Below, one piece after another: positions 1 through 64,000 of a stretch of 64,000 nt of DNA. The stretch is from Thermosulfuriphilus ammonigenes (GTDB taxonomy: Bacteria; Desulfobacterota; Thermodesulfobacteria; Thermodesulfobacteriales; ST65): contig NZ_CP048877.1 of NCBI RefSeq assembly GCF_011207455.1, positions 1,976,576-2,040,575 of the forward strand, written 5' to 3'. The position numbers and the translations under genes were made by a program. The notes under the pieces were generated by a model that saw only the letters and a list, made by a program, of their open reading frames with translations, searched no databases and was not told the origin of the DNA. Each line of letters begins with the position of its first letter. Positions within the stretch are counted from its first letter, which is position 1.

Positions 1-1659
1 TTTACTCTTTTGATAATCAAGAGCGGCCCGGATGAAGGCAGCAAACAGAGGGTGGGGAGCCATGGGTTTTGATTTGAACTCTGGATGAAATTGACAGCCC
101 AGAAACCAGGGATGATCGGCTACCTCGATTATCTCCACCAACTTTCCATCAGGTGAGGTTCCAGATATTCTCAGGCCAGCTTTCTCCAGGGTTTCTCGGA
201 ACCGGTTGTTGAACTCATAGCGATGTCGGTGCCGTTCGTAAATCTCGGAGCAACTATAGGCCTGGTGGGCAAAGGTTCCCTCAGTTAGCCGGCAGGGGTA
301 GGCTCCCAGGCGCATAGTCCCCCCTTTGTTGACTTCCTCGTCTCGAAAGACGACCTGTTGGGTACGATAGTCAAACCATTCTTTCATCAGGTAGATAACA
401 GGGTAGGCTGTGGTGGGGTCAAACTCGGTGGAGTTGGCCTCATGGAGGCCAGCTACATTGCGGGCAAACTCTATAACCGCCAGTTGCATCCCCAGGCAGA
501 TGCCAAAGAAGGGAATCTTATTTTCTCGGGCCCAGTTGATAGCTAAAATCTTGCCCTCAATACCTCGGCTGCCAAAGCCTCCGGGGACCAGAACGCCATG
601 GCAGCCGTTGAGCCTTTGACCGACATTCTCGGACCCCAGCTCCTCGGAATCCAGATAGGTGATCTCCACGGCAGCACTATTGGCCATGCCTCCGTGAACA
701 ATGGCCTCATGAAGACTCTTGTAAGAATCTTTGAGGTGGACATACTTGCCCACTACAGCGATACGGACCCTCTTCTGGGGATGTTTGAGGCGATAGACCA
801 AGTCCTCCCAGTTTTTCAGGACGGGAGATCTAGTCCAGATATTGAGAAGCTCAAGGATCTTTTCATCCAGGCCCTCTTTGTGGAAAATGAGAGGGATTTC
901 ATAGATGCAGTCCACGTCTTTGGCGGTGATGACAGCATCTTCGTCCACGTTGCAGAAAAGGGCTATCTTGGCCTTTATCTCTGGAGTCAGAAACTGCTCT
1001 GTACGGCACATAAGAATGTCTGGCTGAATACCAATGGCTCGGAGTTCTTTGACACTGTGTTGGGTGGGTTTGGTTTTTACCTCGCCAGCGGCCCGAATAT
1101 AGGGAATATAGGTAAGGTGAATATAAAGGGTGTTCTCCCGGCCTAAATCAGCCCGAAGCTGACGGATGGCCTCAAGGAAAGGTAGCCCTTCTATGTCTCC
1201 CACCGTACCACCGATCTCAACGATGGCCACGTCGGCCTCTCCCGAGAGCTGGCGAATGGCGGCCTTAATCTCGTCGGTGACGTGGGGAATGATCTGCACC
1301 GTCCCTCCAAGATAATCCCCTCGGCGTTCCTTGGTGATCACCGAGAAATAAATTCTTCCAGAGGTGTAGTTGTTTTTCTTTCCCATCTTGGCCGAAGTGA
1401 AGCGCTCGTAGTGACCAAGATCCAGATCTGTCTCTGCTCCATCATCGGTGACGAAAACCTCCCCATGCTGGAAGGGATTCATGGTTCCTGGATCCACATT
1501 GATGTAAGGATCCAGTTTCTGAAAGGTGACTCTCAGCCCCCGGCTTTCTAAAAGGGCTCCAATGGCCGCCGCGGCCAGGCCCTTCCCTAAGGAAGAGAGA
1601 ACCCCTCCGGTAATAAAGATAAACTTGGTCTGACTATGTCTTCTCCTTCTGGGCATCAT
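1..1659 (-). CDS. pyrG: CTP synthase (3' end cut by window edge)
   Basis: ATP-dependent amination of UTP to CTP using glutamine; last step of pyrimidine nucleotide synthesis, cytosolic. The N-terminal synthetase domain opens with [15 protein letters not shown], the amidoligase P-loop. The class I glutaminase domain has [10 protein letters not shown] with nucleophile Cys388, and the C-terminal triad motif FHPEF is visible at about positions 70-85. All 553 codons in view are open and the frame runs off the window within a few residues of the usual end. Start: ATG at 1659 overlaps the upstream gene's TGA (ATGA); a second ATG at 1656 is in frame, so the start is uncertain by one codon. Very secure family call. 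Confidence 0.97.
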
Positions 1660-2072
1660 CGACTCCTTGTCTCGGACTTTTCTTGCCTTATGGAAATCAG
1701 CCGGGCCTCAGCCAGAACGCGACCATCGGGGGCGATGATCCGGAGGCCCTCAATCTTCTGGGACCTTAAGCTCTGGGGGAGGGTGACAATGAAGGCTGCC
1801 CCCTCCATGGAACCTAAGCTCAGAAAAATACCCGCTTCTGTGGCTACCAACACCTGAGATCCCTTGGGTAAGGCCTTCTGGAGAGATATTCTTAAAGCAA
1901 GGGAGTTGTCCGGCCGCCGGATGATCTGGCTCTTCCCCAACTCTTCCCCTTTAGGGGTTCTGACGATTCCTTCGGCCAGGGGTTCGTTCCTGACCTTTTG
2001 ACTCCGGTAGTTAATGGCGATAAGGGCCAGAATGAATACCAGAAGATAAATGGTGAATTGCCGTCGGAACAT
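1656..2072 (-). CDS. membrane-anchored hypothetical protein upstream of pyrG
   Basis: About 138 residues. One hydrophobic segment near the N-terminus (about residues 6-20, [14 protein letters not shown]) followed by a soluble, beta-rich domain of about 110 residues with no cysteines, so it is probably a single-pass protein with a periplasmic domain. No family was recognised. ATG 2072 was chosen because an AGGTG element lies just upstream; a GTG at 2078 is an alternative. Its stop overlaps the pyrG start, so the two are probably co-translated. The link to CTP synthesis may be only positional. Confidence 0.7.
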
Positions 2073-2078
2073 ACTCAC

Positions 2079-2232
2079 CTGTTTTTATTCTCCATACCCC
2101 AGGATAAGTTTTCAGTCCACAGATGTTGTTCCGCTTTATAAAGCCTGGTAGAAAAGGGCTAAGCCGTCATCCTTTCAGAGAGACGACATCGCTTTACAAG
2201 AGCCAGCCGCAAATGTCCAGAGGGGAATCAAA
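2079..2232. other. divergent intergenic region
   Basis: About 150 bases between the minus-strand hypothetical/pyrG pair and the plus-strand GH57 gene. It must hold promoters for both directions, but no convincing paired -35/-10 could be fixed by eye. No tRNA-like fold and no ORF with a ribosome binding site were seen. Confidence 0.4.
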
Positions 2233-5193
2233 ATGAGAGAATCCACCGTGGTCGTCGGCCAAACCTTGAAAGCCGAGGCCCTGGGAAGTCATATTCTGGT
2301 TTCCTGGTCAAAGGTCTCCTTCCTGCCTGATGAAGATCTTTACCTTGAGGTCTTCCGTGAGGGGAGCCTTTTGGCCAGCCATCGAGTCAGCCATTTGCAA
2401 CAACTTGAGATAGACCTTCCCGGGGCTGGGGACTTCACCCTTGTTCTTTCCCGGAAACGCCGCCAAGAACTCAGCCTCGTTTCTGGTTTTCATTACAGCC
2501 CTCATGTGGTCTTTGTTTCCGAAAATGAAAGAAGACACCATCTCTCTTGGGGGCAAATAGACTGGCGGGCTGTGGAGGCTGAGCTCAAGTTAACCACCGG
2601 CCTCAGCCTGAAGGAGACCAGGGCCTTCCTCCGCCTTTTGCGTTATCCAGATCCGGTAACCGGTTTCCCTGAAGAAGAGTGGCAGGAGGTAGGAGTCTCA
2701 GATAGGTCCCTCATCCTGGGGCTTATCAGGGCGGTCGAACTTCATCTTCTAGATCGGGAAGGCCACAGCCTTAAGCGAATCTTTCGGCTGGAGGTTATCC
2801 CTCCAGAGAGGGGAGCCGAGATAGACAAAATATCTATTACTGTGGGCCCGGAAGAGTTCTATCTTTATCTGACGCGAAAGGTAGTTGAACCAGACGAACT
2901 TCAGCTTAAGGCCTTCTGGCGTATTCCTCAGTCGTTGGTGGACGAGCTGGAGAGGGAGTTTCTTGCCCCCCGGGGGCTTTCCTGGGAGAAGGCCGGAGTC
3001 GTTCTGCGACTTTTTCGTCAAGAAGGAGGCTCATGGCAGGAGTTTAGGCCTCACGAACACCGGGCTATTGGCCTGGCCAGGGATTGGATTTTTCCCTTGA
3101 TCCCCCCCGGGCTGTATCAGGCCCGGCTCCTCTTGGAGACTTATGACGGTGAGACCCTGACGGTAATAGCCTCTTCTAATCTATGTTTTCTGGCCGGTGG
3201 CCAGGAGGGGATCTTCCTTTTGCCGATAGATGAGTACCGTCTTTTTGCCTATTGGCATCTGGAGCAGGAGTCCTTGACCAGAAGGCTGGAGGAATTTGCC
3301 GCGGGGGACTCGGTTAAGACCTTTCTCCGTCTTTTTGAGGAGTTTTCCGGGAATCTCTATCCCCGGCCGGATAAGGATATCGAAGTCCACCTGGGTCTAA
3401 CCAACAACTGGTACCTCCATCTAGAACCAGATAAGCGTTGGCGAATTCAGATTTTGGCCGTCCGAGGGGATGGAAAGCTCCTTGAGCTCACCCCGGTCTC
3501 CAACCCGGCTCAGACAGGTCGTCTCTCCACCGGGGCCAACCCTGTGGTTTACAAAACGGTAGATCTTCCCCTGGAGCATCCCACTATCCGACCGATAAAG
3601 GGGGTTATGGATCCGGCCAATCATTCCATTGGCCTTCTTATTCTTCATCTTCATGCCCATCTTCCCTACATCAGACGGCGTATCGTTTATGGTCAGGCCG
3701 GTTATTGGCAACCCATGGGCTATCCAGAGGAATGGTTCCACGAGGCCTTGGTAGATACCTATATTCCCCTGATAGATCGTCTTGAATCCCTGGTGGCTGA
3801 AGGGGTCGATTTTAAGCTCTCTATGGATATCTCTCCGGCCCTTTCCAACATGATGCGCTGTCCTCTTCTCCAGGAAGAGTTCCTGCGCTACATAGAAGGT
3901 CTTATCAATTTGGCCCGAGCGGAGATCGAACGTACCCTCAGGGAGGAGCCGCACTATACTCATGCTGCCTGGGTTCACCTGGAACGCTTTGAGAAGGCCC
4001 GGGAAATCTTCCTCCGCTGGGAGGGGGATCTTACCCGGGCCTTCCGCAGCCTTCAGGATCGGGGCTATTTGGAGATATCTACCTGTGCCGCCACCCATGC
4101 CTTTTTGCCCTTTTATCTGAGCCACAAGGAGGCCATTTACGCCCAGGTGGAAACAGCCATCAGGGACTATGAGGAGACCTTTGGTCGGCTTCCGGTAGGA
4201 ATCTGGTTGCCGGAGTGCGCCTATCACCCCGGAATTGAAGAAATCCTTGATCACTTTGGCCTTCGATATTTTTTTAGTGAAACCCACACGGTCCTTCTGG
4301 CTGATAGTCCGGTGGAATTTGGTTACCATGCTCCGGTCTATATCAGAGGTTCTAATGTGGCTGTTTTCCCCCGAGATCCGGAGACCGGCAAGCAGGTCTG
4401 GAGTGGTGAGGAGGGTTATCCCGGGGATCCTGACTATCTGGAATTTCACATAAAGGGTGGTCCCCTGCGTTACAACCGGGTCACTGATCGCCGCTCTCAA
4501 CAAAAGGAGCCTTATAACCGAGATTGGGCCCTGGCCAAGGCGGCCAGCCATGCCCAACACTTTATGGAAGGACGCAACTTCCGTTTTGAATATGTCCATG
4601 GTTGGTTCTGGAAAAAGCCCCTTACCGTGGCCACCTATGACGCCGAACTGTTTGGTCATCACTGGTTTGAGGGGCCAGACTTTCTCTATTTTCTTCTCAA
4701 GAAGATCTACCACAATCAAAATCAGACCGAGCTCATAACCCCGGCCGATTACCTGGCCCGTTATCCCACCAATCAAGATGTCTTCCCGGCCACGTCCTCT
4801 TGGGGAGATAAGGGCACCTTTGATAAATGGATGTACGGTTCAGTTTCCTGGATGTATCGCCATATACATCAAGCTATTGCCGCAGCTAGGGAAATGGCTG
4901 AGGCCCCCGAGGTAGATGACGAATATAGCCGACGCCTTCTGGCTCAGGCCAGCCGAGAGGTCCTCTGGGCGATGAACAGTGATCTGGCCTTTGTCATCTC
5001 CAATGGTCACTTCATTGATCGAATGAAGGAATTCTTTTTCGAGGCCCTGGAGAATTTTTGGTGGCTGCGGGATCTTTTTGAATCCTACCGAAAACATGGC
5101 CATCGGGATGAGGGAGCTCTACGACTGCTTGAAATCTCTCGTCCTATTTTTCCCAGAATAAATCCCCGCTGTTTTGCAAGGAGGAAGAGATGA
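2233..5193 (+). CDS. DUF4912 / GH57 1,4-alpha-glucan branching-type enzyme
   Basis: 986 residues. The C-terminal half is a glycoside hydrolase family 57 domain, probably acting as a retaining alpha-glucan branching enzyme in glycogen metabolism. GH57 blocks seen: HLHAHLP at about 472 (region 1), SMDISPALSNM at 530, GIWLPECAY with predicted nucleophile Glu661, TYDAELFGHHWFEG with predicted acid/base Asp803, and ITPADYLARYP at 835. The first 450 residues are extra to GH57 and hold repeated beta-rich modules with sequences such as YRLFAYWHLE (about 336), resembling DUF4912 domains, perhaps for glucan binding. Branching activity rather than amylase or 4-alpha-glucanotransferase activity is inferred. 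The stop overlaps the next gene by 4 bases. SD-like AGAGGGGAA precedes the ATG. Confidence 0.88.
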   Translation: MRESTVVVGQTLKAEALGSHILVSWSKVSFLPDEDLYLEVFREGSLLASHRVSHLQQLEIDLPGAGDFTLVLSRKRRQELSLVSGFHYSPHVVFVSENERRHHLSWGQIDWRAVEAELKLTTGLSLKETRAFLRLLRYPDPVTGFPEEEWQEVGVSDRSLILGLIRAVELHLLDREGHSLKRIFRLEVIPPERGAEIDKISITVGPEEFYLYLTRKVVEPDELQLKAFWRIPQSLVDELEREFLAPRGLSWEKAGVVLRLFRQEGGSWQEFRPHEHRAIGLARDWIFPLIPPGLYQARLLLETYDGETLTVIASSNLCFLAGGQEGIFLLPIDEYRLFAYWHLEQESLTRRLEEFAAGDSVKTFLRLFEEFSGNLYPRPDKDIEVHLGLTNNWYLHLEPDKRWRIQILAVRGDGKLLELTPVSNPAQTGRLSTGANPVVYKTVDLPLEHPTIRPIKGVMDPANHSIGLLILHLHAHLPYIRRRIVYGQAGYWQPMGYPEEWFHEALVDTYIPLIDRLESLVAEGVDFKLSMDISPALSNMMRCPLLQEEFLRYIEGLINLARAEIERTLREEPHYTHAAWVHLERFEKAREIFLRWEGDLTRAFRSLQDRGYLEISTCAATHAFLPFYLSHKEAIYAQVETAIRDYEETFGRLPVGIWLPECAYHPGIEEILDHFGLRYFFSETHTVLLADSPVEFGYHAPVYIRGSNVAVFPRDPETGKQVWSGEEGYPGDPDYLEFHIKGGPLRYNRVTDRRSQQKEPYNRDWALAKAASHAQHFMEGRNFRFEYVHGWFWKKPLTVATYDAELFGHHWFEGPDFLYFLLKKIYHNQNQTELITPADYLARYPTNQDVFPATSSWGDKGTFDKWMYGSVSWMYRHIHQAIAAAREMAEAPEVDDEYSRRLLAQASREVLWAMNSDLAFVISNGHFIDRMKEFFFEALENFWWLRDLFESYRKHGHRDEGALRLLEISRPIFPRINPRCFARRKR

Positions 5194-5840
5194 TTATCGA
5201 TGGTCTAACCCTGGGGCCATTTGAGGTCCGTTGCTATATTGTTGCCTGTGAAAAAACCAGAGAGGCTTTGGTCATTGATCCGGCTGCTGCTCCAGAGCTT
5301 ATTCACTCGCGTCTCCAGGAGAAAGATCTTAATTTGCGCTATATTGTTAACACTCACGGGCATGCCGATCATACGGCGGCCAACTCTCCCCTTAAAAGAC
5401 TTACCGGGGCCCTGGTAGCCATGCACGAGGCCGACGACGATTTCTTCCGGCTACCAGAGAACCACCGCCTGTTTGAGGCCTGGGGGTTTGCCCCTAATGA
5501 GCCGGCTGACATCCGCTTAAAAGAAGGAGACCGTCTGGTGGTCGGCACCATAGAGCTCAGCGTTATTCATACCCCGGGGCATTCTCCGGGCTCTATCTGC
5601 CTCTACAGCCCGGGGACTCTTTTTACCGGCGATACCCTTTTTGTAGGGGCCGTGGGCCGGGCAGATCTTCCAGGAGGAGATTTTGAGACCATGCTTCGGT
5701 CCATTCGAGATAAAATCCTTCCTCTGCCCCCGGAGACCGTTATTTACCCTGGTCATGACTATGGAGACTCTCCTACCTCTACCCTGGCCCGGGAGGTGAA
5801 GACCAACCCTTATATCGTGGAGTTTATCCTCGGTCGATGA
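5190..5840 (+). CDS. metallo-beta-lactamase fold hydrolase, glyoxalase II-like
   Basis: 216 residues. Zinc-site motifs are complete: HTHGHADHT (HxHxDH) at about residue 55, HTPGHSPGS, GDTLFVGAVGRADLPGG and the C-terminal PGHDYG. This is the arrangement of hydroxyacylglutathione hydrolase-like and persulfide dioxygenase-like proteins, so a binuclear metal hydrolase on a thioester or related substrate is likely; the natural substrate cannot be read from sequence. It overlaps the GH57 stop and the next start by 4 bases each, which suggests translational coupling. Cytosolic, with no signal peptide. Confidence 0.88.
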   Translation: MIIDGLTLGPFEVRCYIVACEKTREALVIDPAAAPELIHSRLQEKDLNLRYIVNTHGHADHTAANSPLKRLTGALVAMHEADDDFFRLPENHRLFEAWGFAPNEPADIRLKEGDRLVVGTIELSVIHTPGHSPGSICLYSPGTLFTGDTLFVGAVGRADLPGGDFETMLRSIRDKILPLPPETVIYPGHDYGDSPTSTLAREVKTNPYIVEFILGR

Positions 5841-6106
5841 TTTCTGCCGATTTCCTGGGATACTTGGCGGGGATGATCACCACCTTTTCGGGATTACCCC
5901 AGCTTCTTACCTCCTACCGCCGACGGAACTTAAGTGGGCTTGATCTGCGGTTTCTGGTTCTTTTTCTGGTGGGGATTTCTCTCTGGACGATCTATGGGAT
6001 TCTTATTGATTCCAAACCCATTATCATCTTCAATTCCATTACCCTTCTTATCTGGATCCCCATATTAGGGCTTAAGATTCGGGAGCAACGGGCAGAGAGA
6101 GGGTGA
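5837..6106 (+). CDS. SemiSWEET-type PQ-loop sugar transporter
   Basis: 89 residues forming three predicted transmembrane helices, the size and topology of a bacterial SemiSWEET, which works as a dimer to carry sugars down a gradient. The PQ motif lies in helix 1 (TTFSGLPQLLTSYRRRNLSG) and the family's W-x-x-Y-G element in helix 2 (LWTIYGILI); an Asn (IFNSITL) in helix 3 matches the substrate-pocket position. It is the last gene of the GH57-hydrolase-carrier set, which fits alpha-glucan or sugar handling. Its 3' end overlaps the convergent kinase gene by 35 bases. Confidence 0.86.
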   Translation: MISADFLGYLAGMITTFSGLPQLLTSYRRRNLSGLDLRFLVLFLVGISLWTIYGILIDSKPIIIFNSITLLIWIPILGLKIREQRAERG

Positions 6107-7160
6107 AGGTGCTTCCTTTACCGGGTTCGCTTTCCACCTCCAGGGTTCCTCCGTGACTTTGGCAGATGGTGTAGGAAAGGGATAACCCCAACCCTGAACC
6201 ATGGCCCTTTGTGGTGAAAAAGGGGTCAAAGATCCGACTCTTGGTCTCCTCGTCCATACCTATACCTGTGTCCTGAACCTGAACAATGACCCTGTCTGCC
6301 TCCTTTGCCGAGGAGATAGTAATCTTTCCTCCCTGGGGCATGGCCTCTACAGCATTGAATATAAGATTTACCAAGACCTCCCGGATATCAGAGGGGTTGA
6401 CCATTACCCGGGGCAGGGGGCTTAGGGCCAGGTCAATCTCAATGGGATGTCCCTTTTTAAGGGATTCATGTCGCCATTTTGGTCTGGTCATGGCTACAGC
6501 ATCGCGAATGAGCTCGTTGATATCCACCAGCTGACGAGAAAGATGTTCCTGTTTTTTGCCAAACCCCCGTAGCCTTTCGACAATGGCCATGCCGTCTTTT
6601 AAGGCCATTTCCAGGCTTCGAAACTCCTCTTGGCTCTGATCCCCCAGGCGCTTTTTAAGCACCAGGAGATGGGCCCTCATGGCTGAGAGGATGTTGTTGA
6701 AGTCATGGGCGATACCCGCGGCCATCTCACCCAAGGCCCGGAGCTTTTCAGCCATACGCAGGCGCTCTCTCAGTCGTTTGGTCTCCAGACACCGTCTTAC
6801 TGTATGGAGTAAGTATTCGTTCTCAAAGGGCTTAGCGATGAAGTCGGCGGCCCCTTCGCGGACAGAACGAATGGCATTCTCCAGTTCGGCATAGGCGGTA
6901 AGCACAATGATAGCCGTCTCGGGAAGCTCTCGCCTTATAGGGGCGATGAGATCCAGACCGTTAGCATCGGGGAGACTGATATCCAGAATAATCACCTCTG
7001 GCCTCCAGCGGGAAACCTTCTCTAGAGCCTCGGCTCCGGTGACGGCGATCTCGGCCTCAAACCCGTTTCGTTCCAGAATCCGCCGCAGGATCTCCGCCGT
7101 ATCCAGATAATCTTCGACGATGAGGATCTTACCTACTTTCCTCTTCACCCACTGATCCAT
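6072..7160 (-). CDS. hybrid response regulator-histidine kinase (REC-HisKA-HATPase)
   Basis: 362 residues, soluble. An N-terminal receiver domain (phospho-acceptor Asp60 in ILDISLPDANG, Thr88, Lys110) precedes a histidine kinase core: AHDFNN with His152, N-box NLIFNAVEAM, G1 DTGIGMDEE, FDPFFTTK and G2 GSGLGL. The receiver probably takes phosphate from the membrane kinase encoded just upstream, with which it overlaps by 32 bases. There is no DNA-binding or enzymatic output domain, so the final output must lie elsewhere. The start is uncertain (ATG 7160 or GTG 7148) because no good ribosome binding site is visible. Confidence 0.9.
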   Translation of the reverse strand: MDQWVKRKVGKILIVEDYLDTAEILRRILERNGFEAEIAVTGAEALEKVSRWRPEVIILDISLPDANGLDLIAPIRRELPETAIIVLTAYAELENAIRSVREGAADFIAKPFENEYLLHTVRRCLETKRLRERLRMAEKLRALGEMAAGIAHDFNNILSAMRAHLLVLKKRLGDQSQEEFRSLEMALKDGMAIVERLRGFGKKQEHLSRQLVDINELIRDAVAMTRPKWRHESLKKGHPIEIDLALSPLPRVMVNPSDIREVLVNLIFNAVEAMPQGGKITISSAKEADRVIVQVQDTGIGMDEETKSRIFDPFFTTKGHGSGLGLSLSYTICQSHGGTLEVESEPGKGSTFTLSLPVAPES

Positions 7161-8682
7161 CCGGCCAAAGGATTACAAAGGTGGTTCCTTCTTCAGAAGA
7201 ACTAACGGTTACCTCTCCACCATGGCCCTCGACAATTCTCTTAACAATAGCCAGCCCCAAACCTGTTCCCCCTCGGCTTCTATCGGCCTGGTAAAAAGGT
7301 TCGAAGATATGTTCAATATGTTCGACCGGGATACCCACCCCGTTGTCCTGGACTTCTATCCTGACATGACCGGTCCTTTTTTCGGCCTTGATTATGACCT
7401 CTCCCCTATCATCTGTAAATCGAAAAGCATTGGAAAGGAGGTTAATAAAGACCACGTGTAGTCGATCTGGATCAGCATAGACCTTAAGCCCCGCAGGGAT
7501 TTTTGTTTGGACAGCCCTTTTCCCCTTAAGGGAAGAAAGCTCTAGGAGACAGTCATCTATGGCTGAGGCCAGATCTACTTCCTCTTGGTCAAGTTCCAGA
7601 CCTTCTTCTAATCTTACCAGAGAGAGCATGTTTTCTACCATTTTATGCATCTGGTTAACGTTTCTTTGGATGGCCTCGAGAATCTCCCGGTGGTCTTCGG
7701 TGAGGAGTTCACTTTCGTAGTGGAGGATAAAGTCCACATTGGCCTTGATGGCCGTAAGCGGGGTTCGCAGTTCGTGGGAGGCCGTCTGGATGAACTGGGC
7801 CTTTATGTCGTGAATTCTCTTGAGTTCTTCATAGGCGTGCTGGAGCTCCTGGACAGACTGCTCCAGGGCCAAGGTTCTTTCCTTAACCATCTCCTCCAGA
7901 CCTCGAGTGTAGTCTTCCAGTTGCCGATGGGAGCGCTGAAGCTCGGCCAGCATGGTGTTAAAGGCCCGGGTGAGTTCTCCAATCTCTCCCCGGCCTTTAA
8001 TCCTGAGGGGGCCGGGGTTTACTCCCCGACTGATACTCCTGGCGGCCAGGGTGAGTTTCTTAAGGGGGGCAGAAAGATAATGTGAAAGGAAATAGGCGAC
8101 AAGAATGGCCACCAAGTTGACAGAGAGGCTTAGGAGGCAGGCCATTTTGCGGATATGGGCTAGATCAGCCTCAATACGCTGGTAGCTCAGCCCCACGGCC
8201 ACATAGCCTATCATGGCCAGTTTAGTTGCCTGCGGCCTGAGAAGATCGGATTCATCTCCTTGCCCTAGGGGAGCTCTGGTGGGAGCATAGACCACCATGG
8301 TCTTCCGGGGGCCCTTTGCCCAAAGGCGGCTGGTCAAATCTTTAAGGTCTGAGGGAGGCAGGACAAGCTCTCTGGGCACTTGGCCCCTTTGAGCCAGAAT
8401 CCTTCCCGATTCATTGGCCACAAAGGCAAAGGCCAGATCCCGCTCCCTTATTCCCTGAAGAAGGCCGGCCAGGAGATGGCTATCTTCGGTAATTAAGCCA
8501 TAGATACTGCTCTTGGCGAGATCATTGACCAGAGCTCGGGCCCGGAAGGCCAGATCGCGGTAGCGGTGGTTCTTTTCATAGTAAAGATAATATGAAGTGA
8601 TAATGAAGCTATTCAGCAGGACGATGAAGGTGGTAAGGATGAGAAAATTGGTTCGGATAGAGAAAGGAAGCCTCTTTTTCAT
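7129..8682 (-). CDS. membrane sensor histidine kinase with HAMP domain
   Basis: 517 residues. TM1 at about 13-33, a periplasmic sensor domain of about 140 residues, TM2 at about 180-200, then HAMP, a coiled coil (about 245-295), HisKA with His303 in ASHELRTPLTAIK, and a HATPase domain (NLLSNAFRFT, DNGVGIP, GGTGLGLAI). The sensor domain is not a named family by eye. The gene overlaps the periplasmic binding-protein gene upstream by 4 bases and the hybrid kinase downstream by 32 bases, so the three form one signalling unit. A likely scheme is that the binding protein presents a ligand to this kinase, which phosphorylates the receiver of the hybrid; that is inference. Confidence 0.92.
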   Translation of the reverse strand: MKKRLPFSIRTNFLILTTFIVLLNSFIITSYYLYYEKNHRYRDLAFRARALVNDLAKSSIYGLITEDSHLLAGLLQGIRERDLAFAFVANESGRILAQRGQVPRELVLPPSDLKDLTSRLWAKGPRKTMVVYAPTRAPLGQGDESDLLRPQATKLAMIGYVAVGLSYQRIEADLAHIRKMACLLSLSVNLVAILVAYFLSHYLSAPLKKLTLAARSISRGVNPGPLRIKGRGEIGELTRAFNTMLAELQRSHRQLEDYTRGLEEMVKERTLALEQSVQELQHAYEELKRIHDIKAQFIQTASHELRTPLTAIKANVDFILHYESELLTEDHREILEAIQRNVNQMHKMVENMLSLVRLEEGLELDQEEVDLASAIDDCLLELSSLKGKRAVQTKIPAGLKVYADPDRLHVVFINLLSNAFRFTDDRGEVIIKAEKRTGHVRIEVQDNGVGIPVEHIEHIFEPFYQADRSRGGTGLGLAIVKRIVEGHGGEVTVSSSEEGTTFVILWPDGSVGEEESR

Positions 8683-9590
8683 TCAATAATGGTGCTCTGG
8701 TTAAGGATTTTCTGAGGCAGGTGAAGCCCTATTAACCTGGCCGTTCTTATATTGATTATCGGCCTGGCCTTGCGGGGAGGATGAATGGCCTTTTGGGGAC
8801 GGTCTCCGGCTAAAATTCTCCGGCTAAGCTCGGCCGTTTGCGTGGCCAGGTCTTGCCAGTCCCAATCCAGGGCCAGTACGGCCCCGGCCCCGGCGTAGTT
8901 ACGAGAGATTCCCACAAGGGGCAGGGCGTGCTCAATGCTAAAAAGGATGATTCGGGGAATGGTGGCCGGGTTGTAGAGACGGTAATCGGGCAAGGCCACG
9001 ATAAGATCGGCCTGCTGAGCCAAAGTCCAGAGGGATTGGTTAAGCTCGCGGGGAGACTTGAGCTCTACCAGGACCACCTTTAGGTCAAAGTCCGGGGCCT
9101 TTTGAGACAGGGCTTTTACCCGAGGGCATCTTTCAAAGCACATAAGGCCAATGGTCCTGGTCCGGGGAAAGAGTTTTTTTATCCAGAAAAGAAGGGTCTC
9201 TGGAGAAAAGAAAAGCTCTATTCCATATAGGCGTCTTTCCCGGGCCGCCCGGGAAAGACGCAGGCTTTCCCGACCTGTCAGCACGGTGCTGAAGACCACC
9301 GGCTGGGGAATATTAAGGTTGGCTACCACCTTGGTGGCCCTGGTGCCCAGGGTAATGACCACCTGGGGGGCTTCCTCAAGGATTCGTTGTCTTAAGGCGA
9401 TGGGGTCTTCCAGATCAAGCTGGACTATTCCCTGCTCCTCAAGCTGCCGGACGAGGTGCTTTTCTACCTGATCATATATAGTGGAGCTCCTGGTCTTGAC
9501 AAGCACAAAGGCCGGCTTCTCTCCCAGGGCGTTGGAGGCCAGCAGTAATAACCAGAATCCCAAAATGACGGCTTTAGAAGCGATAGTCAA
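8679..9590 (-). CDS. periplasmic binding-protein-like (ABC_sub_bind family)
   Basis: About 303 residues with a cleavable signal peptide (KAVILGFWLLLLASNALG). The two-lobed fold and sequences such as VVITLGTRATKVV, PVVFSTVL and DLIVALPDYRLYNP match the ABC_sub_bind (DUF534) family, often encoded beside sensor kinases rather than transporters. No ABC permease or ATPase is adjacent, so a sensory role is more likely than transport. Start: TTG 9590 has GGAG 6-9 bases upstream and puts the signal peptide at the N-terminus; an ATG at 9650 would add 20 non-hydrophobic residues and overlap the receptor gene by 77 bases. Ligand unknown. Confidence 0.78.
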   Translation of the reverse strand: MTIASKAVILGFWLLLLASNALGEKPAFVLVKTRSSTIYDQVEKHLVRQLEEQGIVQLDLEDPIALRQRILEEAPQVVITLGTRATKVVANLNIPQPVVFSTVLTGRESLRLSRAARERRLYGIELFFSPETLLFWIKKLFPRTRTIGLMCFERCPRVKALSQKAPDFDLKVVLVELKSPRELNQSLWTLAQQADLIVALPDYRLYNPATIPRIILFSIEHALPLVGISRNYAGAGAVLALDWDWQDLATQTAELSRRILAGDRPQKAIHPPRKARPIINIRTARLIGLHLPQKILNQSTIIE

Positions 9591-11421
9591 TCTTGGCTCC
9601 AAACCAAGTCCCGATTTTCTCCCCGGAGGGATACTCCTTGTGGGTATCATGAAAGAGATTGTGAATAGTCAGGGAGACTTTAAGATTCCTCCGAGGTTGA
9701 TATCCAAGGACAATATCGGCCCAAAAATAGGGGGACAGCCCTCGCCACAGATAGACGCCCGACCTCCTATCCCGAACACTGTAGTGGCTGGTGTCCTGAA
9801 GATGGGCTCGCATCTCAAACCACCATCCTTCAGGGGCCAGATAACGGATCTGGCCCTTTACCTGGTGGCGGGGGACAGGACCAAAGATGGTCTCCGTTAC
9901 CCTTTCTCCCCAGACGTACTGATAATTGAGACGAAGGGTCCAGGGCCCGGTCCTCAAGGAGGCCTCGATCTCTCCGCCGTACTGATCAAGATCAAGGAGA
10001 TTTTCCCGCCGAATAAGAAGGGTCCCTCCCTCTTTGGTTACTACCGGTCCCAGGACATCCTGATACCGGTTGTAAAAGAGACTGGTCCCCAGATAGAACT
10101 GGGGAGAGAACCAGGCTTGGTAGGCAATTTCGTAACTGTTGAGCCTCTCTGAACGGAGTCTGCGGTTTCCCATCTCGTGGATCCAACTCCTGGGCCATAG
10201 ATCTTCATAAAGTTCGATATAGGTTGGGTCTTTGTAGGCAGTGCCGGCTGAAAAGCGCAGGGAACGTCCCGGATTCAGAAGATAGATGAGACTTAACCGG
10301 GGGAAGACTTTGTCTCCCGTAACAGGATGGTGCCGGACCCTGGCCCCGGTCCAGAGTATCAGACGTTTCTGAATCCGGGCCTGGTATTCACCAAAGAGGC
10401 TGTAAATGAGCTGGGTGTGACGCTTAGGAGTATAACCAGAGCTGTAAGTGCTGTAGCGGCAGGCTCCAGCCAGCATAAGTCTCTGGGAGGGAGAGGGGCG
10501 GAGGTGTTTTTTGATGGTTAGGTCAAAGTGGTCGATATTCAGCCAGTTACGGAAGAAGTCCTGATAACTGATATCCTCTTCAAAGTTTTGCCAGGAGGCT
10601 TCGGTCTCCAGTCCTCCGCGTTGATACTGCAGTCGGACAAAAGAGCTTAGACCATCACGGTTAGTGTGACTCCGGTTAGGGATAGCGAAATAGGCCAGGG
10701 CCCCTTGGGCAGCCCCGGCAGAAAGGGTCAGGCTTCCCGGCCCTAGATCTCGCCTTAAATAGGTATAGAGCTTTTTCATGCGCCGGGCCCGGTCTTCGTG
10801 ATCGGCAAAAGAGCCCACTTCATCCCACGCCCCAGAAACGTAGACTCCGGTCTCCTGTCTCTCGGAACTTAAGGCCAGATAATATTGGTGGCGATAGGGA
10901 ATGCCGGGTTTTAAGGTGAGGGAAGAGGATGTCGGTGGCTTTCTGGTGATGAGGTTTACCACGCCGGAGTAGGCGTTGGCTCCATAGATTACTGACTGTG
11001 GTCCGCGGACAATTTCGATCCTTTCTAAATCCTCCAGGCTTACCGGAAGGTAGCTGAAGAGGTTGTCGCCGGCAAAGTCATTGTATACCGGCCGGCCGTC
11101 AAGGAGCACCAGGATGTTGTTGGCATGAAGGCCATTTACCCCGCGCATCCCCACCGAGGCCTCGGCCGCTCCGGCCTGAAAAATTGTCACTCCCGGGCTG
11201 AAACGGAGGAGCTCGAAAATCTCAGCCGCTCCAGAAAGTTCGATATCCTCCCGGTCAATGATGGAGATGGCGTAGGGGGCCTCTGTCAGGGGAAGGGGCA
11301 TTCGAGAGTAAGAAAAGGCTTGGGGAATGGTCTCTAATAAACGAATCTCCGGGGCTTCTTCGGCGGCTGACCAGGGGACCAGTATCAAGGAGGCCAGGGA
11401 TAGCCACAGAAGAAACCTCAT
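9574..11421 (-). CDS. TonB-dependent outer-membrane receptor
   Basis: 615 residues. A signal peptide (FLLWLSLASLILVPWSAA) precedes a plug domain (about 45-155) with ISIIDREDIE, GVTIFQAG, MRGVNG, VLLDGRPVYND and ERIEIVRGPQSVIYGANA, the conserved plug sequence. A 22-strand barrel follows, ending in the aromatic residue Phe (IDYRF). Size and plug resemble small BtuB/CirA-type receptors; the substrate (cobalamin, ferric chelate or other) cannot be assigned. It heads the receptor-binding protein-kinase-hybrid kinase set, so the ligand it imports may be what that set senses. No riboswitch was seen in the 2-base gap to nadC. Confidence 0.93.
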   Translation of the reverse strand: MRFLLWLSLASLILVPWSAAEEAPEIRLLETIPQAFSYSRMPLPLTEAPYAISIIDREDIELSGAAEIFELLRFSPGVTIFQAGAAEASVGMRGVNGLHANNILVLLDGRPVYNDFAGDNLFSYLPVSLEDLERIEIVRGPQSVIYGANAYSGVVNLITRKPPTSSSLTLKPGIPYRHQYYLALSSERQETGVYVSGAWDEVGSFADHEDRARRMKKLYTYLRRDLGPGSLTLSAGAAQGALAYFAIPNRSHTNRDGLSSFVRLQYQRGGLETEASWQNFEEDISYQDFFRNWLNIDHFDLTIKKHLRPSPSQRLMLAGACRYSTYSSGYTPKRHTQLIYSLFGEYQARIQKRLILWTGARVRHHPVTGDKVFPRLSLIYLLNPGRSLRFSAGTAYKDPTYIELYEDLWPRSWIHEMGNRRLRSERLNSYEIAYQAWFSPQFYLGTSLFYNRYQDVLGPVVTKEGGTLLIRRENLLDLDQYGGEIEASLRTGPWTLRLNYQYVWGERVTETIFGPVPRHQVKGQIRYLAPEGWWFEMRAHLQDTSHYSVRDRRSGVYLWRGLSPYFWADIVLGYQPRRNLKVSLTIHNLFHDTHKEYPSGEKIGTWFGAKIDYRF

Positions 11422-11423
11422 GT

Positions 11424-12272
11424 TCAGAGAACCTCAAGACTCAGATCTACCGCCGGGGCTGAATGGGTCAGTCGGCCAACGGAGATGATGTCCACTCCGG
11501 TTTCGGCGACAGCCCGGATGTTTTCTAGGTGTATCCCCCCGGAGGCCTCAAGAATCACTCCCGGAGCCCTCTTTTTGGCTAAAGACACGGCTTCTCCTAA
11601 GGTCTCAAGATCCATATTATCCAGAAGTATGGCCGGAGCTCCGGCCTCAAGGGCCTCTTTGAGCTCGTCTAGATCTCTGACCTCTATTTCTATGAGATAC
11701 ACGTGAGGAAGTTTCTCTCTGGCCCGGGCCAGGGCAGCGGTGATGGAACCGCAGGCTCGGATGTGGTTGTCCTTGATAAGGACTCCGTCTGAGAGACCAA
11801 AACGATGGTTGTGGGCCCCTCCAACACGGACAGCGTACTTTTCCAGGATACGAAACCCAGGGGTGGTCTTGCGGGTATCTACCAGGCGCACCGGGAGCCC
11901 CTCAATGGCCCGGACAAATTTTCTTGTCTGGGTGGCCACGCCGGAGAGATGTTGCAGGAAGTTAAGGGCCACCCTTTCGGCTTTGAGTATAGAGGATAAC
12001 CGTCCCCGGATCCGGGCCACTGTCTCCCCTCTGGCTACCTCCTGACCATCGATAAGGCCGGAGGAGAACTCAATTTCGGGATCAACGGTTCTGAAAACCT
12101 CCAGCGCTACGGGAAGGCCGCAGAGAACCAGGTTCTCTTTGGCTTTAATGACGGCCTGACCTTTTTTCTCCTCGGGAACAAGGGCCGTAGTGGTTACATC
12201 CCCGTGTCCCAGATCCTCCTTGAGGGCCTCACAGACCAAATCCCGAAAAAGCAGGGCGTCAAGGCGTTCCAC
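11424..12272 (-). CDS. nadC: nicotinate-nucleotide pyrophosphorylase (carboxylating)
   Basis: 282 residues, normal length. Converts quinolinate and PRPP to nicotinate mononucleotide, CO2 and PPi in de novo NAD synthesis. Family motifs: EDLGHGDVTTTALV near the N-terminus, RVALNFLQHLSGVAT, VDTRKTTPGFRILEKYAV, GGAHNHRFGLSDGVLIKDNH, ILLDNM and LEASGGI. It lies 2 bases after valS and 2 bases before the TonB receptor gene, so it is probably carried on the valS transcript. No nadA or nadB is in the window. Confidence 0.96.
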   Translation of the reverse strand: MERLDALLFRDLVCEALKEDLGHGDVTTTALVPEEKKGQAVIKAKENLVLCGLPVALEVFRTVDPEIEFSSGLIDGQEVARGETVARIRGRLSSILKAERVALNFLQHLSGVATQTRKFVRAIEGLPVRLVDTRKTTPGFRILEKYAVRVGGAHNHRFGLSDGVLIKDNHIRACGSITAALARAREKLPHVYLIEIEVRDLDELKEALEAGAPAILLDNMDLETLGEAVSLAKKRAPGVILEASGGIHLENIRAVAETGVDIISVGRLTHSAPAVDLSLEVL

Positions 12273-12274
12273 CT

Positions 12275-14923
12275 CTATACGCCGGCCTCCTTTAAAAGGG
12301 AGATGTTTCTCTCCAGGCGGGCGATTTTTTCCTTCAGAGCGGCCACCCGCTCCCTCTCTTTATTCACTACCTCTTGGGGAGCCCGGGAGAGAAAGTTGGG
12401 GTTAGACAGCTTCTTTTCAGACCTTTCAAGCTCTTTAAGGGTTTTTTGCCTTTGATTTTCTAATTTGTTGATTTCCGTGGCTACATCTACGAGACCCTCA
12501 AGGGGGACAAAGATCTCCACCTCTTCTAAGATGGCTGCCGCGGCCCCTGCCGGACGTTCTCCAGTCTCCCAGAGTTCAAGGGTCTCCACCCGGGCCAAAG
12601 TCTTAATAGTTTGAGAGAAACTCTCGAAGAGCCTTCGATACTCCTCCCGTTCGCTTTTGAGTATCACGGTGATTTTGGCTGAGGGATGAATACCGCAGTC
12701 GGCCCGAATACCCCGGATGGCGGTGATAACCGCCTTGAGTCTTTCGATCTTCTCCTCGGCTGTAGCGTTAAGGAAGTCCGCATTGGGCCGAGGATAGGGG
12801 GCAACCATAATGGAGCCTTCTTTTTGGGGGAGGTAATGCCAGAGTTCTTCCGTCACAAAGGGACAGAAGGGATGAAGTAGCCGGAGACTGGTCTCAAGTA
12901 CCGTTAAAAGAACATTTTGGGCCTCCTCCCGCTCCGGGCCTTCCTGGGCCAGAGGATCCTTACTCATCTCTAAGTACCAGTCACAAAACTCATGCCAGAA
13001 GAAGTGGTAGATGGCCAGGGCTGCCTGGTCGAACTCATAGGTGTCAAGGGCCTCCCTGACCTGAGCCTTGAGCCTTTCTAGCCGGGAGAGGATCCAGGCT
13101 GCACTCAGGCTGAGTTCCTCTGGAGAGAGCTCCCGGGGACGGAAATCCTTCAGATTGAGAAGAACAAAGCGAGAGGCATTCCAGAGTTTGTTGATGAAAT
13201 GGCGATAGCCTTCGATTCTGGCCTCAGAAAGCCGAATGTCTCTTCCCTGGGCCGCCAGGGCCGCCAGGGTAAACCGAAAGGCATCAGTGCCATATTTTTC
13301 CATCATTACCAGAGGATCAATGACGTTTCCCCGGGACTTGCTCATCTTCTGGCCCTTTTCGTCCCGGATGAGGGCATGGAGATAGACGTCCCGGAAGGGA
13401 ATGGTCCCCATGAAATGGATACCCATCATCATCATTCGGGCCACCCAGAAGAAGAGGATGTCAAAGCTGGTTACCAGGACCGATGTCGGATAAAAGAGCC
13501 GCAGGTCTTCAGTCTTCTCCGGCCAGCCAAGGGTGGAAAAGGGCCACAGGGCCGAGGAGAACCAGGTGTCAAGAACATCATCCTCCTGAAGAAGATGGGA
13601 GCTACCGCAGTGGGGGCAGGTCGAAGGGTCCTGTCTGGCCACAATTATCTCGTGGCACTCCTGGCATTCCCAGGCTGGAATACGGTGGCCCCACCAAATC
13701 TGACGGCTGATGCACCAGTCTCGGATGTTGCGCATCCAATCAAAGTAGGTGTTAAGCCACATAGGAGGAATGATTCTGGTCTGTTCGTACTCTACGGCCG
13801 CCGTGGCCGGGGTGGCCAGAGGCCTTATCTTGATGAACCACTGCTTGGAAAGAAGGGGTTCGACAACCGTCTTGCAGCGGTAGCAGTGTCCCACCATGTG
13901 TTCGTGGGCTTCTTCCTTTTCTAGGAAGCCATCCTTTTTGAGGTCGGCCACCAGCTTCTCCCGGCATTGGTAACGATCCAGGCCGGCATAAGGCCCGGCG
14001 GCTTCGGTCATCCTCCCATGGTCGTCGATGACTTTGATGGCTGGCAGGCCGTGGCGCTGGGCGATCTCAAAATCGTTGAAGTCATGGGCCGGGGTGACCT
14101 TGACGGCCCCGGTTCCAAACTCCGGATCCACGGCCTCATCGGCTATAATCGGGATTTCTCGGCCTAGAACGGGAAGGCGAAGCTTCTGGCCAATAAGATG
14201 ACGATAACGGGGATCCTCGGGGGAGACGGCCACCGCCGTGTCGCCAAGCATGGTCTCCGGCCGGGTGGTAGCCACGACAATGGCCCCTTCTCCTCGGGCC
14301 AGGGGATAGCGGATATACCAGAGCCGGCCCTTTACGGCTTCAAACTCCACCTCTATATCGGCCAGAGCCGTTAAGCAACGGGGACACCAGTTGATGATAT
14401 AGTCCCCCCGGTAGATTAGGCCCTCTTCATAAAGACGACAGAAGACCTCCCGAACAGCCCGGGAAAGGCCTTCGTCCATGGTAAAGCGAAGTCGGCTCCA
14501 GTCGCAGGAACACCCCAGACGCTTGAGTTGTTCGATGATCCGGTTGCCGTATTGCTCCTTCCACTGCCAGACCCGTTCGAGAAACTTCTGGCGTCCCAGA
14601 TCGTGACGGCTGAGCCCCTCCTTGGCCAGCTGTCTTTCCACTACGTTTTGGGTGGCTATGCCGGCATGATCCGTTCCCGGAACCCAGAGGGTATCATAGC
14701 CATCCATCCGCTTGTAGCGGACAAGAATATCCTGGATGGTATTGTTCAGGGCATGACCGATATGGAGTGAACCGGTAACGTTAGGCGGGGGAATGACAAT
14801 AGAGAACCGGGGACGCTTTTCGTCCAGACGGGGTTTGAAGAGCCCCTGTTCTTCCCAGAAGCGGTACCACTTGTCTTCCACTCCGCGAAACTCATATGCC
14901 TTTGGTAACTCTGAGGGGTTCAA
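12275..14923 (-). CDS. valS: valyl-tRNA synthetase
   Basis: 882 residues, class Ia. Seen: PPPNVTGSLHIGHALNN (HIGH motif), an editing domain (ATTRPETMLGDTAVAV, GTGAVKVTPAHDFNDFE), zinc-type cysteines (CPRC, CQEC, CPHC), KGQKMSKSRGNV (KMSKS) and a C-terminal coiled coil of about 70 residues. Start: TTG 14923 has a perfect AGGAGG six bases upstream (14930-14935). The longer ATG at 15001 would start inside a well-formed promoter -35 (14996-15001), so it is rejected. nadC follows after 2 bases. Cytosolic, essential. Confidence 0.96.
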   Translation of the reverse strand: MNPSELPKAYEFRGVEDKWYRFWEEQGLFKPRLDEKRPRFSIVIPPPNVTGSLHIGHALNNTIQDILVRYKRMDGYDTLWVPGTDHAGIATQNVVERQLAKEGLSRHDLGRQKFLERVWQWKEQYGNRIIEQLKRLGCSCDWSRLRFTMDEGLSRAVREVFCRLYEEGLIYRGDYIINWCPRCLTALADIEVEFEAVKGRLWYIRYPLARGEGAIVVATTRPETMLGDTAVAVSPEDPRYRHLIGQKLRLPVLGREIPIIADEAVDPEFGTGAVKVTPAHDFNDFEIAQRHGLPAIKVIDDHGRMTEAAGPYAGLDRYQCREKLVADLKKDGFLEKEEAHEHMVGHCYRCKTVVEPLLSKQWFIKIRPLATPATAAVEYEQTRIIPPMWLNTYFDWMRNIRDWCISRQIWWGHRIPAWECQECHEIIVARQDPSTCPHCGSSHLLQEDDVLDTWFSSALWPFSTLGWPEKTEDLRLFYPTSVLVTSFDILFFWVARMMMMGIHFMGTIPFRDVYLHALIRDEKGQKMSKSRGNVIDPLVMMEKYGTDAFRFTLAALAAQGRDIRLSEARIEGYRHFINKLWNASRFVLLNLKDFRPRELSPEELSLSAAWILSRLERLKAQVREALDTYEFDQAALAIYHFFWHEFCDWYLEMSKDPLAQEGPEREEAQNVLLTVLETSLRLLHPFCPFVTEELWHYLPQKEGSIMVAPYPRPNADFLNATAEEKIERLKAVITAIRGIRADCGIHPSAKITVILKSEREEYRRLFESFSQTIKTLARVETLELWETGERPAGAAAAILEEVEIFVPLEGLVDVATEINKLENQRQKTLKELERSEKKLSNPNFLSRAPQEVVNKERERVAALKEKIARLERNISLLKEAGV

Positions 14924-14972
14924 ACTCGGCCTCCTTGTGTCGGTCTTTTCTTTAAGAAAGATCAAATCACGG

Positions 14973-15001
14973 AATATAGCAACCTTAGCCCCTTGTGTCA
15001 T
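14973..15001 (-). promoter_or_regulatory. sigma70-type promoter for valS-nadC
   Basis: Reading the minus strand: -35 ATGACA (14996-15001), 17-base spacer, -10 TATATT (14973-14978). The predicted start is near 14966, giving a leader of about 43 bases to the TTG start with its AGGAGG. Five of six bases match at both boxes. Assigned by eye. Confidence 0.6.
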
Positions 15002-15014
15002 CGGTTCATTGTCC

Positions 15015-15043
15015 TTGACGCCTGAATTTCAATTCATTATGGT
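15015..15043 (+). promoter_or_regulatory. sigma70-type promoter for the EF-G-like gene
   Basis: -35 TTGACG (15015-15020), 17-base spacer, -10 TATGGT (15038-15043). The predicted start is near 15050, about 38 bases before the ATG, which has AAGGGGG upstream. Its -35 is only 13 bases from the divergent valS -35, so the two promoters stand back to back. Confidence 0.55.
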
Positions 15044-15087
15044 GCCTGGAATAGATTCTCACTAAATAAGTTAAAAAGGGGGCGTCT

Positions 15088-17175
15088 ATGGAGGTCGGCA
15101 AGGTCCGTAATTTTGTTTTTCTTGCCCAAAGTGGGGCTGGAAAGACCCAGCTAGCCGAGGCCATGCTCTTTCTTGCCGGGGTGACCAAGCGCCTGGGGAA
15201 GGTGGATGATGGCAATAGTATCCTTGATTTTGAGCCCGAGGAACAAAAACGCCGGATCACCATTTCCACCTCTGTTCATCACTTTGGCTGGAAGAAACAT
15301 CTCCTATTTCTTATGGATACCCCAGGAGAGGATAACTTTCAGGCCGAGGCCCGCTTGGCAGCTCGGGTGGCCGACAACGCCGTCTTCGTAGTGGACGCCA
15401 CCGATCCCGTGAAGGTTCAGGCCGAAAAGGCCTTTTCTCTGGTTAAAGAATTCAACCTTCCGTGTGCTATTTTCATCAACAAGATGGATCGTGAGCGGGC
15501 TAATTATGATCAGGCCTTAGAGGCTGTAACCAATGCCTTTGGCATCAGGACGGTTCCGGTAGCCATCCCCATTGGCCAGGAGGCTGACTTTAAAGGAATT
15601 ATCGACCTTATCTCTTACAAGGCCCTTCTTTACTCTGACGATGAATCTGGGAAGTTCCAGACGGGAGAGATACCGGCAGACCTTAAAGACCGGGCCGAGG
15701 AGCTGAGGGCCAATCTTATTGAATTTGCTGCCGAAAGCGATGACGAACTTTTGGAGAAGTTCCTTGAAGGAGAAGAGCTTAGCCCGGAGGAGATCGCCAC
15801 TGGCCTTAAGGCTGGCATCACCGCCGGGGCCTTTGTCCCGGTATGTTGTGGCTCCGGCCTCAAAAATATCGGTGTCCAGCTTCTTCTTGACCTTTTAGTT
15901 TCTTTTATGGCCACACCAGAGGAACGCGGGCCCGTTAAGGGTAAGAACCCGGCCTCTGGTGAAGAGGAAGAAAGAGAACCGACTGGGGAGGCTCCGGCCT
16001 CGGCCTTCGTCTTCAAGACCCTGATCGACCCCTATGCCGGCCGGCTCTCCATCGCCCGGGTTTACTCGGGAACCATCAAACCAGATGGCATTCTCCTTAA
16101 CGTCAACAAGGATTTTCAGGAGCGTTACAGTAATGTCTTTGTTCCCGAGGGTAAGGGGCAAAAGCAAATCTCAGAGGCCGTAGCCGGGATGATTATCGCC
16201 CTGGCCAAACTGGCTGAAACCCGCACGGGAGATACCCTCTCTGACCCTAAGGCCCCCATTGTCTATCCTATGCCGGAGATGCCTCACCCTGTAATTACCT
16301 ACGCCGTTCATCCCAAAACCAGACAAGACGAGGAAAAGATTGCCGCTGCCTTGGCCAAACTCCAGGAGGAGGATCCCACCATCCATGTCTCCCGTGATGA
16401 GGAAACAAGGGAGCTTCTCCTCTCCGGTCTGGGGCAGATCCATATTGAGGCCACGGTGGACAAACTGAAGCGCAAGTATGGGGTAGATGTTGATCTTTCT
16501 CTGCCTAAAATTCCTTTCCGTGAGACCATAAAGGCGGCCAAAAAGGGGGTTATTTACCGTCACAAGAAGCAGACCGGTGGTCGAGGTCAGTTCGCCGAGG
16601 TGCACTTTGATATTTCCCCACTTCCTCGGGGAGAGGGGTTTGAATTCGAGGAGGCCTTGGTGGGGATGAATGTGCCTCGTAATTTTGTCCCCGCGGTGGA
16701 GAAGGGAATTCGCGAGGCCATGGAGAAAGGCCCCCTGGCCGGCTTTCCGGTGGTGGATGTCAAGGTTCGCTTCTACGACGGCAAATCACATGAGGTGGAC
16801 TCTTCGGAGATGGCCTTCAAGATAGCGGCCATTATGTGTTTTAAGAAGGGGGTCTCGGAGGCCAATCCGGTGATCCTGGAACCCATTATGGAGCTGGAGA
16901 TTACAGTTCCTGATGCCTATATGGGCGATGTTATCGGAGACCTCAATGCCCGACGGGGGCGGGTTCTGGGAATGGACGCCAAAGACGGCTCTCAGGTGAT
17001 CAAGGCCCAGGTTCCTCTGATGGAGGTTCAGAAGTATGCCCTTGACCTCAATGCCCTCACTGGTGGCCGGGGGACTTTCACCATGAGGTTCTCACACTAT
17101 GAGGAAGTTCCTCCGGCTTTGGCCGAAAAGATTATTGCCGCCACCAAACAAGAGCAGGAGAAGGAGAAAAAATAA
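15088..17175 (+). CDS. elongation factor G-like translational GTPase
   Basis: 695 residues. GTPase motifs: AQSGAGKTQLAEAML (G1), FLMDTPGEDNF (G3), INKMDRERANYD (G4). Domain II, III, IV and V sequences follow in EF-G order (DPYAGRLSIARVYSG, GLGQIHIEATVDKLKRKYG, GRGQFAEVHF, MGDVIGDLNARRGRVLGM). The G1 loop GAGKTQL and G3 DTPGEDNF differ from canonical EF-G (AHIDAGKTT, DTPGHVDF), which puts it in the EF-G-like/EF-G2 paralogue group whose exact role is unsettled. Canonical fusA is presumably elsewhere. Its TAA overlaps the ATG of the MogA/MoaB gene. Confidence 0.88.
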   Translation: MEVGKVRNFVFLAQSGAGKTQLAEAMLFLAGVTKRLGKVDDGNSILDFEPEEQKRRITISTSVHHFGWKKHLLFLMDTPGEDNFQAEARLAARVADNAVFVVDATDPVKVQAEKAFSLVKEFNLPCAIFINKMDRERANYDQALEAVTNAFGIRTVPVAIPIGQEADFKGIIDLISYKALLYSDDESGKFQTGEIPADLKDRAEELRANLIEFAAESDDELLEKFLEGEELSPEEIATGLKAGITAGAFVPVCCGSGLKNIGVQLLLDLLVSFMATPEERGPVKGKNPASGEEEEREPTGEAPASAFVFKTLIDPYAGRLSIARVYSGTIKPDGILLNVNKDFQERYSNVFVPEGKGQKQISEAVAGMIIALAKLAETRTGDTLSDPKAPIVYPMPEMPHPVITYAVHPKTRQDEEKIAAALAKLQEEDPTIHVSRDEETRELLLSGLGQIHIEATVDKLKRKYGVDVDLSLPKIPFRETIKAAKKGVIYRHKKQTGGRGQFAEVHFDISPLPRGEGFEFEEALVGMNVPRNFVPAVEKGIREAMEKGPLAGFPVVDVKVRFYDGKSHEVDSSEMAFKIAAIMCFKKGVSEANPVILEPIMELEITVPDAYMGDVIGDLNARRGRVLGMDAKDGSQVIKAQVPLMEVQKYALDLNALTGGRGTFTMRFSHYEEVPPALAEKIIAATKQEQEKEKK

Positions 17176-17666
17176 TGAGATACTCGGCAGGGATCCTGAT
17201 TATCAGTGATTCTCGATCTCAGGGCCGAGCCGAGGATACCTGTGCCCCGCTGATGAAACGTCTCCTTCAAGAGGCCGGATTCAATGTAGTTGCCGATCGA
17301 GTTATTCCTGATGATTACGAGACCATCCTCAGCAAGCTGGTGGATTGGTCCGACCAAAAGGGATTGGCCCTTATTCTCACCAGTGGAGGGACGGGACTTT
17401 CCCCTCGGGATGTAACCCCGGAGGCCACCAGAGCGGCCATAGAACGGGAAATTCCCGGGATTCCCGAGGCCATAAGGATCGAGGGGCTTAAAGCCACCCC
17501 CCGGGCCATGCTTTCCCGGGCTGTAGCTGGAGTGCGGGGGAGAAGTTTGATCATCAATCTTCCTGGTAGCCCCAAGGCTGTAGAAGAATCTCTCGGAGTA
17601 ATCCTTCCGGTCCTTGAGCACGCCATAAAGAAGATCCTGGGAGATCCAACCCCCTGCGCCCGCTGA
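17175..17666 (+). CDS. MogA/MoaB-family molybdopterin protein
   Basis: 163 residues. The family signature TSGGTGLSPRDVTPEAT and the C-terminal NLPGSPKAVEES are complete. MogA adenylylates molybdopterin before metal insertion, and MoaB proteins of similar sequence do the same in other bacteria. The length fits either. A molybdenum or tungsten cofactor would suit an anaerobe. The start overlaps the EF-G-like stop (TAATG). No other moa/moe genes are near. Confidence 0.9.
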   Translation: MRYSAGILIISDSRSQGRAEDTCAPLMKRLLQEAGFNVVADRVIPDDYETILSKLVDWSDQKGLALILTSGGTGLSPRDVTPEATRAAIEREIPGIPEAIRIEGLKATPRAMLSRAVAGVRGRSLIINLPGSPKAVEESLGVILPVLEHAIKKILGDPTPCAR

Positions 17667-17699
17667 CAGGCCCCCGAGGGTCTTTTGTGAGGAGGGCTG

Positions 17700-18608
17700 G
17701 TGCTAGATATCTTCAAAGTGACCTTTCCGGTGAGTGGGGTAAGTACCTGGGTCTTCCTCCCTCCGCTGGTCACCTTCATTCTGGGTTTTTTTGGGGCCAT
17801 GGCCGGTATAACGGGAGCCTTTCTCCTTTTGCCCTTTCAGATGAGCGTCTTGGGCTATGTCACTCCGGCGGTCTCTGCCACCAACCTTTTGTACAATCTT
17901 TGGGCCATTCCGGGAGCCCTTTACCGCTATATCCGGGAGGGCCGTATGAATTGGCCTTTGGCCCTGGTGATGACCTCGGGAACGATACCGGGGATGTTCG
18001 GAGGCTATCTCATCCGGGTCTTTTATTTGCCGGATCCGCGGCGGTTTAAGGCTTTGGTAGGAGCCGTTCTTCTTTATCTGGCCGGAAGGCTTTTTAGTGA
18101 TCTCGTCCGGGAAAGGGGCGAAAGGGGGCCGGTGACCAGGGTGACCGGGATTCGTTTGGGAATTCGCTATCTTTCTTTTGACTATGGAAGGCGGACTTAT
18201 CGGATTGACCCCCGTCCCCTTTTTGGCCTCAGCCTTCTGGTAGGGCTGGTGGGAGGGGCCTATGGAATTGGCGGCGGAGCGATTCTCTCTCCCTTCTGTG
18301 TGGCTGTGCTCAAGCTCCCGGTCTATGCGGTGGCCTCGGCCTCTCTTTTTACCACCCTGGCCAGTTCGGTGGCCGGAGTGATCTTTTACTCTGTGGGGCC
18401 TTCTTCAGGCCCGGAGACCAGACCGGACTGGCTCCTGGCAGCCCTTTTCGGGCTGGGCGGACTTATGGGGACCTACCTCGGGGCCCGGCTTCAAAAATAC
18501 ATTCCCGAGCGGCCCATCAAGGTAGGGCTGTTGTTGGTTGTCCTGTTTGTGGGAGGAAGATATCTTTGGCAGACGCTGCCCCTTGTCTTTGCCTGGATGC
18601 AAAGATAA
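17700..18608 (+). CDS. TauE/SafE-family membrane exporter
   Basis: 302 residues with about eight hydrophobic segments in two related halves. The family's repeated glycine-rich motifs are seen twice: GFFGAMAGITGAFLLLP (about residue 25) and YGIGGGAILSPF (about 195). Members export sulfite, sulfoacetate or other organosulfur anions; sulfite export would suit sulfur metabolism but the substrate is not readable. The central loop (about 130-175) is longer and more charged than in minimal members. GTG start at 17700 with AGGAGG at 17690-17695. Inner membrane. Confidence 0.85.
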   Translation: MLDIFKVTFPVSGVSTWVFLPPLVTFILGFFGAMAGITGAFLLLPFQMSVLGYVTPAVSATNLLYNLWAIPGALYRYIREGRMNWPLALVMTSGTIPGMFGGYLIRVFYLPDPRRFKALVGAVLLYLAGRLFSDLVRERGERGPVTRVTGIRLGIRYLSFDYGRRTYRIDPRPLFGLSLLVGLVGGAYGIGGGAILSPFCVAVLKLPVYAVASASLFTTLASSVAGVIFYSVGPSSGPETRPDWLLAALFGLGGLMGTYLGARLQKYIPERPIKVGLLLVVLFVGGRYLWQTLPLVFAWMQR

Positions 18609-18654
18609 TTTTCCCAAATATTTTTCAATCTCCCGAGGAGAAAGGAGCGGTTCT

Positions 18655-19968
18655 ATGTCCACGCAGTTAGAGAAGGCTCGAGAAGGGGAAATCACTCCAG
18701 AGATGGAAGAAGTCGCCCGTCAGGAGGGGCTATCTTCAGAGGAGGTTTGCTCCCTGGTGGCTGAAGGTCGGGTGGTCATCCTCAAAGGGCGCTTTAAGCA
18801 AAAACGGGTGGTCGGTATTGGTCATCGGTTGCGGACAAAAATAAACGCCTCCATCGGGACCTCAAGCGAGGTCTGCGACCTGGAGCTTGAGAGACGCAAG
18901 GCTCGAGTGGCTGAAGAGGCTGGGGCCGATACCCTCATGGAGCTTTCGGCCGCCGGTGATCTGGACCAGATTCGTCGGGAAATCCTCCGAGAGGTCTCTC
19001 TTCCTGTGGGAAATGTGCCTCTTTATCAGGCCTTCTGTGATGCGGCCAGAAAGTATGGTTCTCCACTAAAGCTTGATCCTGAAGAGCTCTTTGAGCTTAT
19101 TGAGCGGCAGTGTGCCGATGGGATTGCCTTTATGGCCATTCATTGTGGCATAAATCTCTGGACTATCGAACGTCTTAAACGCCAGGGGTACCGTTACGGA
19201 GGGCTCTGCTCCAAGGGGGGCACCCTTATGGTCCAATGGATGATAGAAAATAATCGTGAAAACCCTCTCTATGAACAGTTTCATCGAGTGGTGGATATCC
19301 TTCGGCGTTACGATACGGTGCTTTCTCTTGGCAACGGCATTCGGGCCGGGGCCATTCATGACTCCCTTGACCGGGCCCAGATGGCGGAGCTGATTATCAA
19401 CTGTGAACTGGCAGAGGTGGCTCGCGAGGCCGGCTGTCAGGTTATGGTTGAGGGCCCGGGGCATGTCCCCCTTGATGAGATTGCTCCCAACATTGTGGTT
19501 CAGAAACGTATGTCCGGTGGGGCTCCATATTATATGTTGGGCCCTCTACCCACTGATGTCGGGGCGGCCTGGGATCACGTTACCGCAGCTATTGGAGCAG
19601 CCCATTCGGCTATGGCCGGGGCCGACCTCATTTGTTACATCACCCCGGCCGAGCATCTGGCCCTTCCCAACGAAGAGGATGTGACCATAGGGGTCAAAGT
19701 GGCTCGTCTGGCAGCCCACGCTGGAGACGTAGTCAAACTTCGAGGGCGGGCCGATTTGGCAGACAAACAGATTAGCAAGGATCGGCGGGATCTTCTCTGG
19801 GGCCGGCAATTTGAAAATATGCTCTTTCCAGATGATGCTCGCCGTCTGGTCGAGGAGAGACGATCCATCGGGAGCAAGGGCTGCTCTATGTGTGGTGACA
19901 TGTGTGCCCTTAAACACGCCGCTGATGTATTTACTCCCTACATTAAGGGTGACAAGCTTAATAAGTAG
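18655..19968 (+). CDS. thiC: phosphomethylpyrimidine synthase ThiC
   Basis: 437 residues, the short bacterial/archaeal form. A radical SAM enzyme that rearranges aminoimidazole ribotide to HMP-phosphate in thiamine synthesis. Seen: IGTSSEVCDLELE, ADTLMELSAAGDLDQIR, GVNPL-type central sequence (IAFMAIHCGIN), VMVEGPGHVPLDEI and the C-terminal cluster motif CSMCGDMC, whose last spacing is three residues rather than the four of the long form. ATG 18655 follows GAGGAGAAAGGAG. The 46-base gap to the exporter leaves no room for a TPP riboswitch, and none was seen. Confidence 0.95.
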   Translation: MSTQLEKAREGEITPEMEEVARQEGLSSEEVCSLVAEGRVVILKGRFKQKRVVGIGHRLRTKINASIGTSSEVCDLELERRKARVAEEAGADTLMELSAAGDLDQIRREILREVSLPVGNVPLYQAFCDAARKYGSPLKLDPEELFELIERQCADGIAFMAIHCGINLWTIERLKRQGYRYGGLCSKGGTLMVQWMIENNRENPLYEQFHRVVDILRRYDTVLSLGNGIRAGAIHDSLDRAQMAELIINCELAEVAREAGCQVMVEGPGHVPLDEIAPNIVVQKRMSGGAPYYMLGPLPTDVGAAWDHVTAAIGAAHSAMAGADLICYITPAEHLALPNEEDVTIGVKVARLAAHAGDVVKLRGRADLADKQISKDRRDLLWGRQFENMLFPDDARRLVEERRSIGSKGCSMCGDMCALKHAADVFTPYIKGDKLNK

Positions 19969-19975
19969 TCCTTTC

Positions 19976-20003
19976 TTGACAGAGAGGCGTTCCATGTTAT
20001 TTT
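19976..20003 (+). promoter_or_regulatory. promoter for rplU-rpmA
   Basis: -35 TTGACA (19976-19981, perfect), 16-base spacer, -10 TATTTT (19998-20003). The predicted start near 20010 leaves a leader of about 25 bases with GGGAGG ahead of the rplU ATG. Confidence 0.55.
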
Positions 20004-20034
20004 ATGCCGCGATTTTCTTGGGAGGTTTGCCTCT

Positions 20035-20349
20035 ATGTATGCTATTGTTCGAACAGGTGGAAAGCAGTATAAAGTTGCCCCTGGTGAGGTAATTAGAGTG
20101 GAGAAACTCTCTGGTGAGGTAGGCCAAGGGGTTGAGCTTACGGAAGTTCTTTTGGTCTCTCAAGGGGAAGAGGTCGTTATTGGTCAACCTCTGGTGGAGT
20201 CGGCTAAGGTCAAGGCGGTAATTGTGGAACAAGGTCGTTATCCTAAGGTGGTTGTCTTTAAGAAAAAGAGGCGTAAAAATTACAAAAAGAAATATGGGCA
20301 CCGTCAACCCTATACGGCCCTTAAGATCGAAGAAATCCTTTTAAGCTAG
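20035..20349 (+). CDS. rplU: 50S ribosomal protein L21
   Basis: 104 residues, full length. Opens [17 protein letters not shown] and contains the L21 core [20 protein letters not shown], which binds 23S rRNA. It is followed 10 bases later by rpmA, the near-universal bacterial order rplU-rpmA-obgE seen here (with one small gene between). GGGAGG lies nine bases upstream of the ATG. Confidence 0.97.
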
Positions 20350-20359
20350 GAGGCTTGCT

Positions 20360-20647
20360 ATGGCCCACAAAAAGGCAGGTGGCAGCAGTCGAAACGGTCG
20401 AGACAGTGAGAGTAAGCGCCGAGGGGTAAAGCGCTTTGGTGGTCAATATGTCAAGGCCGGAAACATCTTAGTGCGTCAGGTGGGGACGAAATTTCATCCC
20501 GGCTTCAATGTAGGTATGGGTCGGGATTTTACCCTTTTTGCCAAAATAGATGGTGTAGTTACCTTTGAGAACTACCGTGGCCGTCGGGTAGTTAGTGTCT
20601 ATCCTATGGAGCAATATCTTCAGAGAATCAAGCAAAAGGCCGCCTAG
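20360..20647 (+). CDS. rpmA: 50S ribosomal protein L27
   Basis: 95 residues. Starts [20 protein letters not shown]; the N-terminal tail reaches the peptidyl-transferase centre. There is no N-terminal extension of the Firmicutes type needing cleavage. The L27 core [15 protein letters not shown] and [10 protein letters not shown] is complete. AGGAGG precedes the ATG, and a strong terminator follows 25 bases after the stop. Confidence 0.97.
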
Positions 20648-20671
20648 AGGCGTGAATCCTTGGTGATGTTT

Positions 20672-20698
20672 AAATGGCCGCCTTCGGGCGGCCATTTT
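20672..20698 (+). terminator. rho-independent terminator after rpmA
   Basis: Perfect 11-bp stem with a TTCG tetraloop: AAATGGCCGCC (20672-20682), loop 20683-20686, GGCGGCCATTT (20687-20697), then a short T run. It separates the ribosomal pair from the small gene and obgE, so obgE expression probably depends on readthrough or another promoter. Confidence 0.8.
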
Positions 20699-20707
20699 CG
20701 TTTACCT

Positions 20708-20917
20708 ATGAGGGAACGCAAAAGATCCCCGGAGAGTACGGCTGGTCGATGCATTTGCTGTCGTCACTATTATCTCACCTGGGATCGTCGTTTTCCTCAC
20801 GGCTGTAAGGCCTTCGGTTTTAAATCGGCCGGTCCTCCCAGTCGGCTAGTCCTTCAGAGCTCCGGTGCCCTGTGTCGCCTCTTTGTCGCCAAAGAGGCCA
20901 AAAAACAGTCGGAATAA
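20708..20917 (+). CDS. small conserved cysteine protein between rpmA and obgE
   Basis: 69 residues from ATG 20708. The core CICCRHYYLTWDRRFPHGC, then FGFKS, SSGALC and a C-terminal F, matches a small conserved family seen in deltaproteobacteria-like genomes that is sometimes labelled uracil-DNA glycosylase without good reason. Four cysteines (CxxC ... C ... C) suggest a metal site. Function unknown. The 5' extension to 20660 would run through the terminator, so the later ATG is preferred although no clear ribosome binding site precedes it. Confidence 0.65.
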   Translation: MRERKRSPESTAGRCICCRHYYLTWDRRFPHGCKAFGFKSAGPPSRLVLQSSGALCRLFVAKEAKKQSE

Positions 20918-20925
20918 TTAGTTAG

Positions 20926-23056
<2,131 letters not shown>

Positions 23057-23109
23057 CCCTTTTAGGGCCGTTGCCGGGCTGGAGAGGTCGTGTTAGTTTT
23101 TGCTCCGCC

Positions 23110-25248
23110 ATGAAAAGGATAGATTATCAGGCCCTTTTGAACCCCGCCCAATATGAGGCTGTAACCACTCTCTATGGCCCTCTTTTGGTTATTGCCGGGG
23201 CGGGCTCCGGTAAGACCAGAACCCTCGTTTATCGAATGGCCCGCTTGGTAGAGGAAGGGATCCCTCCAGAGAAGATTCTCCTTCTGACTTTTACCCGAAA
23301 GGCGGCTACCGAAATGCTTCGCCGGGCCTCGGCTATCCTCTCGGAAGATCGTTGCGAACGGGTTCTGGGGGGGACCTTTCATAGCCTCTCCCATCTGATG
23401 CTCCGAGAATATGGGGAGCTGGTGGGCCTGTCCCGCCACTTCACCATTATGGATCGCGGTGATGCCGAAGATGCTATTAACCTTCTGCGTAATGCCCTTG
23501 GTCTTGCAGGAAAGGGACGACGTTTTCCCAAAAAGGAGACCATCGCTGCTATTTTCAGCAAGATGGTTAACAAAATGATGGGACTGGAGGATCTCATCGA
23601 GGCCGAATATCCCCACCTTTTAGGAGACATAGAGGATCTAGCCCGGCTTTTTCGCCACTATGTTCAATATAAACTGGAGCATCAACTCCTGGACTATGAT
23701 GATCTACTTGTCTACTGGCGGCGCATATTGGCTGAATTCCCCAGGGTGCGGGAGTCTGTGGCTGAGCGCTTTAATTTCATAATGGTTGATGAATATCAGG
23801 ATACCAACCACCTGCAGGCAGAAATAGTTCGCTTTATGGCTGAAGGACATGAGAATGTCATGGTGGTTGGGGATGATTCCCAGTCTATCTATTCTTTCAG
23901 AGGGGCCAATTTTCGTAATATCTTAGAATTTCCTCGTCTCTTCCCCGGGGCCAAGATCATCAAACTGGAAGAAAACTACCGAAGTACCCAGCCTATTTTA
24001 GATTTGGCCAATGCCGCCATTGCCCGGGCTAAAGAGAAATACACCAAATGCCTTCACACCAAAAGAAAGGGAGGAGAGCTTCCGGTAGTTTTTCGCGGTC
24101 GCGATGAGGCTGAGCAGAGTCGATTTATTGCCGACAGGATCCTCGAACTTCGTGAGGAGGGTGTAGAACTTTCCGATATCGCCGTGCTTTTTCGTTCTAG
24201 TTACCACTCTTTTGATCTGGAACTGGAGCTAACCAAGAGGGACATTCCCTTTGTCAAACAAGGGGGAATGAAGCTTATCGAAACAGCCCATATAAAAGAC
24301 ATTATTGCTCACCTAAGAATTATCGTTAATCCAATAGATATGCTTTCCTGGAATCGGATTCTCCTTCTTATTGAGGGGGTGGGGCCTAAGACCAGCCAAC
24401 AGCTTATAAACTATCTGCGTTATACCCCCGAGCCCATCAAGGCCCTAGAGACCTATCCAGCCAAGCCGGCTATAAGAGAAGGCCTTGGTCGATTGGCCAG
24501 GACCCTTTTAGCCATGGCCAAAGAGGGACTTTCTCCGGAGGAGCGTTTGGAGATACTTTTTGAGTATTACCTTCCGCTTCTCTCCCGGGTCTACCATGAC
24601 GATTATCCCAAGCGGGAAAAGGATCTTGATCATCTTCTTTCCATTGTCGGTCGCTACCAGGACCTGGATGATTTTCTAACCGATCTGGCCCTTGAACCTC
24701 CTGAAGCCAGCGTCGCCTCTGTAGAGCCTTACGATACTGATCGAGAATGTTTGGTTCTTTCGACTATTCATTCGGCTAAGGGCCTGGAGTGGCATACGGT
24801 CTTTGTTATCTCTCTTGTGGAAGGTCGTTTCCCCTCAGGATATTCTCTCGGCCGAGAGGATGATCTTGAAGAGGAGAGACGTCTTTTCTATGTAGCGGTT
24901 ACCAGGGCCAGGGAGCGCCTTTATCTTACCTACCCGGGGACAATGTATATTCCTGGCCAGGGGAGGACCATCGCTAAAGCCTCCCGTTTTTTGGCTGAGC
25001 TTCCAGCAAGGCTCAGTCGTAATTGGCACGAAATACAGGCTGAACTGTCCCCGGATGAGGCTTCGGTGGTCATTAATATCGAAACTGGTCCGGCCTTTCA
25101 GCCCGGTGAGTGGGTCAAACATCCGGTCTTCGGGACGGGTCAGGTAAGAGGTATGACCGATCAACATAAGGTTGTTGTGAATTTTGAAACTGCCGGAACC
25201 AAGACCCTCCACCTCAAATATGTCAAACTAGAACGACTGGCCCCATGA
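23110..25248 (+). CDS. UvrD/PcrA-type DNA helicase
   Basis: 712 residues, superfamily 1A 3'-5' helicase. Motifs: Q-motif LNPAQYEAV, Walker A GAGSGKTRTLVYR, LTFTRKAATEML, GTFHSLSH, VDEYQDTN (Walker B), VVGDDSQSIYSFRGA, LEENYRSTQ, LSTIHSAKGLEWHTVFVI and VAVTRARERLYL. The C-terminal 50 residues (GEWVKHPVFGTGQV) are the Tudor-like tail of UvrD/PcrA proteins that contacts RNA polymerase. ATG 23110 is preferred over an upstream in-frame TTG-type start because the Q-motif follows it at family distance. Probable role in nucleotide excision or transcription-coupled repair. The stop overlaps folC (ATGA). Confidence 0.93.
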   Translation: MKRIDYQALLNPAQYEAVTTLYGPLLVIAGAGSGKTRTLVYRMARLVEEGIPPEKILLLTFTRKAATEMLRRASAILSEDRCERVLGGTFHSLSHLMLREYGELVGLSRHFTIMDRGDAEDAINLLRNALGLAGKGRRFPKKETIAAIFSKMVNKMMGLEDLIEAEYPHLLGDIEDLARLFRHYVQYKLEHQLLDYDDLLVYWRRILAEFPRVRESVAERFNFIMVDEYQDTNHLQAEIVRFMAEGHENVMVVGDDSQSIYSFRGANFRNILEFPRLFPGAKIIKLEENYRSTQPILDLANAAIARAKEKYTKCLHTKRKGGELPVVFRGRDEAEQSRFIADRILELREEGVELSDIAVLFRSSYHSFDLELELTKRDIPFVKQGGMKLIETAHIKDIIAHLRIIVNPIDMLSWNRILLLIEGVGPKTSQQLINYLRYTPEPIKALETYPAKPAIREGLGRLARTLLAMAKEGLSPEERLEILFEYYLPLLSRVYHDDYPKREKDLDHLLSIVGRYQDLDDFLTDLALEPPEASVASVEPYDTDRECLVLSTIHSAKGLEWHTVFVISLVEGRFPSGYSLGREDDLEEERRLFYVAVTRARERLYLTYPGTMYIPGQGRTIAKASRFLAELPARLSRNWHEIQAELSPDEASVVINIETGPAFQPGEWVKHPVFGTGQVRGMTDQHKVVVNFETAGTKTLHLKYVKLERLAP

Positions 25249-26543
25249 ACTTTAGCCAGGCCTGCGCCTTTCTTAACTCCTTTCAGTTCCACGGGATGAA
25301 GCTAGGCCTTGAGCGTATTCAGGCCCTCATGGAGGCCCTGAATAACCCCCATCTTCTCTACCCCGTAGTCCATGTTGCCGGCACCAACGGCAAAGGATCC
25401 ACGGCGGCTATGTTGGCCAGAATCCTTCAGGAATCAGGCTATCGGGTGGGCCTCTACACCTCTCCTCATCTTGTCTCTGTTCGAGAGCGATTCCTGGTCT
25501 CTGGCCAGATGATATCTCCCGAGGCCTTTGCCAGGATTATGACCGATCTTAAACGGCTGGTAGAGGCCGGCTATCAGGTCACCTATTTTGAACTGACCAC
25601 CGCTCTGGCCTTTGTTTTCTTTGCTGAAGAGGGGGTAGATGTAGCCGTTATAGAGTGCGGTTTAGGGGGCACCTATGATGCTACAAATATCGTCCGCCCG
25701 AGCCTCTGCCTGATTACCAACGTGGGACTTGACCATCAGGCCTATCTGGGACGGACCAGACGGGAAATTGCCCGCGAGAAGGCGGGTATTCTCAAACCGA
25801 GAACCCCCGTAATTACAGGAGCAAGGGATGTGGCCTTAAAGGAAATAGCCTACAGGGCTTCGATCCTTGACTGTCCCCTTTATGTCGCTGGAAGAGATTT
25901 TAAGGCCTGGGGCAGGAAACGTCTCTACTTTTCCTTCCCGGAGAGAGACTTTTGCCTTGAATCTATAGCCCCGGGGCTAAAAGGAAAATATCAATTTCGA
26001 AATGCCTCTCTGGCTTTGGCGGCGGCTGTTCTTCTCGGCGAGGCTGGTTTTGAGAAGATCTCTCCGGAGACAATAAAAAGGGGGCTAGAATCGGTCTTTT
26101 GGCCGGGGAGGCTGGAAGAAATTTCTCTGCCTGAGGGCAGGGTTATTCTTGATGGGGCCCACAATCTTGATGGTGTTCGGGCCCTAGAAAGAGAAATCCT
26201 GGCTAGAGGTTTGGACAGACGTTTCATTCTCCTTTTTGGAGCCACCGATGAAGGGGGAGATAAACCCTACCTTGAGATGCTCAGAATCCTGGGGAGTCGG
26301 GCCAAAAAGGTTCTTATTACTGTCCCTGAAGGACCTCGAAGGCCTATCACTGTTGATACCTGGCGAAGTCTTATCCGTGAAGGGCTTCCCTTTGAGGTGG
26401 CCGCCCTGGTAGAAAAGCCTTCCTCAGCCCTCAAGGCGGCTCGAAAATTGATTTCTGAGGAAACCCCCCTGTTAGTGGCCGGCTCTCTTTATCTGGTAGG
26501 AAAGGTTCGAAACGAACTCCTTAGCGGCCTGATTACATCTTGA
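25245..26543 (+). CDS. folC: folylpolyglutamate / dihydrofolate synthase
   Basis: 432 residues, Mur-ligase fold. Adds glutamate to folates; bacterial members usually also make dihydrofolate. Seen: VAGTNGKGSTAAMLARIL (P-loop), YTSPHLVSVRERF, IECGLGGTYDATN, TNVGLDHQAYLG and ILDGAHNLDGVRALE. Co-translated with the helicase (ATGA). The 3' end overlaps the convergent HAMP gene by 11 bases, with no terminator hairpin between. Confidence 0.94.
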   Translation: MNFSQACAFLNSFQFHGMKLGLERIQALMEALNNPHLLYPVVHVAGTNGKGSTAAMLARILQESGYRVGLYTSPHLVSVRERFLVSGQMISPEAFARIMTDLKRLVEAGYQVTYFELTTALAFVFFAEEGVDVAVIECGLGGTYDATNIVRPSLCLITNVGLDHQAYLGRTRREIAREKAGILKPRTPVITGARDVALKEIAYRASILDCPLYVAGRDFKAWGRKRLYFSFPERDFCLESIAPGLKGKYQFRNASLALAAAVLLGEAGFEKISPETIKRGLESVFWPGRLEEISLPEGRVILDGAHNLDGVRALEREILARGLDRRFILLFGATDEGGDKPYLEMLRILGSRAKKVLITVPEGPRRPITVDTWRSLIREGLPFEVAALVEKPSSALKAARKLISEETPLLVAGSLYLVGKVRNELLSGLITS

Positions 26544-27066
26544 GTTGGTTAAGGTACTCTTTGAGCCTTTTTATTCGCTCCCTGGCTTCTTCCACTTTGC
26601 CCCCTTCAAGATCCTGGTCCAAGAGGTCTACTTCTTGTTTTATCTGACGTAGCTCCTTTCTCACCCGATCAAGGGCCAGATTGGCCGCCTCAGCCAGGGA
26701 ATGGAAACGATCTGTCCGGCGGAGTCGGAATATTTGGGCAAAATTTCCCCGGGCTACACTTTTTAAATCTTCTTCAAGCCGATAGATAGGACCAGCAATC
26801 TGTTGGGGGAAAAAGATGGCAAATATAACCCCCGCCGCCAGACAAACTCCTCCGGAGGCTAAAATTACCGGCAGAAGCAGGTCGCTTACTCGCCTAATGG
26901 TAATATGAGCCTGGTAAAAGGATTCGTCTATTCGTTTGTGACTAAAAAGATACATAATGAAAAGAGCAATGGAGATGGAGATAATCACCACCAGGATAAT
27001 GCGGCTTAGAATCCAGATCTGAAGGTCCCTTTTAACTGCCAGGTTGAGCTTTTTTCTTTTGTGCAT
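26533..27066 (-). CDS. two-TM HAMP-domain membrane protein, no output domain
   Basis: 177 residues. TM1 at about 15-37, a short periplasmic loop, TM2 at about 53-77, then a HAMP-like stretch (FPQQIAGPIYRLEEDLKSVA) and a C-terminal coiled coil (DLLDQDLEGGKVEEARERIK). There is no kinase, cyclase or chemoreceptor domain. It ends the cytochrome operon, 10 bases after the 5-haem gene. Start: ATG 27066 has AAGGTG six bases upstream; the frame is open further but those codons overlap the cytochrome. Similar stand-alone HAMP proteins occur near multiheme cytochromes; the role is unknown. Confidence 0.78.
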   Translation of the reverse strand: MHKRKKLNLAVKRDLQIWILSRIILVVIISISIALFIMYLFSHKRIDESFYQAHITIRRVSDLLLPVILASGGVCLAAGVIFAIFFPQQIAGPIYRLEEDLKSVARGNFAQIFRLRRTDRFHSLAEAANLALDRVRKELRQIKQEVDLLDQDLEGGKVEEARERIKRLKEYLNQLKM

Positions 27067-27076
27067 CTTTTTCACC

Positions 27077-28144
27077 TTAACGATATCGTTGGCCATGACA
27101 GGACAGGCAGAGGTTACGTCCTCTTTTGCGGAGAAGATACGGTTCCTTGGCTGAGTGAGGATTATGGCAGCTGGCACAAGTGACTACACCATTAAAAACC
27201 GGGATCCCTTCGGCCAGCATTCCCTGACGTAAATGGACATTGACCGGGTGAGAGGCCCCCAGACTATGAGAATCATGGCACTTAAAGCAGGCATCAAGAC
27301 CAGCCACCACCGGAGAGTTCAGATTTTTGTGATGACCATGAGAACGTTTTGCCTGAGAAGTCTCTTTTTTTATAGTGCCCAAACGCCAATTTAGAGCTCC
27401 ATCACTCTGGATCTCAAGTAGAGGTTCCTCCATCGGGCTTTGGTAGAGATCCACTGCGACCTTTCGAGCCGGTGGTACCTGGGGGCCGGCAAACGAATGA
27501 TCTGTGGTGAAGGAGATCTTAGTCTGGCTCTCCTCACCACTGATATCTCGCGCCGTTAATAGGCATTGATATTTTTTCCCTACCTTAAGTCCGGCAAGAG
27601 AGATTACCTGAAAGGTGTAAAAATCTCCCTCACTCATCCCCTGGACCCCATTGCAGTTTATCTCTACCTCCGTAGGGAGGTCGGTCTTCACACAGATTTT
27701 GGCTTCTATCCAGGGGCCTTGCTCTAGGCCGCAGAGTTTGGCTTCTAGGATGGCTGGTTTGTGTCCCTGGGGCAGGGAGGGAAGACTTTCCAGAGAAAGA
27801 CGTTCTTGAAATGTCGGCCCCTGGGATTCAAAGACCAAGTCATATTTCCTTAGGCGACCCGGAAGAATAATGTAGGCGGTGCCCCCGAGATGATGTCTTT
27901 CTAAAAACCACTTGATGTCTTTAGAGTTGATGCTTTTCGTCGAAGACGACCTGTCTATTTGTCCGTGGCACATCTCGCATTGGTCTTCCATAAAAGGGGG
28001 ATGAATAGAAGCCATCCCCATTCCTTCCATGGGGTGGCAACCACGGCATTTGGCTGCCTCCGCGCCCCCTCCAAGAAGGATAAACAACCCCCCTAGTAAT
28101 AAAAGAATGATTCCTGTTTTCTTTGCCCCCGACATGATCTTCAT
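27077..28144 (-). CDS. 5-haem c-type cytochrome with beta-rich insert
   Basis: 355 residues. A signal peptide (GIILLLLGGLFILLGGGAEA) precedes CRGCH and CEMCH. About 200 residues without haem follow (roughly 90-290), with a fibronectin-like feel (VISLAGLKVGKKYQCLLTARD), then CFKCH, CASCHNPH and CLSCH at the C-terminus. The split of two N-terminal and three C-terminal haems around a beta domain suggests a periplasmic or surface protein that docks to a partner. It sits near the 3' end of the electron-transfer operon. Confidence 0.9.
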   Translation of the reverse strand: MKIMSGAKKTGIILLLLGGLFILLGGGAEAAKCRGCHPMEGMGMASIHPPFMEDQCEMCHGQIDRSSSTKSINSKDIKWFLERHHLGGTAYIILPGRLRKYDLVFESQGPTFQERLSLESLPSLPQGHKPAILEAKLCGLEQGPWIEAKICVKTDLPTEVEINCNGVQGMSEGDFYTFQVISLAGLKVGKKYQCLLTARDISGEESQTKISFTTDHSFAGPQVPPARKVAVDLYQSPMEEPLLEIQSDGALNWRLGTIKKETSQAKRSHGHHKNLNSPVVAGLDACFKCHDSHSLGASHPVNVHLRQGMLAEGIPVFNGVVTCASCHNPHSAKEPYLLRKRGRNLCLSCHGQRYR

Positions 28145-28159
28145 AACCCGATTGTTTGT

Positions 28160-29488
28160 TTAGTGATGGACTACCAGCGCAAAAGGGGTTCCTCCCAGTT
28201 CTATTCGGCCAACTATTTTTTCAGAAATGGTGTCGATAACTACCAAACCCTTGCCCTTGCGATCAGCCACATAGAGCCATTTGCGTTGATTATAGGTGGC
28301 CATGGTAAAGGGAGAACCATTTACACGAATTTTCTTAGAAATGGTAAGTTGCCCGGGGGAAATAATGCCTACAGTCCCCTCTTCCTCGTTACTTATATAT
28401 AATCGGCTATCTGATCCCGAAACTCTAATTGTTCCTCGACCGCTACGAACCCGACCTACTAACTCTCCGGTGTCAAGGTTAAATATGCTCAAGGTCCCAG
28501 GACGATATTCGGCTACATAAAGTCTTTTCTCCCTAATCCATAACCCTCTGGGATCCATAATCCCGGTGAGCTTTCCACCCGAGGAAAGATCTGTGTTGAG
28601 GATATAAACCACCTGATCTGTAGGGGAGGAGACAAAAATCTGGCCCTTATCCTCCCAATAGAGGACCTCCGACGGTTGATAGCCAAGTCGTTTAGAAGAA
28701 AGAAGGCCTCCAGAGGTAAGGTTTACCAGCAGAAGAAAGTGTGAATCCGGATCAGTAATTACGGCTGATCTAGATCCTACCAGGGCCAGATATTTGGGAC
28801 GGGTGGCTAAAGGAAGAAAAAAGGAGTCTATGGGTCGGAAAGAAGAAAGCTCGATTACATTGATGGCTCGGTCATCCTGGGCCAGTACATAGAGACGATT
28901 ACCTGCGGTGGAGATAGCCATGTCGGTAGGAGAGCCAGAGACGGCCAAAGAGGCTACCACCTGATTGGTGTCAGCCCGGATGGCAAAAAGGGTGTCTATA
29001 TCATCGCAGCTCACGTAAAGGGTTTCTTCACGAAGTGGTCTTCCTTGTAGTCGGCCGGTAAAACTAGGAAGAAAACGAGATCCCTGAATGGAGTCTCGCA
29101 CATACCAGAGAATAAAAAGGCTAAGGCTTGCTTTTCCTCTAAGCCTAAACGGAAGATTTATTATCACCGGTTCGGCTGGAGAGCTTAAATGCCCTTCCCC
29201 TAGGCAGACATCACTAATCTCTAGGGAGAGGCCTTTATAAGTCCCAGGGGGGATTTCTTGAGTGGTTAAGAGCGTCTGGCCGAAAGATACTCGAGAAGAG
29301 ACGTACTTTCCCTGAAGCAGAGGAAGCTTTCTTTCCCCTTCTTTGAGGAGATAGAGTTTTTTTAGTTTGAAGCTAATCTCTTCTGGTGGGGGGTTGATGA
29401 TGTTTAAAAAGATATTAACCCTTGCCCCCAGACAGCTTCCTTTAAGAAGAAGAAAAAAGATCAAGAAGGTAAAAAATCTCAGAAGCAT
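28160..29488 (-). CDS. secreted YVTN-type beta-propeller protein
   Basis: 442 residues with a signal peptide (FFTFLIFFLLLKGSCLGA). The N-terminal 150 residues are beta-rich and unassigned. From about 155 there are repeated propeller blades: LYVSCDDIDTLFAI, LYVLAQDDRAINVIE, IFVSSPTDQVVYIL, LYVAEYRPGTLSIFN, LYISNEEEGTVGII, LYVADRKGKGLVVID. Such propellers are scaffolds or binding proteins, and no catalytic signature is visible. The start overlaps the 8-haem gene's stop by 10 bases. One of three propeller proteins among the cytochromes. Confidence 0.87.
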   Translation of the reverse strand: MLLRFFTFLIFFLLLKGSCLGARVNIFLNIINPPPEEISFKLKKLYLLKEGERKLPLLQGKYVSSRVSFGQTLLTTQEIPPGTYKGLSLEISDVCLGEGHLSSPAEPVIINLPFRLRGKASLSLFILWYVRDSIQGSRFLPSFTGRLQGRPLREETLYVSCDDIDTLFAIRADTNQVVASLAVSGSPTDMAISTAGNRLYVLAQDDRAINVIELSSFRPIDSFFLPLATRPKYLALVGSRSAVITDPDSHFLLLVNLTSGGLLSSKRLGYQPSEVLYWEDKGQIFVSSPTDQVVYILNTDLSSGGKLTGIMDPRGLWIREKRLYVAEYRPGTLSIFNLDTGELVGRVRSGRGTIRVSGSDSRLYISNEEEGTVGIISPGQLTISKKIRVNGSPFTMATYNQRKWLYVADRKGKGLVVIDTISEKIVGRIELGGTPFALVVHH

Positions 29489-30783
29489 ATCCTTCCCGTG
29501 GCTCGGGCTCCGGCCCAGCTGTCATCTTTACCGTGCATATGGCAATTAAGGCAGTTAGATACGCCGCCAGCCTGGTGACAAAACATGCACTGCATTTGAA
29601 CATAAGGTCTATCAGAGGCCTTATGATGAATATACTCCCAGCGGTTAGCAGTTGAGGAGATCCCGGCAGCCTTGTCGTCCATATGGCAGGCCCGACACAG
29701 GTAGCCCATGTCCTTGCTGTTAGGATCCGTAATACTTACAGCAACTCCATTTACCTCCCGACGGATAAGAAAGGGATTGGGAGAGCCATGGGGCTCGTGA
29801 CAGTCCAGACAGGAAACTGCAAAACCTATGGATATCCCTATAGGGGCCGATGAATAAGGGGCATTCATACTGATGGCAACAGTAGCCGAGTTTCGGCCGT
29901 GCTTATCCCCCGGACCGCTTTCTCCACCTTCGCTTATCCAGTCTATAGGGCGAAGGTTGCGCCCCAAGGTGGTGCTATAAATGGTATTTGTGGAGTTGTG
30001 ACAATCGGTACAGAAGGTAGCATAATCAGGAAGATTAGAACCATCATAGGTGTTTGTCCCCCCTGGCTCATAACCTGAGGAATAATGAAGAGGGGCCTGA
30101 TATTTTCCGGTAAAGAAGTCGGCCATCTTCTCCCCGGCCCCATCTCCCCAAAGAGTTCCGTGATCAGTTGGGCGTGATACGGCGGTGGCAGCAGACGGGT
30201 TGGTTGGATTAGCCTTGATACGTTTGGCCAGGTGTGGGTTGTGGCAAGCTACACAAGGATTGGACTGATCCGTAAAGAAAGAAAATGTATTTCGTGCAAA
30301 ATTCCAGACATCGTAGAGATTATGGTAGGAAGTTTGATTGAAGGCCTCTAAAATAGTTGTTGGCCCCTGGGTGGTATAACCCCCAAAGGTTTGAGCGTAG
30401 TCATTATTGGTTATGCCTCCGCTTTGCAAAGATGGGGCTCCATGACATGCAAAACAAAAATTGTCATCCTGAAGGTAACTTCCTGTGGTGGCTCCGGTGT
30501 TGAAGAAGTTTCTAAAGAGGTCAAAAGGGAAAGGCCCGGAGTTGGTGGCCCCGTTTATTATTCCATGCTGTTCGTGACAGTGACCACAATTTCCTTGAGA
30601 GTAAGTGGTTGTTCTTTCTGTCCGTTTTACGCCTGTAGAGCTGTTACCGTGGGCAGAATTAAGATAATCTCCGGCAAAGGCTAAAGTGGTTACTAAAAGG
30701 ACCATCGCTCCAGCAACCAAAAAGACTCTAAGCCTAATGCTTAAGCCTTTAGTCTTTTGTTGTATGGCATGCATTACAGCCAT
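29479..30783 (-). CDS. 8-haem c-type cytochrome
   Basis: 434 residues. Signal peptide (VFLVAGAMVLLVTTLAFA), then eight CXXCH: CGHCHEQH, CFACH, CVACHNPH, CTDCH, CLDCHEPHG, CRACH, CMFCH, CLNCH. Several are followed by xPH/xEH, the usual bis-His ligand arrangement. The opening GDYLNSAHGN is typical of secreted cytochromes in anaerobic deltaproteobacteria-like genomes. The start overlaps the OmcS-like gene by 35 bases (or 26 if ATG 30774 is used). Periplasmic or extracellular electron carrier by inference. Confidence 0.92.
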   Translation of the reverse strand: MAVMHAIQQKTKGLSIRLRVFLVAGAMVLLVTTLAFAGDYLNSAHGNSSTGVKRTERTTTYSQGNCGHCHEQHGIINGATNSGPFPFDLFRNFFNTGATTGSYLQDDNFCFACHGAPSLQSGGITNNDYAQTFGGYTTQGPTTILEAFNQTSYHNLYDVWNFARNTFSFFTDQSNPCVACHNPHLAKRIKANPTNPSAATAVSRPTDHGTLWGDGAGEKMADFFTGKYQAPLHYSSGYEPGGTNTYDGSNLPDYATFCTDCHNSTNTIYSTTLGRNLRPIDWISEGGESGPGDKHGRNSATVAISMNAPYSSAPIGISIGFAVSCLDCHEPHGSPNPFLIRREVNGVAVSITDPNSKDMGYLCRACHMDDKAAGISSTANRWEYIHHKASDRPYVQMQCMFCHQAGGVSNCLNCHMHGKDDSWAGARATGRICF

Positions 30784-31798
30784 TTACCGTTGTTCCTCCA
30801 GGCCAGCCCTGGTAGTTCCAGCGCAGGATTTTCTTGTAAGGGGTACCATGGGCTCGATGACAAGAGATACAAGTTACAATGGTGTCGTTGTTAAAGGTTA
30901 CGGTTTGTTTGACACTAGAAACATCTTCGCTTGCCACCGGAGCAATAACCGAATAGGCCCCAGCGGCCGGACCATAGTTTCCTGGATAATTACGATACTC
31001 TGAACCAGCACTGGTGTTGCCAAGGTCATAGTCAGTAGGGTGTCTCAACCATGGAGACCCCCAACTACCACTGCTGATGTTTGCTCCGGCATGAAAATCG
31101 CCATGACACTGACCACACAGAGAACTTATGGTGGTAGAGTCAATGTCCGTTTCTGAGACTCTATCTCGCCCTTTGTACTGATTATGGGCACTACTTGTGG
31201 GCTGATACTCCCAGTCAGAATCTTCCAGCCCAACTATCCCTTTAAGAAAACGGTAGCTCTTCCCTACGGTAGAGCCATCGATAGTGGAGTCGTCAGCGTG
31301 ATGGGCTCCTAAAAGGGCCTCTACATCTCCGGCTACGGTTCGGTCTCCATGGCAGCCATACTGACCGGCGCAGGTGAGCTGTTGACCAAGATCTGTGCCT
31401 CCGGGAGGTGTAGTCCCTAAAGTGGCGTCCACTCCGGCTACGCCAGCAACATTATGGCCGCAGGCGTCGTCGACCCCCACCCAGTAAAAATTGCCACCAG
31501 CTAAGGTATTAGTGCCAGACTCTGTACCTGTATCGCTATAGGTGGGGGCACTGGTAGAAAGGACGTAAGGAACCTTATTTGTCCCCGTATTAATCCCGGT
31601 ATGACAACCAAGGCAGCTGTTGTTTAAAAGGGCTTTATAAGGCCCAGAGCTTCCCCATTGGGTTAAAGTGGTGCCCCCCTGTGAGTAGTGCATGGTATGA
31701 CAATTGGAACAGACCCCGGATACCCGTGCTACTCCAGGGCTATATCCTAAAAGAACAAGACCTAAGAGACTTACAAGAAAGCTCCAGATCTTACCCAA
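30749..31798 (-). CDS. OmcS/OmcE-like filament-type cytochrome (paralogue 1)
   Basis: 349 residues with a signal peptide (FLVSLLGLVLLGYSPGVARV). Haem motifs: CSNCHTMHYS at the mature N-terminus, CLGCH, a CX5CH variant (CAGQYGCHGD), CGQCHGDFH, CISCHRAHG and CNACHTTKD at the very C-terminus. The order, the GHN loop (CGHNVAG), SPWLRHP and CHRAH match the layout of Geobacter OmcS. A block around GAHHADDSTIDGSTVGKSY is shared almost exactly with paralogue 2. It lies between the NHL and 8-haem genes, 1 base after the NHL stop. Predicted extracellular filament subunit; that is inference from the family. Confidence 0.88.
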   Translation of the reverse strand: MGKIWSFLVSLLGLVLLGYSPGVARVSGVCSNCHTMHYSQGGTTLTQWGSSGPYKALLNNSCLGCHTGINTGTNKVPYVLSTSAPTYSDTGTESGTNTLAGGNFYWVGVDDACGHNVAGVAGVDATLGTTPPGGTDLGQQLTCAGQYGCHGDRTVAGDVEALLGAHHADDSTIDGSTVGKSYRFLKGIVGLEDSDWEYQPTSSAHNQYKGRDRVSETDIDSTTISSLCGQCHGDFHAGANISSGSWGSPWLRHPTDYDLGNTSAGSEYRNYPGNYGPAAGAYSVIAPVASEDVSSVKQTVTFNNDTIVTCISCHRAHGTPYKKILRWNYQGWPGGTTVNGCNACHTTKD

Positions 31799-31799
31799 G

Positions 31800-32699
31800 T
31801 TAGTGTCTCCAAATATCTATGCGGCCATTTCCCTCATCAAGCACTAAAAGCTCGCTATCGACAAAAAGTAACTGCCAAGGGTAATTGAGATGGCCGGGAG
31901 TAGCTCCTTCATCGAGAAAGGAGTATCGAAAACGTCCGTTTTTGTCAAAAACAAAAATCTTTTTTAGATAACGATCAAGGATGTAAATATTCATTTGCCT
32001 GTCGATTTCTAGAGCCACAGGAAGTGAAAGTTTGCGATCAGGAGTGACAAAGATTTCCTTTCCTGTTGTTAAATTAATGCCATAGATACGGGCGCTAATA
32101 TTTTCTAACCCCCACAGCCAGTCCCCTTTAATTTTAATATCGAAAAAGCCCCGGAAATCTTTATTTTTGGGCCTTATGGCCCTATTTACCTTGAGGGATC
32201 TGTCAAGCAGAAGAGCCTCTCCGGTAGCTCGATCAAGAACAATTAAGTGCTTCTTCCATACCAGGAGCCGATCAACTAAAACAGTGCGTCCCTGATAGGT
32301 GAGCTGATGCCTTTTTAGACGCTGAGCCTTCAGATCAATGTGGGTGAGGCTATTAAGGGGTCTTTCTACAACCCAAAGACTTCCTGTTTGGTCTCTTACC
32401 ATGGCTAAAGGACCTTTGAGCTGGCCAGCGGCATCAAATTCTTTAAGAGGAGTGCCCTGGCGATCAAAGGAGACGAGACGATTGTTTCCAGTATCACTGA
32501 CATACAAGCGTTGAGTAGTCTGATCATAGTACATGGCTAATGGGTAATGGAAGTGAACACCATTGGCATCCTTCTCCAGCGAGACCTTAAGTTTAAAGGA
32601 GATAGCCTGACTGATAGAAGGAAGACATATTTCCATTCCAAGAGAGATCCCCAGAAAAACAACCCAGTAGATTAATAATTTTTGTGACACTCGAGACAT
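31800..32699 (-). CDS. secreted NHL-repeat beta-propeller protein
   Basis: 299 residues with a signal peptide (LLIYWVVFLGISLGMEICLP). NHL-type blades: RLYVSDTGNNRLVSFDRQG, PLAMVRDQTGSLWVVE, MNIYILDRYLKKIFVFDKNG, LLVLDEGNGRIDIW. ATG 32699 has GGGAGG seven bases upstream and overlaps the 16-haem stop by 28 bases. NHL proteins recur beside extracellular cytochrome genes and may chaperone or bind them; there is no direct evidence here beyond position. Confidence 0.88.
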   Translation of the reverse strand: MSRVSQKLLIYWVVFLGISLGMEICLPSISQAISFKLKVSLEKDANGVHFHYPLAMYYDQTTQRLYVSDTGNNRLVSFDRQGTPLKEFDAAGQLKGPLAMVRDQTGSLWVVERPLNSLTHIDLKAQRLKRHQLTYQGRTVLVDRLLVWKKHLIVLDRATGEALLLDRSLKVNRAIRPKNKDFRGFFDIKIKGDWLWGLENISARIYGINLTTGKEIFVTPDRKLSLPVALEIDRQMNIYILDRYLKKIFVFDKNGRFRYSFLDEGATPGHLNYPWQLLFVDSELLVLDEGNGRIDIWRH

Positions 32700-33841
32700 A
32701 GAGTTGCCTCCCCGCTTAGTCTAAGGTTGTACTTAAAGTTGGTGCCCATTGGATCATGACAGGTAACGCAGGTTACCGGCTGACCATTGCGGGGGTCGAT
32801 GATCTTGTCCCCAACAGGATGAGTGAATTCTCCTTGCGTTTCATGACACCGGACACAGGCAGCATTACCGTCTCCATTGAGCATAGCTGGATGATTTGAA
32901 CCATGGCCCACATGACAGTTGAGGCAGTTACCCCATTGGGGGTGAATGTAAAGGCTGGCCTCTTTTTGACGGTAGGTTTCTGGATGACATTGTTGACATA
33001 ACCGCCCCGGGGCGTCTCTAAGGAGGGCCTCTGTATCGGCCACATGGGGGCTATGGCAGACCAGGCACGGATTCTCCTCAAGCCCTCCTAAAAGGTGGTT
33101 GTGGGTGTGCTCGAAGCTCTTCTTCTGGTCTTCATGGCAGGAAAGGCAAAGATCAGCTCCCTTCTTTTGAGCCTTATGGCAGGTCTGACAGCTCCCTTTT
33201 TCGTAAGGAGGATGTCCTTTTTCCCTTAAGAGCCCTTTTCTATCGCTCCCATGGGGATTGTGACAGGAGAGACAATCCATTTCTCCAGGAGCTTTTCCCT
33301 GATGGGTCTTTGAGAGCTTTGCGGTTTCTTTGTGGCAGGTGAGACAGAGATCTGGTCCAGTCTTTTTAATAAGGCGCCTGTCGTTTGATACATGAGCCTC
33401 ATGACATGAGAGGCACTTCCCCTGAGCAAAAGGGAAATGGGGGTTCTTGAACTTCTGGCGAAGATCCTTGTGGCAATTCAGGCAAATTGTTTTGGCCTCT
33501 TCCTTAAGAAGGTTAGGCTGAGGGGAGGTATGAGCTTCATGGCAGCGAAGACAGGCCCCTTTGGCCACTGGGGGATGAATCACCTCGGCTTGGGTTAAGG
33601 CCTTCTTTAAAGGCTTGTGACAGGTGAAGCAAAGCCCTGGGGCAGGTTCCTTAAGGAGTCCTTTGTAGCGCGAAACATGGGGCAGATGACATCGATCACA
33701 TTCTCCTTTGGTTATCGGTTTATGAATTCGGCCCTGAATAAAGGCCTTTCGAGGATGGCATTTGAAACAGACCTTCTGGGTCTGGGCCCAAGAAAATGGC
33801 CCCCAGAGAATAATCAGAAGCAAAATCCACCAACGTATCAT
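32672..33841 (-). CDS. 16-haem c-type cytochrome
   Basis: 389 residues. Signal peptide (WWILLLIILWGPFSWAQ), then sixteen CXXCH spread evenly over the chain, alternating between a CLxCHEAH/NPHGS type and an LCLxCHK type. This forms roughly 40-residue two-haem units resembling the 26-haem neighbour. Haems 15 and 16 (CVTCHDP, CLECHKN) close the protein. ATG 33841 overlaps the 26-haem stop (ATGA) with GGAGG six bases upstream. No lipobox, so probably periplasmic or secreted. With the 26-haem protein it likely forms an electron wire. Confidence 0.93.
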   Translation of the reverse strand: MIRWWILLLIILWGPFSWAQTQKVCFKCHPRKAFIQGRIHKPITKGECDRCHLPHVSRYKGLLKEPAPGLCFTCHKPLKKALTQAEVIHPPVAKGACLRCHEAHTSPQPNLLKEEAKTICLNCHKDLRQKFKNPHFPFAQGKCLSCHEAHVSNDRRLIKKTGPDLCLTCHKETAKLSKTHQGKAPGEMDCLSCHNPHGSDRKGLLREKGHPPYEKGSCQTCHKAQKKGADLCLSCHEDQKKSFEHTHNHLLGGLEENPCLVCHSPHVADTEALLRDAPGRLCQQCHPETYRQKEASLYIHPQWGNCLNCHVGHGSNHPAMLNGDGNAACVRCHETQGEFTHPVGDKIIDPRNGQPVTCVTCHDPMGTNFKYNLRLSGEATLCLECHKNY

Positions 33842-35778
33842 CGGCCACCTCCGTGACAGGGGAGACAATTCCCTTTTTCAAAGGGAGGATGCTCTACTGG
33901 CCAGAGCATTCGCTCGTCAGGGGCCCCATGGGGATTATGGCAGGTAGTGCATGACTTGGGGGAGGGAGTAATGTCGTTGTGCGCAGAAACAAGGGCCTGA
34001 TCTATCTTATGACAACTAAGACATATTTTGCCTGCCGGGGCCTTAAGTAAGGCTTTACGTGAACCAGCGTGGCTTTGGTGACAGGTGAGGCAACCCTCTT
34101 CCTCTTCTGCCGGAGGATGAGCCACCCCCTGTCGCCAATAGTTAGAGACATCCTGATGGCAAGAAAGACAGAGGTCTTTTAAGTCCTCCCTGAGGTACCA
34201 GGGCTTTTCACCTCCATGGGGACGATGACATTGCTGACAGTTCCCTTTTTCTGCCGGTGGGTGGACAACCGCTTCCCGTCTGACCATTTGTCCTACCTGA
34301 CTGTGGCAGTCAAAACATATGGTGTCCAGAGGGCGTTTGATCTGGAAGGCGTATTCAGCGGCATGAGCATCGTGGCAGGTAAGGCACTGCTTTCGAGCAA
34401 AGGGAGCATGGACTTTCTCTCCTTTGAATTCCTTTTCTAGCCTTTGGTGGCAGGAGAAACACATCTGGTTTGGAGACTCAGGAAGGAGATATTTTGTCTG
34501 GGCGTAATGGGGATCATGACAGTCAGAGCAACGTCCACTAGCAAAAGGGGTATGGAGGCTGAATTTGTTTTCTTCCTTGGCGGTTTTTTGATGACAGGAA
34601 AAGCAAAGCTTTTTTTCCTCTTTTCCTAAAAGATGGGGCTGGGAGGAGTCATGGGGGAGGTGGCAGGTTAAACATTGCCCTTTAGCAGTAGGCCGATGGG
34701 CTATCGGTCCTTTCTTGATCCCCTCATGGCAGGACAGACACAGTTTGCCGGGCTCTTCAGCTATCAAAGACTTTTGCTGTGAGATGTGACCCCGATGGCA
34801 GGCAAGACAATCGCCGTCTTTGACTGGCTTGTGCTCACTTCGGATCTGGCGTCCAGGCTTTTGGACCTTTTGAGTGCTATGGCACTGGGTGCAAAGGGCT
34901 CCCGGAGCTTTAGAGAGAAGTGGGGACCAGGCGCTGCCATGGGGACCATGACAGGTAAGGCACTTTCCCCGGTCATAGGGGAGGTGGTGGCTGGCGCCAG
35001 TCTCTTTGGGATGGCAACTTAGGCATCCCTCTTGAGGGTCTCCCTTAAGCCCTAAGGGATGTTCTCCCCGACCGATATGACAAGAATTACACTCTCCCTT
35101 GGTAACAGGCTGATGTATCGAAGGACGCAGGAGAGATTTTTGCCCAGAGCTATGGGGATCATGGCATTGAATACAAGCTTGGCTAATATCAAAGTTAAAG
35201 TGAGCCTTTTTAAGGATTGTCTTATCCGTATGACAGGAGAGACAGAGAGAAGAGGATTTTTCTTGGAGAAGATCTGGCTGATCTGAGCCGTGAGGTTGGT
35301 GACAACGAAGACAACCTTCCTCTAAGGCCTGGTGCTTATTAACCCCTTTTAAGACATCTTGGTGACATTCGAGACACTGACTATCAACGGGTTTTTTAAG
35401 GAGTCCTTTCTGGGGAGCTGAATGAGGCAGATGACAGAGAAAACAGCCCCCTTTTTGGGCTGGCGGGTGGACTGTCTGGCGGCGGAGCTCTTCTAAAGTC
35501 TTCTGGTGACAGCGAAGACAAAGTTGAGGTGGATCACTCTTTAAAAAGGCCCCTCCCACCAGACCGTGGGGGCGATGACAACCATTACACTGTCCACTAG
35601 CTACCGGTTGATGGATTACCGGTCCTTCTTTAGTAACCAGGGTCTTGTAGTCTGGATGACACTCAAGACAGGTTTTTTTGGCTCTGGGAGCCTGGGGTTG
35701 AGGACTTTGAACGCAGCCAAAGATTAGAGGGAAGAAAAATACTAGCCCTGCCAGCCACTTAATGGACGTGGGCTTCAT
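33838..35778 (-). CDS. 26-haem c-type cytochrome lipoprotein
   Basis: 646 residues, 26 CXXCH by direct count. Signal peptide with lipobox (FFFPLIFGC, Cys22), so a lipidated outer-membrane protein. The body is about thirteen units of the form HxP..KGxC..CHxPHGS ... LCLSCH, each carrying two haems 18-25 residues apart; the xPH histidines are the expected distal ligands. ATG 35778 has GGAGG six bases upstream and overlaps the prolyl-isomerase stop by 20 bases. Large cytochromes of this size occur in the omcS neighbourhood of Geobacter (from memory). It probably links periplasm and cell surface. Confidence 0.93.
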   Translation of the reverse strand: MKPTSIKWLAGLVFFFPLIFGCVQSPQPQAPRAKKTCLECHPDYKTLVTKEGPVIHQPVASGQCNGCHRPHGLVGGAFLKSDPPQLCLRCHQKTLEELRRQTVHPPAQKGGCFLCHLPHSAPQKGLLKKPVDSQCLECHQDVLKGVNKHQALEEGCLRCHQPHGSDQPDLLQEKSSSLCLSCHTDKTILKKAHFNFDISQACIQCHDPHSSGQKSLLRPSIHQPVTKGECNSCHIGRGEHPLGLKGDPQEGCLSCHPKETGASHHLPYDRGKCLTCHGPHGSAWSPLLSKAPGALCTQCHSTQKVQKPGRQIRSEHKPVKDGDCLACHRGHISQQKSLIAEEPGKLCLSCHEGIKKGPIAHRPTAKGQCLTCHLPHDSSQPHLLGKEEKKLCFSCHQKTAKEENKFSLHTPFASGRCSDCHDPHYAQTKYLLPESPNQMCFSCHQRLEKEFKGEKVHAPFARKQCLTCHDAHAAEYAFQIKRPLDTICFDCHSQVGQMVRREAVVHPPAEKGNCQQCHRPHGGEKPWYLREDLKDLCLSCHQDVSNYWRQGVAHPPAEEEEGCLTCHQSHAGSRKALLKAPAGKICLSCHKIDQALVSAHNDITPSPKSCTTCHNPHGAPDERMLWPVEHPPFEKGNCLPCHGGGR

Positions 35779-37396
35779 CGGTAGCCTCCAGTTCTTTTTT
35801 GAGCCTTCGCCAGGTCTTCTGATGGATTTTAATCTGTGATTTTTCCCGAAGCTTGGCCAGATATTCCCTTTTGAGCTCCTCAAAACGCCTCTGGGCCAAG
35901 GTCTTCATGATGTTTTTCTTGACCATCTCAAAAGGATGAACCTCTTCGGGATTTTTCTTAAGGAGTTTAACTATGGCATACCACTCTTCACCAAAGGGAC
36001 TCTTGAACTTAATAATCGGAGAGATCCGTCCTTCTTCCATTTTCTCTAAAACTTCCCTCATCTCTGGAACAAGGCTTTCCAGAGGCCTTCTTTCTGGTCT
36101 GGCACCATGAAAATCAACCTCTTTGGCCACTTCAAAGAAGTCTTCTCCCCTTTGGATGCGTTGATAGACCTTCCGGGCCAGTTGTTCGTCTTGGGTCTTG
36201 ATTACGGCCATCTCTACCTGGGCTGGGCGAGTAAAGTCCTTCTTATGTTCTTCATAATAGCGTCGGGCATCTTCTTCGGTCACTTTAACGTTGGGCCAGA
36301 TAATCTTTTCTTCCAACTCTCTGACTAAACGTTGCCGGCGATAGAAGTCATATACCTCCTTGAGAGGGGGCCGTTTTTCATAGTGGCGGTTAATGGCCTC
36401 CCAGGTAGTAAGGGTCTGGGCGATAGAGTCGTTGATTATCCGCTGTTTAATTTGGTTTAGCTCCTGGGAAGAAGGGGTCTTGCCGGCCCTGAGCTTGGCC
36501 TCCTTTTTAAGGAGTTTATGTAAATCCGCCCCGGTGAGGCTTTTGTCGGCTATTTTAAGGACTGTTGCCCCGGCGAGATCTTTAGGTGGCTCCTCAAGGC
36601 CAATTTGGTTTAAGACCTCTTGGTTTATTTCTACAGGATATTTTTCCCGGAGGCGTTTAATAAGTTCAGCCGTGAGCCTTTGTGATTCTCTCTTTTTGAC
36701 TCTTGTGGCTACGTTGTTGCGAACTTTCTTGAAGTCTTCCTCCTCCGGTCCTCTTTTCTCTTCAACATAGAGAATGTAGAAGCGATTGTTTAACTTCAGG
36801 GGGCCAAGGATCTCTCCCGGTGAGGCCGAAAGGACCTTATCTTTTATAACTTCAGGGATGGTTATCGGACGCTCCCAGCCAAAATCTCGAGCCTTTCCTT
36901 CGGGGGATAGTTTCTCAAAAAGGGTTTCAAAGTCCTTAGGGGTCTTAATTTTTTCTTTCCAGGCCTGGACCTCATTTTCGTCATTGGTAATTAAAGCCTT
37001 TATCTTCAGCCGAGGGGTATAATTTTTTACATACTCGGGCCATAAGGTTTTGCGACTCAAATCAATACGACTGTCAACTTCGTCATATTTTAGCTGCATC
37101 AGGGAGCGAACCTGGATGAAGATATCAAGCTTTCGTCGATAGGATGGTTCCTGGTCAAGCCCTAAAGCCAGGGCCTCATCGGCCATAAGATTCCAGTCTA
37201 TGAAAGGATCGGGGGTTTCAGGGACTTTCATCCCCGGATCCTTCCAATACTTCCACCATCGTTTGAAATCGTCAGTCGTGTACTTTTGACCATTTATCTC
37301 TACTAGATAATCCCGCCCCCAGAAGCCCCAAGCTGTTCCGGAGATGAATAGAAAGAAAAGAATTAATGACTTAATGAATATCTGGTACCGTTTCAC
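35759..37396 (-). CDS. secreted parvulin-type peptidyl-prolyl isomerase
   Basis: 545 residues. Signal peptide (FIKSLILFFLFISGTAWGFW), a helical SurA/PpiD-like N-domain, a parvulin-like domain at about 135-225 (LITNDENEVQ, DFGWERPITIPEVI, LGPLKLNNRFYILYVEEK) and a second, more diverged one at about 395-495 (VEMAVIKTQDEQLARKVYQ, ISPIIKFKSPFGEEWYAIV), then a basic C-terminal tail. Likely folds periplasmic or outer-membrane clients, here the cytochromes or the barrel. GTG start directly after the TAA of the upstream lipoprotein gene; GGAGG lies ten bases upstream. Isomerase activity is not assured in either domain. Confidence 0.87.
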   Translation of the reverse strand: MKRYQIFIKSLILFFLFISGTAWGFWGRDYLVEINGQKYTTDDFKRWWKYWKDPGMKVPETPDPFIDWNLMADEALALGLDQEPSYRRKLDIFIQVRSLMQLKYDEVDSRIDLSRKTLWPEYVKNYTPRLKIKALITNDENEVQAWKEKIKTPKDFETLFEKLSPEGKARDFGWERPITIPEVIKDKVLSASPGEILGPLKLNNRFYILYVEEKRGPEEEDFKKVRNNVATRVKKRESQRLTAELIKRLREKYPVEINQEVLNQIGLEEPPKDLAGATVLKIADKSLTGADLHKLLKKEAKLRAGKTPSSQELNQIKQRIINDSIAQTLTTWEAINRHYEKRPPLKEVYDFYRRQRLVRELEEKIIWPNVKVTEEDARRYYEEHKKDFTRPAQVEMAVIKTQDEQLARKVYQRIQRGEDFFEVAKEVDFHGARPERRPLESLVPEMREVLEKMEEGRISPIIKFKSPFGEEWYAIVKLLKKNPEEVHPFEMVKKNIMKTLAQRRFEELKREYLAKLREKSQIKIHQKTWRRLKKELEATDEAHVH

Positions 37397-37981
37397 TTAT
37401 TTACAACCTCCCAGACCCCTTTTTTTCCAATTGTCAACGATCTCTGAGACCATCTTTTGGGCCAGACCAGTTAAAGTCCAGATGCGCCCAAAATGTAAAG
37501 CCTTACGGTATTCTTCACCCTCTCGAGAGTGATAAGTACTCCATAGAAGCCGTCCTGTTTTAGCGTCTCTTACCCAGATGTTAAAGGCCAAAGACACATC
37601 ATTTCCTTCTTCTTTGGCCTTAAGAATCTCACCACTTATTACGGCCTGGGCTCCCGTCTTCTCTCCCAGAAGGCGCACCACTCGGGCCGGTGGCTCCTGC
37701 CCGAGCGGACATCTTTCCATAACTAGAAAATGTCTAACAGCCCCTTCTTCGACGACATCGAAGGATCGAGTTTCTACCATTTGGGCAATAAGAACTCGAT
37801 AGACCAAACGGGCTACGGTGGGGTGTTTGGTCTGATTAATGAAGGGAAGAATGGCCACTCGGCAAGGTCTAGCTGAGACTCCCCGGGCCACATCGACCCG
37901 GGGGAGATCCGATCCACAACCCCAAAGTCCAATGAGTAGCAGAAAGAGGCCCAGAAATCTCCAAGTAACATTAGAAATCAT
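37397..37981 (-). CDS. CsgG/GNA1162-like lipoprotein A
   Basis: 194 residues with a lipobox signal peptide (LGLFLLLIGLWGC). The mature part has the domain seen also in the two genes upstream: VAILPFINQTKH at the first strand, FDVVEEGAVRHFL, KTGAQAVISGEIL, WVRDAKTGRLLWST and a C-terminal amphipathic helix. This resembles the CsgG / GNA1162 / LpoB fold of outer-membrane lipoproteins. ATG 37981 is chosen so that the lipobox falls at normal distance. It overlaps the 494-residue gene's stop by 11 bases and ends directly at the isomerase start. Confidence 0.78.
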   Translation of the reverse strand: MISNVTWRFLGLFLLLIGLWGCGSDLPRVDVARGVSARPCRVAILPFINQTKHPTVARLVYRVLIAQMVETRSFDVVEEGAVRHFLVMERCPLGQEPPARVVRLLGEKTGAQAVISGEILKAKEEGNDVSLAFNIWVRDAKTGRLLWSTYHSREGEEYRKALHFGRIWTLTGLAQKMVSEIVDNWKKRGLGGCK

Positions 37982-39455
37982 CCACCCACTTTTTCTCCAC
38001 TTTCTTCTTTTCTTCCGCAGCACGCATGATGATGGGCTTTAGTTCCTCATTTCGGACTCTTCGCCGATTTCCAAGAATATCCCGGACCTCTAAGCTATAA
38101 AGGAGGCCTTCTTGTTTGGGAATAACTAAGCTCTTAGGAGGCCTTTGTCCCTCATACTCCCCAACTAGATTTCCTTCTTTATCCCAAAGTTCAAGGCGCC
38201 ACTCGGATACCGGCACCGGATGGGCTCCGATGTTCAGTTTAATAACCATCTTCTCTGAAAAGGCTCGGGCTTGAAGGTTTACTGGTGGAGCACCTTTGAC
38301 GACAATGAGATCACGTTCGGCAATATAGGTGTTTCCAGCCTGATCCCAAACTTTAAGGGAGACTCGATAACGGCCATCGGGTATTCGGTGGCCACTTTGA
38401 TCAGCCCCCCGCCAAGTAAAGGAGGGGGGAAGGCGTCCTGGCCGTTCTTCCTTTACTACCAGCTGGCCTGTTTCTACCGAAGAGATTTGGAGTAGCCAAC
38501 GAGAGATAGGTTCTGGACGCTCCAGTACCGGAACAAGAACAATATGGCGTTTAAAGGCCACACCTTGGGGTAGAGCTTCTCCTTTAAGGGTCCTTATCTC
38601 CAGCTTTGGAGGAGTATTGTCCACCATAAAAGAGGAAAGGAAGAGTCTTTTTTCCATATGCCATGGTCTTCCCCAGCGCAAAAGGAGATTTACCGGATAA
38701 CGTCCTTCCTTACGGGGAGCTGTCCACCAGGCAATGTAAAGATCTCCTTTCTTAATGGTGGGAACCCGACGTCCACTAGGAAGGAGGAAATAAACCTCCT
38801 CTGGAGGATCTCCAGAGATGTCCAGACGTACAGCGCACTCTATACGTTTACCCCCTCTTACGTGACGAGGACGGACAAAGACATCAGCGATTTCAAAAAT
38901 AGGCGGTTGGGCTAGGCTTCGCTCCAGATCTTGGGGAAGACTGGCTAAAATTTTCTTTATTCCTTCAGAGAGGAGACTCTGGAAGTCATGTTTCCCAAGG
39001 CCCAGAAGACTGACTTCTGCCAGCCCTGATAGAGATACGGTCTTGCTCCATATGAGTTGATAGTCTCTGGCCCTCAGAATCCTTAAGGAGAGACCTAAAG
39101 CCGGTTCATCTGGATCAAGTTCGGTTACTGTGCCTAGAAGGATGAGATCTACCCCCAGCTCTCTTGAGGCCCGAGCCGCTGTTAGTCTTTCGGCCCATCC
39201 TGTCCAGCGGATACGGTTTTTGGCCATAAAATTGAGGACCTTGTCTGGATGTACTACTTGAAAACCGCGGTCCTCTAGGGCCTGAGCCACAGCCTCGGAG
39301 AGATCCAGGTTGACCCCGTTGATATCTTTGGAGAGGTCCTCAAAAGGAAAAACAGCAATCTGTCCCCTCGTCGGAAAGGCGGAAATAAGGAGTAAGAAAA
39401 TGCCTAATCCAAGAACTTTGCCAAAGATTGTCAAAAATTTTTTTAATCTAAACAT
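37971..39455 (-). CDS. secreted CsgG-like protein with Ig-like C-terminal domains
   Basis: 494 residues. A signal peptide (GLGIFLLLISAFPTRGQ) is followed by a CsgG/TolB-N-like domain (IAVFPFEDLSKDI, GFQVVHPDKVLNFM, LGVDLILLGTV, RDYQLIWSKTV; to about 180). The rest is beta-rich modules including FlgD-Ig-like sequence (RIPDGRYRVSLKVWDQAGN) and a basic C-terminal tail (EEKKKVEKKWVDDF). It has no lipobox cysteine, unlike its two neighbours. Possibly a periplasmic or secreted partner of the lipoproteins. No enzyme motif. Confidence 0.72.
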   Translation of the reverse strand: MFRLKKFLTIFGKVLGLGIFLLLISAFPTRGQIAVFPFEDLSKDINGVNLDLSEAVAQALEDRGFQVVHPDKVLNFMAKNRIRWTGWAERLTAARASRELGVDLILLGTVTELDPDEPALGLSLRILRARDYQLIWSKTVSLSGLAEVSLLGLGKHDFQSLLSEGIKKILASLPQDLERSLAQPPIFEIADVFVRPRHVRGGKRIECAVRLDISGDPPEEVYFLLPSGRRVPTIKKGDLYIAWWTAPRKEGRYPVNLLLRWGRPWHMEKRLFLSSFMVDNTPPKLEIRTLKGEALPQGVAFKRHIVLVPVLERPEPISRWLLQISSVETGQLVVKEERPGRLPPSFTWRGADQSGHRIPDGRYRVSLKVWDQAGNTYIAERDLIVVKGAPPVNLQARAFSEKMVIKLNIGAHPVPVSEWRLELWDKEGNLVGEYEGQRPPKSLVIPKQEGLLYSLEVRDILGNRRRVRNEELKPIIMRAAEEKKKVEKKWVDDF

Positions 39456-39477
39456 CTAGCCCCCTTCCGGCAGGCCA

Positions 39478-40053
39478 TCACTTTAAAGTCTTCAGCAACC
39501 TTTCTACTAGATCAAAGCTTACTTGAGTAAAATCTTTAGGACGTAAACCAAAAAGCCTACCACTAGTACTATAACCACTCGCTGTGCCGCTGGCCTGCCA
39601 GATAACCTCCCCCGAAGCCCCATCTATTAACCGCAGGGTAAGGGCTACTACCGGGTAGGTATAGCTTCCATCTCTATTTTCTTCATAAGCATCCACGGCG
39701 CCAACCACTAGGGCCTGGACTCCTAGTTTTTTGGCTATCCGACGCAGGGTACTTTTGTCCAGGGAGACCTTCTCCCCGACCATCTGTTCTTCCAGAACTA
39801 CATCTACCATGGCCTTATCTACTACGTCAAAGAGTCCGAGGGAGAGGATCTCTGTCATGGTAATGTTACGGAGCCGTTCGGCGGCGTAGTTGTCTTGGGA
39901 ATTGTTTTCAAATTTGAGTACCGCCACCTTTTTAATATAAGTTGTATCAACCCCCTCTCGCAGATAAGATTCCATCATTTGATGGGTCCCGCAGGACGCA
40001 ATTAGAATAAGCAGGTTAATTAATAAAACGGCAATTTTGCTAGAGCCCTTCAT
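39478..40053 (-). CDS. CsgG/GNA1162-like lipoprotein B
   Basis: 191 residues with a lipobox signal peptide (LLINLLILIASCG). The domain reads VAVLKFENNSQDNYAAERL, LGLFDVVDKAMVDVVLEEQ, LGVQALVVGAVDAY, DGASGEVIWQASGTASG and a C-terminal helix (VSFDLVERLLKTL). Of the three it is the closest to CsgG-type curli-secretion lipoproteins, but shorter than CsgG and without an obvious transmembrane hairpin pair. ATG 40053 follows GGAGG by seven bases. It is the second gene of the minus-strand operon, 20 bases after the barrel. Confidence 0.8.
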   Translation of the reverse strand: MKGSSKIAVLLINLLILIASCGTHQMMESYLREGVDTTYIKKVAVLKFENNSQDNYAAERLRNITMTEILSLGLFDVVDKAMVDVVLEEQMVGEKVSLDKSTLRRIAKKLGVQALVVGAVDAYEENRDGSYTYPVVALTLRLIDGASGEVIWQASGTASGYSTSGRLFGLRPKDFTQVSFDLVERLLKTLK

Positions 40054-40073
40054 AAACATTCCTCCCCAATCTT

Positions 40074-42014
40074 CTAAAAAGAGGCCGTGAGGTTGACCAT
40101 CCAGGTCCACTGAGTTTGACCATCACTTTTACTCCAAGAATAGTTGGTCTTAAGGGAGAGATAGCGGCTAATAGTCCAGGAGAGAAAGGTCGAATATTGA
40201 TCACTTTTGCTACCATTGCGGGATCCAGAATACTGAAGATTAAACTGAACCTTCGGGCTTACGGCCCACCAGAGTGAATAGTTGGAGGAGAAAGTCTTAT
40301 CCTCCGTGTCCGACCAGGAGACCGCTTCGGCAGCTCTGATAAGCAGCACATCCGAGGCCCGCCAGCTGACATCAAGAGAGAGATTATGGCTGGTGGCTTG
40401 GCTGCTGGTCGCTCCAGTGGTTTCACTCCTGGTATAGTTGTAAAGGCTATTGATAGTAAGCGATGGACGAATTCTGGCGATAATATTGAGCCTTGAAGTC
40501 AGCCCAGTAGTATCAGTGTCTGATTCGTAACTATGAGATAGGGTATAAGTAACGTCCCACCGAAGATCAAGGTCAGGGTATAGCTTGGCGGAGGTAGAAA
40601 GGGTTAAGCTGTCAGAGCTACTCTGTTTTGCCCCTCCTACTTCGGAGATGGAGTGGGTTAGTCCGGTTGAGAGAGAAAGGGTTTCCAGAATATCAGAGAT
40701 AATGGTGGCTGAAGCGTTGGTAATCTTTGTCTCCGGCTGTCCCTCTACCTTGTTGCTACTCTGGGAAAGGTTGGCCTGAGTCTGAAGATACTTATTTATA
40801 AACCAGGATCCTGCCAGGGTATGAACCGTGTTTTCCGCCTGATTGCCTGGTTCAGGGATATTTTTATCATAAGCTAGATAATAAGATAGAGATATATCCT
40901 CATTTAAAGCATAAGTCAGGGAAAGATCAGTGCGATAGGTTTTAGATTTTTGGGTGTAGCTACTAGAATAGATAAATAAATAGGCCCTAACCTCGGGATC
41001 ATTAAGGATAGGAGCGGGAGAGGGGACATCCTTAACTACTAATTTAATATATCGCCCCCGGGAGAAAGTAGAGGAGAAGCGATAGGGAAGGGAGATATTT
41101 GAGGCTATAAGATTCCAGGTGGATTTATCCGAACTCCAGTAGATGTCCCACCGGACAGTGGTGGGGACAGGCTCAAGTATGGTCCCGTCAGTATAGAAAT
41201 AGATGCTGTCTAGGGACTGGGTGCCAAGGTCGATAATGATCTCTTGATTTTTGGTTAGGGAATCACCGTTGGCTGGTTTACTTGGCTCCCAACTAATACT
41301 AATCGTAAGTTCAAATTCGGAGTAACCACCTCCACTTATTTTCCCCTTCCAGTCGGTCTTAGTAAAGCTAAATTGCTGGCCAAAATTGTAAGATAGCTTA
41401 CGCCATCGGCCAGTGTATTGGCCCTTGAGAAAGTGAGATTCGGTGTCTGTGGTGGATTCCTTAACGCGGTCATCACTGGTAGAACCTCTATAGTCATAAA
41501 ATAGGTTAATACCTCGCCAGAGGCGATTGGCGCTAAAACCCCAATGGTCAGATGTGCTGTCTATCCTTCTGGGCTGGCTGTCATCCTGCTGGGTGGAACT
41601 TCCATAATAAAAGCGCAAAGAAGTTTCTTTATAAGTGGTGGAAAGGTTAGCATCCCAGGAGCGGGAGGAAAAATTGGGGCTGTCCGAGTTACGTCTTTCA
41701 GTATCGGTAGCACTGAGGTTAAAGTTAAAAAGATCGTTGCGGATTCCTAAGTAGGCGGTAGGAGTAAAAAGCTCTCTTCTCTGGGATCCCCGTTCGGTCC
41801 GATTGTAGCGAATGGTAGCCCCGGTGTTAATGGCCCGGGTAGCCTGTGAAGATAGGCTTAAGGAGTAAGTCTGTTGGAGCTGGCTTTCCTGATCTGAATA
41901 CTCCCAATAGCGCCAGTCAGTAGAAAAGTTGTAGGCCTTCACCCCTCCCCCTGTCTGGAGCCCAAAGAATAAAAAAAAAGCAATTATCAGCCTCCCCCAT
42001 GCTGATCCATTCAT
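40074..42014 (-). CDS. outer-membrane beta-barrel with discoidin-like insert
   Basis: 646 residues. Signal peptide (LIIAFFLFFGLQTGGGVKA), then amphipathic beta-strands rich in Ser/Thr/Tyr/Trp throughout, ending in Phe (LTASF), as in outer-membrane barrels. About residues 245-350 break the pattern and read as an F5/8-type C (discoidin) or galactose-binding-like domain (EIIIDLGTQSLDSIYFYTDG, TVRWDIYWSSDKSTWNLIAS, RGRYIKLVVKD). Counting alternating strands suggests roughly 20 or more. First gene of the operon: the likely porin sheath of an electron conduit, by position and fold, not by close homology. Confidence 0.8.
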   Translation of the reverse strand: MNGSAWGRLIIAFFLFFGLQTGGGVKAYNFSTDWRYWEYSDQESQLQQTYSLSLSSQATRAINTGATIRYNRTERGSQRRELFTPTAYLGIRNDLFNFNLSATDTERRNSDSPNFSSRSWDANLSTTYKETSLRFYYGSSTQQDDSQPRRIDSTSDHWGFSANRLWRGINLFYDYRGSTSDDRVKESTTDTESHFLKGQYTGRWRKLSYNFGQQFSFTKTDWKGKISGGGYSEFELTISISWEPSKPANGDSLTKNQEIIIDLGTQSLDSIYFYTDGTILEPVPTTVRWDIYWSSDKSTWNLIASNISLPYRFSSTFSRGRYIKLVVKDVPSPAPILNDPEVRAYLFIYSSSYTQKSKTYRTDLSLTYALNEDISLSYYLAYDKNIPEPGNQAENTVHTLAGSWFINKYLQTQANLSQSSNKVEGQPETKITNASATIISDILETLSLSTGLTHSISEVGGAKQSSSDSLTLSTSAKLYPDLDLRWDVTYTLSHSYESDTDTTGLTSRLNIIARIRPSLTINSLYNYTRSETTGATSSQATSHNLSLDVSWRASDVLLIRAAEAVSWSDTEDKTFSSNYSLWWAVSPKVQFNLQYSGSRNGSKSDQYSTFLSWTISRYLSLKTNYSWSKSDGQTQWTWMVNLTASF

Positions 42015-42579
42015 TGGCCCTGTTAAATATATTTATTTGTGCCTATTTTCAACTTGTTTTCTGATCCTTTCTTTAAGGATCTTCAGGGATTCCTAAAACT
42101 ATTTTAGGTTTTTACCGAAAAGTGAAAATTTTAAAAATGAGTTGACAGTCATCCGATAATTAGTCTAGAGAGTAAACAATTCTTGAGGGCTATCTAAATT
42201 TTTAACCGGAGGACTGGCCAAGAGGGAGAAAAGGTTTTATATATTAAAAAGAGCGCTAAAAAGATAAGTTATACAAAAGATGCCAGGTTTTTTAAAAAGG
42301 TCTAAGATAAGACAGATTTAGTTAAAAGTTGGCTTGAAGAGGTCAAGTGGAAGAAAGAGTTTTGGTTAGATCTAGAAAATTAGCAAGATAGTAAATAAAT
42401 AGATTGGTTTTTCTTAATTCTTAGAAGAAGGAGGTGAGAGAGGTTAGTGTAGCTGTTTAAATCCTTAAAAAGGAGAATTGATTTTTACTAAAAGAATAGG
42501 TAGCCTAATGAAGTTAAATTCATTTACCAGTTTTTTTAAAAATTTTAAAAAGGAGAAAACTTTAAAGAAAGGGGGAGCT
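42015..42579. promoter_or_regulatory. AT-rich divergent control region of the two cytochrome operons
   Basis: 565 bases between the barrel gene (minus) and the first plus-strand cytochrome. Markedly AT-rich compared with its flanks. Must drive both operons. A perfect TTGACA sits at 42142-42147, but no good -10 follows at 16-18 bases. GAAGGAGGTGAG at about 42427 and AAAAAGGAG at 42466 and 42549 look like ribosome binding sites, but no convincing leader ORF starts after them. A long 5' leader for the plus-strand operon is possible. Confidence 0.45.
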
Positions 42580-43707
42580 ATGAGAAAGGGTTTTATCTTT
42601 TCAGTAATTTTGGCCTTGGTCTTGGTTTTGCCGGGGCTCTCTCAGGCCCGAGTACAGGGCCCGTGTGCTGACTGTCACACCATGCATAACTCTCAGAACG
42701 GTGCGGCGGTGGTCTCTGGAGGGCCTTATCGGGCCTTGACAAAGGGGGATTGTGTTGGTTGCCATACGGGCGGTCCAAACACTGGGACCAATAACATTCC
42801 CTATGTAAATTTCACCTCGGCACCTACCTATGGCAATTTTGGTATCGAGAGCGGTACTAACACCTTGGCTGGTGGTAACTTCTACTGGGTGGCCCAGGGC
42901 AGTGACGCCAAGGGGCATAATGTCTCTGGTATCGCCTCTCAAGATGGAGCCATCGGTCTTACTCCTCCTGGTTGGAATAATACTGATTTTCAGAAAAATG
43001 GGGCTGTGGCCAATGGTGAGGCTACATGGAGCCAGCAGCTCACCTGTGCTGGAACCTATGGTTGTCATGGTGACCACCAGTATACTGACGACTTTAAGGC
43101 TATCTCCGGGGCTCATCATACTGACGATTCCACTATTGATGGTTCTACTGTAGGTAAGAGCTTTCGCTTCCTCAAAGGTATTAAGGGCATTGAAGACTCT
43201 GATTGGGAGTATCAGCCCACCTCCACCGCCCACAATCAGTACTATGCCGTGGACCGAATTGGTAATTTTGTAGATGATCCTTCCGCTGCTGATCCGGCCA
43301 GCATCAACTATCTTTGTGCCGAATGTCATGGAAACTTCCACAGTGGTACGGGAAATACCGCCGGTGCTGATGATGAGGGCAGCACGGTTGGGTCACCCTG
43401 GATTCGTCATCCCTCTGATTTTGACATGAACAATGTCTCCAGTAAGGAGTATGGCCAGTATCCTGGGCCGTTCGATACTGCTGGGACCTACTGGCCCGGG
43501 GCTCCGGTTGGCTCCACGGATCTCTCTGGTGTCAAGAGCACGGTGCTTCAGGCCGCCGATGATGCCATTGTCCTCTGTATTTCCTGTCACCGAGCCCACG
43601 GTACCCCCAATGATGACCTGCTGCGTTGGGATTACACCCAGTGTAACGCTTCAAGCGGCTCTTCTGGAAATTGTGGTTGCTACGCCTGTCATACCACCAA
43701 ATACTAA
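42580..43707 (+). CDS. OmcS/OmcE-like filament-type cytochrome (paralogue 2)
   Basis: 375 residues. Signal peptide (GFIFSVILALVLVLPGLSQA), then CADCHTMHNS, CVGCH, the CX5CH variant CAGTYGCHGD, CAECHGNFH, CISCHRAHG and a C-terminal CYACHTTKY. Bis-His candidates KGHNV, GAHHTDDS and SPWIRHP are in the same order as OmcS. Very close to paralogue 1 over IDGSTVGKSFRFLKGI and DSDWEYQPTS. ATG 42580 follows GGGGGAG; an upstream in-frame extension is basic and lacks a good ribosome binding site. First gene of the plus-strand operon and followed by a hairpin, suggesting high expression. Predicted secreted nanowire subunit. Confidence 0.9.
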   Translation: MRKGFIFSVILALVLVLPGLSQARVQGPCADCHTMHNSQNGAAVVSGGPYRALTKGDCVGCHTGGPNTGTNNIPYVNFTSAPTYGNFGIESGTNTLAGGNFYWVAQGSDAKGHNVSGIASQDGAIGLTPPGWNNTDFQKNGAVANGEATWSQQLTCAGTYGCHGDHQYTDDFKAISGAHHTDDSTIDGSTVGKSFRFLKGIKGIEDSDWEYQPTSTAHNQYYAVDRIGNFVDDPSAADPASINYLCAECHGNFHSGTGNTAGADDEGSTVGSPWIRHPSDFDMNNVSSKEYGQYPGPFDTAGTYWPGAPVGSTDLSGVKSTVLQAADDAIVLCISCHRAHGTPNDDLLRWDYTQCNASSGSSGNCGCYACHTTKY

Positions 43708-43722
43708 TTATTAGCTGAACTA

Positions 43723-43757
43723 AAGTTTGGGAGGGGAGAACACCCCCTCCCAAACTT
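43723..43757 (+). terminator. strong intercistronic hairpin between two filament cytochromes
   Basis: Perfect 14-bp stem: AAGTTTGGGAGGGG (43723-43736), 7-base loop, CCCCTCCCAAACTT (43744-43757). Only a weak, interrupted T run follows. It could be a partial terminator or a 3' stabiliser of the first cytochrome message. The next gene's ribosome binding site begins about 14 bases later. Confidence 0.65.
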
Positions 43758-43782
43758 ATTGTTATTGGGCAGGAGGGGGAGG

Positions 43783-44910
43783 ATGGAGACAAAACTTAAG
43801 ATTTCGATAGGGGCAGTTGTCTTTTTGTGGGTGTGGGTGTCTTTGGTGGGGGTAGGGCAGGCCCGGGTCTCTGGGGTCTGCTCAAACTGTCATACCATGC
43901 ATAATTCTCAAAATGGCCAGGCCATTAAAACTTCTGGGCCTAATCCCTACCTTTTAGATCCAGTGTCAAGTTTTAGTGATCCTTGCGTTGGTTGTCATTC
44001 AAACACTACAGCAGAGACCATTGTTACTGTGGGAAGCACCCGAATCCCCATTGTGGTCAATCTTCAGGAGCCAACCTATCCTAGCGATGGTAGCTCAACT
44101 GGGGTTCTTGCCGGAGGTAACTTTTACTGGCTGATCACCAATGGTGATGTCTATGGTCACAACGTTCTGGCCATAGACGGCGTGAGTCAAGACGCCAATT
44201 TATCGCAGGCTCCGGGTATGCCTGACTCAGCCTCTGGGGGTAGCTGTGCGGGGTGTCATAGACAGGTGAGCAGATGTGAGAGCTGCCACAAGCCGGCTCA
44301 CCACGCTGACGATTCAGGGCCGGTTGTTGGAGAGTCTGGTGGCTGGTATCGCTTTCTTAATTCGTCGGAGCACGGCAGCTCGGCCACAGGGGTGATTGGC
44401 ATTGAGGATTCTGACTGGGAGCAGACGGTAAGTGCCACGGATCACAATGAATACAACGGCACCAACAATATCTATGGCAACGATGACAATTCCATGAGCA
44501 ACTACTGTGCGGGTTGCCACTTCAAGTTCCATGGAGTCAATTATGTAGATACGGATGGTAATGTTTTAGCTGATAACCATTCGCCCTGGTTCAGGCACCC
44601 CAACCATATTGCTCTGCCCAATGATCCCAACAAAGAGTATTATTACTACAACAATCCTGGTGGCACTGGCCCGGGCGACTACAATCCCATTGCACCTGTG
44701 GCCAGGGATCCGAACACCCTTTCCGGGATGACGGGGCCGACCAACATTGTCACCCCGGGTAGTGATCAGGTGATGTGTCTTTCCTGTCATAGACCTCACG
44801 GCAGCCCCTATCCGGATATGCTGCGCTGGGATTACCTTAATGCCTGTATAGCCGGCACCAGCAATGCGAACTGTGGCTGTTTTGTCTGCCATACCACCAA
44901 AGGACAGTAA
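43783..44910 (+). CDS. OmcS/OmcE-like filament-type cytochrome (paralogue 3, 7 haems)
   Basis: 375 residues. Signal peptide (ISIGAVVFLWVWVSLVGVGQA), then CSNCHTMHNS, CVGCH, CAGCH, CESCH, CAGCHFKFH, CLSCHRPHG and C-terminal CFVCHTTKG: seven canonical motifs. Where the other paralogues have one CX5CH, this one has two CXXCH 11 residues apart (cysteine to cysteine). YGHNV, PAHHADDS and SPWFRHP are conserved. The two tyrosine-rich stretches near 285-290 (EYYYYNN) are unique to it. ATG 43783 follows AGGAGGGGGAGG. Likely a filament subunit or an accessory tip/base subunit; inference. Confidence 0.9.
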   Translation: METKLKISIGAVVFLWVWVSLVGVGQARVSGVCSNCHTMHNSQNGQAIKTSGPNPYLLDPVSSFSDPCVGCHSNTTAETIVTVGSTRIPIVVNLQEPTYPSDGSSTGVLAGGNFYWLITNGDVYGHNVLAIDGVSQDANLSQAPGMPDSASGGSCAGCHRQVSRCESCHKPAHHADDSGPVVGESGGWYRFLNSSEHGSSATGVIGIEDSDWEQTVSATDHNEYNGTNNIYGNDDNSMSNYCAGCHFKFHGVNYVDTDGNVLADNHSPWFRHPNHIALPNDPNKEYYYYNNPGGTGPGDYNPIAPVARDPNTLSGMTGPTNIVTPGSDQVMCLSCHRPHGSPYPDMLRWDYLNACIAGTSNANCGCFVCHTTKGQ

Positions 44911-44918
44911 CGAAGATT

Positions 44919-44967
44919 TGAGGCCCAGGAGGGAGTTATTGTTGGCCCTCCTGGGCCTCATTTTTTT
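44919..44967 (+). terminator. terminator-like hairpin that spans an RBS and start codon
   Basis: Perfect 15-bp stem TGAGGCCCAGGAGGG (44919-44933), 12-base loop, CCCTCCTGGGCCTCA (44946-44960), followed by seven T (44961-44967). This is a textbook intrinsic terminator for the cytochrome ending at 44910. The left arm contains AGGAGG, the only good ribosome binding site for the NHL gene, and the loop contains that gene's TTG start. It probably attenuates the downstream genes and may hide their ribosome binding site. Confidence 0.8.
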
Positions 44968-45961
44968 ATTAATAGGTAGCTCCTCATGGGCCAAAAAACC
45001 CTCGGTCACCGTGGCCGAGATTAAAGTAGTAGCCATCCTTAAGACTGACGATTTAGGTAAGCCCCTTTCTTATCCTTCGGCCCTTGCTTATGATCCAGTC
45101 CGCGATGAGCTTTATGTTACAGATGCCTCTCGTTCCAAGATAGTTATCTACAGTCCTGATCTTTTCCCTGTTTTCTCTATAGGACCTGGTCGGGGGGTAG
45201 TGGCTCCCACCGGATTGGCTCTCGATTCCGAGGGTAATCTGTACGTCTGCCAGAATCCTACTGAGAAGGAACCACGAGCTCGAATTTCGGTCTTCAATGC
45301 GGCGGCTATTAAGGTTAGGGATATTTATTTTGAGGGGTTTGAAGGGGCCGACTCTTTTTACCCCAAATCTGTAGCTATTGGTATCCATGGCCAAATTTAT
45401 GTGACTGGTTTGGACTTTGCCGGGGTGGTGGTCCTCGACCGAGAGGGTAAGTTTCTTCATCTTCTATCTCCTAAGGACTCGGTTTCGGCTAACCTCCCTC
45501 CCAAAAAGGCCGTAATTACTGATGTCTTTATAGATGAAAAAGGGCGAATTTATTTGGTAAGTGAAGAAATGGGCCGATTATACGTCTATGATTCCCAGGA
45601 GCGCTACCTTTTTAAGGCTGGTCAAAAAGGTGGCAGTTCTGGTAAACTCAGTCGTCCTCGGGGGGTAGCTGCCGACCCGGAGCGGGGGCTTATCTACGTG
45701 GTGGACTATATGCGCCATATGGGGCAGGCCTTTCGCTACGATGATGGTCGCTTACTTTTTGAATTCGGCGGGCGAGGTTGGAGTCCAGGGTGGTTTAATT
45801 ATCCGACCGATATTGTGGTTGACAAGTATGGCCGAATTTATGTAGCAGATCTATTTAATCACCGGGTGCAGGTAGTGGAGCTGGTTCAGAAGGGCATGGG
45901 TAGTGTCCCCTTGAACACTACACCTTCTTTTATAACGCCCTTACAGAAGCTTAAGAAATGA
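44939..45961 (+). CDS. secreted NHL-repeat beta-propeller protein
   Basis: 340 residues from TTG 44939, which has AGGAGG (44927-44932) six bases upstream and gives a clean signal peptide (MLALLGLIFLLIGSSSWA). An ATG at 44864 in the same frame would put about 25 polar residues first and overlap the cytochrome, so it is less likely. NHL blades: PSALAYDPVRDELYVTDA, GLALDSEGNLYVCQN, SVAIGIHGQIYVTG, RGVAADPERGLIYVVD, TDIVVDKYGRIYVADLFNHR. The signal-peptide codons form the right arm and T run of a terminator-like hairpin. Partner of the filament cytochromes by position. Confidence 0.86.
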   Translation: MLALLGLIFLLIGSSSWAKKPSVTVAEIKVVAILKTDDLGKPLSYPSALAYDPVRDELYVTDASRSKIVIYSPDLFPVFSIGPGRGVVAPTGLALDSEGNLYVCQNPTEKEPRARISVFNAAAIKVRDIYFEGFEGADSFYPKSVAIGIHGQIYVTGLDFAGVVVLDREGKFLHLLSPKDSVSANLPPKKAVITDVFIDEKGRIYLVSEEMGRLYVYDSQERYLFKAGQKGGSSGKLSRPRGVAADPERGLIYVVDYMRHMGQAFRYDDGRLLFEFGGRGWSPGWFNYPTDIVVDKYGRIYVADLFNHRVQVVELVQKGMGSVPLNTTPSFITPLQKLKK

Positions 45962-45975
45962 TAGGAGGAGCAATG

Positions 45976-46791
45976 ATGAAGGTGATCAGAGTTCTACTTG
46001 TGGCAGGTCTTCTGGCGCTGATTCCCTTAGCAAGTCCACTCTGGGCGGCTGAAGAGGCTCCGGCTTCTCCCCAGGAGCCAACCTCTCCTCAGCTCACCAG
46101 CAGTGATTGTATCAAGTGCCATCCGCAAATAGTTCATCAGATTCAGGAGGCTGGCGCCAGCCATAAGACAGCGGTCACCTGTACGGATTGTCATGAGGGG
46201 GGACACCCTCCACTGGTCCCCAAAGAGCAGATTATACCCAAGTGTTCTAAGTGCCATCAGGGGAAATCACATTTTGAACTTCCCAACTGTCTGGCCTGCC
46301 ACCGAAATCCCCATCAACCCCTTAATATAGTCTTTGAGGGCGAGACCAAACCGGCCTGTAAGACCTGTCATCCTCAGCAGGTTAAGGAGGTTAACGAACA
46401 TCCCAGTGCCCATGCCGAAGTAGATTGCTCCTTCTGTCATACCAAACATGGTTACATACCAAGTTGTCTTAAGTGCCATGAGCCTCATCGAGAGGGGCAA
46501 CAGTTTGAAGACTGTGTCAAGTGTCACTCGGTGCATAAGCCCCTTAATATTACCTATGGAATGGATATTCCTAATATGGATTGTGGGGCCTGCCACGGTG
46601 ACATCCGAGAGCTTCTGGAATCTGGCACCACTAAGCATGCCAAATTGGCCTGTGTCTTTTGTCATCGAGGCGTCCATGGCATAATCCCGCAGTGTGAAAC
46701 CTGCCACGGTAAACCTCATCCACAGGCGATGCTGGAGAAGTTCAAGGGCTGTCTGGATTGCCATCAAGATCCACACAACCTAGCCAAATAA
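45976..46791 (+). CDS. 12-haem c-type cytochrome, soluble form
   Basis: 271 residues, twelve CXXCH by count (CIKCH, CTDCH, CSKCH, CLACH, CKTCH, CSFCH, CLKCH, CVKCH, CGACH, CVFCH, CETCH, CLDCH). Signal peptide (VLLVAGLLALIPLASPLWA) without lipobox. The order HGYIPSCLKCHEPHREGQ then FEDCVKCHSVH and KPLNI is shared with the next gene, so the two are a duplicated pair. ATG 45976 has AGGAGG seven bases upstream; ATG 45973 is an alternative. About one haem per 20 residues, a very dense wire-type protein; periplasmic by inference. Confidence 0.92.
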   Translation: MKVIRVLLVAGLLALIPLASPLWAAEEAPASPQEPTSPQLTSSDCIKCHPQIVHQIQEAGASHKTAVTCTDCHEGGHPPLVPKEQIIPKCSKCHQGKSHFELPNCLACHRNPHQPLNIVFEGETKPACKTCHPQQVKEVNEHPSAHAEVDCSFCHTKHGYIPSCLKCHEPHREGQQFEDCVKCHSVHKPLNITYGMDIPNMDCGACHGDIRELLESGTTKHAKLACVFCHRGVHGIIPQCETCHGKPHPQAMLEKFKGCLDCHQDPHNLAK

Positions 46792-46807
46792 GAAGAGGGG
46801 TGCTGCC

Positions 46808-47851
46808 ATGAGAAAAAGAATCACGGCTTTAGTTCTAACAGTTGCAGGTCTTTTTTTGCTGACAGTTATATTTGTGGCTTGTGCCCAACAAATGGAAAAG
46901 GCCTCGGTGGAGCGGGAGAAAGCCCCAGCTCCCACTGTCCAGGTGAAGGAGGAGGAAAAAGCGCCTTCTGAGGAAGGTCCGCCTCTTAAGGTAGCCAAGG
47001 TTGAAGAGCCTGCTCCAGCCGTGGCTTCAGAGGCAGAGACCAAGCCGGAGAAGAAGGCTCCGGCCGGGGCAGAGCTCTATGAGCAGGAGGTTAAACCCCT
47101 TACCCCGGCAGAGTGTGCTCGCTGTCATTATCCGATTTTTAAAACCCTTAAAGAAAGTAAGAGTAAACACCGTTTTATGTGCACCAACTGTCACGAGAAA
47201 TTTCACCGTTACAATCCCAAAAAACAGAACTGGGATGAGATCATGCCCAAATGTCAAAACTGTCATGGTCTCAAACATGGAAAAGACTTTCCTAACTGTC
47301 TTGAGTGCCACAAAGAACCCCATTCACCTCGGGATATAAATTTTGAGACCCTCCTTCAGACTAGAGCGGTAAAAGTAAAGGGTAAGGAAGAACAGGTGGT
47401 CCTTTGTGCCATCTGCCATAAGAACGAGTCAGGGGAGATGCAGGCTCATCCGAGCAAACACAATGAGGTTGGCTGTCAGGGATGTCATGCTGACAAGCAT
47501 GGTTATATCCCCAACTGCCTTGATTGCCATGAGCCCCATGTAGAGGGTCAAAAATTTGAAGACTGCTTGGTCTGTCATTCACCCCACAGCCCGAAGAATA
47601 TCAAGCAGTATCCAGAAGAGACGCCAAGGGAGGTCTGCGGTTCTTGTCATACGGAGATCTACCAGAATCTCCAGACTAACCATACCAAACATTCAGAGCT
47701 TTATTGTGCCACCTGTCACGTGCGTCATGGCCAGATTCCCAAGTGCCAAGACTGCCATGGTCTGCCGCACACGGAGGCCTTGCACAAGAAATTCCCCAAC
47801 TGCCTGAATTGTCATATTGACCCGCATAACCTTCCGGTAATGAACAGATAG
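46808..47851 (+). CDS. 12-haem c-type cytochrome, lipoprotein form
   Basis: 347 residues, twelve CXXCH (CARCH to CLNCH). Lipobox signal peptide (LFLLTVIFVAC, Cys25), then a 65-residue Pro/Ala/Glu/Lys-rich linker (VEREKAPAPTVQVKEEEKAP) that would let the haem domain stand off the membrane. The haem domain parallels the preceding gene (HGYIPNCLDCHEPHVEGQ, FEDCLVCHSPH). It probably anchors the same type of wire to the outer membrane. Last gene of the plus-strand operon, with an intrinsic terminator 25 bases after the stop. Confidence 0.92.
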   Translation: MRKRITALVLTVAGLFLLTVIFVACAQQMEKASVEREKAPAPTVQVKEEEKAPSEEGPPLKVAKVEEPAPAVASEAETKPEKKAPAGAELYEQEVKPLTPAECARCHYPIFKTLKESKSKHRFMCTNCHEKFHRYNPKKQNWDEIMPKCQNCHGLKHGKDFPNCLECHKEPHSPRDINFETLLQTRAVKVKGKEEQVVLCAICHKNESGEMQAHPSKHNEVGCQGCHADKHGYIPNCLDCHEPHVEGQKFEDCLVCHSPHSPKNIKQYPEETPREVCGSCHTEIYQNLQTNHTKHSELYCATCHVRHGQIPKCQDCHGLPHTEALHKKFPNCLNCHIDPHNLPVMNR

Positions 47852-47876
47852 CCTCATCAAGGCTATAGAGATGGCT

Positions 47877-47909
47877 GGGGCGGCTTTTAAGCCGCCCCTT
47901 TTTGTTTTT
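47877..47909 (+). terminator. rho-independent terminator of the plus-strand cytochrome operon
   Basis: GGGGCGGCTT (47877-47886) pairs with AAGCCGCCCC (47889-47898), followed by TTTTTGTTTTT. The inner pairs probably open to give an 8-bp GC stem with a TTTTAA loop. Clear end of the operon before the convergent truD gene. Confidence 0.85.
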
Positions 47910-47968
47910 AAGACCTCAGGGTAATAGACAGCCTTCCTGGTTTTACAGAAACGTCTGTTGGTATCAGA

Positions 47969-49120
47969 TTAGATGCTTTGGGGAAGAGTCAGAAGTCTTT
48001 TGAGAAGAACCGTAGCGTAACTCCCCTTAGGAAGGAAAAATTCAAGATACACGCTGGATTCCGACTTTTTCATGGCCAGTTCTTGAGGAAAGACAATAGC
48101 CCGTCGCTTTAGAGTTTTAAAAATCATCCCCTTAGCCTTGGTTCGAAAAGAGTTTACTGAGTCTATCCCTTCCCTTTTTAAGACCCGCTCTATAACCTTG
48201 AGCATTTGACCTTCTGGCCTAAGTTTTGGGGAGACAGTGGGAATCTCCAGTTCTTTTAATTGTTCAAAGGCTGGGGGAGGAAGTTCTCTATAGAAAAGAT
48301 GGTTTCCCACACAGTAGGGAATCGGCCAGGTTTTGACCTTCATCTGTTTGAGGAACTCCTTAAGACATTCATTCCAGATAAAGCTTTGATATGCTTGGGC
48401 TACAAGGATAAGAAATTCGCGATCAACTAAAGAAAAGGCCCGTCTGGCTCGAGTTTTGGATATCTTCCCCTGGGAGAGAAAGAAAACTATCTCTCTTTCC
48501 CAGCGACTGGGAGCCAGTGATAGGCAAGGGCCTATCTCTGGCCATCTTTCGGTAAGGCACTTTCGGAAGCGGCGGACCTTTTTCTCGTCCCACTTGCTGG
48601 CCTGGGCCAAAAGAAGGTAAAGGGCCCGGGGGTAATTACCCCTTATAGCCTCTTTGGCCACAAATCCCTGACCGTGTCGGGCAGAGCCAAAGCGCTGATC
48701 ATCGTAGTAGTTAGGAATCCCAAAACGTTCAATAAGTTCCAATTCTTGACGAATTTTTTCCTCTTCAAGCTTTACCTCCCTAACAATCAGCCGAAAGCGG
48801 TTCCCCAAAAGGTGAGATTTACCCATAGGGTGAGGGCTACGTCCAAGGTACTCCAGCCTCCAGTTTTGTCCCTTCAGGTCTCTGGTCGGACCGCTTTTTA
48901 TAGTGATGTACTGGATGGTCAGGGCGTGGCGGTCTTTAAGCCCCCCGTAGGCTATCTCTTCCCAGCGGCGGTGGAGTTTACGGGCAATATCCCGGAGAAC
49001 GTCTACGGTATTGGCTCCCCTTTTGGTCAGGCGGTAGAAAGAATATGGTCCTTCAAGCTCGGGGGAGAGATCAACCACCTCTTCGACACAGAAATCCTCG
49101 GGGGTCTGTTTGATCCTCAT
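47969..49120 (-). CDS. truD: tRNA pseudouridine synthase D
   Basis: 383 residues. Makes pseudouridine-13 in tRNA. The catalytic loop YGGLKDRHALT with the nucleophile Asp is seen at about residue 62, with FCVEEV at the N-terminus, LGNRFRLIVRE, GIPNYYDDQRFGSARHGQGF and QAYQSFIWNECL of the TruD family. The start overlaps the ABC ATPase stop by 4 bases, so it is on the same transcript as the transporter although unrelated in function. Confidence 0.93.
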   Translation of the reverse strand: MRIKQTPEDFCVEEVVDLSPELEGPYSFYRLTKRGANTVDVLRDIARKLHRRWEEIAYGGLKDRHALTIQYITIKSGPTRDLKGQNWRLEYLGRSPHPMGKSHLLGNRFRLIVREVKLEEEKIRQELELIERFGIPNYYDDQRFGSARHGQGFVAKEAIRGNYPRALYLLLAQASKWDEKKVRRFRKCLTERWPEIGPCLSLAPSRWEREIVFFLSQGKISKTRARRAFSLVDREFLILVAQAYQSFIWNECLKEFLKQMKVKTWPIPYCVGNHLFYRELPPPAFEQLKELEIPTVSPKLRPEGQMLKVIERVLKREGIDSVNSFRTKAKGMIFKTLKRRAIVFPQELAMKKSESSVYLEFFLPKGSYATVLLKRLLTLPQSI

Positions 49121-49875
49121 CCTAGATAGGCCTTAACAACCTCTGGATGACGCTGTATTTCCCGTGGGGGGCCCTGGGCGATAAGTCGTCCATGATTAAG
49201 GACCAGAAGACGTTCACAGACTTCCATAACCAGGGCCATATCGTGTTCTACCAGAAGGACGGCACATCCGGCACTCTGGATGTGCCGTATGTTGCGAATA
49301 AGTTGCTTCTTTTCGGCGGCGTTTAATCCGGCGGCAGGTTCATCCAGCAGAATAACCCGCGGCCTGGAGGCCCAGGCTCTGGCCAAGACTACCTGACGCT
49401 GGAGTCCATAGGGCAAGGTTCCGGCTATTTTAAAGGCTAAGGACTTAAGTCCCAGGGCTTCCAGGACGGCCAGGGCTTCTTCCCGAAGTTTTTTCTCTTC
49501 TCTTACGGCCCCCGGAAGACGAAAAAGGGCGGCCAGGAAACCTGCTTGGCCTCGCCGATGGAGCCCGACCATAACATTCTCCAAGACCGAAAAGTCTTCC
49601 AGGATTTCCAGATGTTGAAAGCTTCGAGCCAGCCCCAGGGAGGCAATTCTCCAGGGAGGAAGACCGGTTATATCCTCTCCGGCCAGGAAGATCTGACCGC
49701 TTTGGGGTTTGATAAGGCCACTGGCTAGATTGATAGCCGTGGTTTTACCGGCTCCATTGGGACCAATAAGCCCCAGTATCTCAGCCTCCATAAGAGAGAA
49801 GTTAAGGTCATAAAGGGCCATTAGACCCCCAAAGCCTTTGCTCACCTGTCTAAATTCCAAAACCGGCACACCCAT
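49117..49875 (-). CDS. branched-chain amino-acid type ABC transporter ATPase (LivG-like)
   Basis: 252 residues. Walker A GPNGAGKTTAINLASG, Q-loop, signature region LPYGLQRQVVLARAWA (LSGG degenerate, as usual in LivG), Walker B RVILLDEPAAGLN and H-loop VEHDMALV. The C-terminal extension GPPREIQRHPEVVKAYLG is the typical LivG/LivF ending. Works with the two permeases upstream. No second ATPase (LivF) and no binding protein (LivK) lies beside it, which is unusual for this family. Confidence 0.9.
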   Translation of the reverse strand: MGVPVLEFRQVSKGFGGLMALYDLNFSLMEAEILGLIGPNGAGKTTAINLASGLIKPQSGQIFLAGEDITGLPPWRIASLGLARSFQHLEILEDFSVLENVMVGLHRRGQAGFLAALFRLPGAVREEKKLREEALAVLEALGLKSLAFKIAGTLPYGLQRQVVLARAWASRPRVILLDEPAAGLNAAEKKQLIRNIRHIQSAGCAVLLVEHDMALVMEVCERLLVLNHGRLIAQGPPREIQRHPEVVKAYLG

Positions 49876-49878
49876 CGC

Positions 49879-50811
49879 CTAACGCTGCCGGCGAGGCCTC
49901 AGGAAACCGATCAGACCTTCAGGGCTAAAGATGAGAATCCCCATAAGGATAAGACCATAGACCAGGTCTTTATAGTCTTCAAAGAAATGGAGCACCTGAG
50001 GCAAAGGGGTAAGAAGGCCTGCTCCGGCCAAGGCTCCCCAGATATTGCCGGCCCCACCGATAAGAACCATGGTGACTATCTCGACAGAGAAGAAGATATC
50101 GAAGGTCTTGGGACTTATGAAGGAAAGATAGTGGGCATAAAGGCCGCCAGCCACCCCTGCCAGGGCGGCACTATAGACAAAGGTGATTAGTTTGTAGCGA
50201 GGAACGTCTATACCCGAGGTAGCGGCTGCTATTTCACTGGCTTTAATAGCCCGCAGAGCTCGTCCGAAGCGGGAGGAGATAAGGTTGAGGGTGACCAGTA
50301 TGGCCCCCATGGTCAGGGGCCAGATGAAGAAATAAAATCGGCGGTCGCTATCAAGGCACCAGCTGCCATCGAGACAAAGGGGGGGAATACCCGGGAGCCC
50401 GGTTAGGCCACCGGTGAGCTCCTCTAGCTCAATTATCAGAAGGCTAACAATAAGGTTAAAGCCCAGGGTGGCCATGACCAGATAGTGCCCTCGGAGTCTG
50501 AGGGCCTTGATTCCTAAAATAATGGCGGTTATGGCGGCAATAAGGCCGCCGGTGAGTACCGACACCCAGGGGTTAAGGCCCCTTAGAGACAGCAAGGCCG
50601 CTCCGTAGGCCCCCAGGCCGTAGAAGGCCCCGTGCCCAAGGGATATCTGGCCGGCATAGCCGATAAAGAGGGTGAGTCCGACGACGATGATGGTGTGAAG
50701 GGCGACAATGTTAAGGACATTTAAGTAGTAAGGGTTTTTTAAAAATAAAGGTACGGTCAGAATGAGGGTTCCGATTATAAGCAGAAAGAGATAATTCTTA
50801 TTGCCATCCAT
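49879..50811 (-). CDS. branched-chain amino-acid type ABC permease (LivM-like)
   Basis: 310 residues, eight to ten hydrophobic segments. The LivM/LivH family sequence GLTLFIGYAGQISLGHGAFYGLGAY is present (the first 20 residues suffice to recognise it), with GRALRAIKASEIAAATSGID and MVLIGGAGNIWGALAGAG. Forms a heterodimer with the LivH-like permease whose gene ends immediately upstream. Inner membrane. Substrate could be branched-chain amino acids, amides or urea; the iorBA neighbours favour amino acids. Confidence 0.9.
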   Translation of the reverse strand: MDGNKNYLFLLIIGTLILTVPLFLKNPYYLNVLNIVALHTIIVVGLTLFIGYAGQISLGHGAFYGLGAYGAALLSLRGLNPWVSVLTGGLIAAITAIILGIKALRLRGHYLVMATLGFNLIVSLLIIELEELTGGLTGLPGIPPLCLDGSWCLDSDRRFYFFIWPLTMGAILVTLNLISSRFGRALRAIKASEIAAATSGIDVPRYKLITFVYSAALAGVAGGLYAHYLSFISPKTFDIFFSVEIVTMVLIGGAGNIWGALAGAGLLTPLPQVLHFFEDYKDLVYGLILMGILIFSPEGLIGFLRPRRQR

Positions 50812-51693
50812 CTAGGCCCTCTCGGAAGGAAGCGCCCCCAGAAGCCCTTGAGGACGAAAGAAGAGAACCAGAAGAAGGACAACAAAGGCAATGGCGTCTT
50901 TTAGGGCTGAGGAGATGAAGCCGGCGGCTATGGTCTCGCTTACCCCCAGAACAATTCCCCCCAAGATAGCTCCGCCAAAGTGGCCATAGCCTCCCAAAAC
51001 AGCGGCAGCAAAGCCCTTGAGCCCGATAACTACCCCGGTATCAAAAGAAACAGTGGTGATAGGGGTTATGAGAACACCAGCCGCGGCCCCTAAAGCCCCG
51101 GCCAAGGCAAAGGAACCCGCGATCATAAGGGAGACCGGAATGCCCACAAGGGAGGCGGCCTGTCGGTTGGAGGCTACGGCCCTGATGGCCTTTCCCCATA
51201 GACTGCGTGAGAAAAAAAGATGAAGCCCCAAGACAATGGCTCCGGTAATAGCCAGGATCCAGAGGCCCTGGGCGGACGTAGTGGCCCCGAGAAGGGAAAT
51301 TGCCTCTCTACCGGGAAGGCCCGGAAGACTGTGAGGCTCTTTGCCCCAGGTGAGCTTGATTATTCCTCGCAAAAAGATAGAAGCCCCAATGGTGATAAAG
51401 ACCAAGGTTAGGACGTCTTTGGATCTGGCCGGGCGAAGGGCCAGACGTTCTAGGAGGAATCCTACTCCGGCCACGGTGACAATGGTCAGAGCAAAAGCCA
51501 GAGGATAGGGCAGGTGGGCCTGGTTGAGGAGGCTAAACATAACCATTCCTCCCAGAGTGAGAAAATCTCCCTGAGTGAAGTTGACTATTTTGGTTGAAGC
51601 CTCCACCAGGCAGAATCCCAGGGCTACCAGGGCGTAAATGGCCCCGTTCATGATTCCGGCCAGGAGGAATTGGGCTATCTCTGGGCCACCCAT
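50812..51693 (-). CDS. branched-chain amino-acid type ABC permease (LivH-like)
   Basis: 293 residues. LivH features: GIMNGAIYALVALGFCLVEA, NFTQGDFLTLGGM, GKAIRAVASNRQAASLVGI, GLKGFAAAVLGGYGHFGGAILGG and a C-terminal FFRPQGLLG. Ends directly at the LivM start codon. The start overlaps the iorB 3' end by 19 bases, showing that transporter and oxidoreductase genes are one transcription unit. Confidence 0.91.
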   Translation of the reverse strand: MGGPEIAQFLLAGIMNGAIYALVALGFCLVEASTKIVNFTQGDFLTLGGMVMFSLLNQAHLPYPLAFALTIVTVAGVGFLLERLALRPARSKDVLTLVFITIGASIFLRGIIKLTWGKEPHSLPGLPGREAISLLGATTSAQGLWILAITGAIVLGLHLFFSRSLWGKAIRAVASNRQAASLVGIPVSLMIAGSFALAGALGAAAGVLITPITTVSFDTGVVIGLKGFAAAVLGGYGHFGGAILGGIVLGVSETIAAGFISSALKDAIAFVVLLLVLFFRPQGLLGALPSERA

Positions 51694-52271
51694 TGTTGCC
51701 AGCCGAGCTCAAAGGCCTTAAGGTTGGCCTCCCGGAACTTTGCCTTGACCAGGCGGGCTAGGGTCTCCCTGACTGTCTGACTGGAGACAGGGACCATATC
51801 CGTAGCCATCAAGGTGCCCAAAAGGGCAATATTTACAGCCTTGGCCGTGCCAGCCTCGCGGGCCAGGGCCGCAGCATCGTAGGCTACAAGCTTAGCAAAG
51901 GAGTCCCTTATCCGGGAAAGGGCTGGCTCTATTTCCGGATAACTGGCCAGCCCGGATTTTACCGTGAAGGGCTCCAGGGGGCTGGTACTGGTAATGATGA
52001 TGCTTTTTTCATGACAGCGGTTAAGGGCCCGGAGGGCCTCTACTGGTTCAAAAGAAACCAGGATATCGGCCTCGCCTTCGGCAATAAGGGGGCTTCGATA
52101 GCCTCCCAGAAGGACGTTGGCCTCCACCACCCCGCCGCGTTGAGCCATGCCATGGACCTCACTGGCCACCACGGGCACTCCGTCTTTTAGGGCCGCCTCG
52201 GCCAGGACTCTGGTGGCCAGAAGGATTCCCTGGCCGCCAACACCAACAAAGAGTATCTTGATCTTCTTCAT
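51675..52271 (-). CDS. iorB: indolepyruvate ferredoxin oxidoreductase beta subunit
   Basis: 198 residues. The gamma-type domain of 2-oxoacid:acceptor oxidoreductases: ILFVGVGGQGILLATRVLAE at the N-terminus, EVHGMAQRGGVVEANV and a C-terminal helix. Oxidatively decarboxylates aryl pyruvates to acyl-CoA with the alpha subunit. ATG 52271 follows GGAGGAAAC; an upstream extension overlapping iorA is less likely. The gap to iorA is 32 bases. Confidence 0.9.
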   Translation of the reverse strand: MKKIKILFVGVGGQGILLATRVLAEAALKDGVPVVASEVHGMAQRGGVVEANVLLGGYRSPLIAEGEADILVSFEPVEALRALNRCHEKSIIITSTSPLEPFTVKSGLASYPEIEPALSRIRDSFAKLVAYDAAALAREAGTAKAVNIALLGTLMATDMVPVSSQTVRETLARLVKAKFREANLKAFELGWQQWVAQR

Positions 52272-52303
52272 GTTTCCTCCTGTAGCGTAAAGAGCTAATG
52301 TCT

Positions 52304-53992
52304 CTAGGATTTGGCCTTTGAGATACCAAACTTGCGGGCATAAAGGATGCACGGGGCCCGCGAGACAATGACCGAAAGGTCTCTTCCCTCCAGGGCCTTT
52401 TTGACCTTTTCTCTGGCCTCCTTTTTTTGATAGGGATTGATAGTAACTACCTTCTTTACGCCTGCAGCCCGACAGATCTCTTCGATAGAGACCCTGGGGT
52501 GTTCATAACCAGGGGGCATGATTTCCTGAGAGGGGGTGGGTTGATGTCCGGTCATGGCGGTGGTCTCGTTGTCAAGGACCACCAGGGTGAAGCGATGTCG
52601 GTTATAAACAGCGTTGACCAGGGGAGAAAGCCCTGCATGAAAGAGGGTCGAATCTCCGATAAAGGAGATGATTCTCTGGTCGGTGGTGGCCGAAAAACCA
52701 CAGGCGCTGCCTACACTTGATCCCATGCAGATGAGGTAATCGGCCATCTGGATAGGGGGTAGAAGCCCCAGGGTGTAACAGCCGATATCGGTGGGGTAGA
52801 TGGCCTCTTCTCCAAGGTCCTTGAGCACATCCTTGATGATCAAATAGGTCTCCCGGTGGGGGCACCCGGGGCAAAGAGAGGGCGGCCGGGGGGGGAGTTC
52901 GGGGAGCCAGGAAAGGTCCGGCCTTTGGGGTGGATGGTGTTCGATACCCGCCACTTCAGCGATTACCTCTCGTATCTGGGCCGGATTAAATTCGTACAGC
53001 CGAGGAAGATGGCCAGAGGCCTTGCCCAAAATGTCCACTTTGATTCCCCTCTCCTGGGCCACCACTCTGGCTGCCTCTTCCAGATAGGGTTCAAGCTCCT
53101 CAACCACGAGGACCGTTTCTACAGATTTGAGGAACTCGCTCAGGAGCCCTACGGGCCAAGGGTGGGTAAACCCTAGTTTAAGGACTTCCACCCGGTCCTG
53201 GATCTCTAAGGCCTCCAGGGCATCAAGCACATAATTGACAGCTACTCCGCTAGTGATGATTCCCAGAGACCCTTGGCCGATTCTTTGATTGAAGCGAGAG
53301 CCATCGGCCATTACCTGGGCCTCTTTGCCTCGCTGGAGAAGCACCTGATGTCGGGCCCGGGCCACTGCGGGCACCGGGACAAATCTTCCGGGCTCTTTTT
53401 CAAAGTGTCCTTTTGTCCGGGTGGTCTCCGGCAGGGGCCCAAGGGTCACCGGGGCCCGGACATGGCTTGTCCGGGTGGTTGTCCTCAGGATCACCGGTAA
53501 CTCCAGGCGTTCAGAAAGCTCAAAGGCAAAGACCGTCATCTCTTTGGCTTCCTGGGGGTTGGCCGGCTCAAGCATGGGCAGGCCGGAGAGACGGGCGTAG
53601 AAGCGATTGTCCTGTTCGTTCTGACTGGAGTGCATGGAAGGGTCATCGGCAGTGACGATTACCATCCCCGCCTTGATCCCGATATAGGCCAGGGTCATAA
53701 GGGCGTCGGCAGCCACATTAAGACCTACATGTTTCATACAGGTAAGGGTTCTGACTCCAGCCGCTGCTCCTGCGGCTGCTACCTCCATGGCCACCTTTTC
53801 GTTTACTGAAAATTCAAAGCATAGATCGGTCTCCCGGGATATCTGAAAAAGGGTGTTGGCAATTTCCGAAGAGGGGGTTCCGGGATAGGCTGCGGCCAGA
53901 CCCACCCCAGCCTCTATGGCTCCCCTGGCAATGGCCTCATTGCCCAAGAGCAGGAGCTTTTCGCCTGGCTGGTCAGTAAGTAGTGGATGCAT
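52304..53992 (-). CDS. iorA: indolepyruvate ferredoxin oxidoreductase alpha subunit, lacking Fe-S tail
   Basis: 562 residues. N-terminal pyrimidine-binding domain (GNEAIARGAIEAGVGLAAAY, PGTPSSEI), a transketolase-like middle, and the TPP-binding domain (LCPGCPHRETYLIIKDVL, IGDSTLFHAG, VLDNETTAMTGHQPTPS). Classical IorA carries a C-terminal 2[4Fe-4S] ferredoxin-type domain; here the chain stops at VIVSRAPCILYARKF plus a few residues, with no CxxCxxC cluster. No frameshift remnant is seen in the 32 bases before iorB. Electrons must leave by another route, or this is a related short form. Confident family, uncertain substrate. Confidence 0.9.
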   Translation of the reverse strand: MHPLLTDQPGEKLLLLGNEAIARGAIEAGVGLAAAYPGTPSSEIANTLFQISRETDLCFEFSVNEKVAMEVAAAGAAAGVRTLTCMKHVGLNVAADALMTLAYIGIKAGMVIVTADDPSMHSSQNEQDNRFYARLSGLPMLEPANPQEAKEMTVFAFELSERLELPVILRTTTRTSHVRAPVTLGPLPETTRTKGHFEKEPGRFVPVPAVARARHQVLLQRGKEAQVMADGSRFNQRIGQGSLGIITSGVAVNYVLDALEALEIQDRVEVLKLGFTHPWPVGLLSEFLKSVETVLVVEELEPYLEEAARVVAQERGIKVDILGKASGHLPRLYEFNPAQIREVIAEVAGIEHHPPQRPDLSWLPELPPRPPSLCPGCPHRETYLIIKDVLKDLGEEAIYPTDIGCYTLGLLPPIQMADYLICMGSSVGSACGFSATTDQRIISFIGDSTLFHAGLSPLVNAVYNRHRFTLVVLDNETTAMTGHQPTPSQEIMPPGYEHPRVSIEEICRAAGVKKVVTINPYQKKEAREKVKKALEGRDLSVIVSRAPCILYARKFGISKAKS

Positions 53993-54065
53993 TTGGGCCT
54001 CCTAATCAATTTTCTGTCGGTCTTGGCGCTCCTTTTTAAACGTCATGACTAAAAGTGTCAATTTT

Positions 54066-55319
54066 TTAACGCTTGTTGGTTTTACCTGAATCGAGGGCCT
54101 TTGCGGCCAGGGGAACAAGGAGAAGCCCGGGGAGGGCCAGAAAGAAGGTCATTAGAAAAAAGCTGGCGTAGCCCAGGGCCTCGGCCAACCAACCACTGAG
54201 GGCCCCCGAGAGAGAGCGGGTTAGAGAAAACAGGGTGGAGAGCAGGGCATACTGGCTGGCGGCGGCCTGGCGATCACAGAGGGCCATAAGATAGGCCAGA
54301 AACGGGGCCGTTCCTAGACCTCCGGTAAAACTTTCCAGGGCGGAGGCCGAATAGACCAGGGGGCGGCTTGTTTCTAGAGCGGCGGCCAGGGCATAGCCAA
54401 GATTGGACAGGGCCTGGGCGGCTCCTAAGTAGAGAAGTCCGCGAACAAGGCCGATCCGGCTAGTGATTATCCCCCCGGCCATGGCCCCGGCAATAGAGAG
54501 CGCCGTTCCCAGGGAGCCTGAGATCAGGCCGATCTCGGCTCGAGAAAAGCCGGCATCCACCCAGAAGGGATGGACCATGGGCCCCATGGCGGTGTCTCCC
54601 AGCTTAAAGAGGAGTATAAAGACAGCCGCCGGAACAATGCCCGGTCTCTTTAAGAGATTCCTGAAGGTAAAAACGACAGTCTGGCGGACTCCCCTCTGTT
54701 TTCTGGCCGATTCTGCAGCTGGGGGGCCTATCAGCCGGCGGCTTAAAAGGGGCATGAGGGCCAGAAAGATGGCCCCAAAAAGGAGAAAGATCGTTTCCCA
54801 GGGAAGGATCTCACTTAGGGCCACCAGCCCCCCGCCGGTGGCAATTAAGGCCAGGCGGTAAGCCGCCACCCGGATACCGTTAGCGATGCCGAGCTCTTTT
54901 TTCTCCAGGATGGTGATAGTCAGACCATCGATGGCGATGTCCTGGTTGGCCCCGGCCAGAGCCAGGGCTAAAAGGGCGGTCACCAGGGCCACCTGGGAGG
55001 CCGAAACCCCGAGGACCAGAGAGGCGGCTATAATTATCAACCAGCTGGCCAGGATCCAATAACGATACTCTCCCAGGCTGTCTACCAGATAGGCCCAAAG
55101 AGGTTTGGCACTCCAGAAGAGAGAAAGGAGGGAGAGAAGTCCGATCTCCTTGAGACCTGTCCCCTCAAGGCGCAGAAAGACGGGCATGAGGACAAAGAGC
55201 AGGCCGAAAGGGGCCCCCTCGGCAAAGTATAAACCGGCCACTAAAAGGGCCTTTGAGGCAGGAAGCCCTCTGCTAAGGGCCTCTTTTATGTCTTTGAATT
55301 TGTGATAATTTTTGGCCAT
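54066..55319 (-). CDS. AmpG-like major facilitator permease
   Basis: 417 residues, about twelve hydrophobic segments. GLYFAEGAPFGLLFVLMPVF in TM1, DIAIDGLTITILEKKELGIANGIR in the central region (only the first 20 are quoted as diagnostic) and an FTGGLGTAPFLAYLMALCDR-type segment are those of the AmpG / PAT (acetyl-CoA or muropeptide transporter) branch. Likely imports anhydromuropeptides or a related solute. ATG 55319 leaves a normal N-terminal tail, but no good ribosome binding site is visible. Its start codon overlaps, on the opposite strand, the ATG of the divergent gene. Confidence 0.82.
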   Translation of the reverse strand: MAKNYHKFKDIKEALSRGLPASKALLVAGLYFAEGAPFGLLFVLMPVFLRLEGTGLKEIGLLSLLSLFWSAKPLWAYLVDSLGEYRYWILASWLIIIAASLVLGVSASQVALVTALLALALAGANQDIAIDGLTITILEKKELGIANGIRVAAYRLALIATGGGLVALSEILPWETIFLLFGAIFLALMPLLSRRLIGPPAAESARKQRGVRQTVVFTFRNLLKRPGIVPAAVFILLFKLGDTAMGPMVHPFWVDAGFSRAEIGLISGSLGTALSIAGAMAGGIITSRIGLVRGLLYLGAAQALSNLGYALAAALETSRPLVYSASALESFTGGLGTAPFLAYLMALCDRQAAASQYALLSTLFSLTRSLSGALSGWLAEALGYASFFLMTFFLALPGLLLVPLAAKALDSGKTNKR

Positions 55320-56004
55320 GAGGCACACTTTTCTGGCCGCCCGCTGGGTGGGCGAGGCTTTAGAAAGATATCGCAATCGCCCACCTAAGGCGACCATAAA
55401 GGGCAAAAGAATAGTCTTTTCCGAAAGACACTATCTGGCCGCCCTGCTCCACATATATGTTGGAGGCGGTCTTTCCCTCTCCCAGGTGGCCAACCTGGCC
55501 AGACTCCCCGTGGAGGAAGTCCGCTTCCAGCGGACTCAGATAGACTTTCTCACCCTGGCCGACTATCTCAAGACCAAATTCTCGGAGTGGTATCGGGAGA
55601 TGCTCCAGCTGGAGGATTTCAGCCTGGATTCTTATGCGGCCATTGCCTGGGAGTTTAATCTCTTAGAAGAGATGGTCCGCTCCCAGGTCAAGATTCCCCT
55701 GCTCCATCGCCTGAAGATTCTGGCCTACGATATAGACGATTATCTTCAGGGGGGGAAAGAGCCCGATGAGTATGATCGCCGCGTCTTTCGGCGACTCTTT
55801 ACCTTTTTTCAGTTGATAGAGGCCATCCGTCCCACCCTGACCCGACGTCTTTTGGAGCGGGATATGATCCCCTTAGCCCAGAGATCCTTGGGAGCTGAAA
55901 TCGAGCCGATCCTTTCCTGGCGCCCTGAAGAAGAAAAACAACCAGGCCTTTTCTCTGATCTTTTGATGGATATTCAGGAGGTTACCGAGAAATCTCTTTC
56001 TTGA
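55318..56004 (+). CDS. hypothetical helical protein
   Basis: 228 residues, almost entirely helical and charged, no cysteines, no signal peptide. Residues about 40-62 (LSLSQVANLARLPVEEVRFQ) look like a helix-turn-helix, so a DNA-binding or adaptor role is possible. No family recognised. ATG 55318 (or TTG 55312) overlaps the divergent AmpG-like start. The 3' end is 3 bases from the convergent cheX stop. Confidence 0.62.
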   Translation: MRHTFLAARWVGEALERYRNRPPKATIKGKRIVFSERHYLAALLHIYVGGGLSLSQVANLARLPVEEVRFQRTQIDFLTLADYLKTKFSEWYREMLQLEDFSLDSYAAIAWEFNLLEEMVRSQVKIPLLHRLKILAYDIDDYLQGGKEPDEYDRRVFRRLFTFFQLIEAIRPTLTRRLLERDMIPLAQRSLGAEIEPILSWRPEEEKQPGLFSDLLMDIQEVTEKSLS

Positions 56005-56007
56005 GGG

Positions 56008-56478
56008 CTAATCGCTTAGACAAACCTCCACGGTAAATTCTCCGGCTTCGGTGCTGAAGGGAATAGCCAGTTTGGGGCCGCTACAGAGGTGTTTGATGGT
56101 GTGTCCCTTACCGGTGACAATGGTAGGAATGGAGGCCGAAAGGTTGAGTCCGTCTTTTTGGAGCATCTGGCGAGCGTTGCCGCAGATCATGTTGGTCAGC
56201 TCACCGACGGCGTCTTTCACCTCCTCGGTAATACCATCGTATTTCTCTCCTAACATGTTGGCCAGGATATGGAGAATACATGGTTCGGTAAAGGTGATGG
56301 ATAGGGAACCCTCTTTGTCACCGGTTATGCCGATAATTCCGGTGATGTCTCCGGTGGCTGTGCCATCTTTTTTGATGTAAGGTTTTCCCGGTTTGGCCTC
56401 GGTCATGGCCATAGTCTTCAAGACATTTACTGCTGCCGAGAGAAAGGGGTTGATATAGCGAACGTCCATTCGGGCCAT
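56008..56478 (-). CDS. cheX: CheX-family CheY-P phosphatase
   Basis: 156 residues. The catalytic CheX/CheC motif E-x-x-N is present in AVGELTNMICGNAR, preceded by NMLGEKY and SLSITFTEPCILHIL and followed by GKGHTIKHLCSGPKLAIPF. CheX dephosphorylates phospho-CheY-like receivers; stand-alone copies also act in type IV pilus or other signalling. No chemotaxis genes are near. ATG 56478 follows AGGAGGAGAGT. A conserved stand-alone gene, so the partner receiver is unknown. Confidence 0.88.
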   Translation of the reverse strand: MARMDVRYINPFLSAAVNVLKTMAMTEAKPGKPYIKKDGTATGDITGIIGITGDKEGSLSITFTEPCILHILANMLGEKYDGITEEVKDAVGELTNMICGNARQMLQKDGLNLSASIPTIVTGKGHTIKHLCSGPKLAIPFSTEAGEFTVEVCLSD

Positions 56479-56562
56479 ACTCTCCTCCTTATCACTTCCA
56501 ATCGAATATTTAATCGGCAAGGAAACATTCCACCTTAATCCTCAATAACTGTCTTCTATCCT

Positions 56563-57699
56563 TCAGAACTGGCGTCGGAAGCGGTAGGCGCCAAAGGCGA
56601 ATATGGCCAGACCGAGGGTGATCATGCCCAAAAACTCTGGCCAGAGGGTTCTGAGCCCCACTCCTTTGAGGAAAATGCCATAGGTGATGAGGATGTAGTA
56701 ATGGAGGGGAGAGAAGACCATCAGCTCCCTTAGCCAGAAGGGCATGGCCTCCGGGGGAGTCCAGGTGCCAGAGAGAAAGATAATGGGGGCGATGGCAATG
56801 ATGGTCAGAAGCCCTACCTGGGCCAGGTTGCGGGCTAAGGTGGCGATAAAAAGGCCGTAGCCGCAGGAGGTAAAGACATAGAGGGCCGTGGCCAGAAAGA
56901 AGAGCGGCAAGGAGCCCCTCAAAGGCACCTTGAAGATCGGCTCCAAGACAAAACCAATAGAGGCCGCCGTGCCCACCAAAATAACCCCGGTCATGGCCAA
57001 AACCTTGGAGAACATGATCTCCAGAGGGCCAAGAGGGGAGACCAGCAGCTGCTCAATGGTTCCGCGTTCCTTCTCCCGGACCATGGCTGCCGCTGGAAGG
57101 AGCATGGTCAGAAGGGTGATCACTGTAAGGAGCTCAGAAACAGACATAAACCAGGGCTCACGCTGATTGGGGTTGAACCATATTCGTTCTCGGTTGATTA
57201 TGAGGGGGAGCTTTTCGAGGTCTTCATCTTTGAGCCCCAGGCGCTCAAAGGCCTGGTCTTGGCTGAAAGTAGCTACAATCTGGCCACCATAACTGGCGGC
57301 CAGAAATCCGATGGCAGAGTTGCTGGTGTCCACCAGCATCTGGACTTCTGTGCCCCGTCCCGAGGCAATGTCGGCCTCAAAACCCTCGGGGATATCCAAG
57401 ACAACCATGGCCTCTCCCCGTTCCAGAAGCCTGATGGCTTCCTGACTTCGGGCAACCTCCCCGGCATAGATAAAATAAGGGCTGGTGAAGCGGGCCATAA
57501 GCTCCCTTGAATGATGGCTGCGGTCATGGTCAAGACCCATAAGGAGGGTATTCCTCAAGGAGATACTTACCCCCGAGCCAGCGATATAGACGTCCACCAG
57601 AAAGAGATAGACCGTGGCCACAATAAGGGCCGTATCCCTTACCAGCTGAAGGAGCTCCTTGATGGTGAGGACATAGATTCGCCTAAGACTGGCCCTCAT
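56563..57699 (-). CDS. ABC-2 type transporter permease (YbhR/YhhJ-like)
   Basis: 378 residues. One N-terminal TM, a large periplasmic domain (about 45-170) and five C-terminal TMs: the ABC2_membrane_3 layout. VREKERGTIEQLLVSPLGPLEI at about 208-228 is the conserved coupling-helix sequence (first 20 suffice). Forms a heterodimer with the permease encoded upstream, with which it overlaps by 4 bases. Part of a tripartite-like efflux system. Confidence 0.9.
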   Translation of the reverse strand: MRASLRRIYVLTIKELLQLVRDTALIVATVYLFLVDVYIAGSGVSISLRNTLLMGLDHDRSHHSRELMARFTSPYFIYAGEVARSQEAIRLLERGEAMVVLDIPEGFEADIASGRGTEVQMLVDTSNSAIGFLAASYGGQIVATFSQDQAFERLGLKDEDLEKLPLIINRERIWFNPNQREPWFMSVSELLTVITLLTMLLPAAAMVREKERGTIEQLLVSPLGPLEIMFSKVLAMTGVILVGTAASIGFVLEPIFKVPLRGSLPLFFLATALYVFTSCGYGLFIATLARNLAQVGLLTIIAIAPIIFLSGTWTPPEAMPFWLRELMVFSPLHYYILITYGIFLKGVGLRTLWPEFLGMITLGLAIFAFGAYRFRRQF

Positions 57700-58850
57700 C
57701 TTTTGACCCTTTTGCGGAAGAGTTTATATCCCAGAAAGAGCATCAACAGGGCGTAGAAGACGATGAAGGCGATCTCCGGGCCGAAGGTCTGCCATCTGCT
57801 GGCTTTAAGAAAGGTTCCGTGGAGGATGGCCGTAAAATACATGGAGGGAAAGAGCCGGGCCTCTATCTGACCGGCCCGATCCAGACAAGATACCGGGACC
57901 AGCATTCCCGAGTAGAGGAAGGAGGGAATCATGGTGGCCACCATAGCCACCATGATGGCGGCAATCTGACTCCGGGCAAAGGTGGAAATGAGGAGTCCCA
58001 GGCCGGTGCTACCGGCTACATAGGCCACCGCTGAAAGATAAAAGAAGGAGAAACTGCCCCTAAAAGGGGCCTTAAAGACGTAAATAGCCAGAAGCCAGAG
58101 GACAAGGGCGTTGAAACAGGAGATGACAAAATAGGGCAGGAGCTTTCCGATGACGAACTCCAGCCGACTTATGGTCGAGGAGTAGATATTGAAAATGGAT
58201 CCGGTTTCCTTCTCCCGGACAATGGCCACAGCGGTAAGGAGTGGCGGAGTCATCAGGAGAACCATTCCGATTAAGGCCGGGGCAATAGAGTGGATACTCT
58301 TTACCTCCTGGTTGAAAAGGTAGCGTACCTCCAGGCGAACCGGGTTGACTAAGGTCTCGGCCCTCTCCAGCGGAAGACCGGATTTCCGGGCCAGGTGATC
58401 CCTCAAACGCTGGCGATTGATGGTTCCGTTTATGGCCGCCAGATAGCCCTTAATCATCTGGGCCCGGTAGGGGAAGATACCATCGACAATAGTCTGGACA
58501 TAGGCGGCCCGGCCCTGATGGAGATCTCGTTCAAACCCCGGAGGGACGATAATTACTACCCGGATTTTTCCTTCGACAAGACGTTTTAGGGCCTCGTCCT
58601 CTTTATGGTAGCTCCCTTTGAGAGAAAAATAGCGAGACTGGATAAAGTGGTAGAGGTAATCCCGACTGCTATCACTGCCATCCTGATCCACAATGGCCAG
58701 GGGAATATTTTCTACGTCCAGAGAGAGTCCGTAGCCAAAGAGGATCATCAGGATCGAGGGCACCAGAAAGGCCATGGTCATGAAGAGGGGGTCCTTCCGG
58801 ATTTCGATGCTTTCCTTAACTACCAAGGCCCTGATTCTTCTCCATTCCAT
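57696..58850 (-). CDS. ABC-2 type transporter permease (YbhS-like)
   Basis: 384 residues, same layout as its neighbour: TM1 with SILMILFGYGLSLDVENIPL, a periplasmic domain, then five TMs with VREKETGSIFNIYSSTISRL as the coupling sequence. The ATG at 58850 follows GAGAGAGGAAGGTC and overlaps the ATPase gene by 35 bases. With the HlyD-type adaptor and dual ATPase it matches the YbhGFSR / YhiI-RbbA-YhhJ pattern of drug or small-molecule efflux. Confidence 0.9.
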   Translation of the reverse strand: MEWRRIRALVVKESIEIRKDPLFMTMAFLVPSILMILFGYGLSLDVENIPLAIVDQDGSDSSRDYLYHFIQSRYFSLKGSYHKEDEALKRLVEGKIRVVIIVPPGFERDLHQGRAAYVQTIVDGIFPYRAQMIKGYLAAINGTINRQRLRDHLARKSGLPLERAETLVNPVRLEVRYLFNQEVKSIHSIAPALIGMVLLMTPPLLTAVAIVREKETGSIFNIYSSTISRLEFVIGKLLPYFVISCFNALVLWLLAIYVFKAPFRGSFSFFYLSAVAYVAGSTGLGLLISTFARSQIAAIMVAMVATMIPSFLYSGMLVPVSCLDRAGQIEARLFPSMYFTAILHGTFLKASRWQTFGPEIAFIVFYALLMLFLGYKLFRKRVKR

Positions 58851-60552
58851 GACCTTCCTCTCTCAAAATATGATAGACGAAGACGTCTTCCATGGTGATC
58901 TCCTCGGGGAGAAGGCCACGAGGAGAGAAGGCCTTAAGGGCGTTTATTTTTTCTTCCGGGGCCAGAACCCTGATCCGGGCTCCATATAGGGTGGCCTGAA
59001 GGCCCATTCCTCTTAGCTCCCTTAACACAGACAGGGGGTTGGAGACCAGGAGACTTATTGGCCGACCGGCCCTCTTTAACACCGCCTCTTTGAGGGCCTT
59101 TGGTGTTCCCTCGGCGATGATTCGTCCTTCATGCATCAGGCAGAGGCGGTCACAGTATTCGGCCTCCGTCATGTAGTGGGTGGTCACCAGGACGGTTATT
59201 TTCAGCTCCTGGGCCAAGAGATAAATAATCTCCCAGAAGCGCTTCCGGCCGGGAGGATCAACTCCGGAGGTGGGCTCGTCCAGAAAGACCACCTGGGGGC
59301 GGTGGACGATGGCACAGGCCAGGGCCAGCCTTTGACGGACTCCCAGGGGAAGGTCGGCGGTCCGGCGTTCCTCAAACCCCTTGAGCTGACAGAGGTCCAC
59401 CAAGGCCTCCATGACCTCCTTTTCGTTTCTAACCCCATAGATTCCGGCGTAGAGCCAAAGGTTTTCTCGGGCGGTGAGATCTCTATAAAGGGAGAAACTC
59501 TGGGACATATAGCCGATTCTCTGGCGAATATGGCGGCCGGGGGCCCTCATATCTACCCCGGCCACCCGTCCCTCTCCCCGGCTGGGTCTAAGGAGACCAC
59601 AAAGCATGCGGACTACGGTGGTCTTGCCGGCTCCGTTAGGACCAAGCAGACCAAAGACCTCCCCGGCAGCTACTGAAAAGCTGACTCTATCCACCGCCCG
59701 AAAACGACCAAAATCCTTAACCAGCTCCCGGGCCTCAATTACCGGCCCTGAGGGCGGCTCCCCTTCGCCCTTTAAGACGGGAGGAAGATAGGCCACTGGG
59801 TGGTGCTTTTCGGCCAGCCGGAAGAACCAGCTCTCCAGCCCCTCCGGGGCCAGGTCTTCCGGTGTTCCCCGGGCGATTATCCGGCCGCCGGAGAGCAGGG
59901 CCAGCTGATGGAAGCGACTGGCCTCATCCAGGTAGGAGGTGGAAATAACCGCGGTAAGCTCCCTTTCGGCTACCAGTTCGGCCACGATGGCCCAGAGCTC
60001 CTGGCGCGATAGGGGATCAACCCCGGTGGTGGGTTCGTCAAGAATAATTAGCTCCGGCTGATGGATAAGGGTGCAGGCCAGCCCCAACTTTTGTTTCATG
60101 CCTCCAGACAGATCCTTCACTTTCCGGTCAGGGTAGGGGGCCAGTCTGGTTATGGCCAAGAGCCTTTCCCGCCGCCGGTAATACTCTTTCTCCGGGACAA
60201 GCCTTAACTCGGCAAAAAAACGCAGGTTCTCCTCCACGGTCAGTTCCGGGTAGAGGTGGAGTCCCAGCCCCTGAGGCATGAACCCCAGACGCCCCTTGAT
60301 TGCTTCGGCGTCTTCCTCTGAGGCCAGAGGTTGAGACAGGACGATGACCTGGCCTTCGTCATGACTTAAGACTCCGGCGATTATCTTAAGAAGGCTGCTC
60401 TTTCCGGCCCCATCAGGGCCAATAAGGCCAAAGATTTCCCCTTTAGGGATCTCCAGATCCAGGCCACCCAGGGCCTCTATCCGGCCGTATCTCTTGCGTA
60501 GCCCTCTGATGACTACCGCCGGGTGGCTCATCGGGGGAGTCTCTTGGGCCAT
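58816..60552 (-). CDS. dual-domain ABC transporter ATPase (YbhF-like)
   Basis: 578 residues with two nucleotide-binding domains. N-half: Walker A GPDGAGKSSLLK, signature LSGGMKQKLGLAC, Walker B LIILDEPTTGVDP. C-half: GPNGAGKTTVVRMLCG, degenerate signature LPLGVRQRLALAC, VVFLDEPTSGVDP. The weak second signature is usual for this subfamily. Powers the two permeases downstream. The start overlaps the adaptor gene by 25 bases. Confidence 0.93.
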   Translation of the reverse strand: MAQETPPMSHPAVVIRGLRKRYGRIEALGGLDLEIPKGEIFGLIGPDGAGKSSLLKIIAGVLSHDEGQVIVLSQPLASEEDAEAIKGRLGFMPQGLGLHLYPELTVEENLRFFAELRLVPEKEYYRRRERLLAITRLAPYPDRKVKDLSGGMKQKLGLACTLIHQPELIILDEPTTGVDPLSRQELWAIVAELVAERELTAVISTSYLDEASRFHQLALLSGGRIIARGTPEDLAPEGLESWFFRLAEKHHPVAYLPPVLKGEGEPPSGPVIEARELVKDFGRFRAVDRVSFSVAAGEVFGLLGPNGAGKTTVVRMLCGLLRPSRGEGRVAGVDMRAPGRHIRQRIGYMSQSFSLYRDLTARENLWLYAGIYGVRNEKEVMEALVDLCQLKGFEERRTADLPLGVRQRLALACAIVHRPQVVFLDEPTSGVDPPGRKRFWEIIYLLAQELKITVLVTTHYMTEAEYCDRLCLMHEGRIIAEGTPKALKEAVLKRAGRPISLLVSNPLSVLRELRGMGLQATLYGARIRVLAPEEKINALKAFSPRGLLPEEITMEDVFVYHILREEGHGMEKNQGLGS

Positions 60553-61490
60553 GGGGCTTCAGGGGAGATCCTGATGAGGGCATCGGCCGGCATGCCTGGG
60601 GTGAGAATATGGCCCGGATTTTCCTGAAGATAGAGCTTTACGGCATAGACCATCTTTACCCTCTCAGCCCTGGTTTGGACCTCTTTGGGAGTAAATTCGG
60701 CCTTCCGGGCAATGTAGCCTACACGGGCGGGAAATCCCCTTTTCGGAAAGGCATCTACATAGACCCGGGCCTCTTGTCCCAAGGCCAAAAGGCCAATCTC
60801 CCTCTCGGGGACGTAAGCTTTAAGGTAGAGCTGGTCAAGATCGGCCATAAGGCAAAGGGGGCCTCCGGCCGATAGCATTTCTCCTACGTTGGTCAGCTTT
60901 CGGATAATGGCCCCGGTTATGGGGGCCTTGATCTGGCTATAATCAAGGAGGGCCTCCACCTCTTGGAGGGCCGCCTTGGCCTGAGAGACGCCCTTTTGGG
61001 CGGCTTTAAGCCCCTCTCTGGCCAGCCTGAGATCAGCCCGTCGGGTCTGAAAGAGGAGTTCTACTCTTTCGAATTCCTTCTGGGAGATAACTCCTCGCCG
61101 GTGCAGTTCCCGATAGCGTCTTTGATCTCTGAGGGCCTGTTCGTAGGCCACCTGGGCCTTCTCCAGGGTGGCCCGGGCCATCTGAAGACGGGCCTGAGCC
61201 TCCTGGAGACCAGCCAGGGCCCGGGCCCTGCGGGCCTTAAGCTCCTCGGCTTCTATCTGGGCCAAAAGGTCTCCCTTTTTAACCTCCTTTCCCTCGGTAA
61301 AGTGGATCTCTTTGACCCTGCCCGGTATCCGGGTAGCCACCGTGACCACCTCGGCTTCCAGGCGTCCGCTGGCAAAGACAAAGCCTGGAGGCAAACGCTG
61401 GGCCTCTCTCTGGCGATAAATACTAAAGGCCGCGGCCAGAAAGATGACCCCTAAAGCGGCGGCAAGGAGAAGGAGACCTCGGGGCTTCAT
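60528..61490 (-). CDS. HlyD-family membrane fusion adaptor (YbhG-like)
   Basis: 320 residues. N-terminal membrane anchor (LLLLAAALGVIFLAAAFSIY), a lipoyl half-motif (GRVKEIHFTEGKEVKKGDLL), a long coiled-coil hairpin (about 95-190, Ala/Arg/Glu/Leu-rich), the second lipoyl half (YSQIKAPITGAIIRKLTNVG) and a beta-barrel domain with FPARVGYIARKAEFTPKEVQ. The latter motif is characteristic of YbhG-like adaptors. First gene of the efflux operon. No TolC-type outer-membrane gene is adjacent. Confidence 0.92.
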   Translation of the reverse strand: MKPRGLLLLAAALGVIFLAAAFSIYRQREAQRLPPGFVFASGRLEAEVVTVATRIPGRVKEIHFTEGKEVKKGDLLAQIEAEELKARRARALAGLQEAQARLQMARATLEKAQVAYEQALRDQRRYRELHRRGVISQKEFERVELLFQTRRADLRLAREGLKAAQKGVSQAKAALQEVEALLDYSQIKAPITGAIIRKLTNVGEMLSAGGPLCLMADLDQLYLKAYVPEREIGLLALGQEARVYVDAFPKRGFPARVGYIARKAEFTPKEVQTRAERVKMVYAVKLYLQENPGHILTPGMPADALIRISPEAPWPKRLPR

Positions 61491-61879
61491 TTTGGGTTTT
61501 CAAGGCTACCGCGGACAAAGGCGCAGATTTCCTCATAGCTGGCCTGAGGATTAAAACCTGGACAGGTGCTGGAGATGGTCTGATAGTTTTCCAGACTCTC
61601 TAAAATGGCCGGATGAAGCGGCCATCTTTTACAATGGAATGGTTTTACCGGGTGGATACGGCACAAGGAGTCCTTGGTGTCGTAGAAGATACAATGGCCA
61701 TTGACGACCTTCATCTCTACCCGGTTGCCTTGTTGGCGGCAGTACTGCGTAAGAAACTCCTGGAGCCCCAGACCAAGGAAGTCAGCGATCCGTCGGCGTT
61801 CTTCAGGGCTCAGAGAGACAGTGCTCTCTCCCTGACAACAGAAGCCACACCTCCGGCATTCAAATATCTTTTTCACCAC
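61487..61879 (-). CDS. YkgJ-family cysteine cluster protein
   Basis: 130 residues. CRRCGFCCQG at the N-terminus, then HCIFYDTKDSLCRIHPVKPFHCKRWPLHP and a late Cys (SSTCPGF): the eight-cysteine pattern of the YkgJ / CxxCxxCC family, which probably binds zinc or an iron-sulfur cluster. The long Cys pattern is quoted only in part as evidence (CRIHPVKPFHCKRWP). It overlaps queC by 20 bases and the efflux adaptor by 4, so it is between two functional units; function unknown. Confidence 0.85.
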   Translation of the reverse strand: MVKKIFECRRCGFCCQGESTVSLSPEERRRIADFLGLGLQEFLTQYCRQQGNRVEMKVVNGHCIFYDTKDSLCRIHPVKPFHCKRWPLHPAILESLENYQTISSTCPGFNPQASYEEICAFVRGSLENPK

Positions 61880-62549
61880 TTAAGCCTCCAACGTAGGCGA
61901 TGGGGTCTTTGACTCCGGCTTTAGCAAACCCCTTCAGTCGCAGACGGCATGATTCACATCGTCCGCAGGCCAGATCCTGCCTCTCGTAGCAGGACCAGGT
62001 AAGGTGGAGGGGAGCCTTTAGACGAAGACCGAGGCGGACAATCCCGGCCTTGTCCAGACGAATGAGGGGGGTGGTGATGACTATTTTTGTCTCCGGCCGG
62101 GTCCCCTCCTCGATGACCCGATTGAAGGCCTCAAAGAAGCTGGCTCGGCAGTCCGGATAGCCGGAGAAATCCACCTCACTGGCCCCAATGAAGATCCGAC
62201 TGGCCCCAATGACCTCGGCCCAGGAGGTGGCAATGGCCAGAAGGTGAGCGTTGCGGAAGGGGACATAGGTGATGGGGATTCCGCCCCCCTCCTCCTGAGG
62301 TACGGGGATGGTTTCGTCTGTGAGGGCCGAACCTCCAATTTCTTTGAGGTAGCCGATATCGGCCACTAAACGCTCCCGTACCTGATAGAACTCGGCGATC
62401 TCTTCAAAGGCCCGCCTTTCCCGGGCCGCGGTACGTTGTCCGTAAGTGACGTGGAGAAATGCCAGTCGGTAGCCCTTCTCGGCGGCCACCGCAGCACAGA
62501 CACAGGAATCCATCCCTCCAGAGACAAGAACAACAGCCTTTTCAGACAC
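61860..62549 (-). CDS. queC: 7-cyano-7-deazaguanine synthase
   Basis: 229 residues. PP-loop ATPase motif VLVSGGMDSCVCAAVA at the N-terminus, ITYVPFRNAHLLAIA and the C-terminal zinc site CYERQDLACGRCESCRLRL with four cysteines. Converts 7-carboxy-7-deazaguanine to preQ0 with ammonia and ATP. Overlaps queE by 8 bases. Confidence 0.95.
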   Translation of the reverse strand: MSEKAVVLVSGGMDSCVCAAVAAEKGYRLAFLHVTYGQRTAARERRAFEEIAEFYQVRERLVADIGYLKEIGGSALTDETIPVPQEEGGGIPITYVPFRNAHLLAIATSWAEVIGASRIFIGASEVDFSGYPDCRASFFEAFNRVIEEGTRPETKIVITTPLIRLDKAGIVRLGLRLKAPLHLTWSCYERQDLACGRCESCRLRLKGFAKAGVKDPIAYVGGLSGEKDI

Positions 62550-63186
62550 CGGCTCTCTCCCCCCATAGAATCTTGTGGAGCTGGATTTGAAACCTCACCG
62601 GCAGTTTATCCTCTAGAATCCAGCGGGCAAGATCAACCGGGTCCATCTGCCTCCAGACTGGAGACATGAGGACCTCTGCTACCCTCACCAGATCAAGTTC
62701 GACGATCTTTTTTCGAGCAAAGAGATAATCTTCTCGATCGGCAATGACAAACTTGATCTGATCAGGACGGCGGAGATACCGGAGATTTTCGTAGCGATTG
62801 TAGGCGCTCATTCCGCTTGAGGGACACTTGAAATCGACGATCTTGATTACCTCTTGTGGAACGCCTTTTAAACTTTGGCTCCCGTTGGTCTCCAGAAGAA
62901 CGGTAGCTCCAGCCTTAAGGAAACCTTTCATTAGTTCGATTACTCCGGCCTGAAGAAGGGGCTCCCCCCCGGTTACCTCAACCAACGAGATCCCAGAGGC
63001 CCGCCAGCGCTCAAGGATTTCCTTAAGGGGCACCTCCCGGCCTCCTTCCCAGGCCCAGGCGGTATCGCACCAGCGGCAGCGAAGGTTACATCCCGACAGG
63101 CGGACAAAGAAGCAGGGATATCCGGCCAGGGTTCCCTCTCCCTGAAGACTAACAAAGACCTCCGCCACCTTAAGACTTAGGGCCAT
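62542..63186 (-). CDS. queE: 7-carboxy-7-deazaguanine synthase (radical SAM)
   Basis: 214 residues. FVSLQGEGTLAGYPCFFVRL then the radical SAM motif CNLRCRWCDT (CX3CX2C), VEVTGGEPLLQ and a C-terminal core with FVIADREDY. Makes CDG from carboxytetrahydropterin in queuosine and deazapurine synthesis. ATG 63186 is the first Met at family position and overlaps queD by 17 bases; a longer start at 63216 is possible but would deepen the overlap. Confidence 0.94.
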   Translation of the reverse strand: MALSLKVAEVFVSLQGEGTLAGYPCFFVRLSGCNLRCRWCDTAWAWEGGREVPLKEILERWRASGISLVEVTGGEPLLQAGVIELMKGFLKAGATVLLETNGSQSLKGVPQEVIKIVDFKCPSSGMSAYNRYENLRYLRRPDQIKFVIADREDYLFARKKIVELDLVRVAEVLMSPVWRQMDPVDLARWILEDKLPVRFQIQLHKILWGERAGV

Positions 63187-63547
63187 AGTAGGTGACACAG
63201 CTCCTGGGGGTCTCACAGACGGTGACGGCAGAGATTTTTATCCCCGGGCGATCAATGCGCCGGGCCATTTCCTCAAAGATATAGACGGCAATGTTTTCAG
63301 AGGAGGGATTTCTCTGGGCAAAGGGTGGGATTTCGTTGAGATTGTGATGGTCGAGCTCCCTGAGAACCTCCTTTAAGGCGCCCTTAACCTCCCGAAAATC
63401 AATACCCATCCCCAGAGAATCGAGCCTCTCACAGAAGACGGCCACCTCTACCGACCAGTTATGGCCATGGGGGCGTTCGCAGTTTCCGGGATAGTCTCTC
63501 AAATGGTGGGCGGCGGAGAAGTCATCACGAATCTTTATCTCAAACAT
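63170..63547 (-). CDS. queD: 6-carboxytetrahydropterin synthase
   Basis: 125 residues. Zinc ligands in FSAAHHL and RPHGHNWSVEV, catalytic Cys in GNCERPHGHNW, and the later LDHHNLNEI and CETPRSCVTYYG of the PTPS/QueD family. Turns GTP-derived dihydroneopterin triphosphate into carboxytetrahydropterin. First gene of the queD-queE-queC set; GGAGAG lies upstream of the ATG. queF and tgt are not in the window. Confidence 0.94.
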   Translation of the reverse strand: MFEIKIRDDFSAAHHLRDYPGNCERPHGHNWSVEVAVFCERLDSLGMGIDFREVKGALKEVLRELDHHNLNEIPPFAQRNPSSENIAVYIFEEMARRIDRPGIKISAVTVCETPRSCVTYYGPKS

Positions 63548-63666
63548 CTACAATTCTCTCCTTCGGTTAGGAATTTGTCTAAAAACTTACACACTATCAT
63601 CTCCCTAGCCAATATCCCTGGGGCCCTTCCTTGCCAGCCCCTCTTGTTCTTGGGTATCTTTTAAAA

Positions 63667-64000
63667 ATGGGTCCAATTAAGGCCGTCCTCAATGGTCTTT
63701 CCCTGTTGCTGGTCTTCTTCCCTTGGCTTTCCTGGCGCCTTGAGGCCCTTCTGTGCTCTGGAAGCCGGCTTTATCTCTTTTGGGCCCAGACTCTGGCCCT
63801 TGTCCCGGGGCTACCGGGCACCTTTTTAAGGCGCGCCTTCTACTGGCTTGTCTTCCCTAAATGTAGCTGGGAGTGGGAGATAGGCTTTGGGGCCTTCTTC
63901 AGCCATCCCTGGGCCATGGTTGGCCGGGGGGTCTATATTGGTCCCTATTGCATCTTGGGTAAGACCATTCTTGAAGAAGGGGTCCTGGTGGCCTCCCGGG
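63667..64000 (+). CDS. hexapeptide-repeat acyltransferase (partial, cut by window end)
   Basis: First 111 residues of a gene that continues past the window. The hydrophobic N-terminal part (LLLVFFPWLSWRLEALL) is followed by VGRGVYIGPYCILGK, the start of a left-handed beta-helix of hexapeptide repeats. This resembles WcaF-type serine/maltose O-acetyltransferases that modify polysaccharide or lipid. ATG 63667 follows a stop codon in frame; no clear ribosome binding site. Confidence 0.72.
   Translation, partial: MGPIKAVLNGLSLLLVFFPWLSWRLEALLCSGSRLYLFWAQTLALVPGLPGTFLRRAFYWLVFPKCSWEWEIGFGAFFSHPWAMVGRGVYIGPYCILGKTILEEGVLVASR

Follow-up and report, generated by a model that had tools for sequence, protein, structure and literature searches.

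Does the locus of Thermosulfuriphilus ammonigenes that carries three related multihaem cytochrome genes encode relatives of the filament proteins OmcS and OmcE, and would its products assemble into extracellular wires? The genome is complete on one contig of 2,287,345 bp, and we take strain ST65 to be a thermophilic sulfur/nitrate bacterium; the source organism is probably a thermophile. We analyzed a window of 64,000 nucleotides, by which we mean the whole stretch of DNA examined. A preliminary description had reported three open reading frames, here termed A, B and C, all of which were found in place, each with the motif series CxxCHTMHxS, GHNV, AHHxDDS, CxxCHxxFH, SPWxRHP, CxSCHRxHG and a carboxy-terminal CHTTK haem.

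Gene arrangement of the locus

The divergent arrangement was likewise recovered, B and C pointing away from a minus-strand run that contains A. Read from 42014 down to 28160, this run encodes barrel, lipoprotein, Ig-containing, TolB_N-like, isomerase, 26-haem, 16-haem, NHL propeller, A, eight-haem and propeller proteins. In the following list, E-values refer to profile matches in genome G190, which is discussed below.

27077–28144, minus: five-haem cytochrome, often within the same gene run at related loci
28160–29488, minus: beta-propeller protein (Pfam YncE/lactonase propeller), OscD-like by G190 gene order; match adjoining omcS, E 1e-53
29479–30783, minus: eight-haem secreted cytochrome, weakly OmcE-like, sharing 35 bp with the end of A
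30749–31798, minus: OmcS-like cytochrome A, 349 aa, TTG start; member of profile A1
31800–32699, minus: six-bladed propeller (Pfam NHL), conserved in order
32672–33868, minus: 16-haem cytochrome (16 CXXCH), OetA/OscJ-like
33838–35883, minus: 26-haem cytochrome (26 CXXCH), OetB/OscI-like
35759–37396, minus: PpiC-type prolyl isomerase (Pfam Rotamase), OscH-like; match adjoining omcS, E 4e-56
37397–38023, minus: TolB_N/PelC-superfamily protein (weak Pfam TolB_N), OscG-like part; E 1e-37
37971–39455, minus: FlgD-Ig-like domain protein (Pfam just below cut-off), OscG-like part; E 2e-31
39478–40110, minus: CsgG/PelC-superfamily lipoprotein, OscF-like; E 1.5e-47
40074–42014, minus: predicted outer-membrane beta-barrel, OetI/OscE-like, without a Pfam match; match adjoining omcS, E 2e-53
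42015–42579: divergent intergenic region of 565 bp, overlapped by no listed gene, with presumed promoters for both gene runs
42580–43707, plus: OmcS-like cytochrome B, 375 aa, ATG start; first sequence in profile A1
43783–44910, plus: OmcS-like cytochrome C, 375 aa, ATG start; profile A2
44864–45961, plus: propeller (Pfam NHL), conserved adjoining OmcS-like genes
45958–46791, plus: 12-haem cytochrome
46808–47851, plus: 12-haem cytochrome

Relationship of A, B and C to OmcS

OmcS was missed when A, B and C were each searched singly against the PDB with phmmer, and a profile was needed. We built profile A1 from 38 homologues drawn from this genome and its relatives and searched it against 177,635 PDB sequences, yielding OmcS (6ef8) with an E-value of 1.7e-25 and 93.5 bits as the only significant match; profile A2, comprising the C type alone, reached OmcS with an E-value of 2.4e-25. 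The OmcS sequence used was checked full-length against 6ef8. Alignment of the OmcS-like family to OmcS with hhalign gave a probability of 99.6; overall identity to OmcS is 23–27%. Because haem motifs inflate profile scores, we shuffled OmcS 500 times with every CXXCH kept in place; the best shuffle scored 36.1 bits and the median was −2.1, whereas real OmcS scored 93.5. The kinship proposed to OmcE was not supported: the PDB profile search matched OmcE (7TFS) only over 24 positions (profile positions 9–32) with an E-value of 0.96, and OmcE membership was rejected for all three proteins.

The AlphaFold2 model of A, built with 150 homologues, had a pLDDT of 88.4 and a pTM of 0.87. Foldseek comparison of this model with all PDB chains returned OmcS 6ef8 as its sole match (E 2e-5, probability 1.00, TM 0.47 by query length), a moderate structural overlap. 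Judged on the model of A only, the predicted fold is that of OmcS; the model of B, for which 38 sequences were used, was of low quality (pLDDT 57), and Foldseek gave no useful match for it. Foldseek searches with OmcS and OmcE have been reported to match only the proteins themselves and close homologues (PMC9473688), and a TM of 0.56 has been reported for a related protein (PMC12545173).

The profile search, hhalign, the confident model, the conserved haem-ligand histidines and the osc-type neighbours described below together corroborate the proposed kinship to OmcS. A contrary reading, in which recurring haem motifs alone make three unrelated multihaem cytochromes resemble OmcS, would agree with the single-sequence searches having missed OmcS, but it is ruled out by the shuffle control, the profile scores, the fold match and the osc neighbourhood, leaving it a negligible probability.

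Haem sites and ligand histidines

A and B each contain five CXXCH motifs and one CX5CH (CAGQYGCH, CAGTYGCH) at haem site 3, and C contains seven CXXCH. None of them therefore has the six CXXCH of OmcS, six colinear sites being obtained if CX5CH is counted. CX5CH is not a usual haem motif, and it occupies site 3 in 113 of the 150 homologues, A and B included. The C type has CX2, CX3 or CX4CH at this site, followed by an extra CXXCH, and Geobacter-like sequences have CX2CH. A text search of the literature for CX5CH with heme found no paper, though PMC12545173 writes CX2-5CH. The CX5CH site provides a clear biochemical test case for non-canonical haem attachment.

The inter-subunit ligand of OmcS is presumably His16, the second histidine of CHTMH. 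This residue is among nine OmcS histidines (H13, 16, 51, 110, 243, 257, 332, 335 and 404) whose positions hold His in every one of the 150 homologues; for H247 this is so in 142 of them. The family furthermore conserves the AHH and HN histidines, which are absent from OmcS. Ligation across subunits is established for OmcS, where a neighbouring subunit supplies one axial ligand of haem 5 (PMC6584659).

Polymerisation of A, B and C is likely. The label "nanowire" remains a presumptive one for these proteins, and among the Geobacter paralogues only OmcS is known to form a wire, not OmcT, GSU2501 or OmcJ (PMC12977616). Alternatively, all three might have the OmcS-like fold yet stay unpolymerised at the surface or in the periplasm, the role of the cluster being confined to their maturation and secretion. 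A secretion function older than wires has been raised as an option for GSU2501 (PMC12977616), and the moderate overlap of the model with OmcS would agree with it, but the invariance of the CHTMH histidine would then need another reason, and we consider this reading unlikely.

Neighbouring genes resemble the osc and oet clusters

The gene order of the window recurs at dozens of loci, chiefly of Thermodesulfobacteriota and in part of Nitrospirota. Genome G190 carries an omcS gene that is 52–56% identical to Geobacter omcS, and beside it the profiles found, in unchanged order, genes for a propeller, a barrel, a lipoprotein, an OscG-like protein and an isomerase. In the window, the same five kinds of gene, together with the 26- and 16-haem genes, adjoin the OmcS-like gene. 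On this sequence evidence, we regard the genes between 31800 and 42014 as homologous to the published osc ("omcS companion") or oet cluster, the Osc letters given to single window genes being putative assignments of our own.

PMC13194489 assigns folding to OscH, secretion to OscE, OscF and OscG, and morphology to OscD in the Geobacter osc operon; the need for osc products in filament folding, export and shape is credited to Shen et al. 2025 in PMC13194489 and PMC12977616, which also give GSU2495/oscI as a 26-haem protein, comparable to that of the window. Operons with 16- and 26-haem cytochromes were described in 2017 and 2023, with class Thermodesulfobacteria among the carriers, and this kind of cluster is therefore already known; the 16-haem, OetA-type gene set found here is the one reported in PMC5539420. 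The locus type is thus described and widespread, and what is new is another carrier. The preliminary description had recorded a real locus, ordinary in kind, and had mainly read it correctly; the osc machinery, two further paralogues, the CX5CH site and the weakly OmcE-like neighbour are additions of the present analysis.

Three consecutive genes at 37397–40110, probably of the TolB_N, PelC and CsgG superfamilies, are conserved with OmcS-like genes. The product of 39478–40110 scores above the Pfam CsgG cut-off, yet its best PDB profile matches are the small lipoproteins PelC and GNA1162 and not CsgG; a genuine CsgG secretion pore is one candidate reading of this gene. The three products could possibly form an outer-membrane export ring.

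Paralogues and distribution of the family

The count of three paralogues holds for the locus, and the genome as a whole has five family members, the two further OmcS-like copies lying at ~80.7 kb and 1725.5 kb on the chromosome. These two solitary paralogues (L033:8721-9746 and L034:8526-9626) are found away from osc genes, one of them with eight CXXCH. In a quick tree, in which some supports are below 95, A, B and C each belong to a separate group that also holds genes from other genomes, and C clusters with the two other copies of the genome and a seven-haem protein of genome G229. Recent tandem duplication is rejected by this tree, and A, B and C are three old lineages rather than recent duplicates.

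Mixed filaments or several filament types had both been suggested. Copolymerisation of A, B and C into one mixed filament draws its support solely from gene adjacency, three genes with a motif order in common lying at one locus, but the lineages are old, their haem numbers differ, and PMC12307469 describes the OmcS wire of known structure as homopolymeric. We judge a mixed filament highly improbable; three old lineages are no less compatible with distinct filament types or distinct roles than with a mixed polymer.

The OmcS-like family is present in 64 of 395 sampled genomes of the phylum, and 44 of these 64 have at least three matching stretches (counted from the table), several copies therefore being usual. 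One relative retains only a carboxy-terminal piece of an OmcS-like gene (G016:C1:489919-490074) together with a split eight-haem gene (G016:C1:1160224-1161484), remnants suggestive of a decaying system. A metagenome-assembled genome titled Heimdallarchaeota (L058, JAMOVR010000148.1) carries a locus with osc gene order and 74% identity to A, probably on a contaminating bacterial contig.

The eight-haem neighbour and a natural fusion

The eight-haem cytochrome downstream of A matches OmcE weakly by profile, with a whole-sequence E-value of 2.1e-5 and 0.0011 for the best stretch, which is partly signal peptide. A cytochrome of this type is fused to an OmcS-like domain in a natural protein of 729 aa (L018:469-2655; G019:C25). 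The OmcS-like domain of this fusion, known from one incomplete genome, begins at haem 2 and lacks haem 1 and CHTMH. The fusion is a lead rather than a result, coming from a single genome, and it offers a testable guess on how a cytochrome filament starts or is anchored, a point that a recent review regards as unresolved (PMC12307469). In a more elaborate and distinctly doubtful scenario, a single osc machine would serve three OmcS-type wires of differing chemistry, haem being bound at CX5CH in two of them and the third having one haem more; the eight-haem partner of A would act as filament adaptor, and the fused form, lacking haem 1 and CHTMH, could take up a further subunit at one end without extending from the other.

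Proposed function

We consider it fairly probable that the locus is an osc/oet-type cluster for extracellular electron transfer whose OmcS-family cytochromes A, B and C are secreted and then form polymers. Against this count the wire known only for OmcS among its Geobacter paralogues, the TM of 0.47 and the unusual CX5CH motif. The OscH-like prolyl isomerase would fold the secreted A, B and C, and the barrel with the PelC/CsgG-superfamily lipoproteins (OscE-, OscF- and OscG-like) would export them. Once outside, the subunits would assemble end to end, with the CHTMH motif offering its second histidine as ligand to a haem of the adjacent subunit, so that the haems stack in one unbroken chain. 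Together with the barrel, the 16- and 26-haem cytochromes would take electrons across the outer membrane; the propellers might shape or support the filaments, whose targets might be solid iron or sulfur, or partner cells. The data show homology to OmcS, conserved histidines, a conserved gene order and three distinct lineages, from which we infer secretion, polymerisation and acceptor use, as well as the role of each paralogue and each osc-like gene; the physiological role of cytochrome filaments is itself disputed by some laboratories (PMC11077965). The locus documents OmcS-type cytochromes and their presumed assembly genes in the complete genome of a probable thermophile, whose cytochromes could furnish heat-stable proteins for structural work.

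Comparison with known systems

Profile and fold comparisons both single out OmcS of Geobacter sulfurreducens (PDB 6EF8, 6NEF) as the sole significant match in the PDB, and it shares with A, B and C the colinear motif series, the nine invariant histidines and the carboxy-terminal haem. OmcS lacks the AHH and HN histidines of the family, and it differs from A and B at haem site 3, where they have CX5CH, and from C, which has seven CXXCH. OmcE, whose filament also shows inter-subunit histidine ligation (PMC9473688), is matched weakly by the eight-haem neighbour and not significantly by A, B and C.

DA_402, DA_756 and DA_765 of Desulfurivibrio alkaliphilus are OmcS-like proteins with CX2-5CH motifs that are upregulated on iron oxide, and their oligomer was predicted as a filament; the most induced cytochrome of that study rose more than 100-fold (PMC12545173). 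In genome G229, the distance between an A-type and a B-type gene is nine genes, as it would be for DA_756 and DA_765, and a C-type seven-haem gene is located roughly at the place expected for DA_402; these genes would be the respective counterparts. In contrast to the organism studied here, D. alkaliphilus belongs to another lineage and is known to grow on iron oxide.

The Geobacter osc cluster shares, via G190, the homologous order of propeller, barrel, lipoprotein, OscG-like and isomerase genes, and it shares the 26- and 16-haem cytochromes. In the window, unlike in Geobacter, B and C diverge from the block, which is followed by A and the eight-haem gene, and the OscG-like part consists of two genes. 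The oet cluster of syntrophic sulfate reducers (OetA, OetB, OetI, OmcX, OmcS-like, Apc2a) likewise resembles the locus in its 16- and 26-haem cytochromes, isomerase, propeller and OmcS-like genes.

Follow-up and report, generated by a model that had tools for sequence, protein, structure and literature searches.

The three tandem genes F, G and X of Thermosulfuriphilus ammonigenes encode PelC/CsgG-like proteins and belong to a real and conserved export or assembly module, known in outline and seen here as a new architectural variant. Probably the trio is a part of the osc/oet machine that folds OmcS-family cytochromes and exports them as extracellular filaments. The export hypothesis is supported by gene context and is not new, having already been published for Geobacter.

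The trio and its gene neighbourhood

The window (the whole stretch of DNA analysed, 64,000 nucleotides) has a minus-strand run of genes, overlapping or with short gaps between them, which starts with the 646-aa barrel E at 42014 and goes on in the order E, F, G, X, H, I, J, NHL, an OmcS-family hexaheme, an 8-heme cytochrome and the propeller D. Divergent from the run are two further OmcS-family cytochromes and an NHL propeller. The letters OscE, OscF and OscG were assigned here by gene order, and the features are as follows.

40074..42014, minus strand: E, predicted outer-membrane beta-barrel of 646 aa in the OscE / OetI position (amphipathic strands)
39478..40110, minus strand: F, PelC/CsgG-fold lipoprotein in the OscF position (Pfam CsgG, lipobox, model)
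37971..39455, minus strand: G, periplasmic, with a PelC-like N-domain and C-terminal Ig-like domains, corresponding to the N-half of OscG (494 aa)
37397..38023, minus strand: X, third PelC-like lipoprotein, corresponding to the C-half of the fused Geobacter OscG (208 aa)
35759..37396, minus strand: H, SurA/PpiC-type peptidyl-prolyl isomerase of 545 aa, OscH (Rotamase_2 E=1e-22, Rotamase E=2e-8)
33838..35883, minus strand: I, 26-heme cytochrome and predicted lipoprotein, OscI, GSU2495-type (26 CXXCH, alignment A4, lipobox)
32672..33868, minus strand: J, 16-heme cytochrome, OscJ (16 CXXCH, alignment A5)
31800..32699, minus strand: NHL beta-propeller in the position of GSU2493 (NHL E=6e-6; same position in relatives)
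30749..31798, minus strand: OmcS-family hexaheme with 5 CXXCH and an invariant CX5CH (hhalign 99.5%, E=1e-22)
29479..30783, minus strand: 8-heme cytochrome (8 CXXCH)
28160..29488, minus strand: D, beta-propeller-like, OscD position in relatives (YncE-like/lactonase propeller, E=4e-5 and 9e-5)
42478..43707, plus strand: divergent OmcS-family hexaheme with 5 CXXCH and CX5CH (alignment A10 against the OmcS profile, E=1e-22)
43759..44910, plus strand: OmcS-family cytochrome with 7 CXXCH (alignment A9 against the OmcS profile, 99.6%, E=9e-25)
44864..45961, plus strand: NHL beta-propeller (NHL E=4e-22)

The eight-gene set D-E-F-G-H-I-J-NHL is complete between 28160 and 42014 with D displaced, since this gene lies at the far end of the window cluster and adjoins the barrel in most relatives. 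E is called a barrel because it has no cysteine, ends in a C-terminal Phe and is rich in amphipathic strands, with 23 amphipathic peaks where shuffled sequence gives 10.9 (z 4.4, as against 1.0 or less for the other cluster proteins); no match to it exists in Pfam. At about residues 240-345 of E a stretch (IYFYTD...RYIKLVV), likewise with no Pfam match, resembles by eye a discoidin-like beta-sandwich. The 8-heme cytochrome has a 56% identical relative within the L027 cluster. The window cluster ends (26533-28144, minus strand) with genes for a 5-heme cytochrome and a small, putative membrane protein, a pair that stands between G and X in the relatives L024, L025 and L027. Promoter counts are those of shuffled sequence.

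All three open reading frames, and all nine motifs quoted from them in an earlier sequence-only reading of this DNA, are present on the minus strand where that reading had placed them. The F frame (40110..39478) has 210 aa when counted from its GTG, and the start is likely to be the ATG at 40053, the coordinate at which the earlier reading ended the trio. Its homology claim also stands, as profile matches and a domain tree put the relatedness of F, G and X beyond chance. F scores above the Pfam gathering threshold for CsgG (PF03783; E=1e-7, 31.9 bits, cut-off 20.8) and matches the LpoB profile (E=8e-7). In the same Pfam search neither G nor X has a profile above cut-off or a listed CsgG match, and FlgD_ig falls slightly below cut-off for G (E=7e-6). 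The F-family profile recovers X (E=4e-18) and also the N-domains of G orthologues, with E values down to 7e-23. The CsgG-likeness claimed for all three proteins is confined in G to the first 180 or so residues, which are followed by Ig-like domains (FlgD_ig, model). Similarly, of the three supposed lipoproteins F (IASC) and X (LWGC) have lipoboxes and G has none; the lipobox Cys of F is invariant in alignments A1 and A2. A tree of 83 domains in about 30 clusters gives an F clade (100/100), a G clade (99/94) and X as one clade with weak support (63/5), and because the three groups are separated there they are old paralogues and not the products of a recent tandem duplication. Loci L029, L030 and L031 carry a tandem duplicate of F and so have four PelC-like domains per cluster. 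A scan of viral contigs gave no match to G.

The sequence-only reading is supported in placing the trio beside OmcS-type cytochromes: those of the conserved cluster were assigned to the OmcS family at hhalign probabilities of 99.5-99.6%, by profile-profile comparison with Geobacter OmcS-type proteins, one of which (a cytochrome in the H2geo locus) matches the OmcS structure 6ef8 at E=5e-98. Single-sequence PDB searches with the window hexahemes did not find OmcS, and the family is seen by profile comparison.

Predicted fold of the trio

The F model (pLDDT 80.6) finds its best fold match in PelC, with a Z of 17.6 and an rmsd of 2.2 over 136 residues, and scores lower with GNA1162 (Z 13.2), FlgT (12.9) and CsgG (11.9). 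Sequence comparison agrees, in that PelC chains are nearest when the F profile is run against PDB sequences (E=3e-9) and no CsgG appears there at E<=1. In the model of the G N-domain the secondary structure elements are ordered as in F; a Foldseek search with the G model is dominated by Ig-like folds and does not inform on the N-domain.

CsgG has two transmembrane beta-hairpins. At their position in the F model the strands 133-147, 150-163 and 169-178 are joined by loops of 2 and 5 residues. No match to CsgF was found in the genome, and the nine glycosyltransferase matches to PelF there are all below cut-off. Twelve PelC lipoproteins assemble into a ring at the periplasmic face of PelB, a 16-stranded barrel (PMC12141448). 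Because PelC is a 12-mer ring on a separate barrel, a collar on the neighbouring 646-aa barrel is the better model for the trio, and E, encoded directly upstream, is a likelier channel than a CsgG-type pore.

Conservation across genomes

The gene order of the window recurs in other genomes of the phylum and in Geobacter, Geotalea, Geomobilimonas and other Desulfuromonadia. In the Geobacter MAG H2geo (L032/L035), D-E-F-GX-H-I26-J16-NHL stands next to an OmcS-type cytochrome. G. sulfurreducens itself is absent from the loci returned, its place being taken by Geobacter sp. AOG1, Geotalea and the H2geo MAG. Further loci came from a contig scan with a two-sequence OscJ alignment as query; those of Anaeromyxobacter and Acidobacteria were reached via OscJ only and are poorly resolved with the simple ORF caller used. 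In Geobacter-type clusters G and X are fused into a single gene; they are separate in the window and in L021, L023-L025, L027, L073, L074 and L076, where G has an extra C-terminal part. The whole cluster is also seen in two MAGs labelled Nitrospira (L044, L064), which could reflect horizontal transfer or a binning error.

High-tier F, full-length 26-heme I and barrel E have identical distributions, all three being found in one set of 14 among the 118 phylum genomes, spread over 11 families, at tiers (F E<=1e-53, I E<=1e-160, E E<=1e-45) chosen post hoc from the gap between strong and weak matches. Identical F and I sets would arise by chance with a probability of about 2e-18 on the assumption, not fully valid, that the genomes are independent. 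Of 31 near relatives, 10 carry G, and these are also the 10 that carry I. Apparently the trio is not widespread in genomes lacking extracellular cytochromes, a distribution that the sequence-only reading had named as speaking against it, given that high-tier F and the 26-heme cytochrome go together in this way. Distant F-like proteins are common (72 of 118 phylum genomes at E<=1e-6), and at those of the inspected loci that were resolved they belong to a related module without I and J or to a locus with Wza/Wzz-like proteins; the F-like domain alone is therefore no cytochrome marker, and it is the trio within this operon that is one. The related module, seen in L083, L085, L087 and L089 with parts varying by locus, has a single F-like lipoprotein, a prolyl isomerase, an NHL propeller and a thioredoxin-like protein, together with an OscE-like barrel (detected in L083 and L089) and a fusion of a 10-heme cytochrome with a redoxin domain. 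It adjoins FG-GAP/beta-helix or MopE-type surface proteins.

A proposed route for cytochrome export and its alternatives

The osc ('nanowire secretion') block of Geobacter is reported as GSU2500-GSU2493 (PMC13194489, PMC12977616). In one of these papers OscH is given a role in folding and OscE/F/G in secretion, citing Shen et al. 2025 (PMC13194489), and in the other the eight-gene block GSU2500-GSU2493 lies downstream of the OmcS-like GSU2501, GSU2495 has 26 hemes, and the H2geo genome is named among carriers of such a neighbourhood (PMC12977616). The secretion mechanism is elsewhere called speculative, PilA pili having been proposed as an alternative (PMC12307469). A literature search found no relevant paper linking CsgG with cytochrome nanowires and, the primary osc paper (Shen et al. 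2025) aside, no PelC reading of the cluster.

In the route proposed here, which takes its links to OmcS folding and secretion from the Geobacter literature, a cytochrome precursor would enter the periplasm and the prolyl isomerase H would aid its folding around its hemes. F and X would be lipid-anchored in the inner leaflet of the outer membrane and G would be soluble with Ig-like arms, and from the likeness to PelC we infer that F, X and G could form a ring, docked on the 646-aa barrel E as a periplasmic collar. A cytochrome subunit, already loaded with heme, would cross outwards via E and stack into the filament, at the base of which the 26-heme I and 16-heme J may supply electrons. The more specific version, in which the three PelC-like paralogues make up one mixed collar on the large barrel and thread heme-loaded subunits outward, is put forward tentatively, as less likely than not. 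Against a collar of this kind, the substrate of PelC is a polysaccharide and not a folded heme protein, and the barrel of PelB has 16 strands. In favour of the module as such, a barrel, one F-like lipoprotein, a prolyl isomerase and an NHL protein also occur together without I and J, near other surface-type proteins.

The same occurrence counts against a reading of the cluster as an electron conduit, in which E would insulate I and/or J across the outer membrane while F, G, X and H serve as conduit assembly factors. To our knowledge conduits have not been described with a lipoprotein collar and a SurA-like isomerase. The conduit reading has on its side that the two large multiheme cytochromes always adjoin the barrel in full clusters, and that OetABI, described by Murali et al. 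as a porin:cytochrome electron conduit, is present in Thermodesulfobacteria (PMC10553843); the osc literature gives secretion rather to E, F and G. We think the conduit reading rather improbable, and conduit and export are in any case compatible and do not exclude each other.

Three further roles concern the trio itself and are all much less probable than a place in the export machine. A CsgG-type outer-membrane pore for cytochrome filaments, which was the proposal of the sequence-only reading, draws on the Pfam match of F and on the common core fold, but is very unlikely given that PelC is nearer in both fold and solved sequence, that the loops of the F model are too short to hold two membrane hairpins, that G has no lipobox, that CsgF is absent and that a dedicated barrel gene is adjacent. 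The LpoB match of F and its fold similarity to FlgT, LpoB and GNA1162 would suit envelope lipoproteins which tune peptidoglycan or brace the envelope at the filament exit; the PelC match is clearly stronger, however, and export and cytochrome genes adjoin the trio in every relative with a full cluster, so that we give this role a slightly smaller chance again. Least probable of all is a service to exopolysaccharide export as for PelC. PelC being the best fold match speaks for it, as do the distant F-like proteins that adjoin Wza/Wzz-like proteins in L082 (named by eye from sequence), but the genome has no PelF above cut-off, no polysaccharide genes were recognised in the cluster, and the trio-bearing clade is tied to the 26-heme and 16-heme cytochromes.

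The exit of cytochrome filaments is still described as unsettled, and a PelC reading names a candidate channel (E) and a candidate collar (F, G, X) and predicts which protein pairs bind. If the trio forms a mixed collar that threads cytochrome subunits outward, PelC-type collars would be a general adaptor for the export of polysaccharides and of cytochrome filaments.

Relation to known systems

The osc cluster of Geobacter sulfurreducens has the same propeller, barrel, F, G, prolyl isomerase, 26-heme and 16-heme cytochromes and NHL protein, with adjacent OmcS-family cytochromes. The OetABI cluster of syntrophic sulfate reducers likewise combines a barrel, large cytochromes and OmcS/OmcX-type cytochromes and seems to be the osc cluster itself; it was read as an electron conduit in a text that mentions neither CsgG nor a prolyl isomerase (PMC10553843). 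With PelC of the PelBC exopolysaccharide exporter the trio shares its fold, size, lipid anchor (the lipoboxes of F and X) and adjacent barrel, and it differs in substrate, in barrel family, in having three paralogues in place of one and in the Ig-extended G. With CsgG it shares the core alpha/beta fold and the Pfam match of F; in contrast to CsgG, the F model has no membrane hairpins, the genome has no CsgF and a separate barrel is present.

Compared with osc, the window has X as a separate lipoprotein and a G ending in Ig-like domains where G and X of Geobacter are fused, and these separate genes may ease purification and dissection relative to the fused Geobacter OscG. The propeller D is on the far side. 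The hexahemes of the window are distantly related to OmcS, and two carry a CX5CH site. This motif (CAG[TQ]YGCHG here) appears in place of the third CXXCH of OmcS at 30749-31798 (minus strand), at 42478-43707 (plus strand) and in relatives, is present in all 7 rows of the hexaheme alignment, and is possibly a non-canonical heme attachment site.
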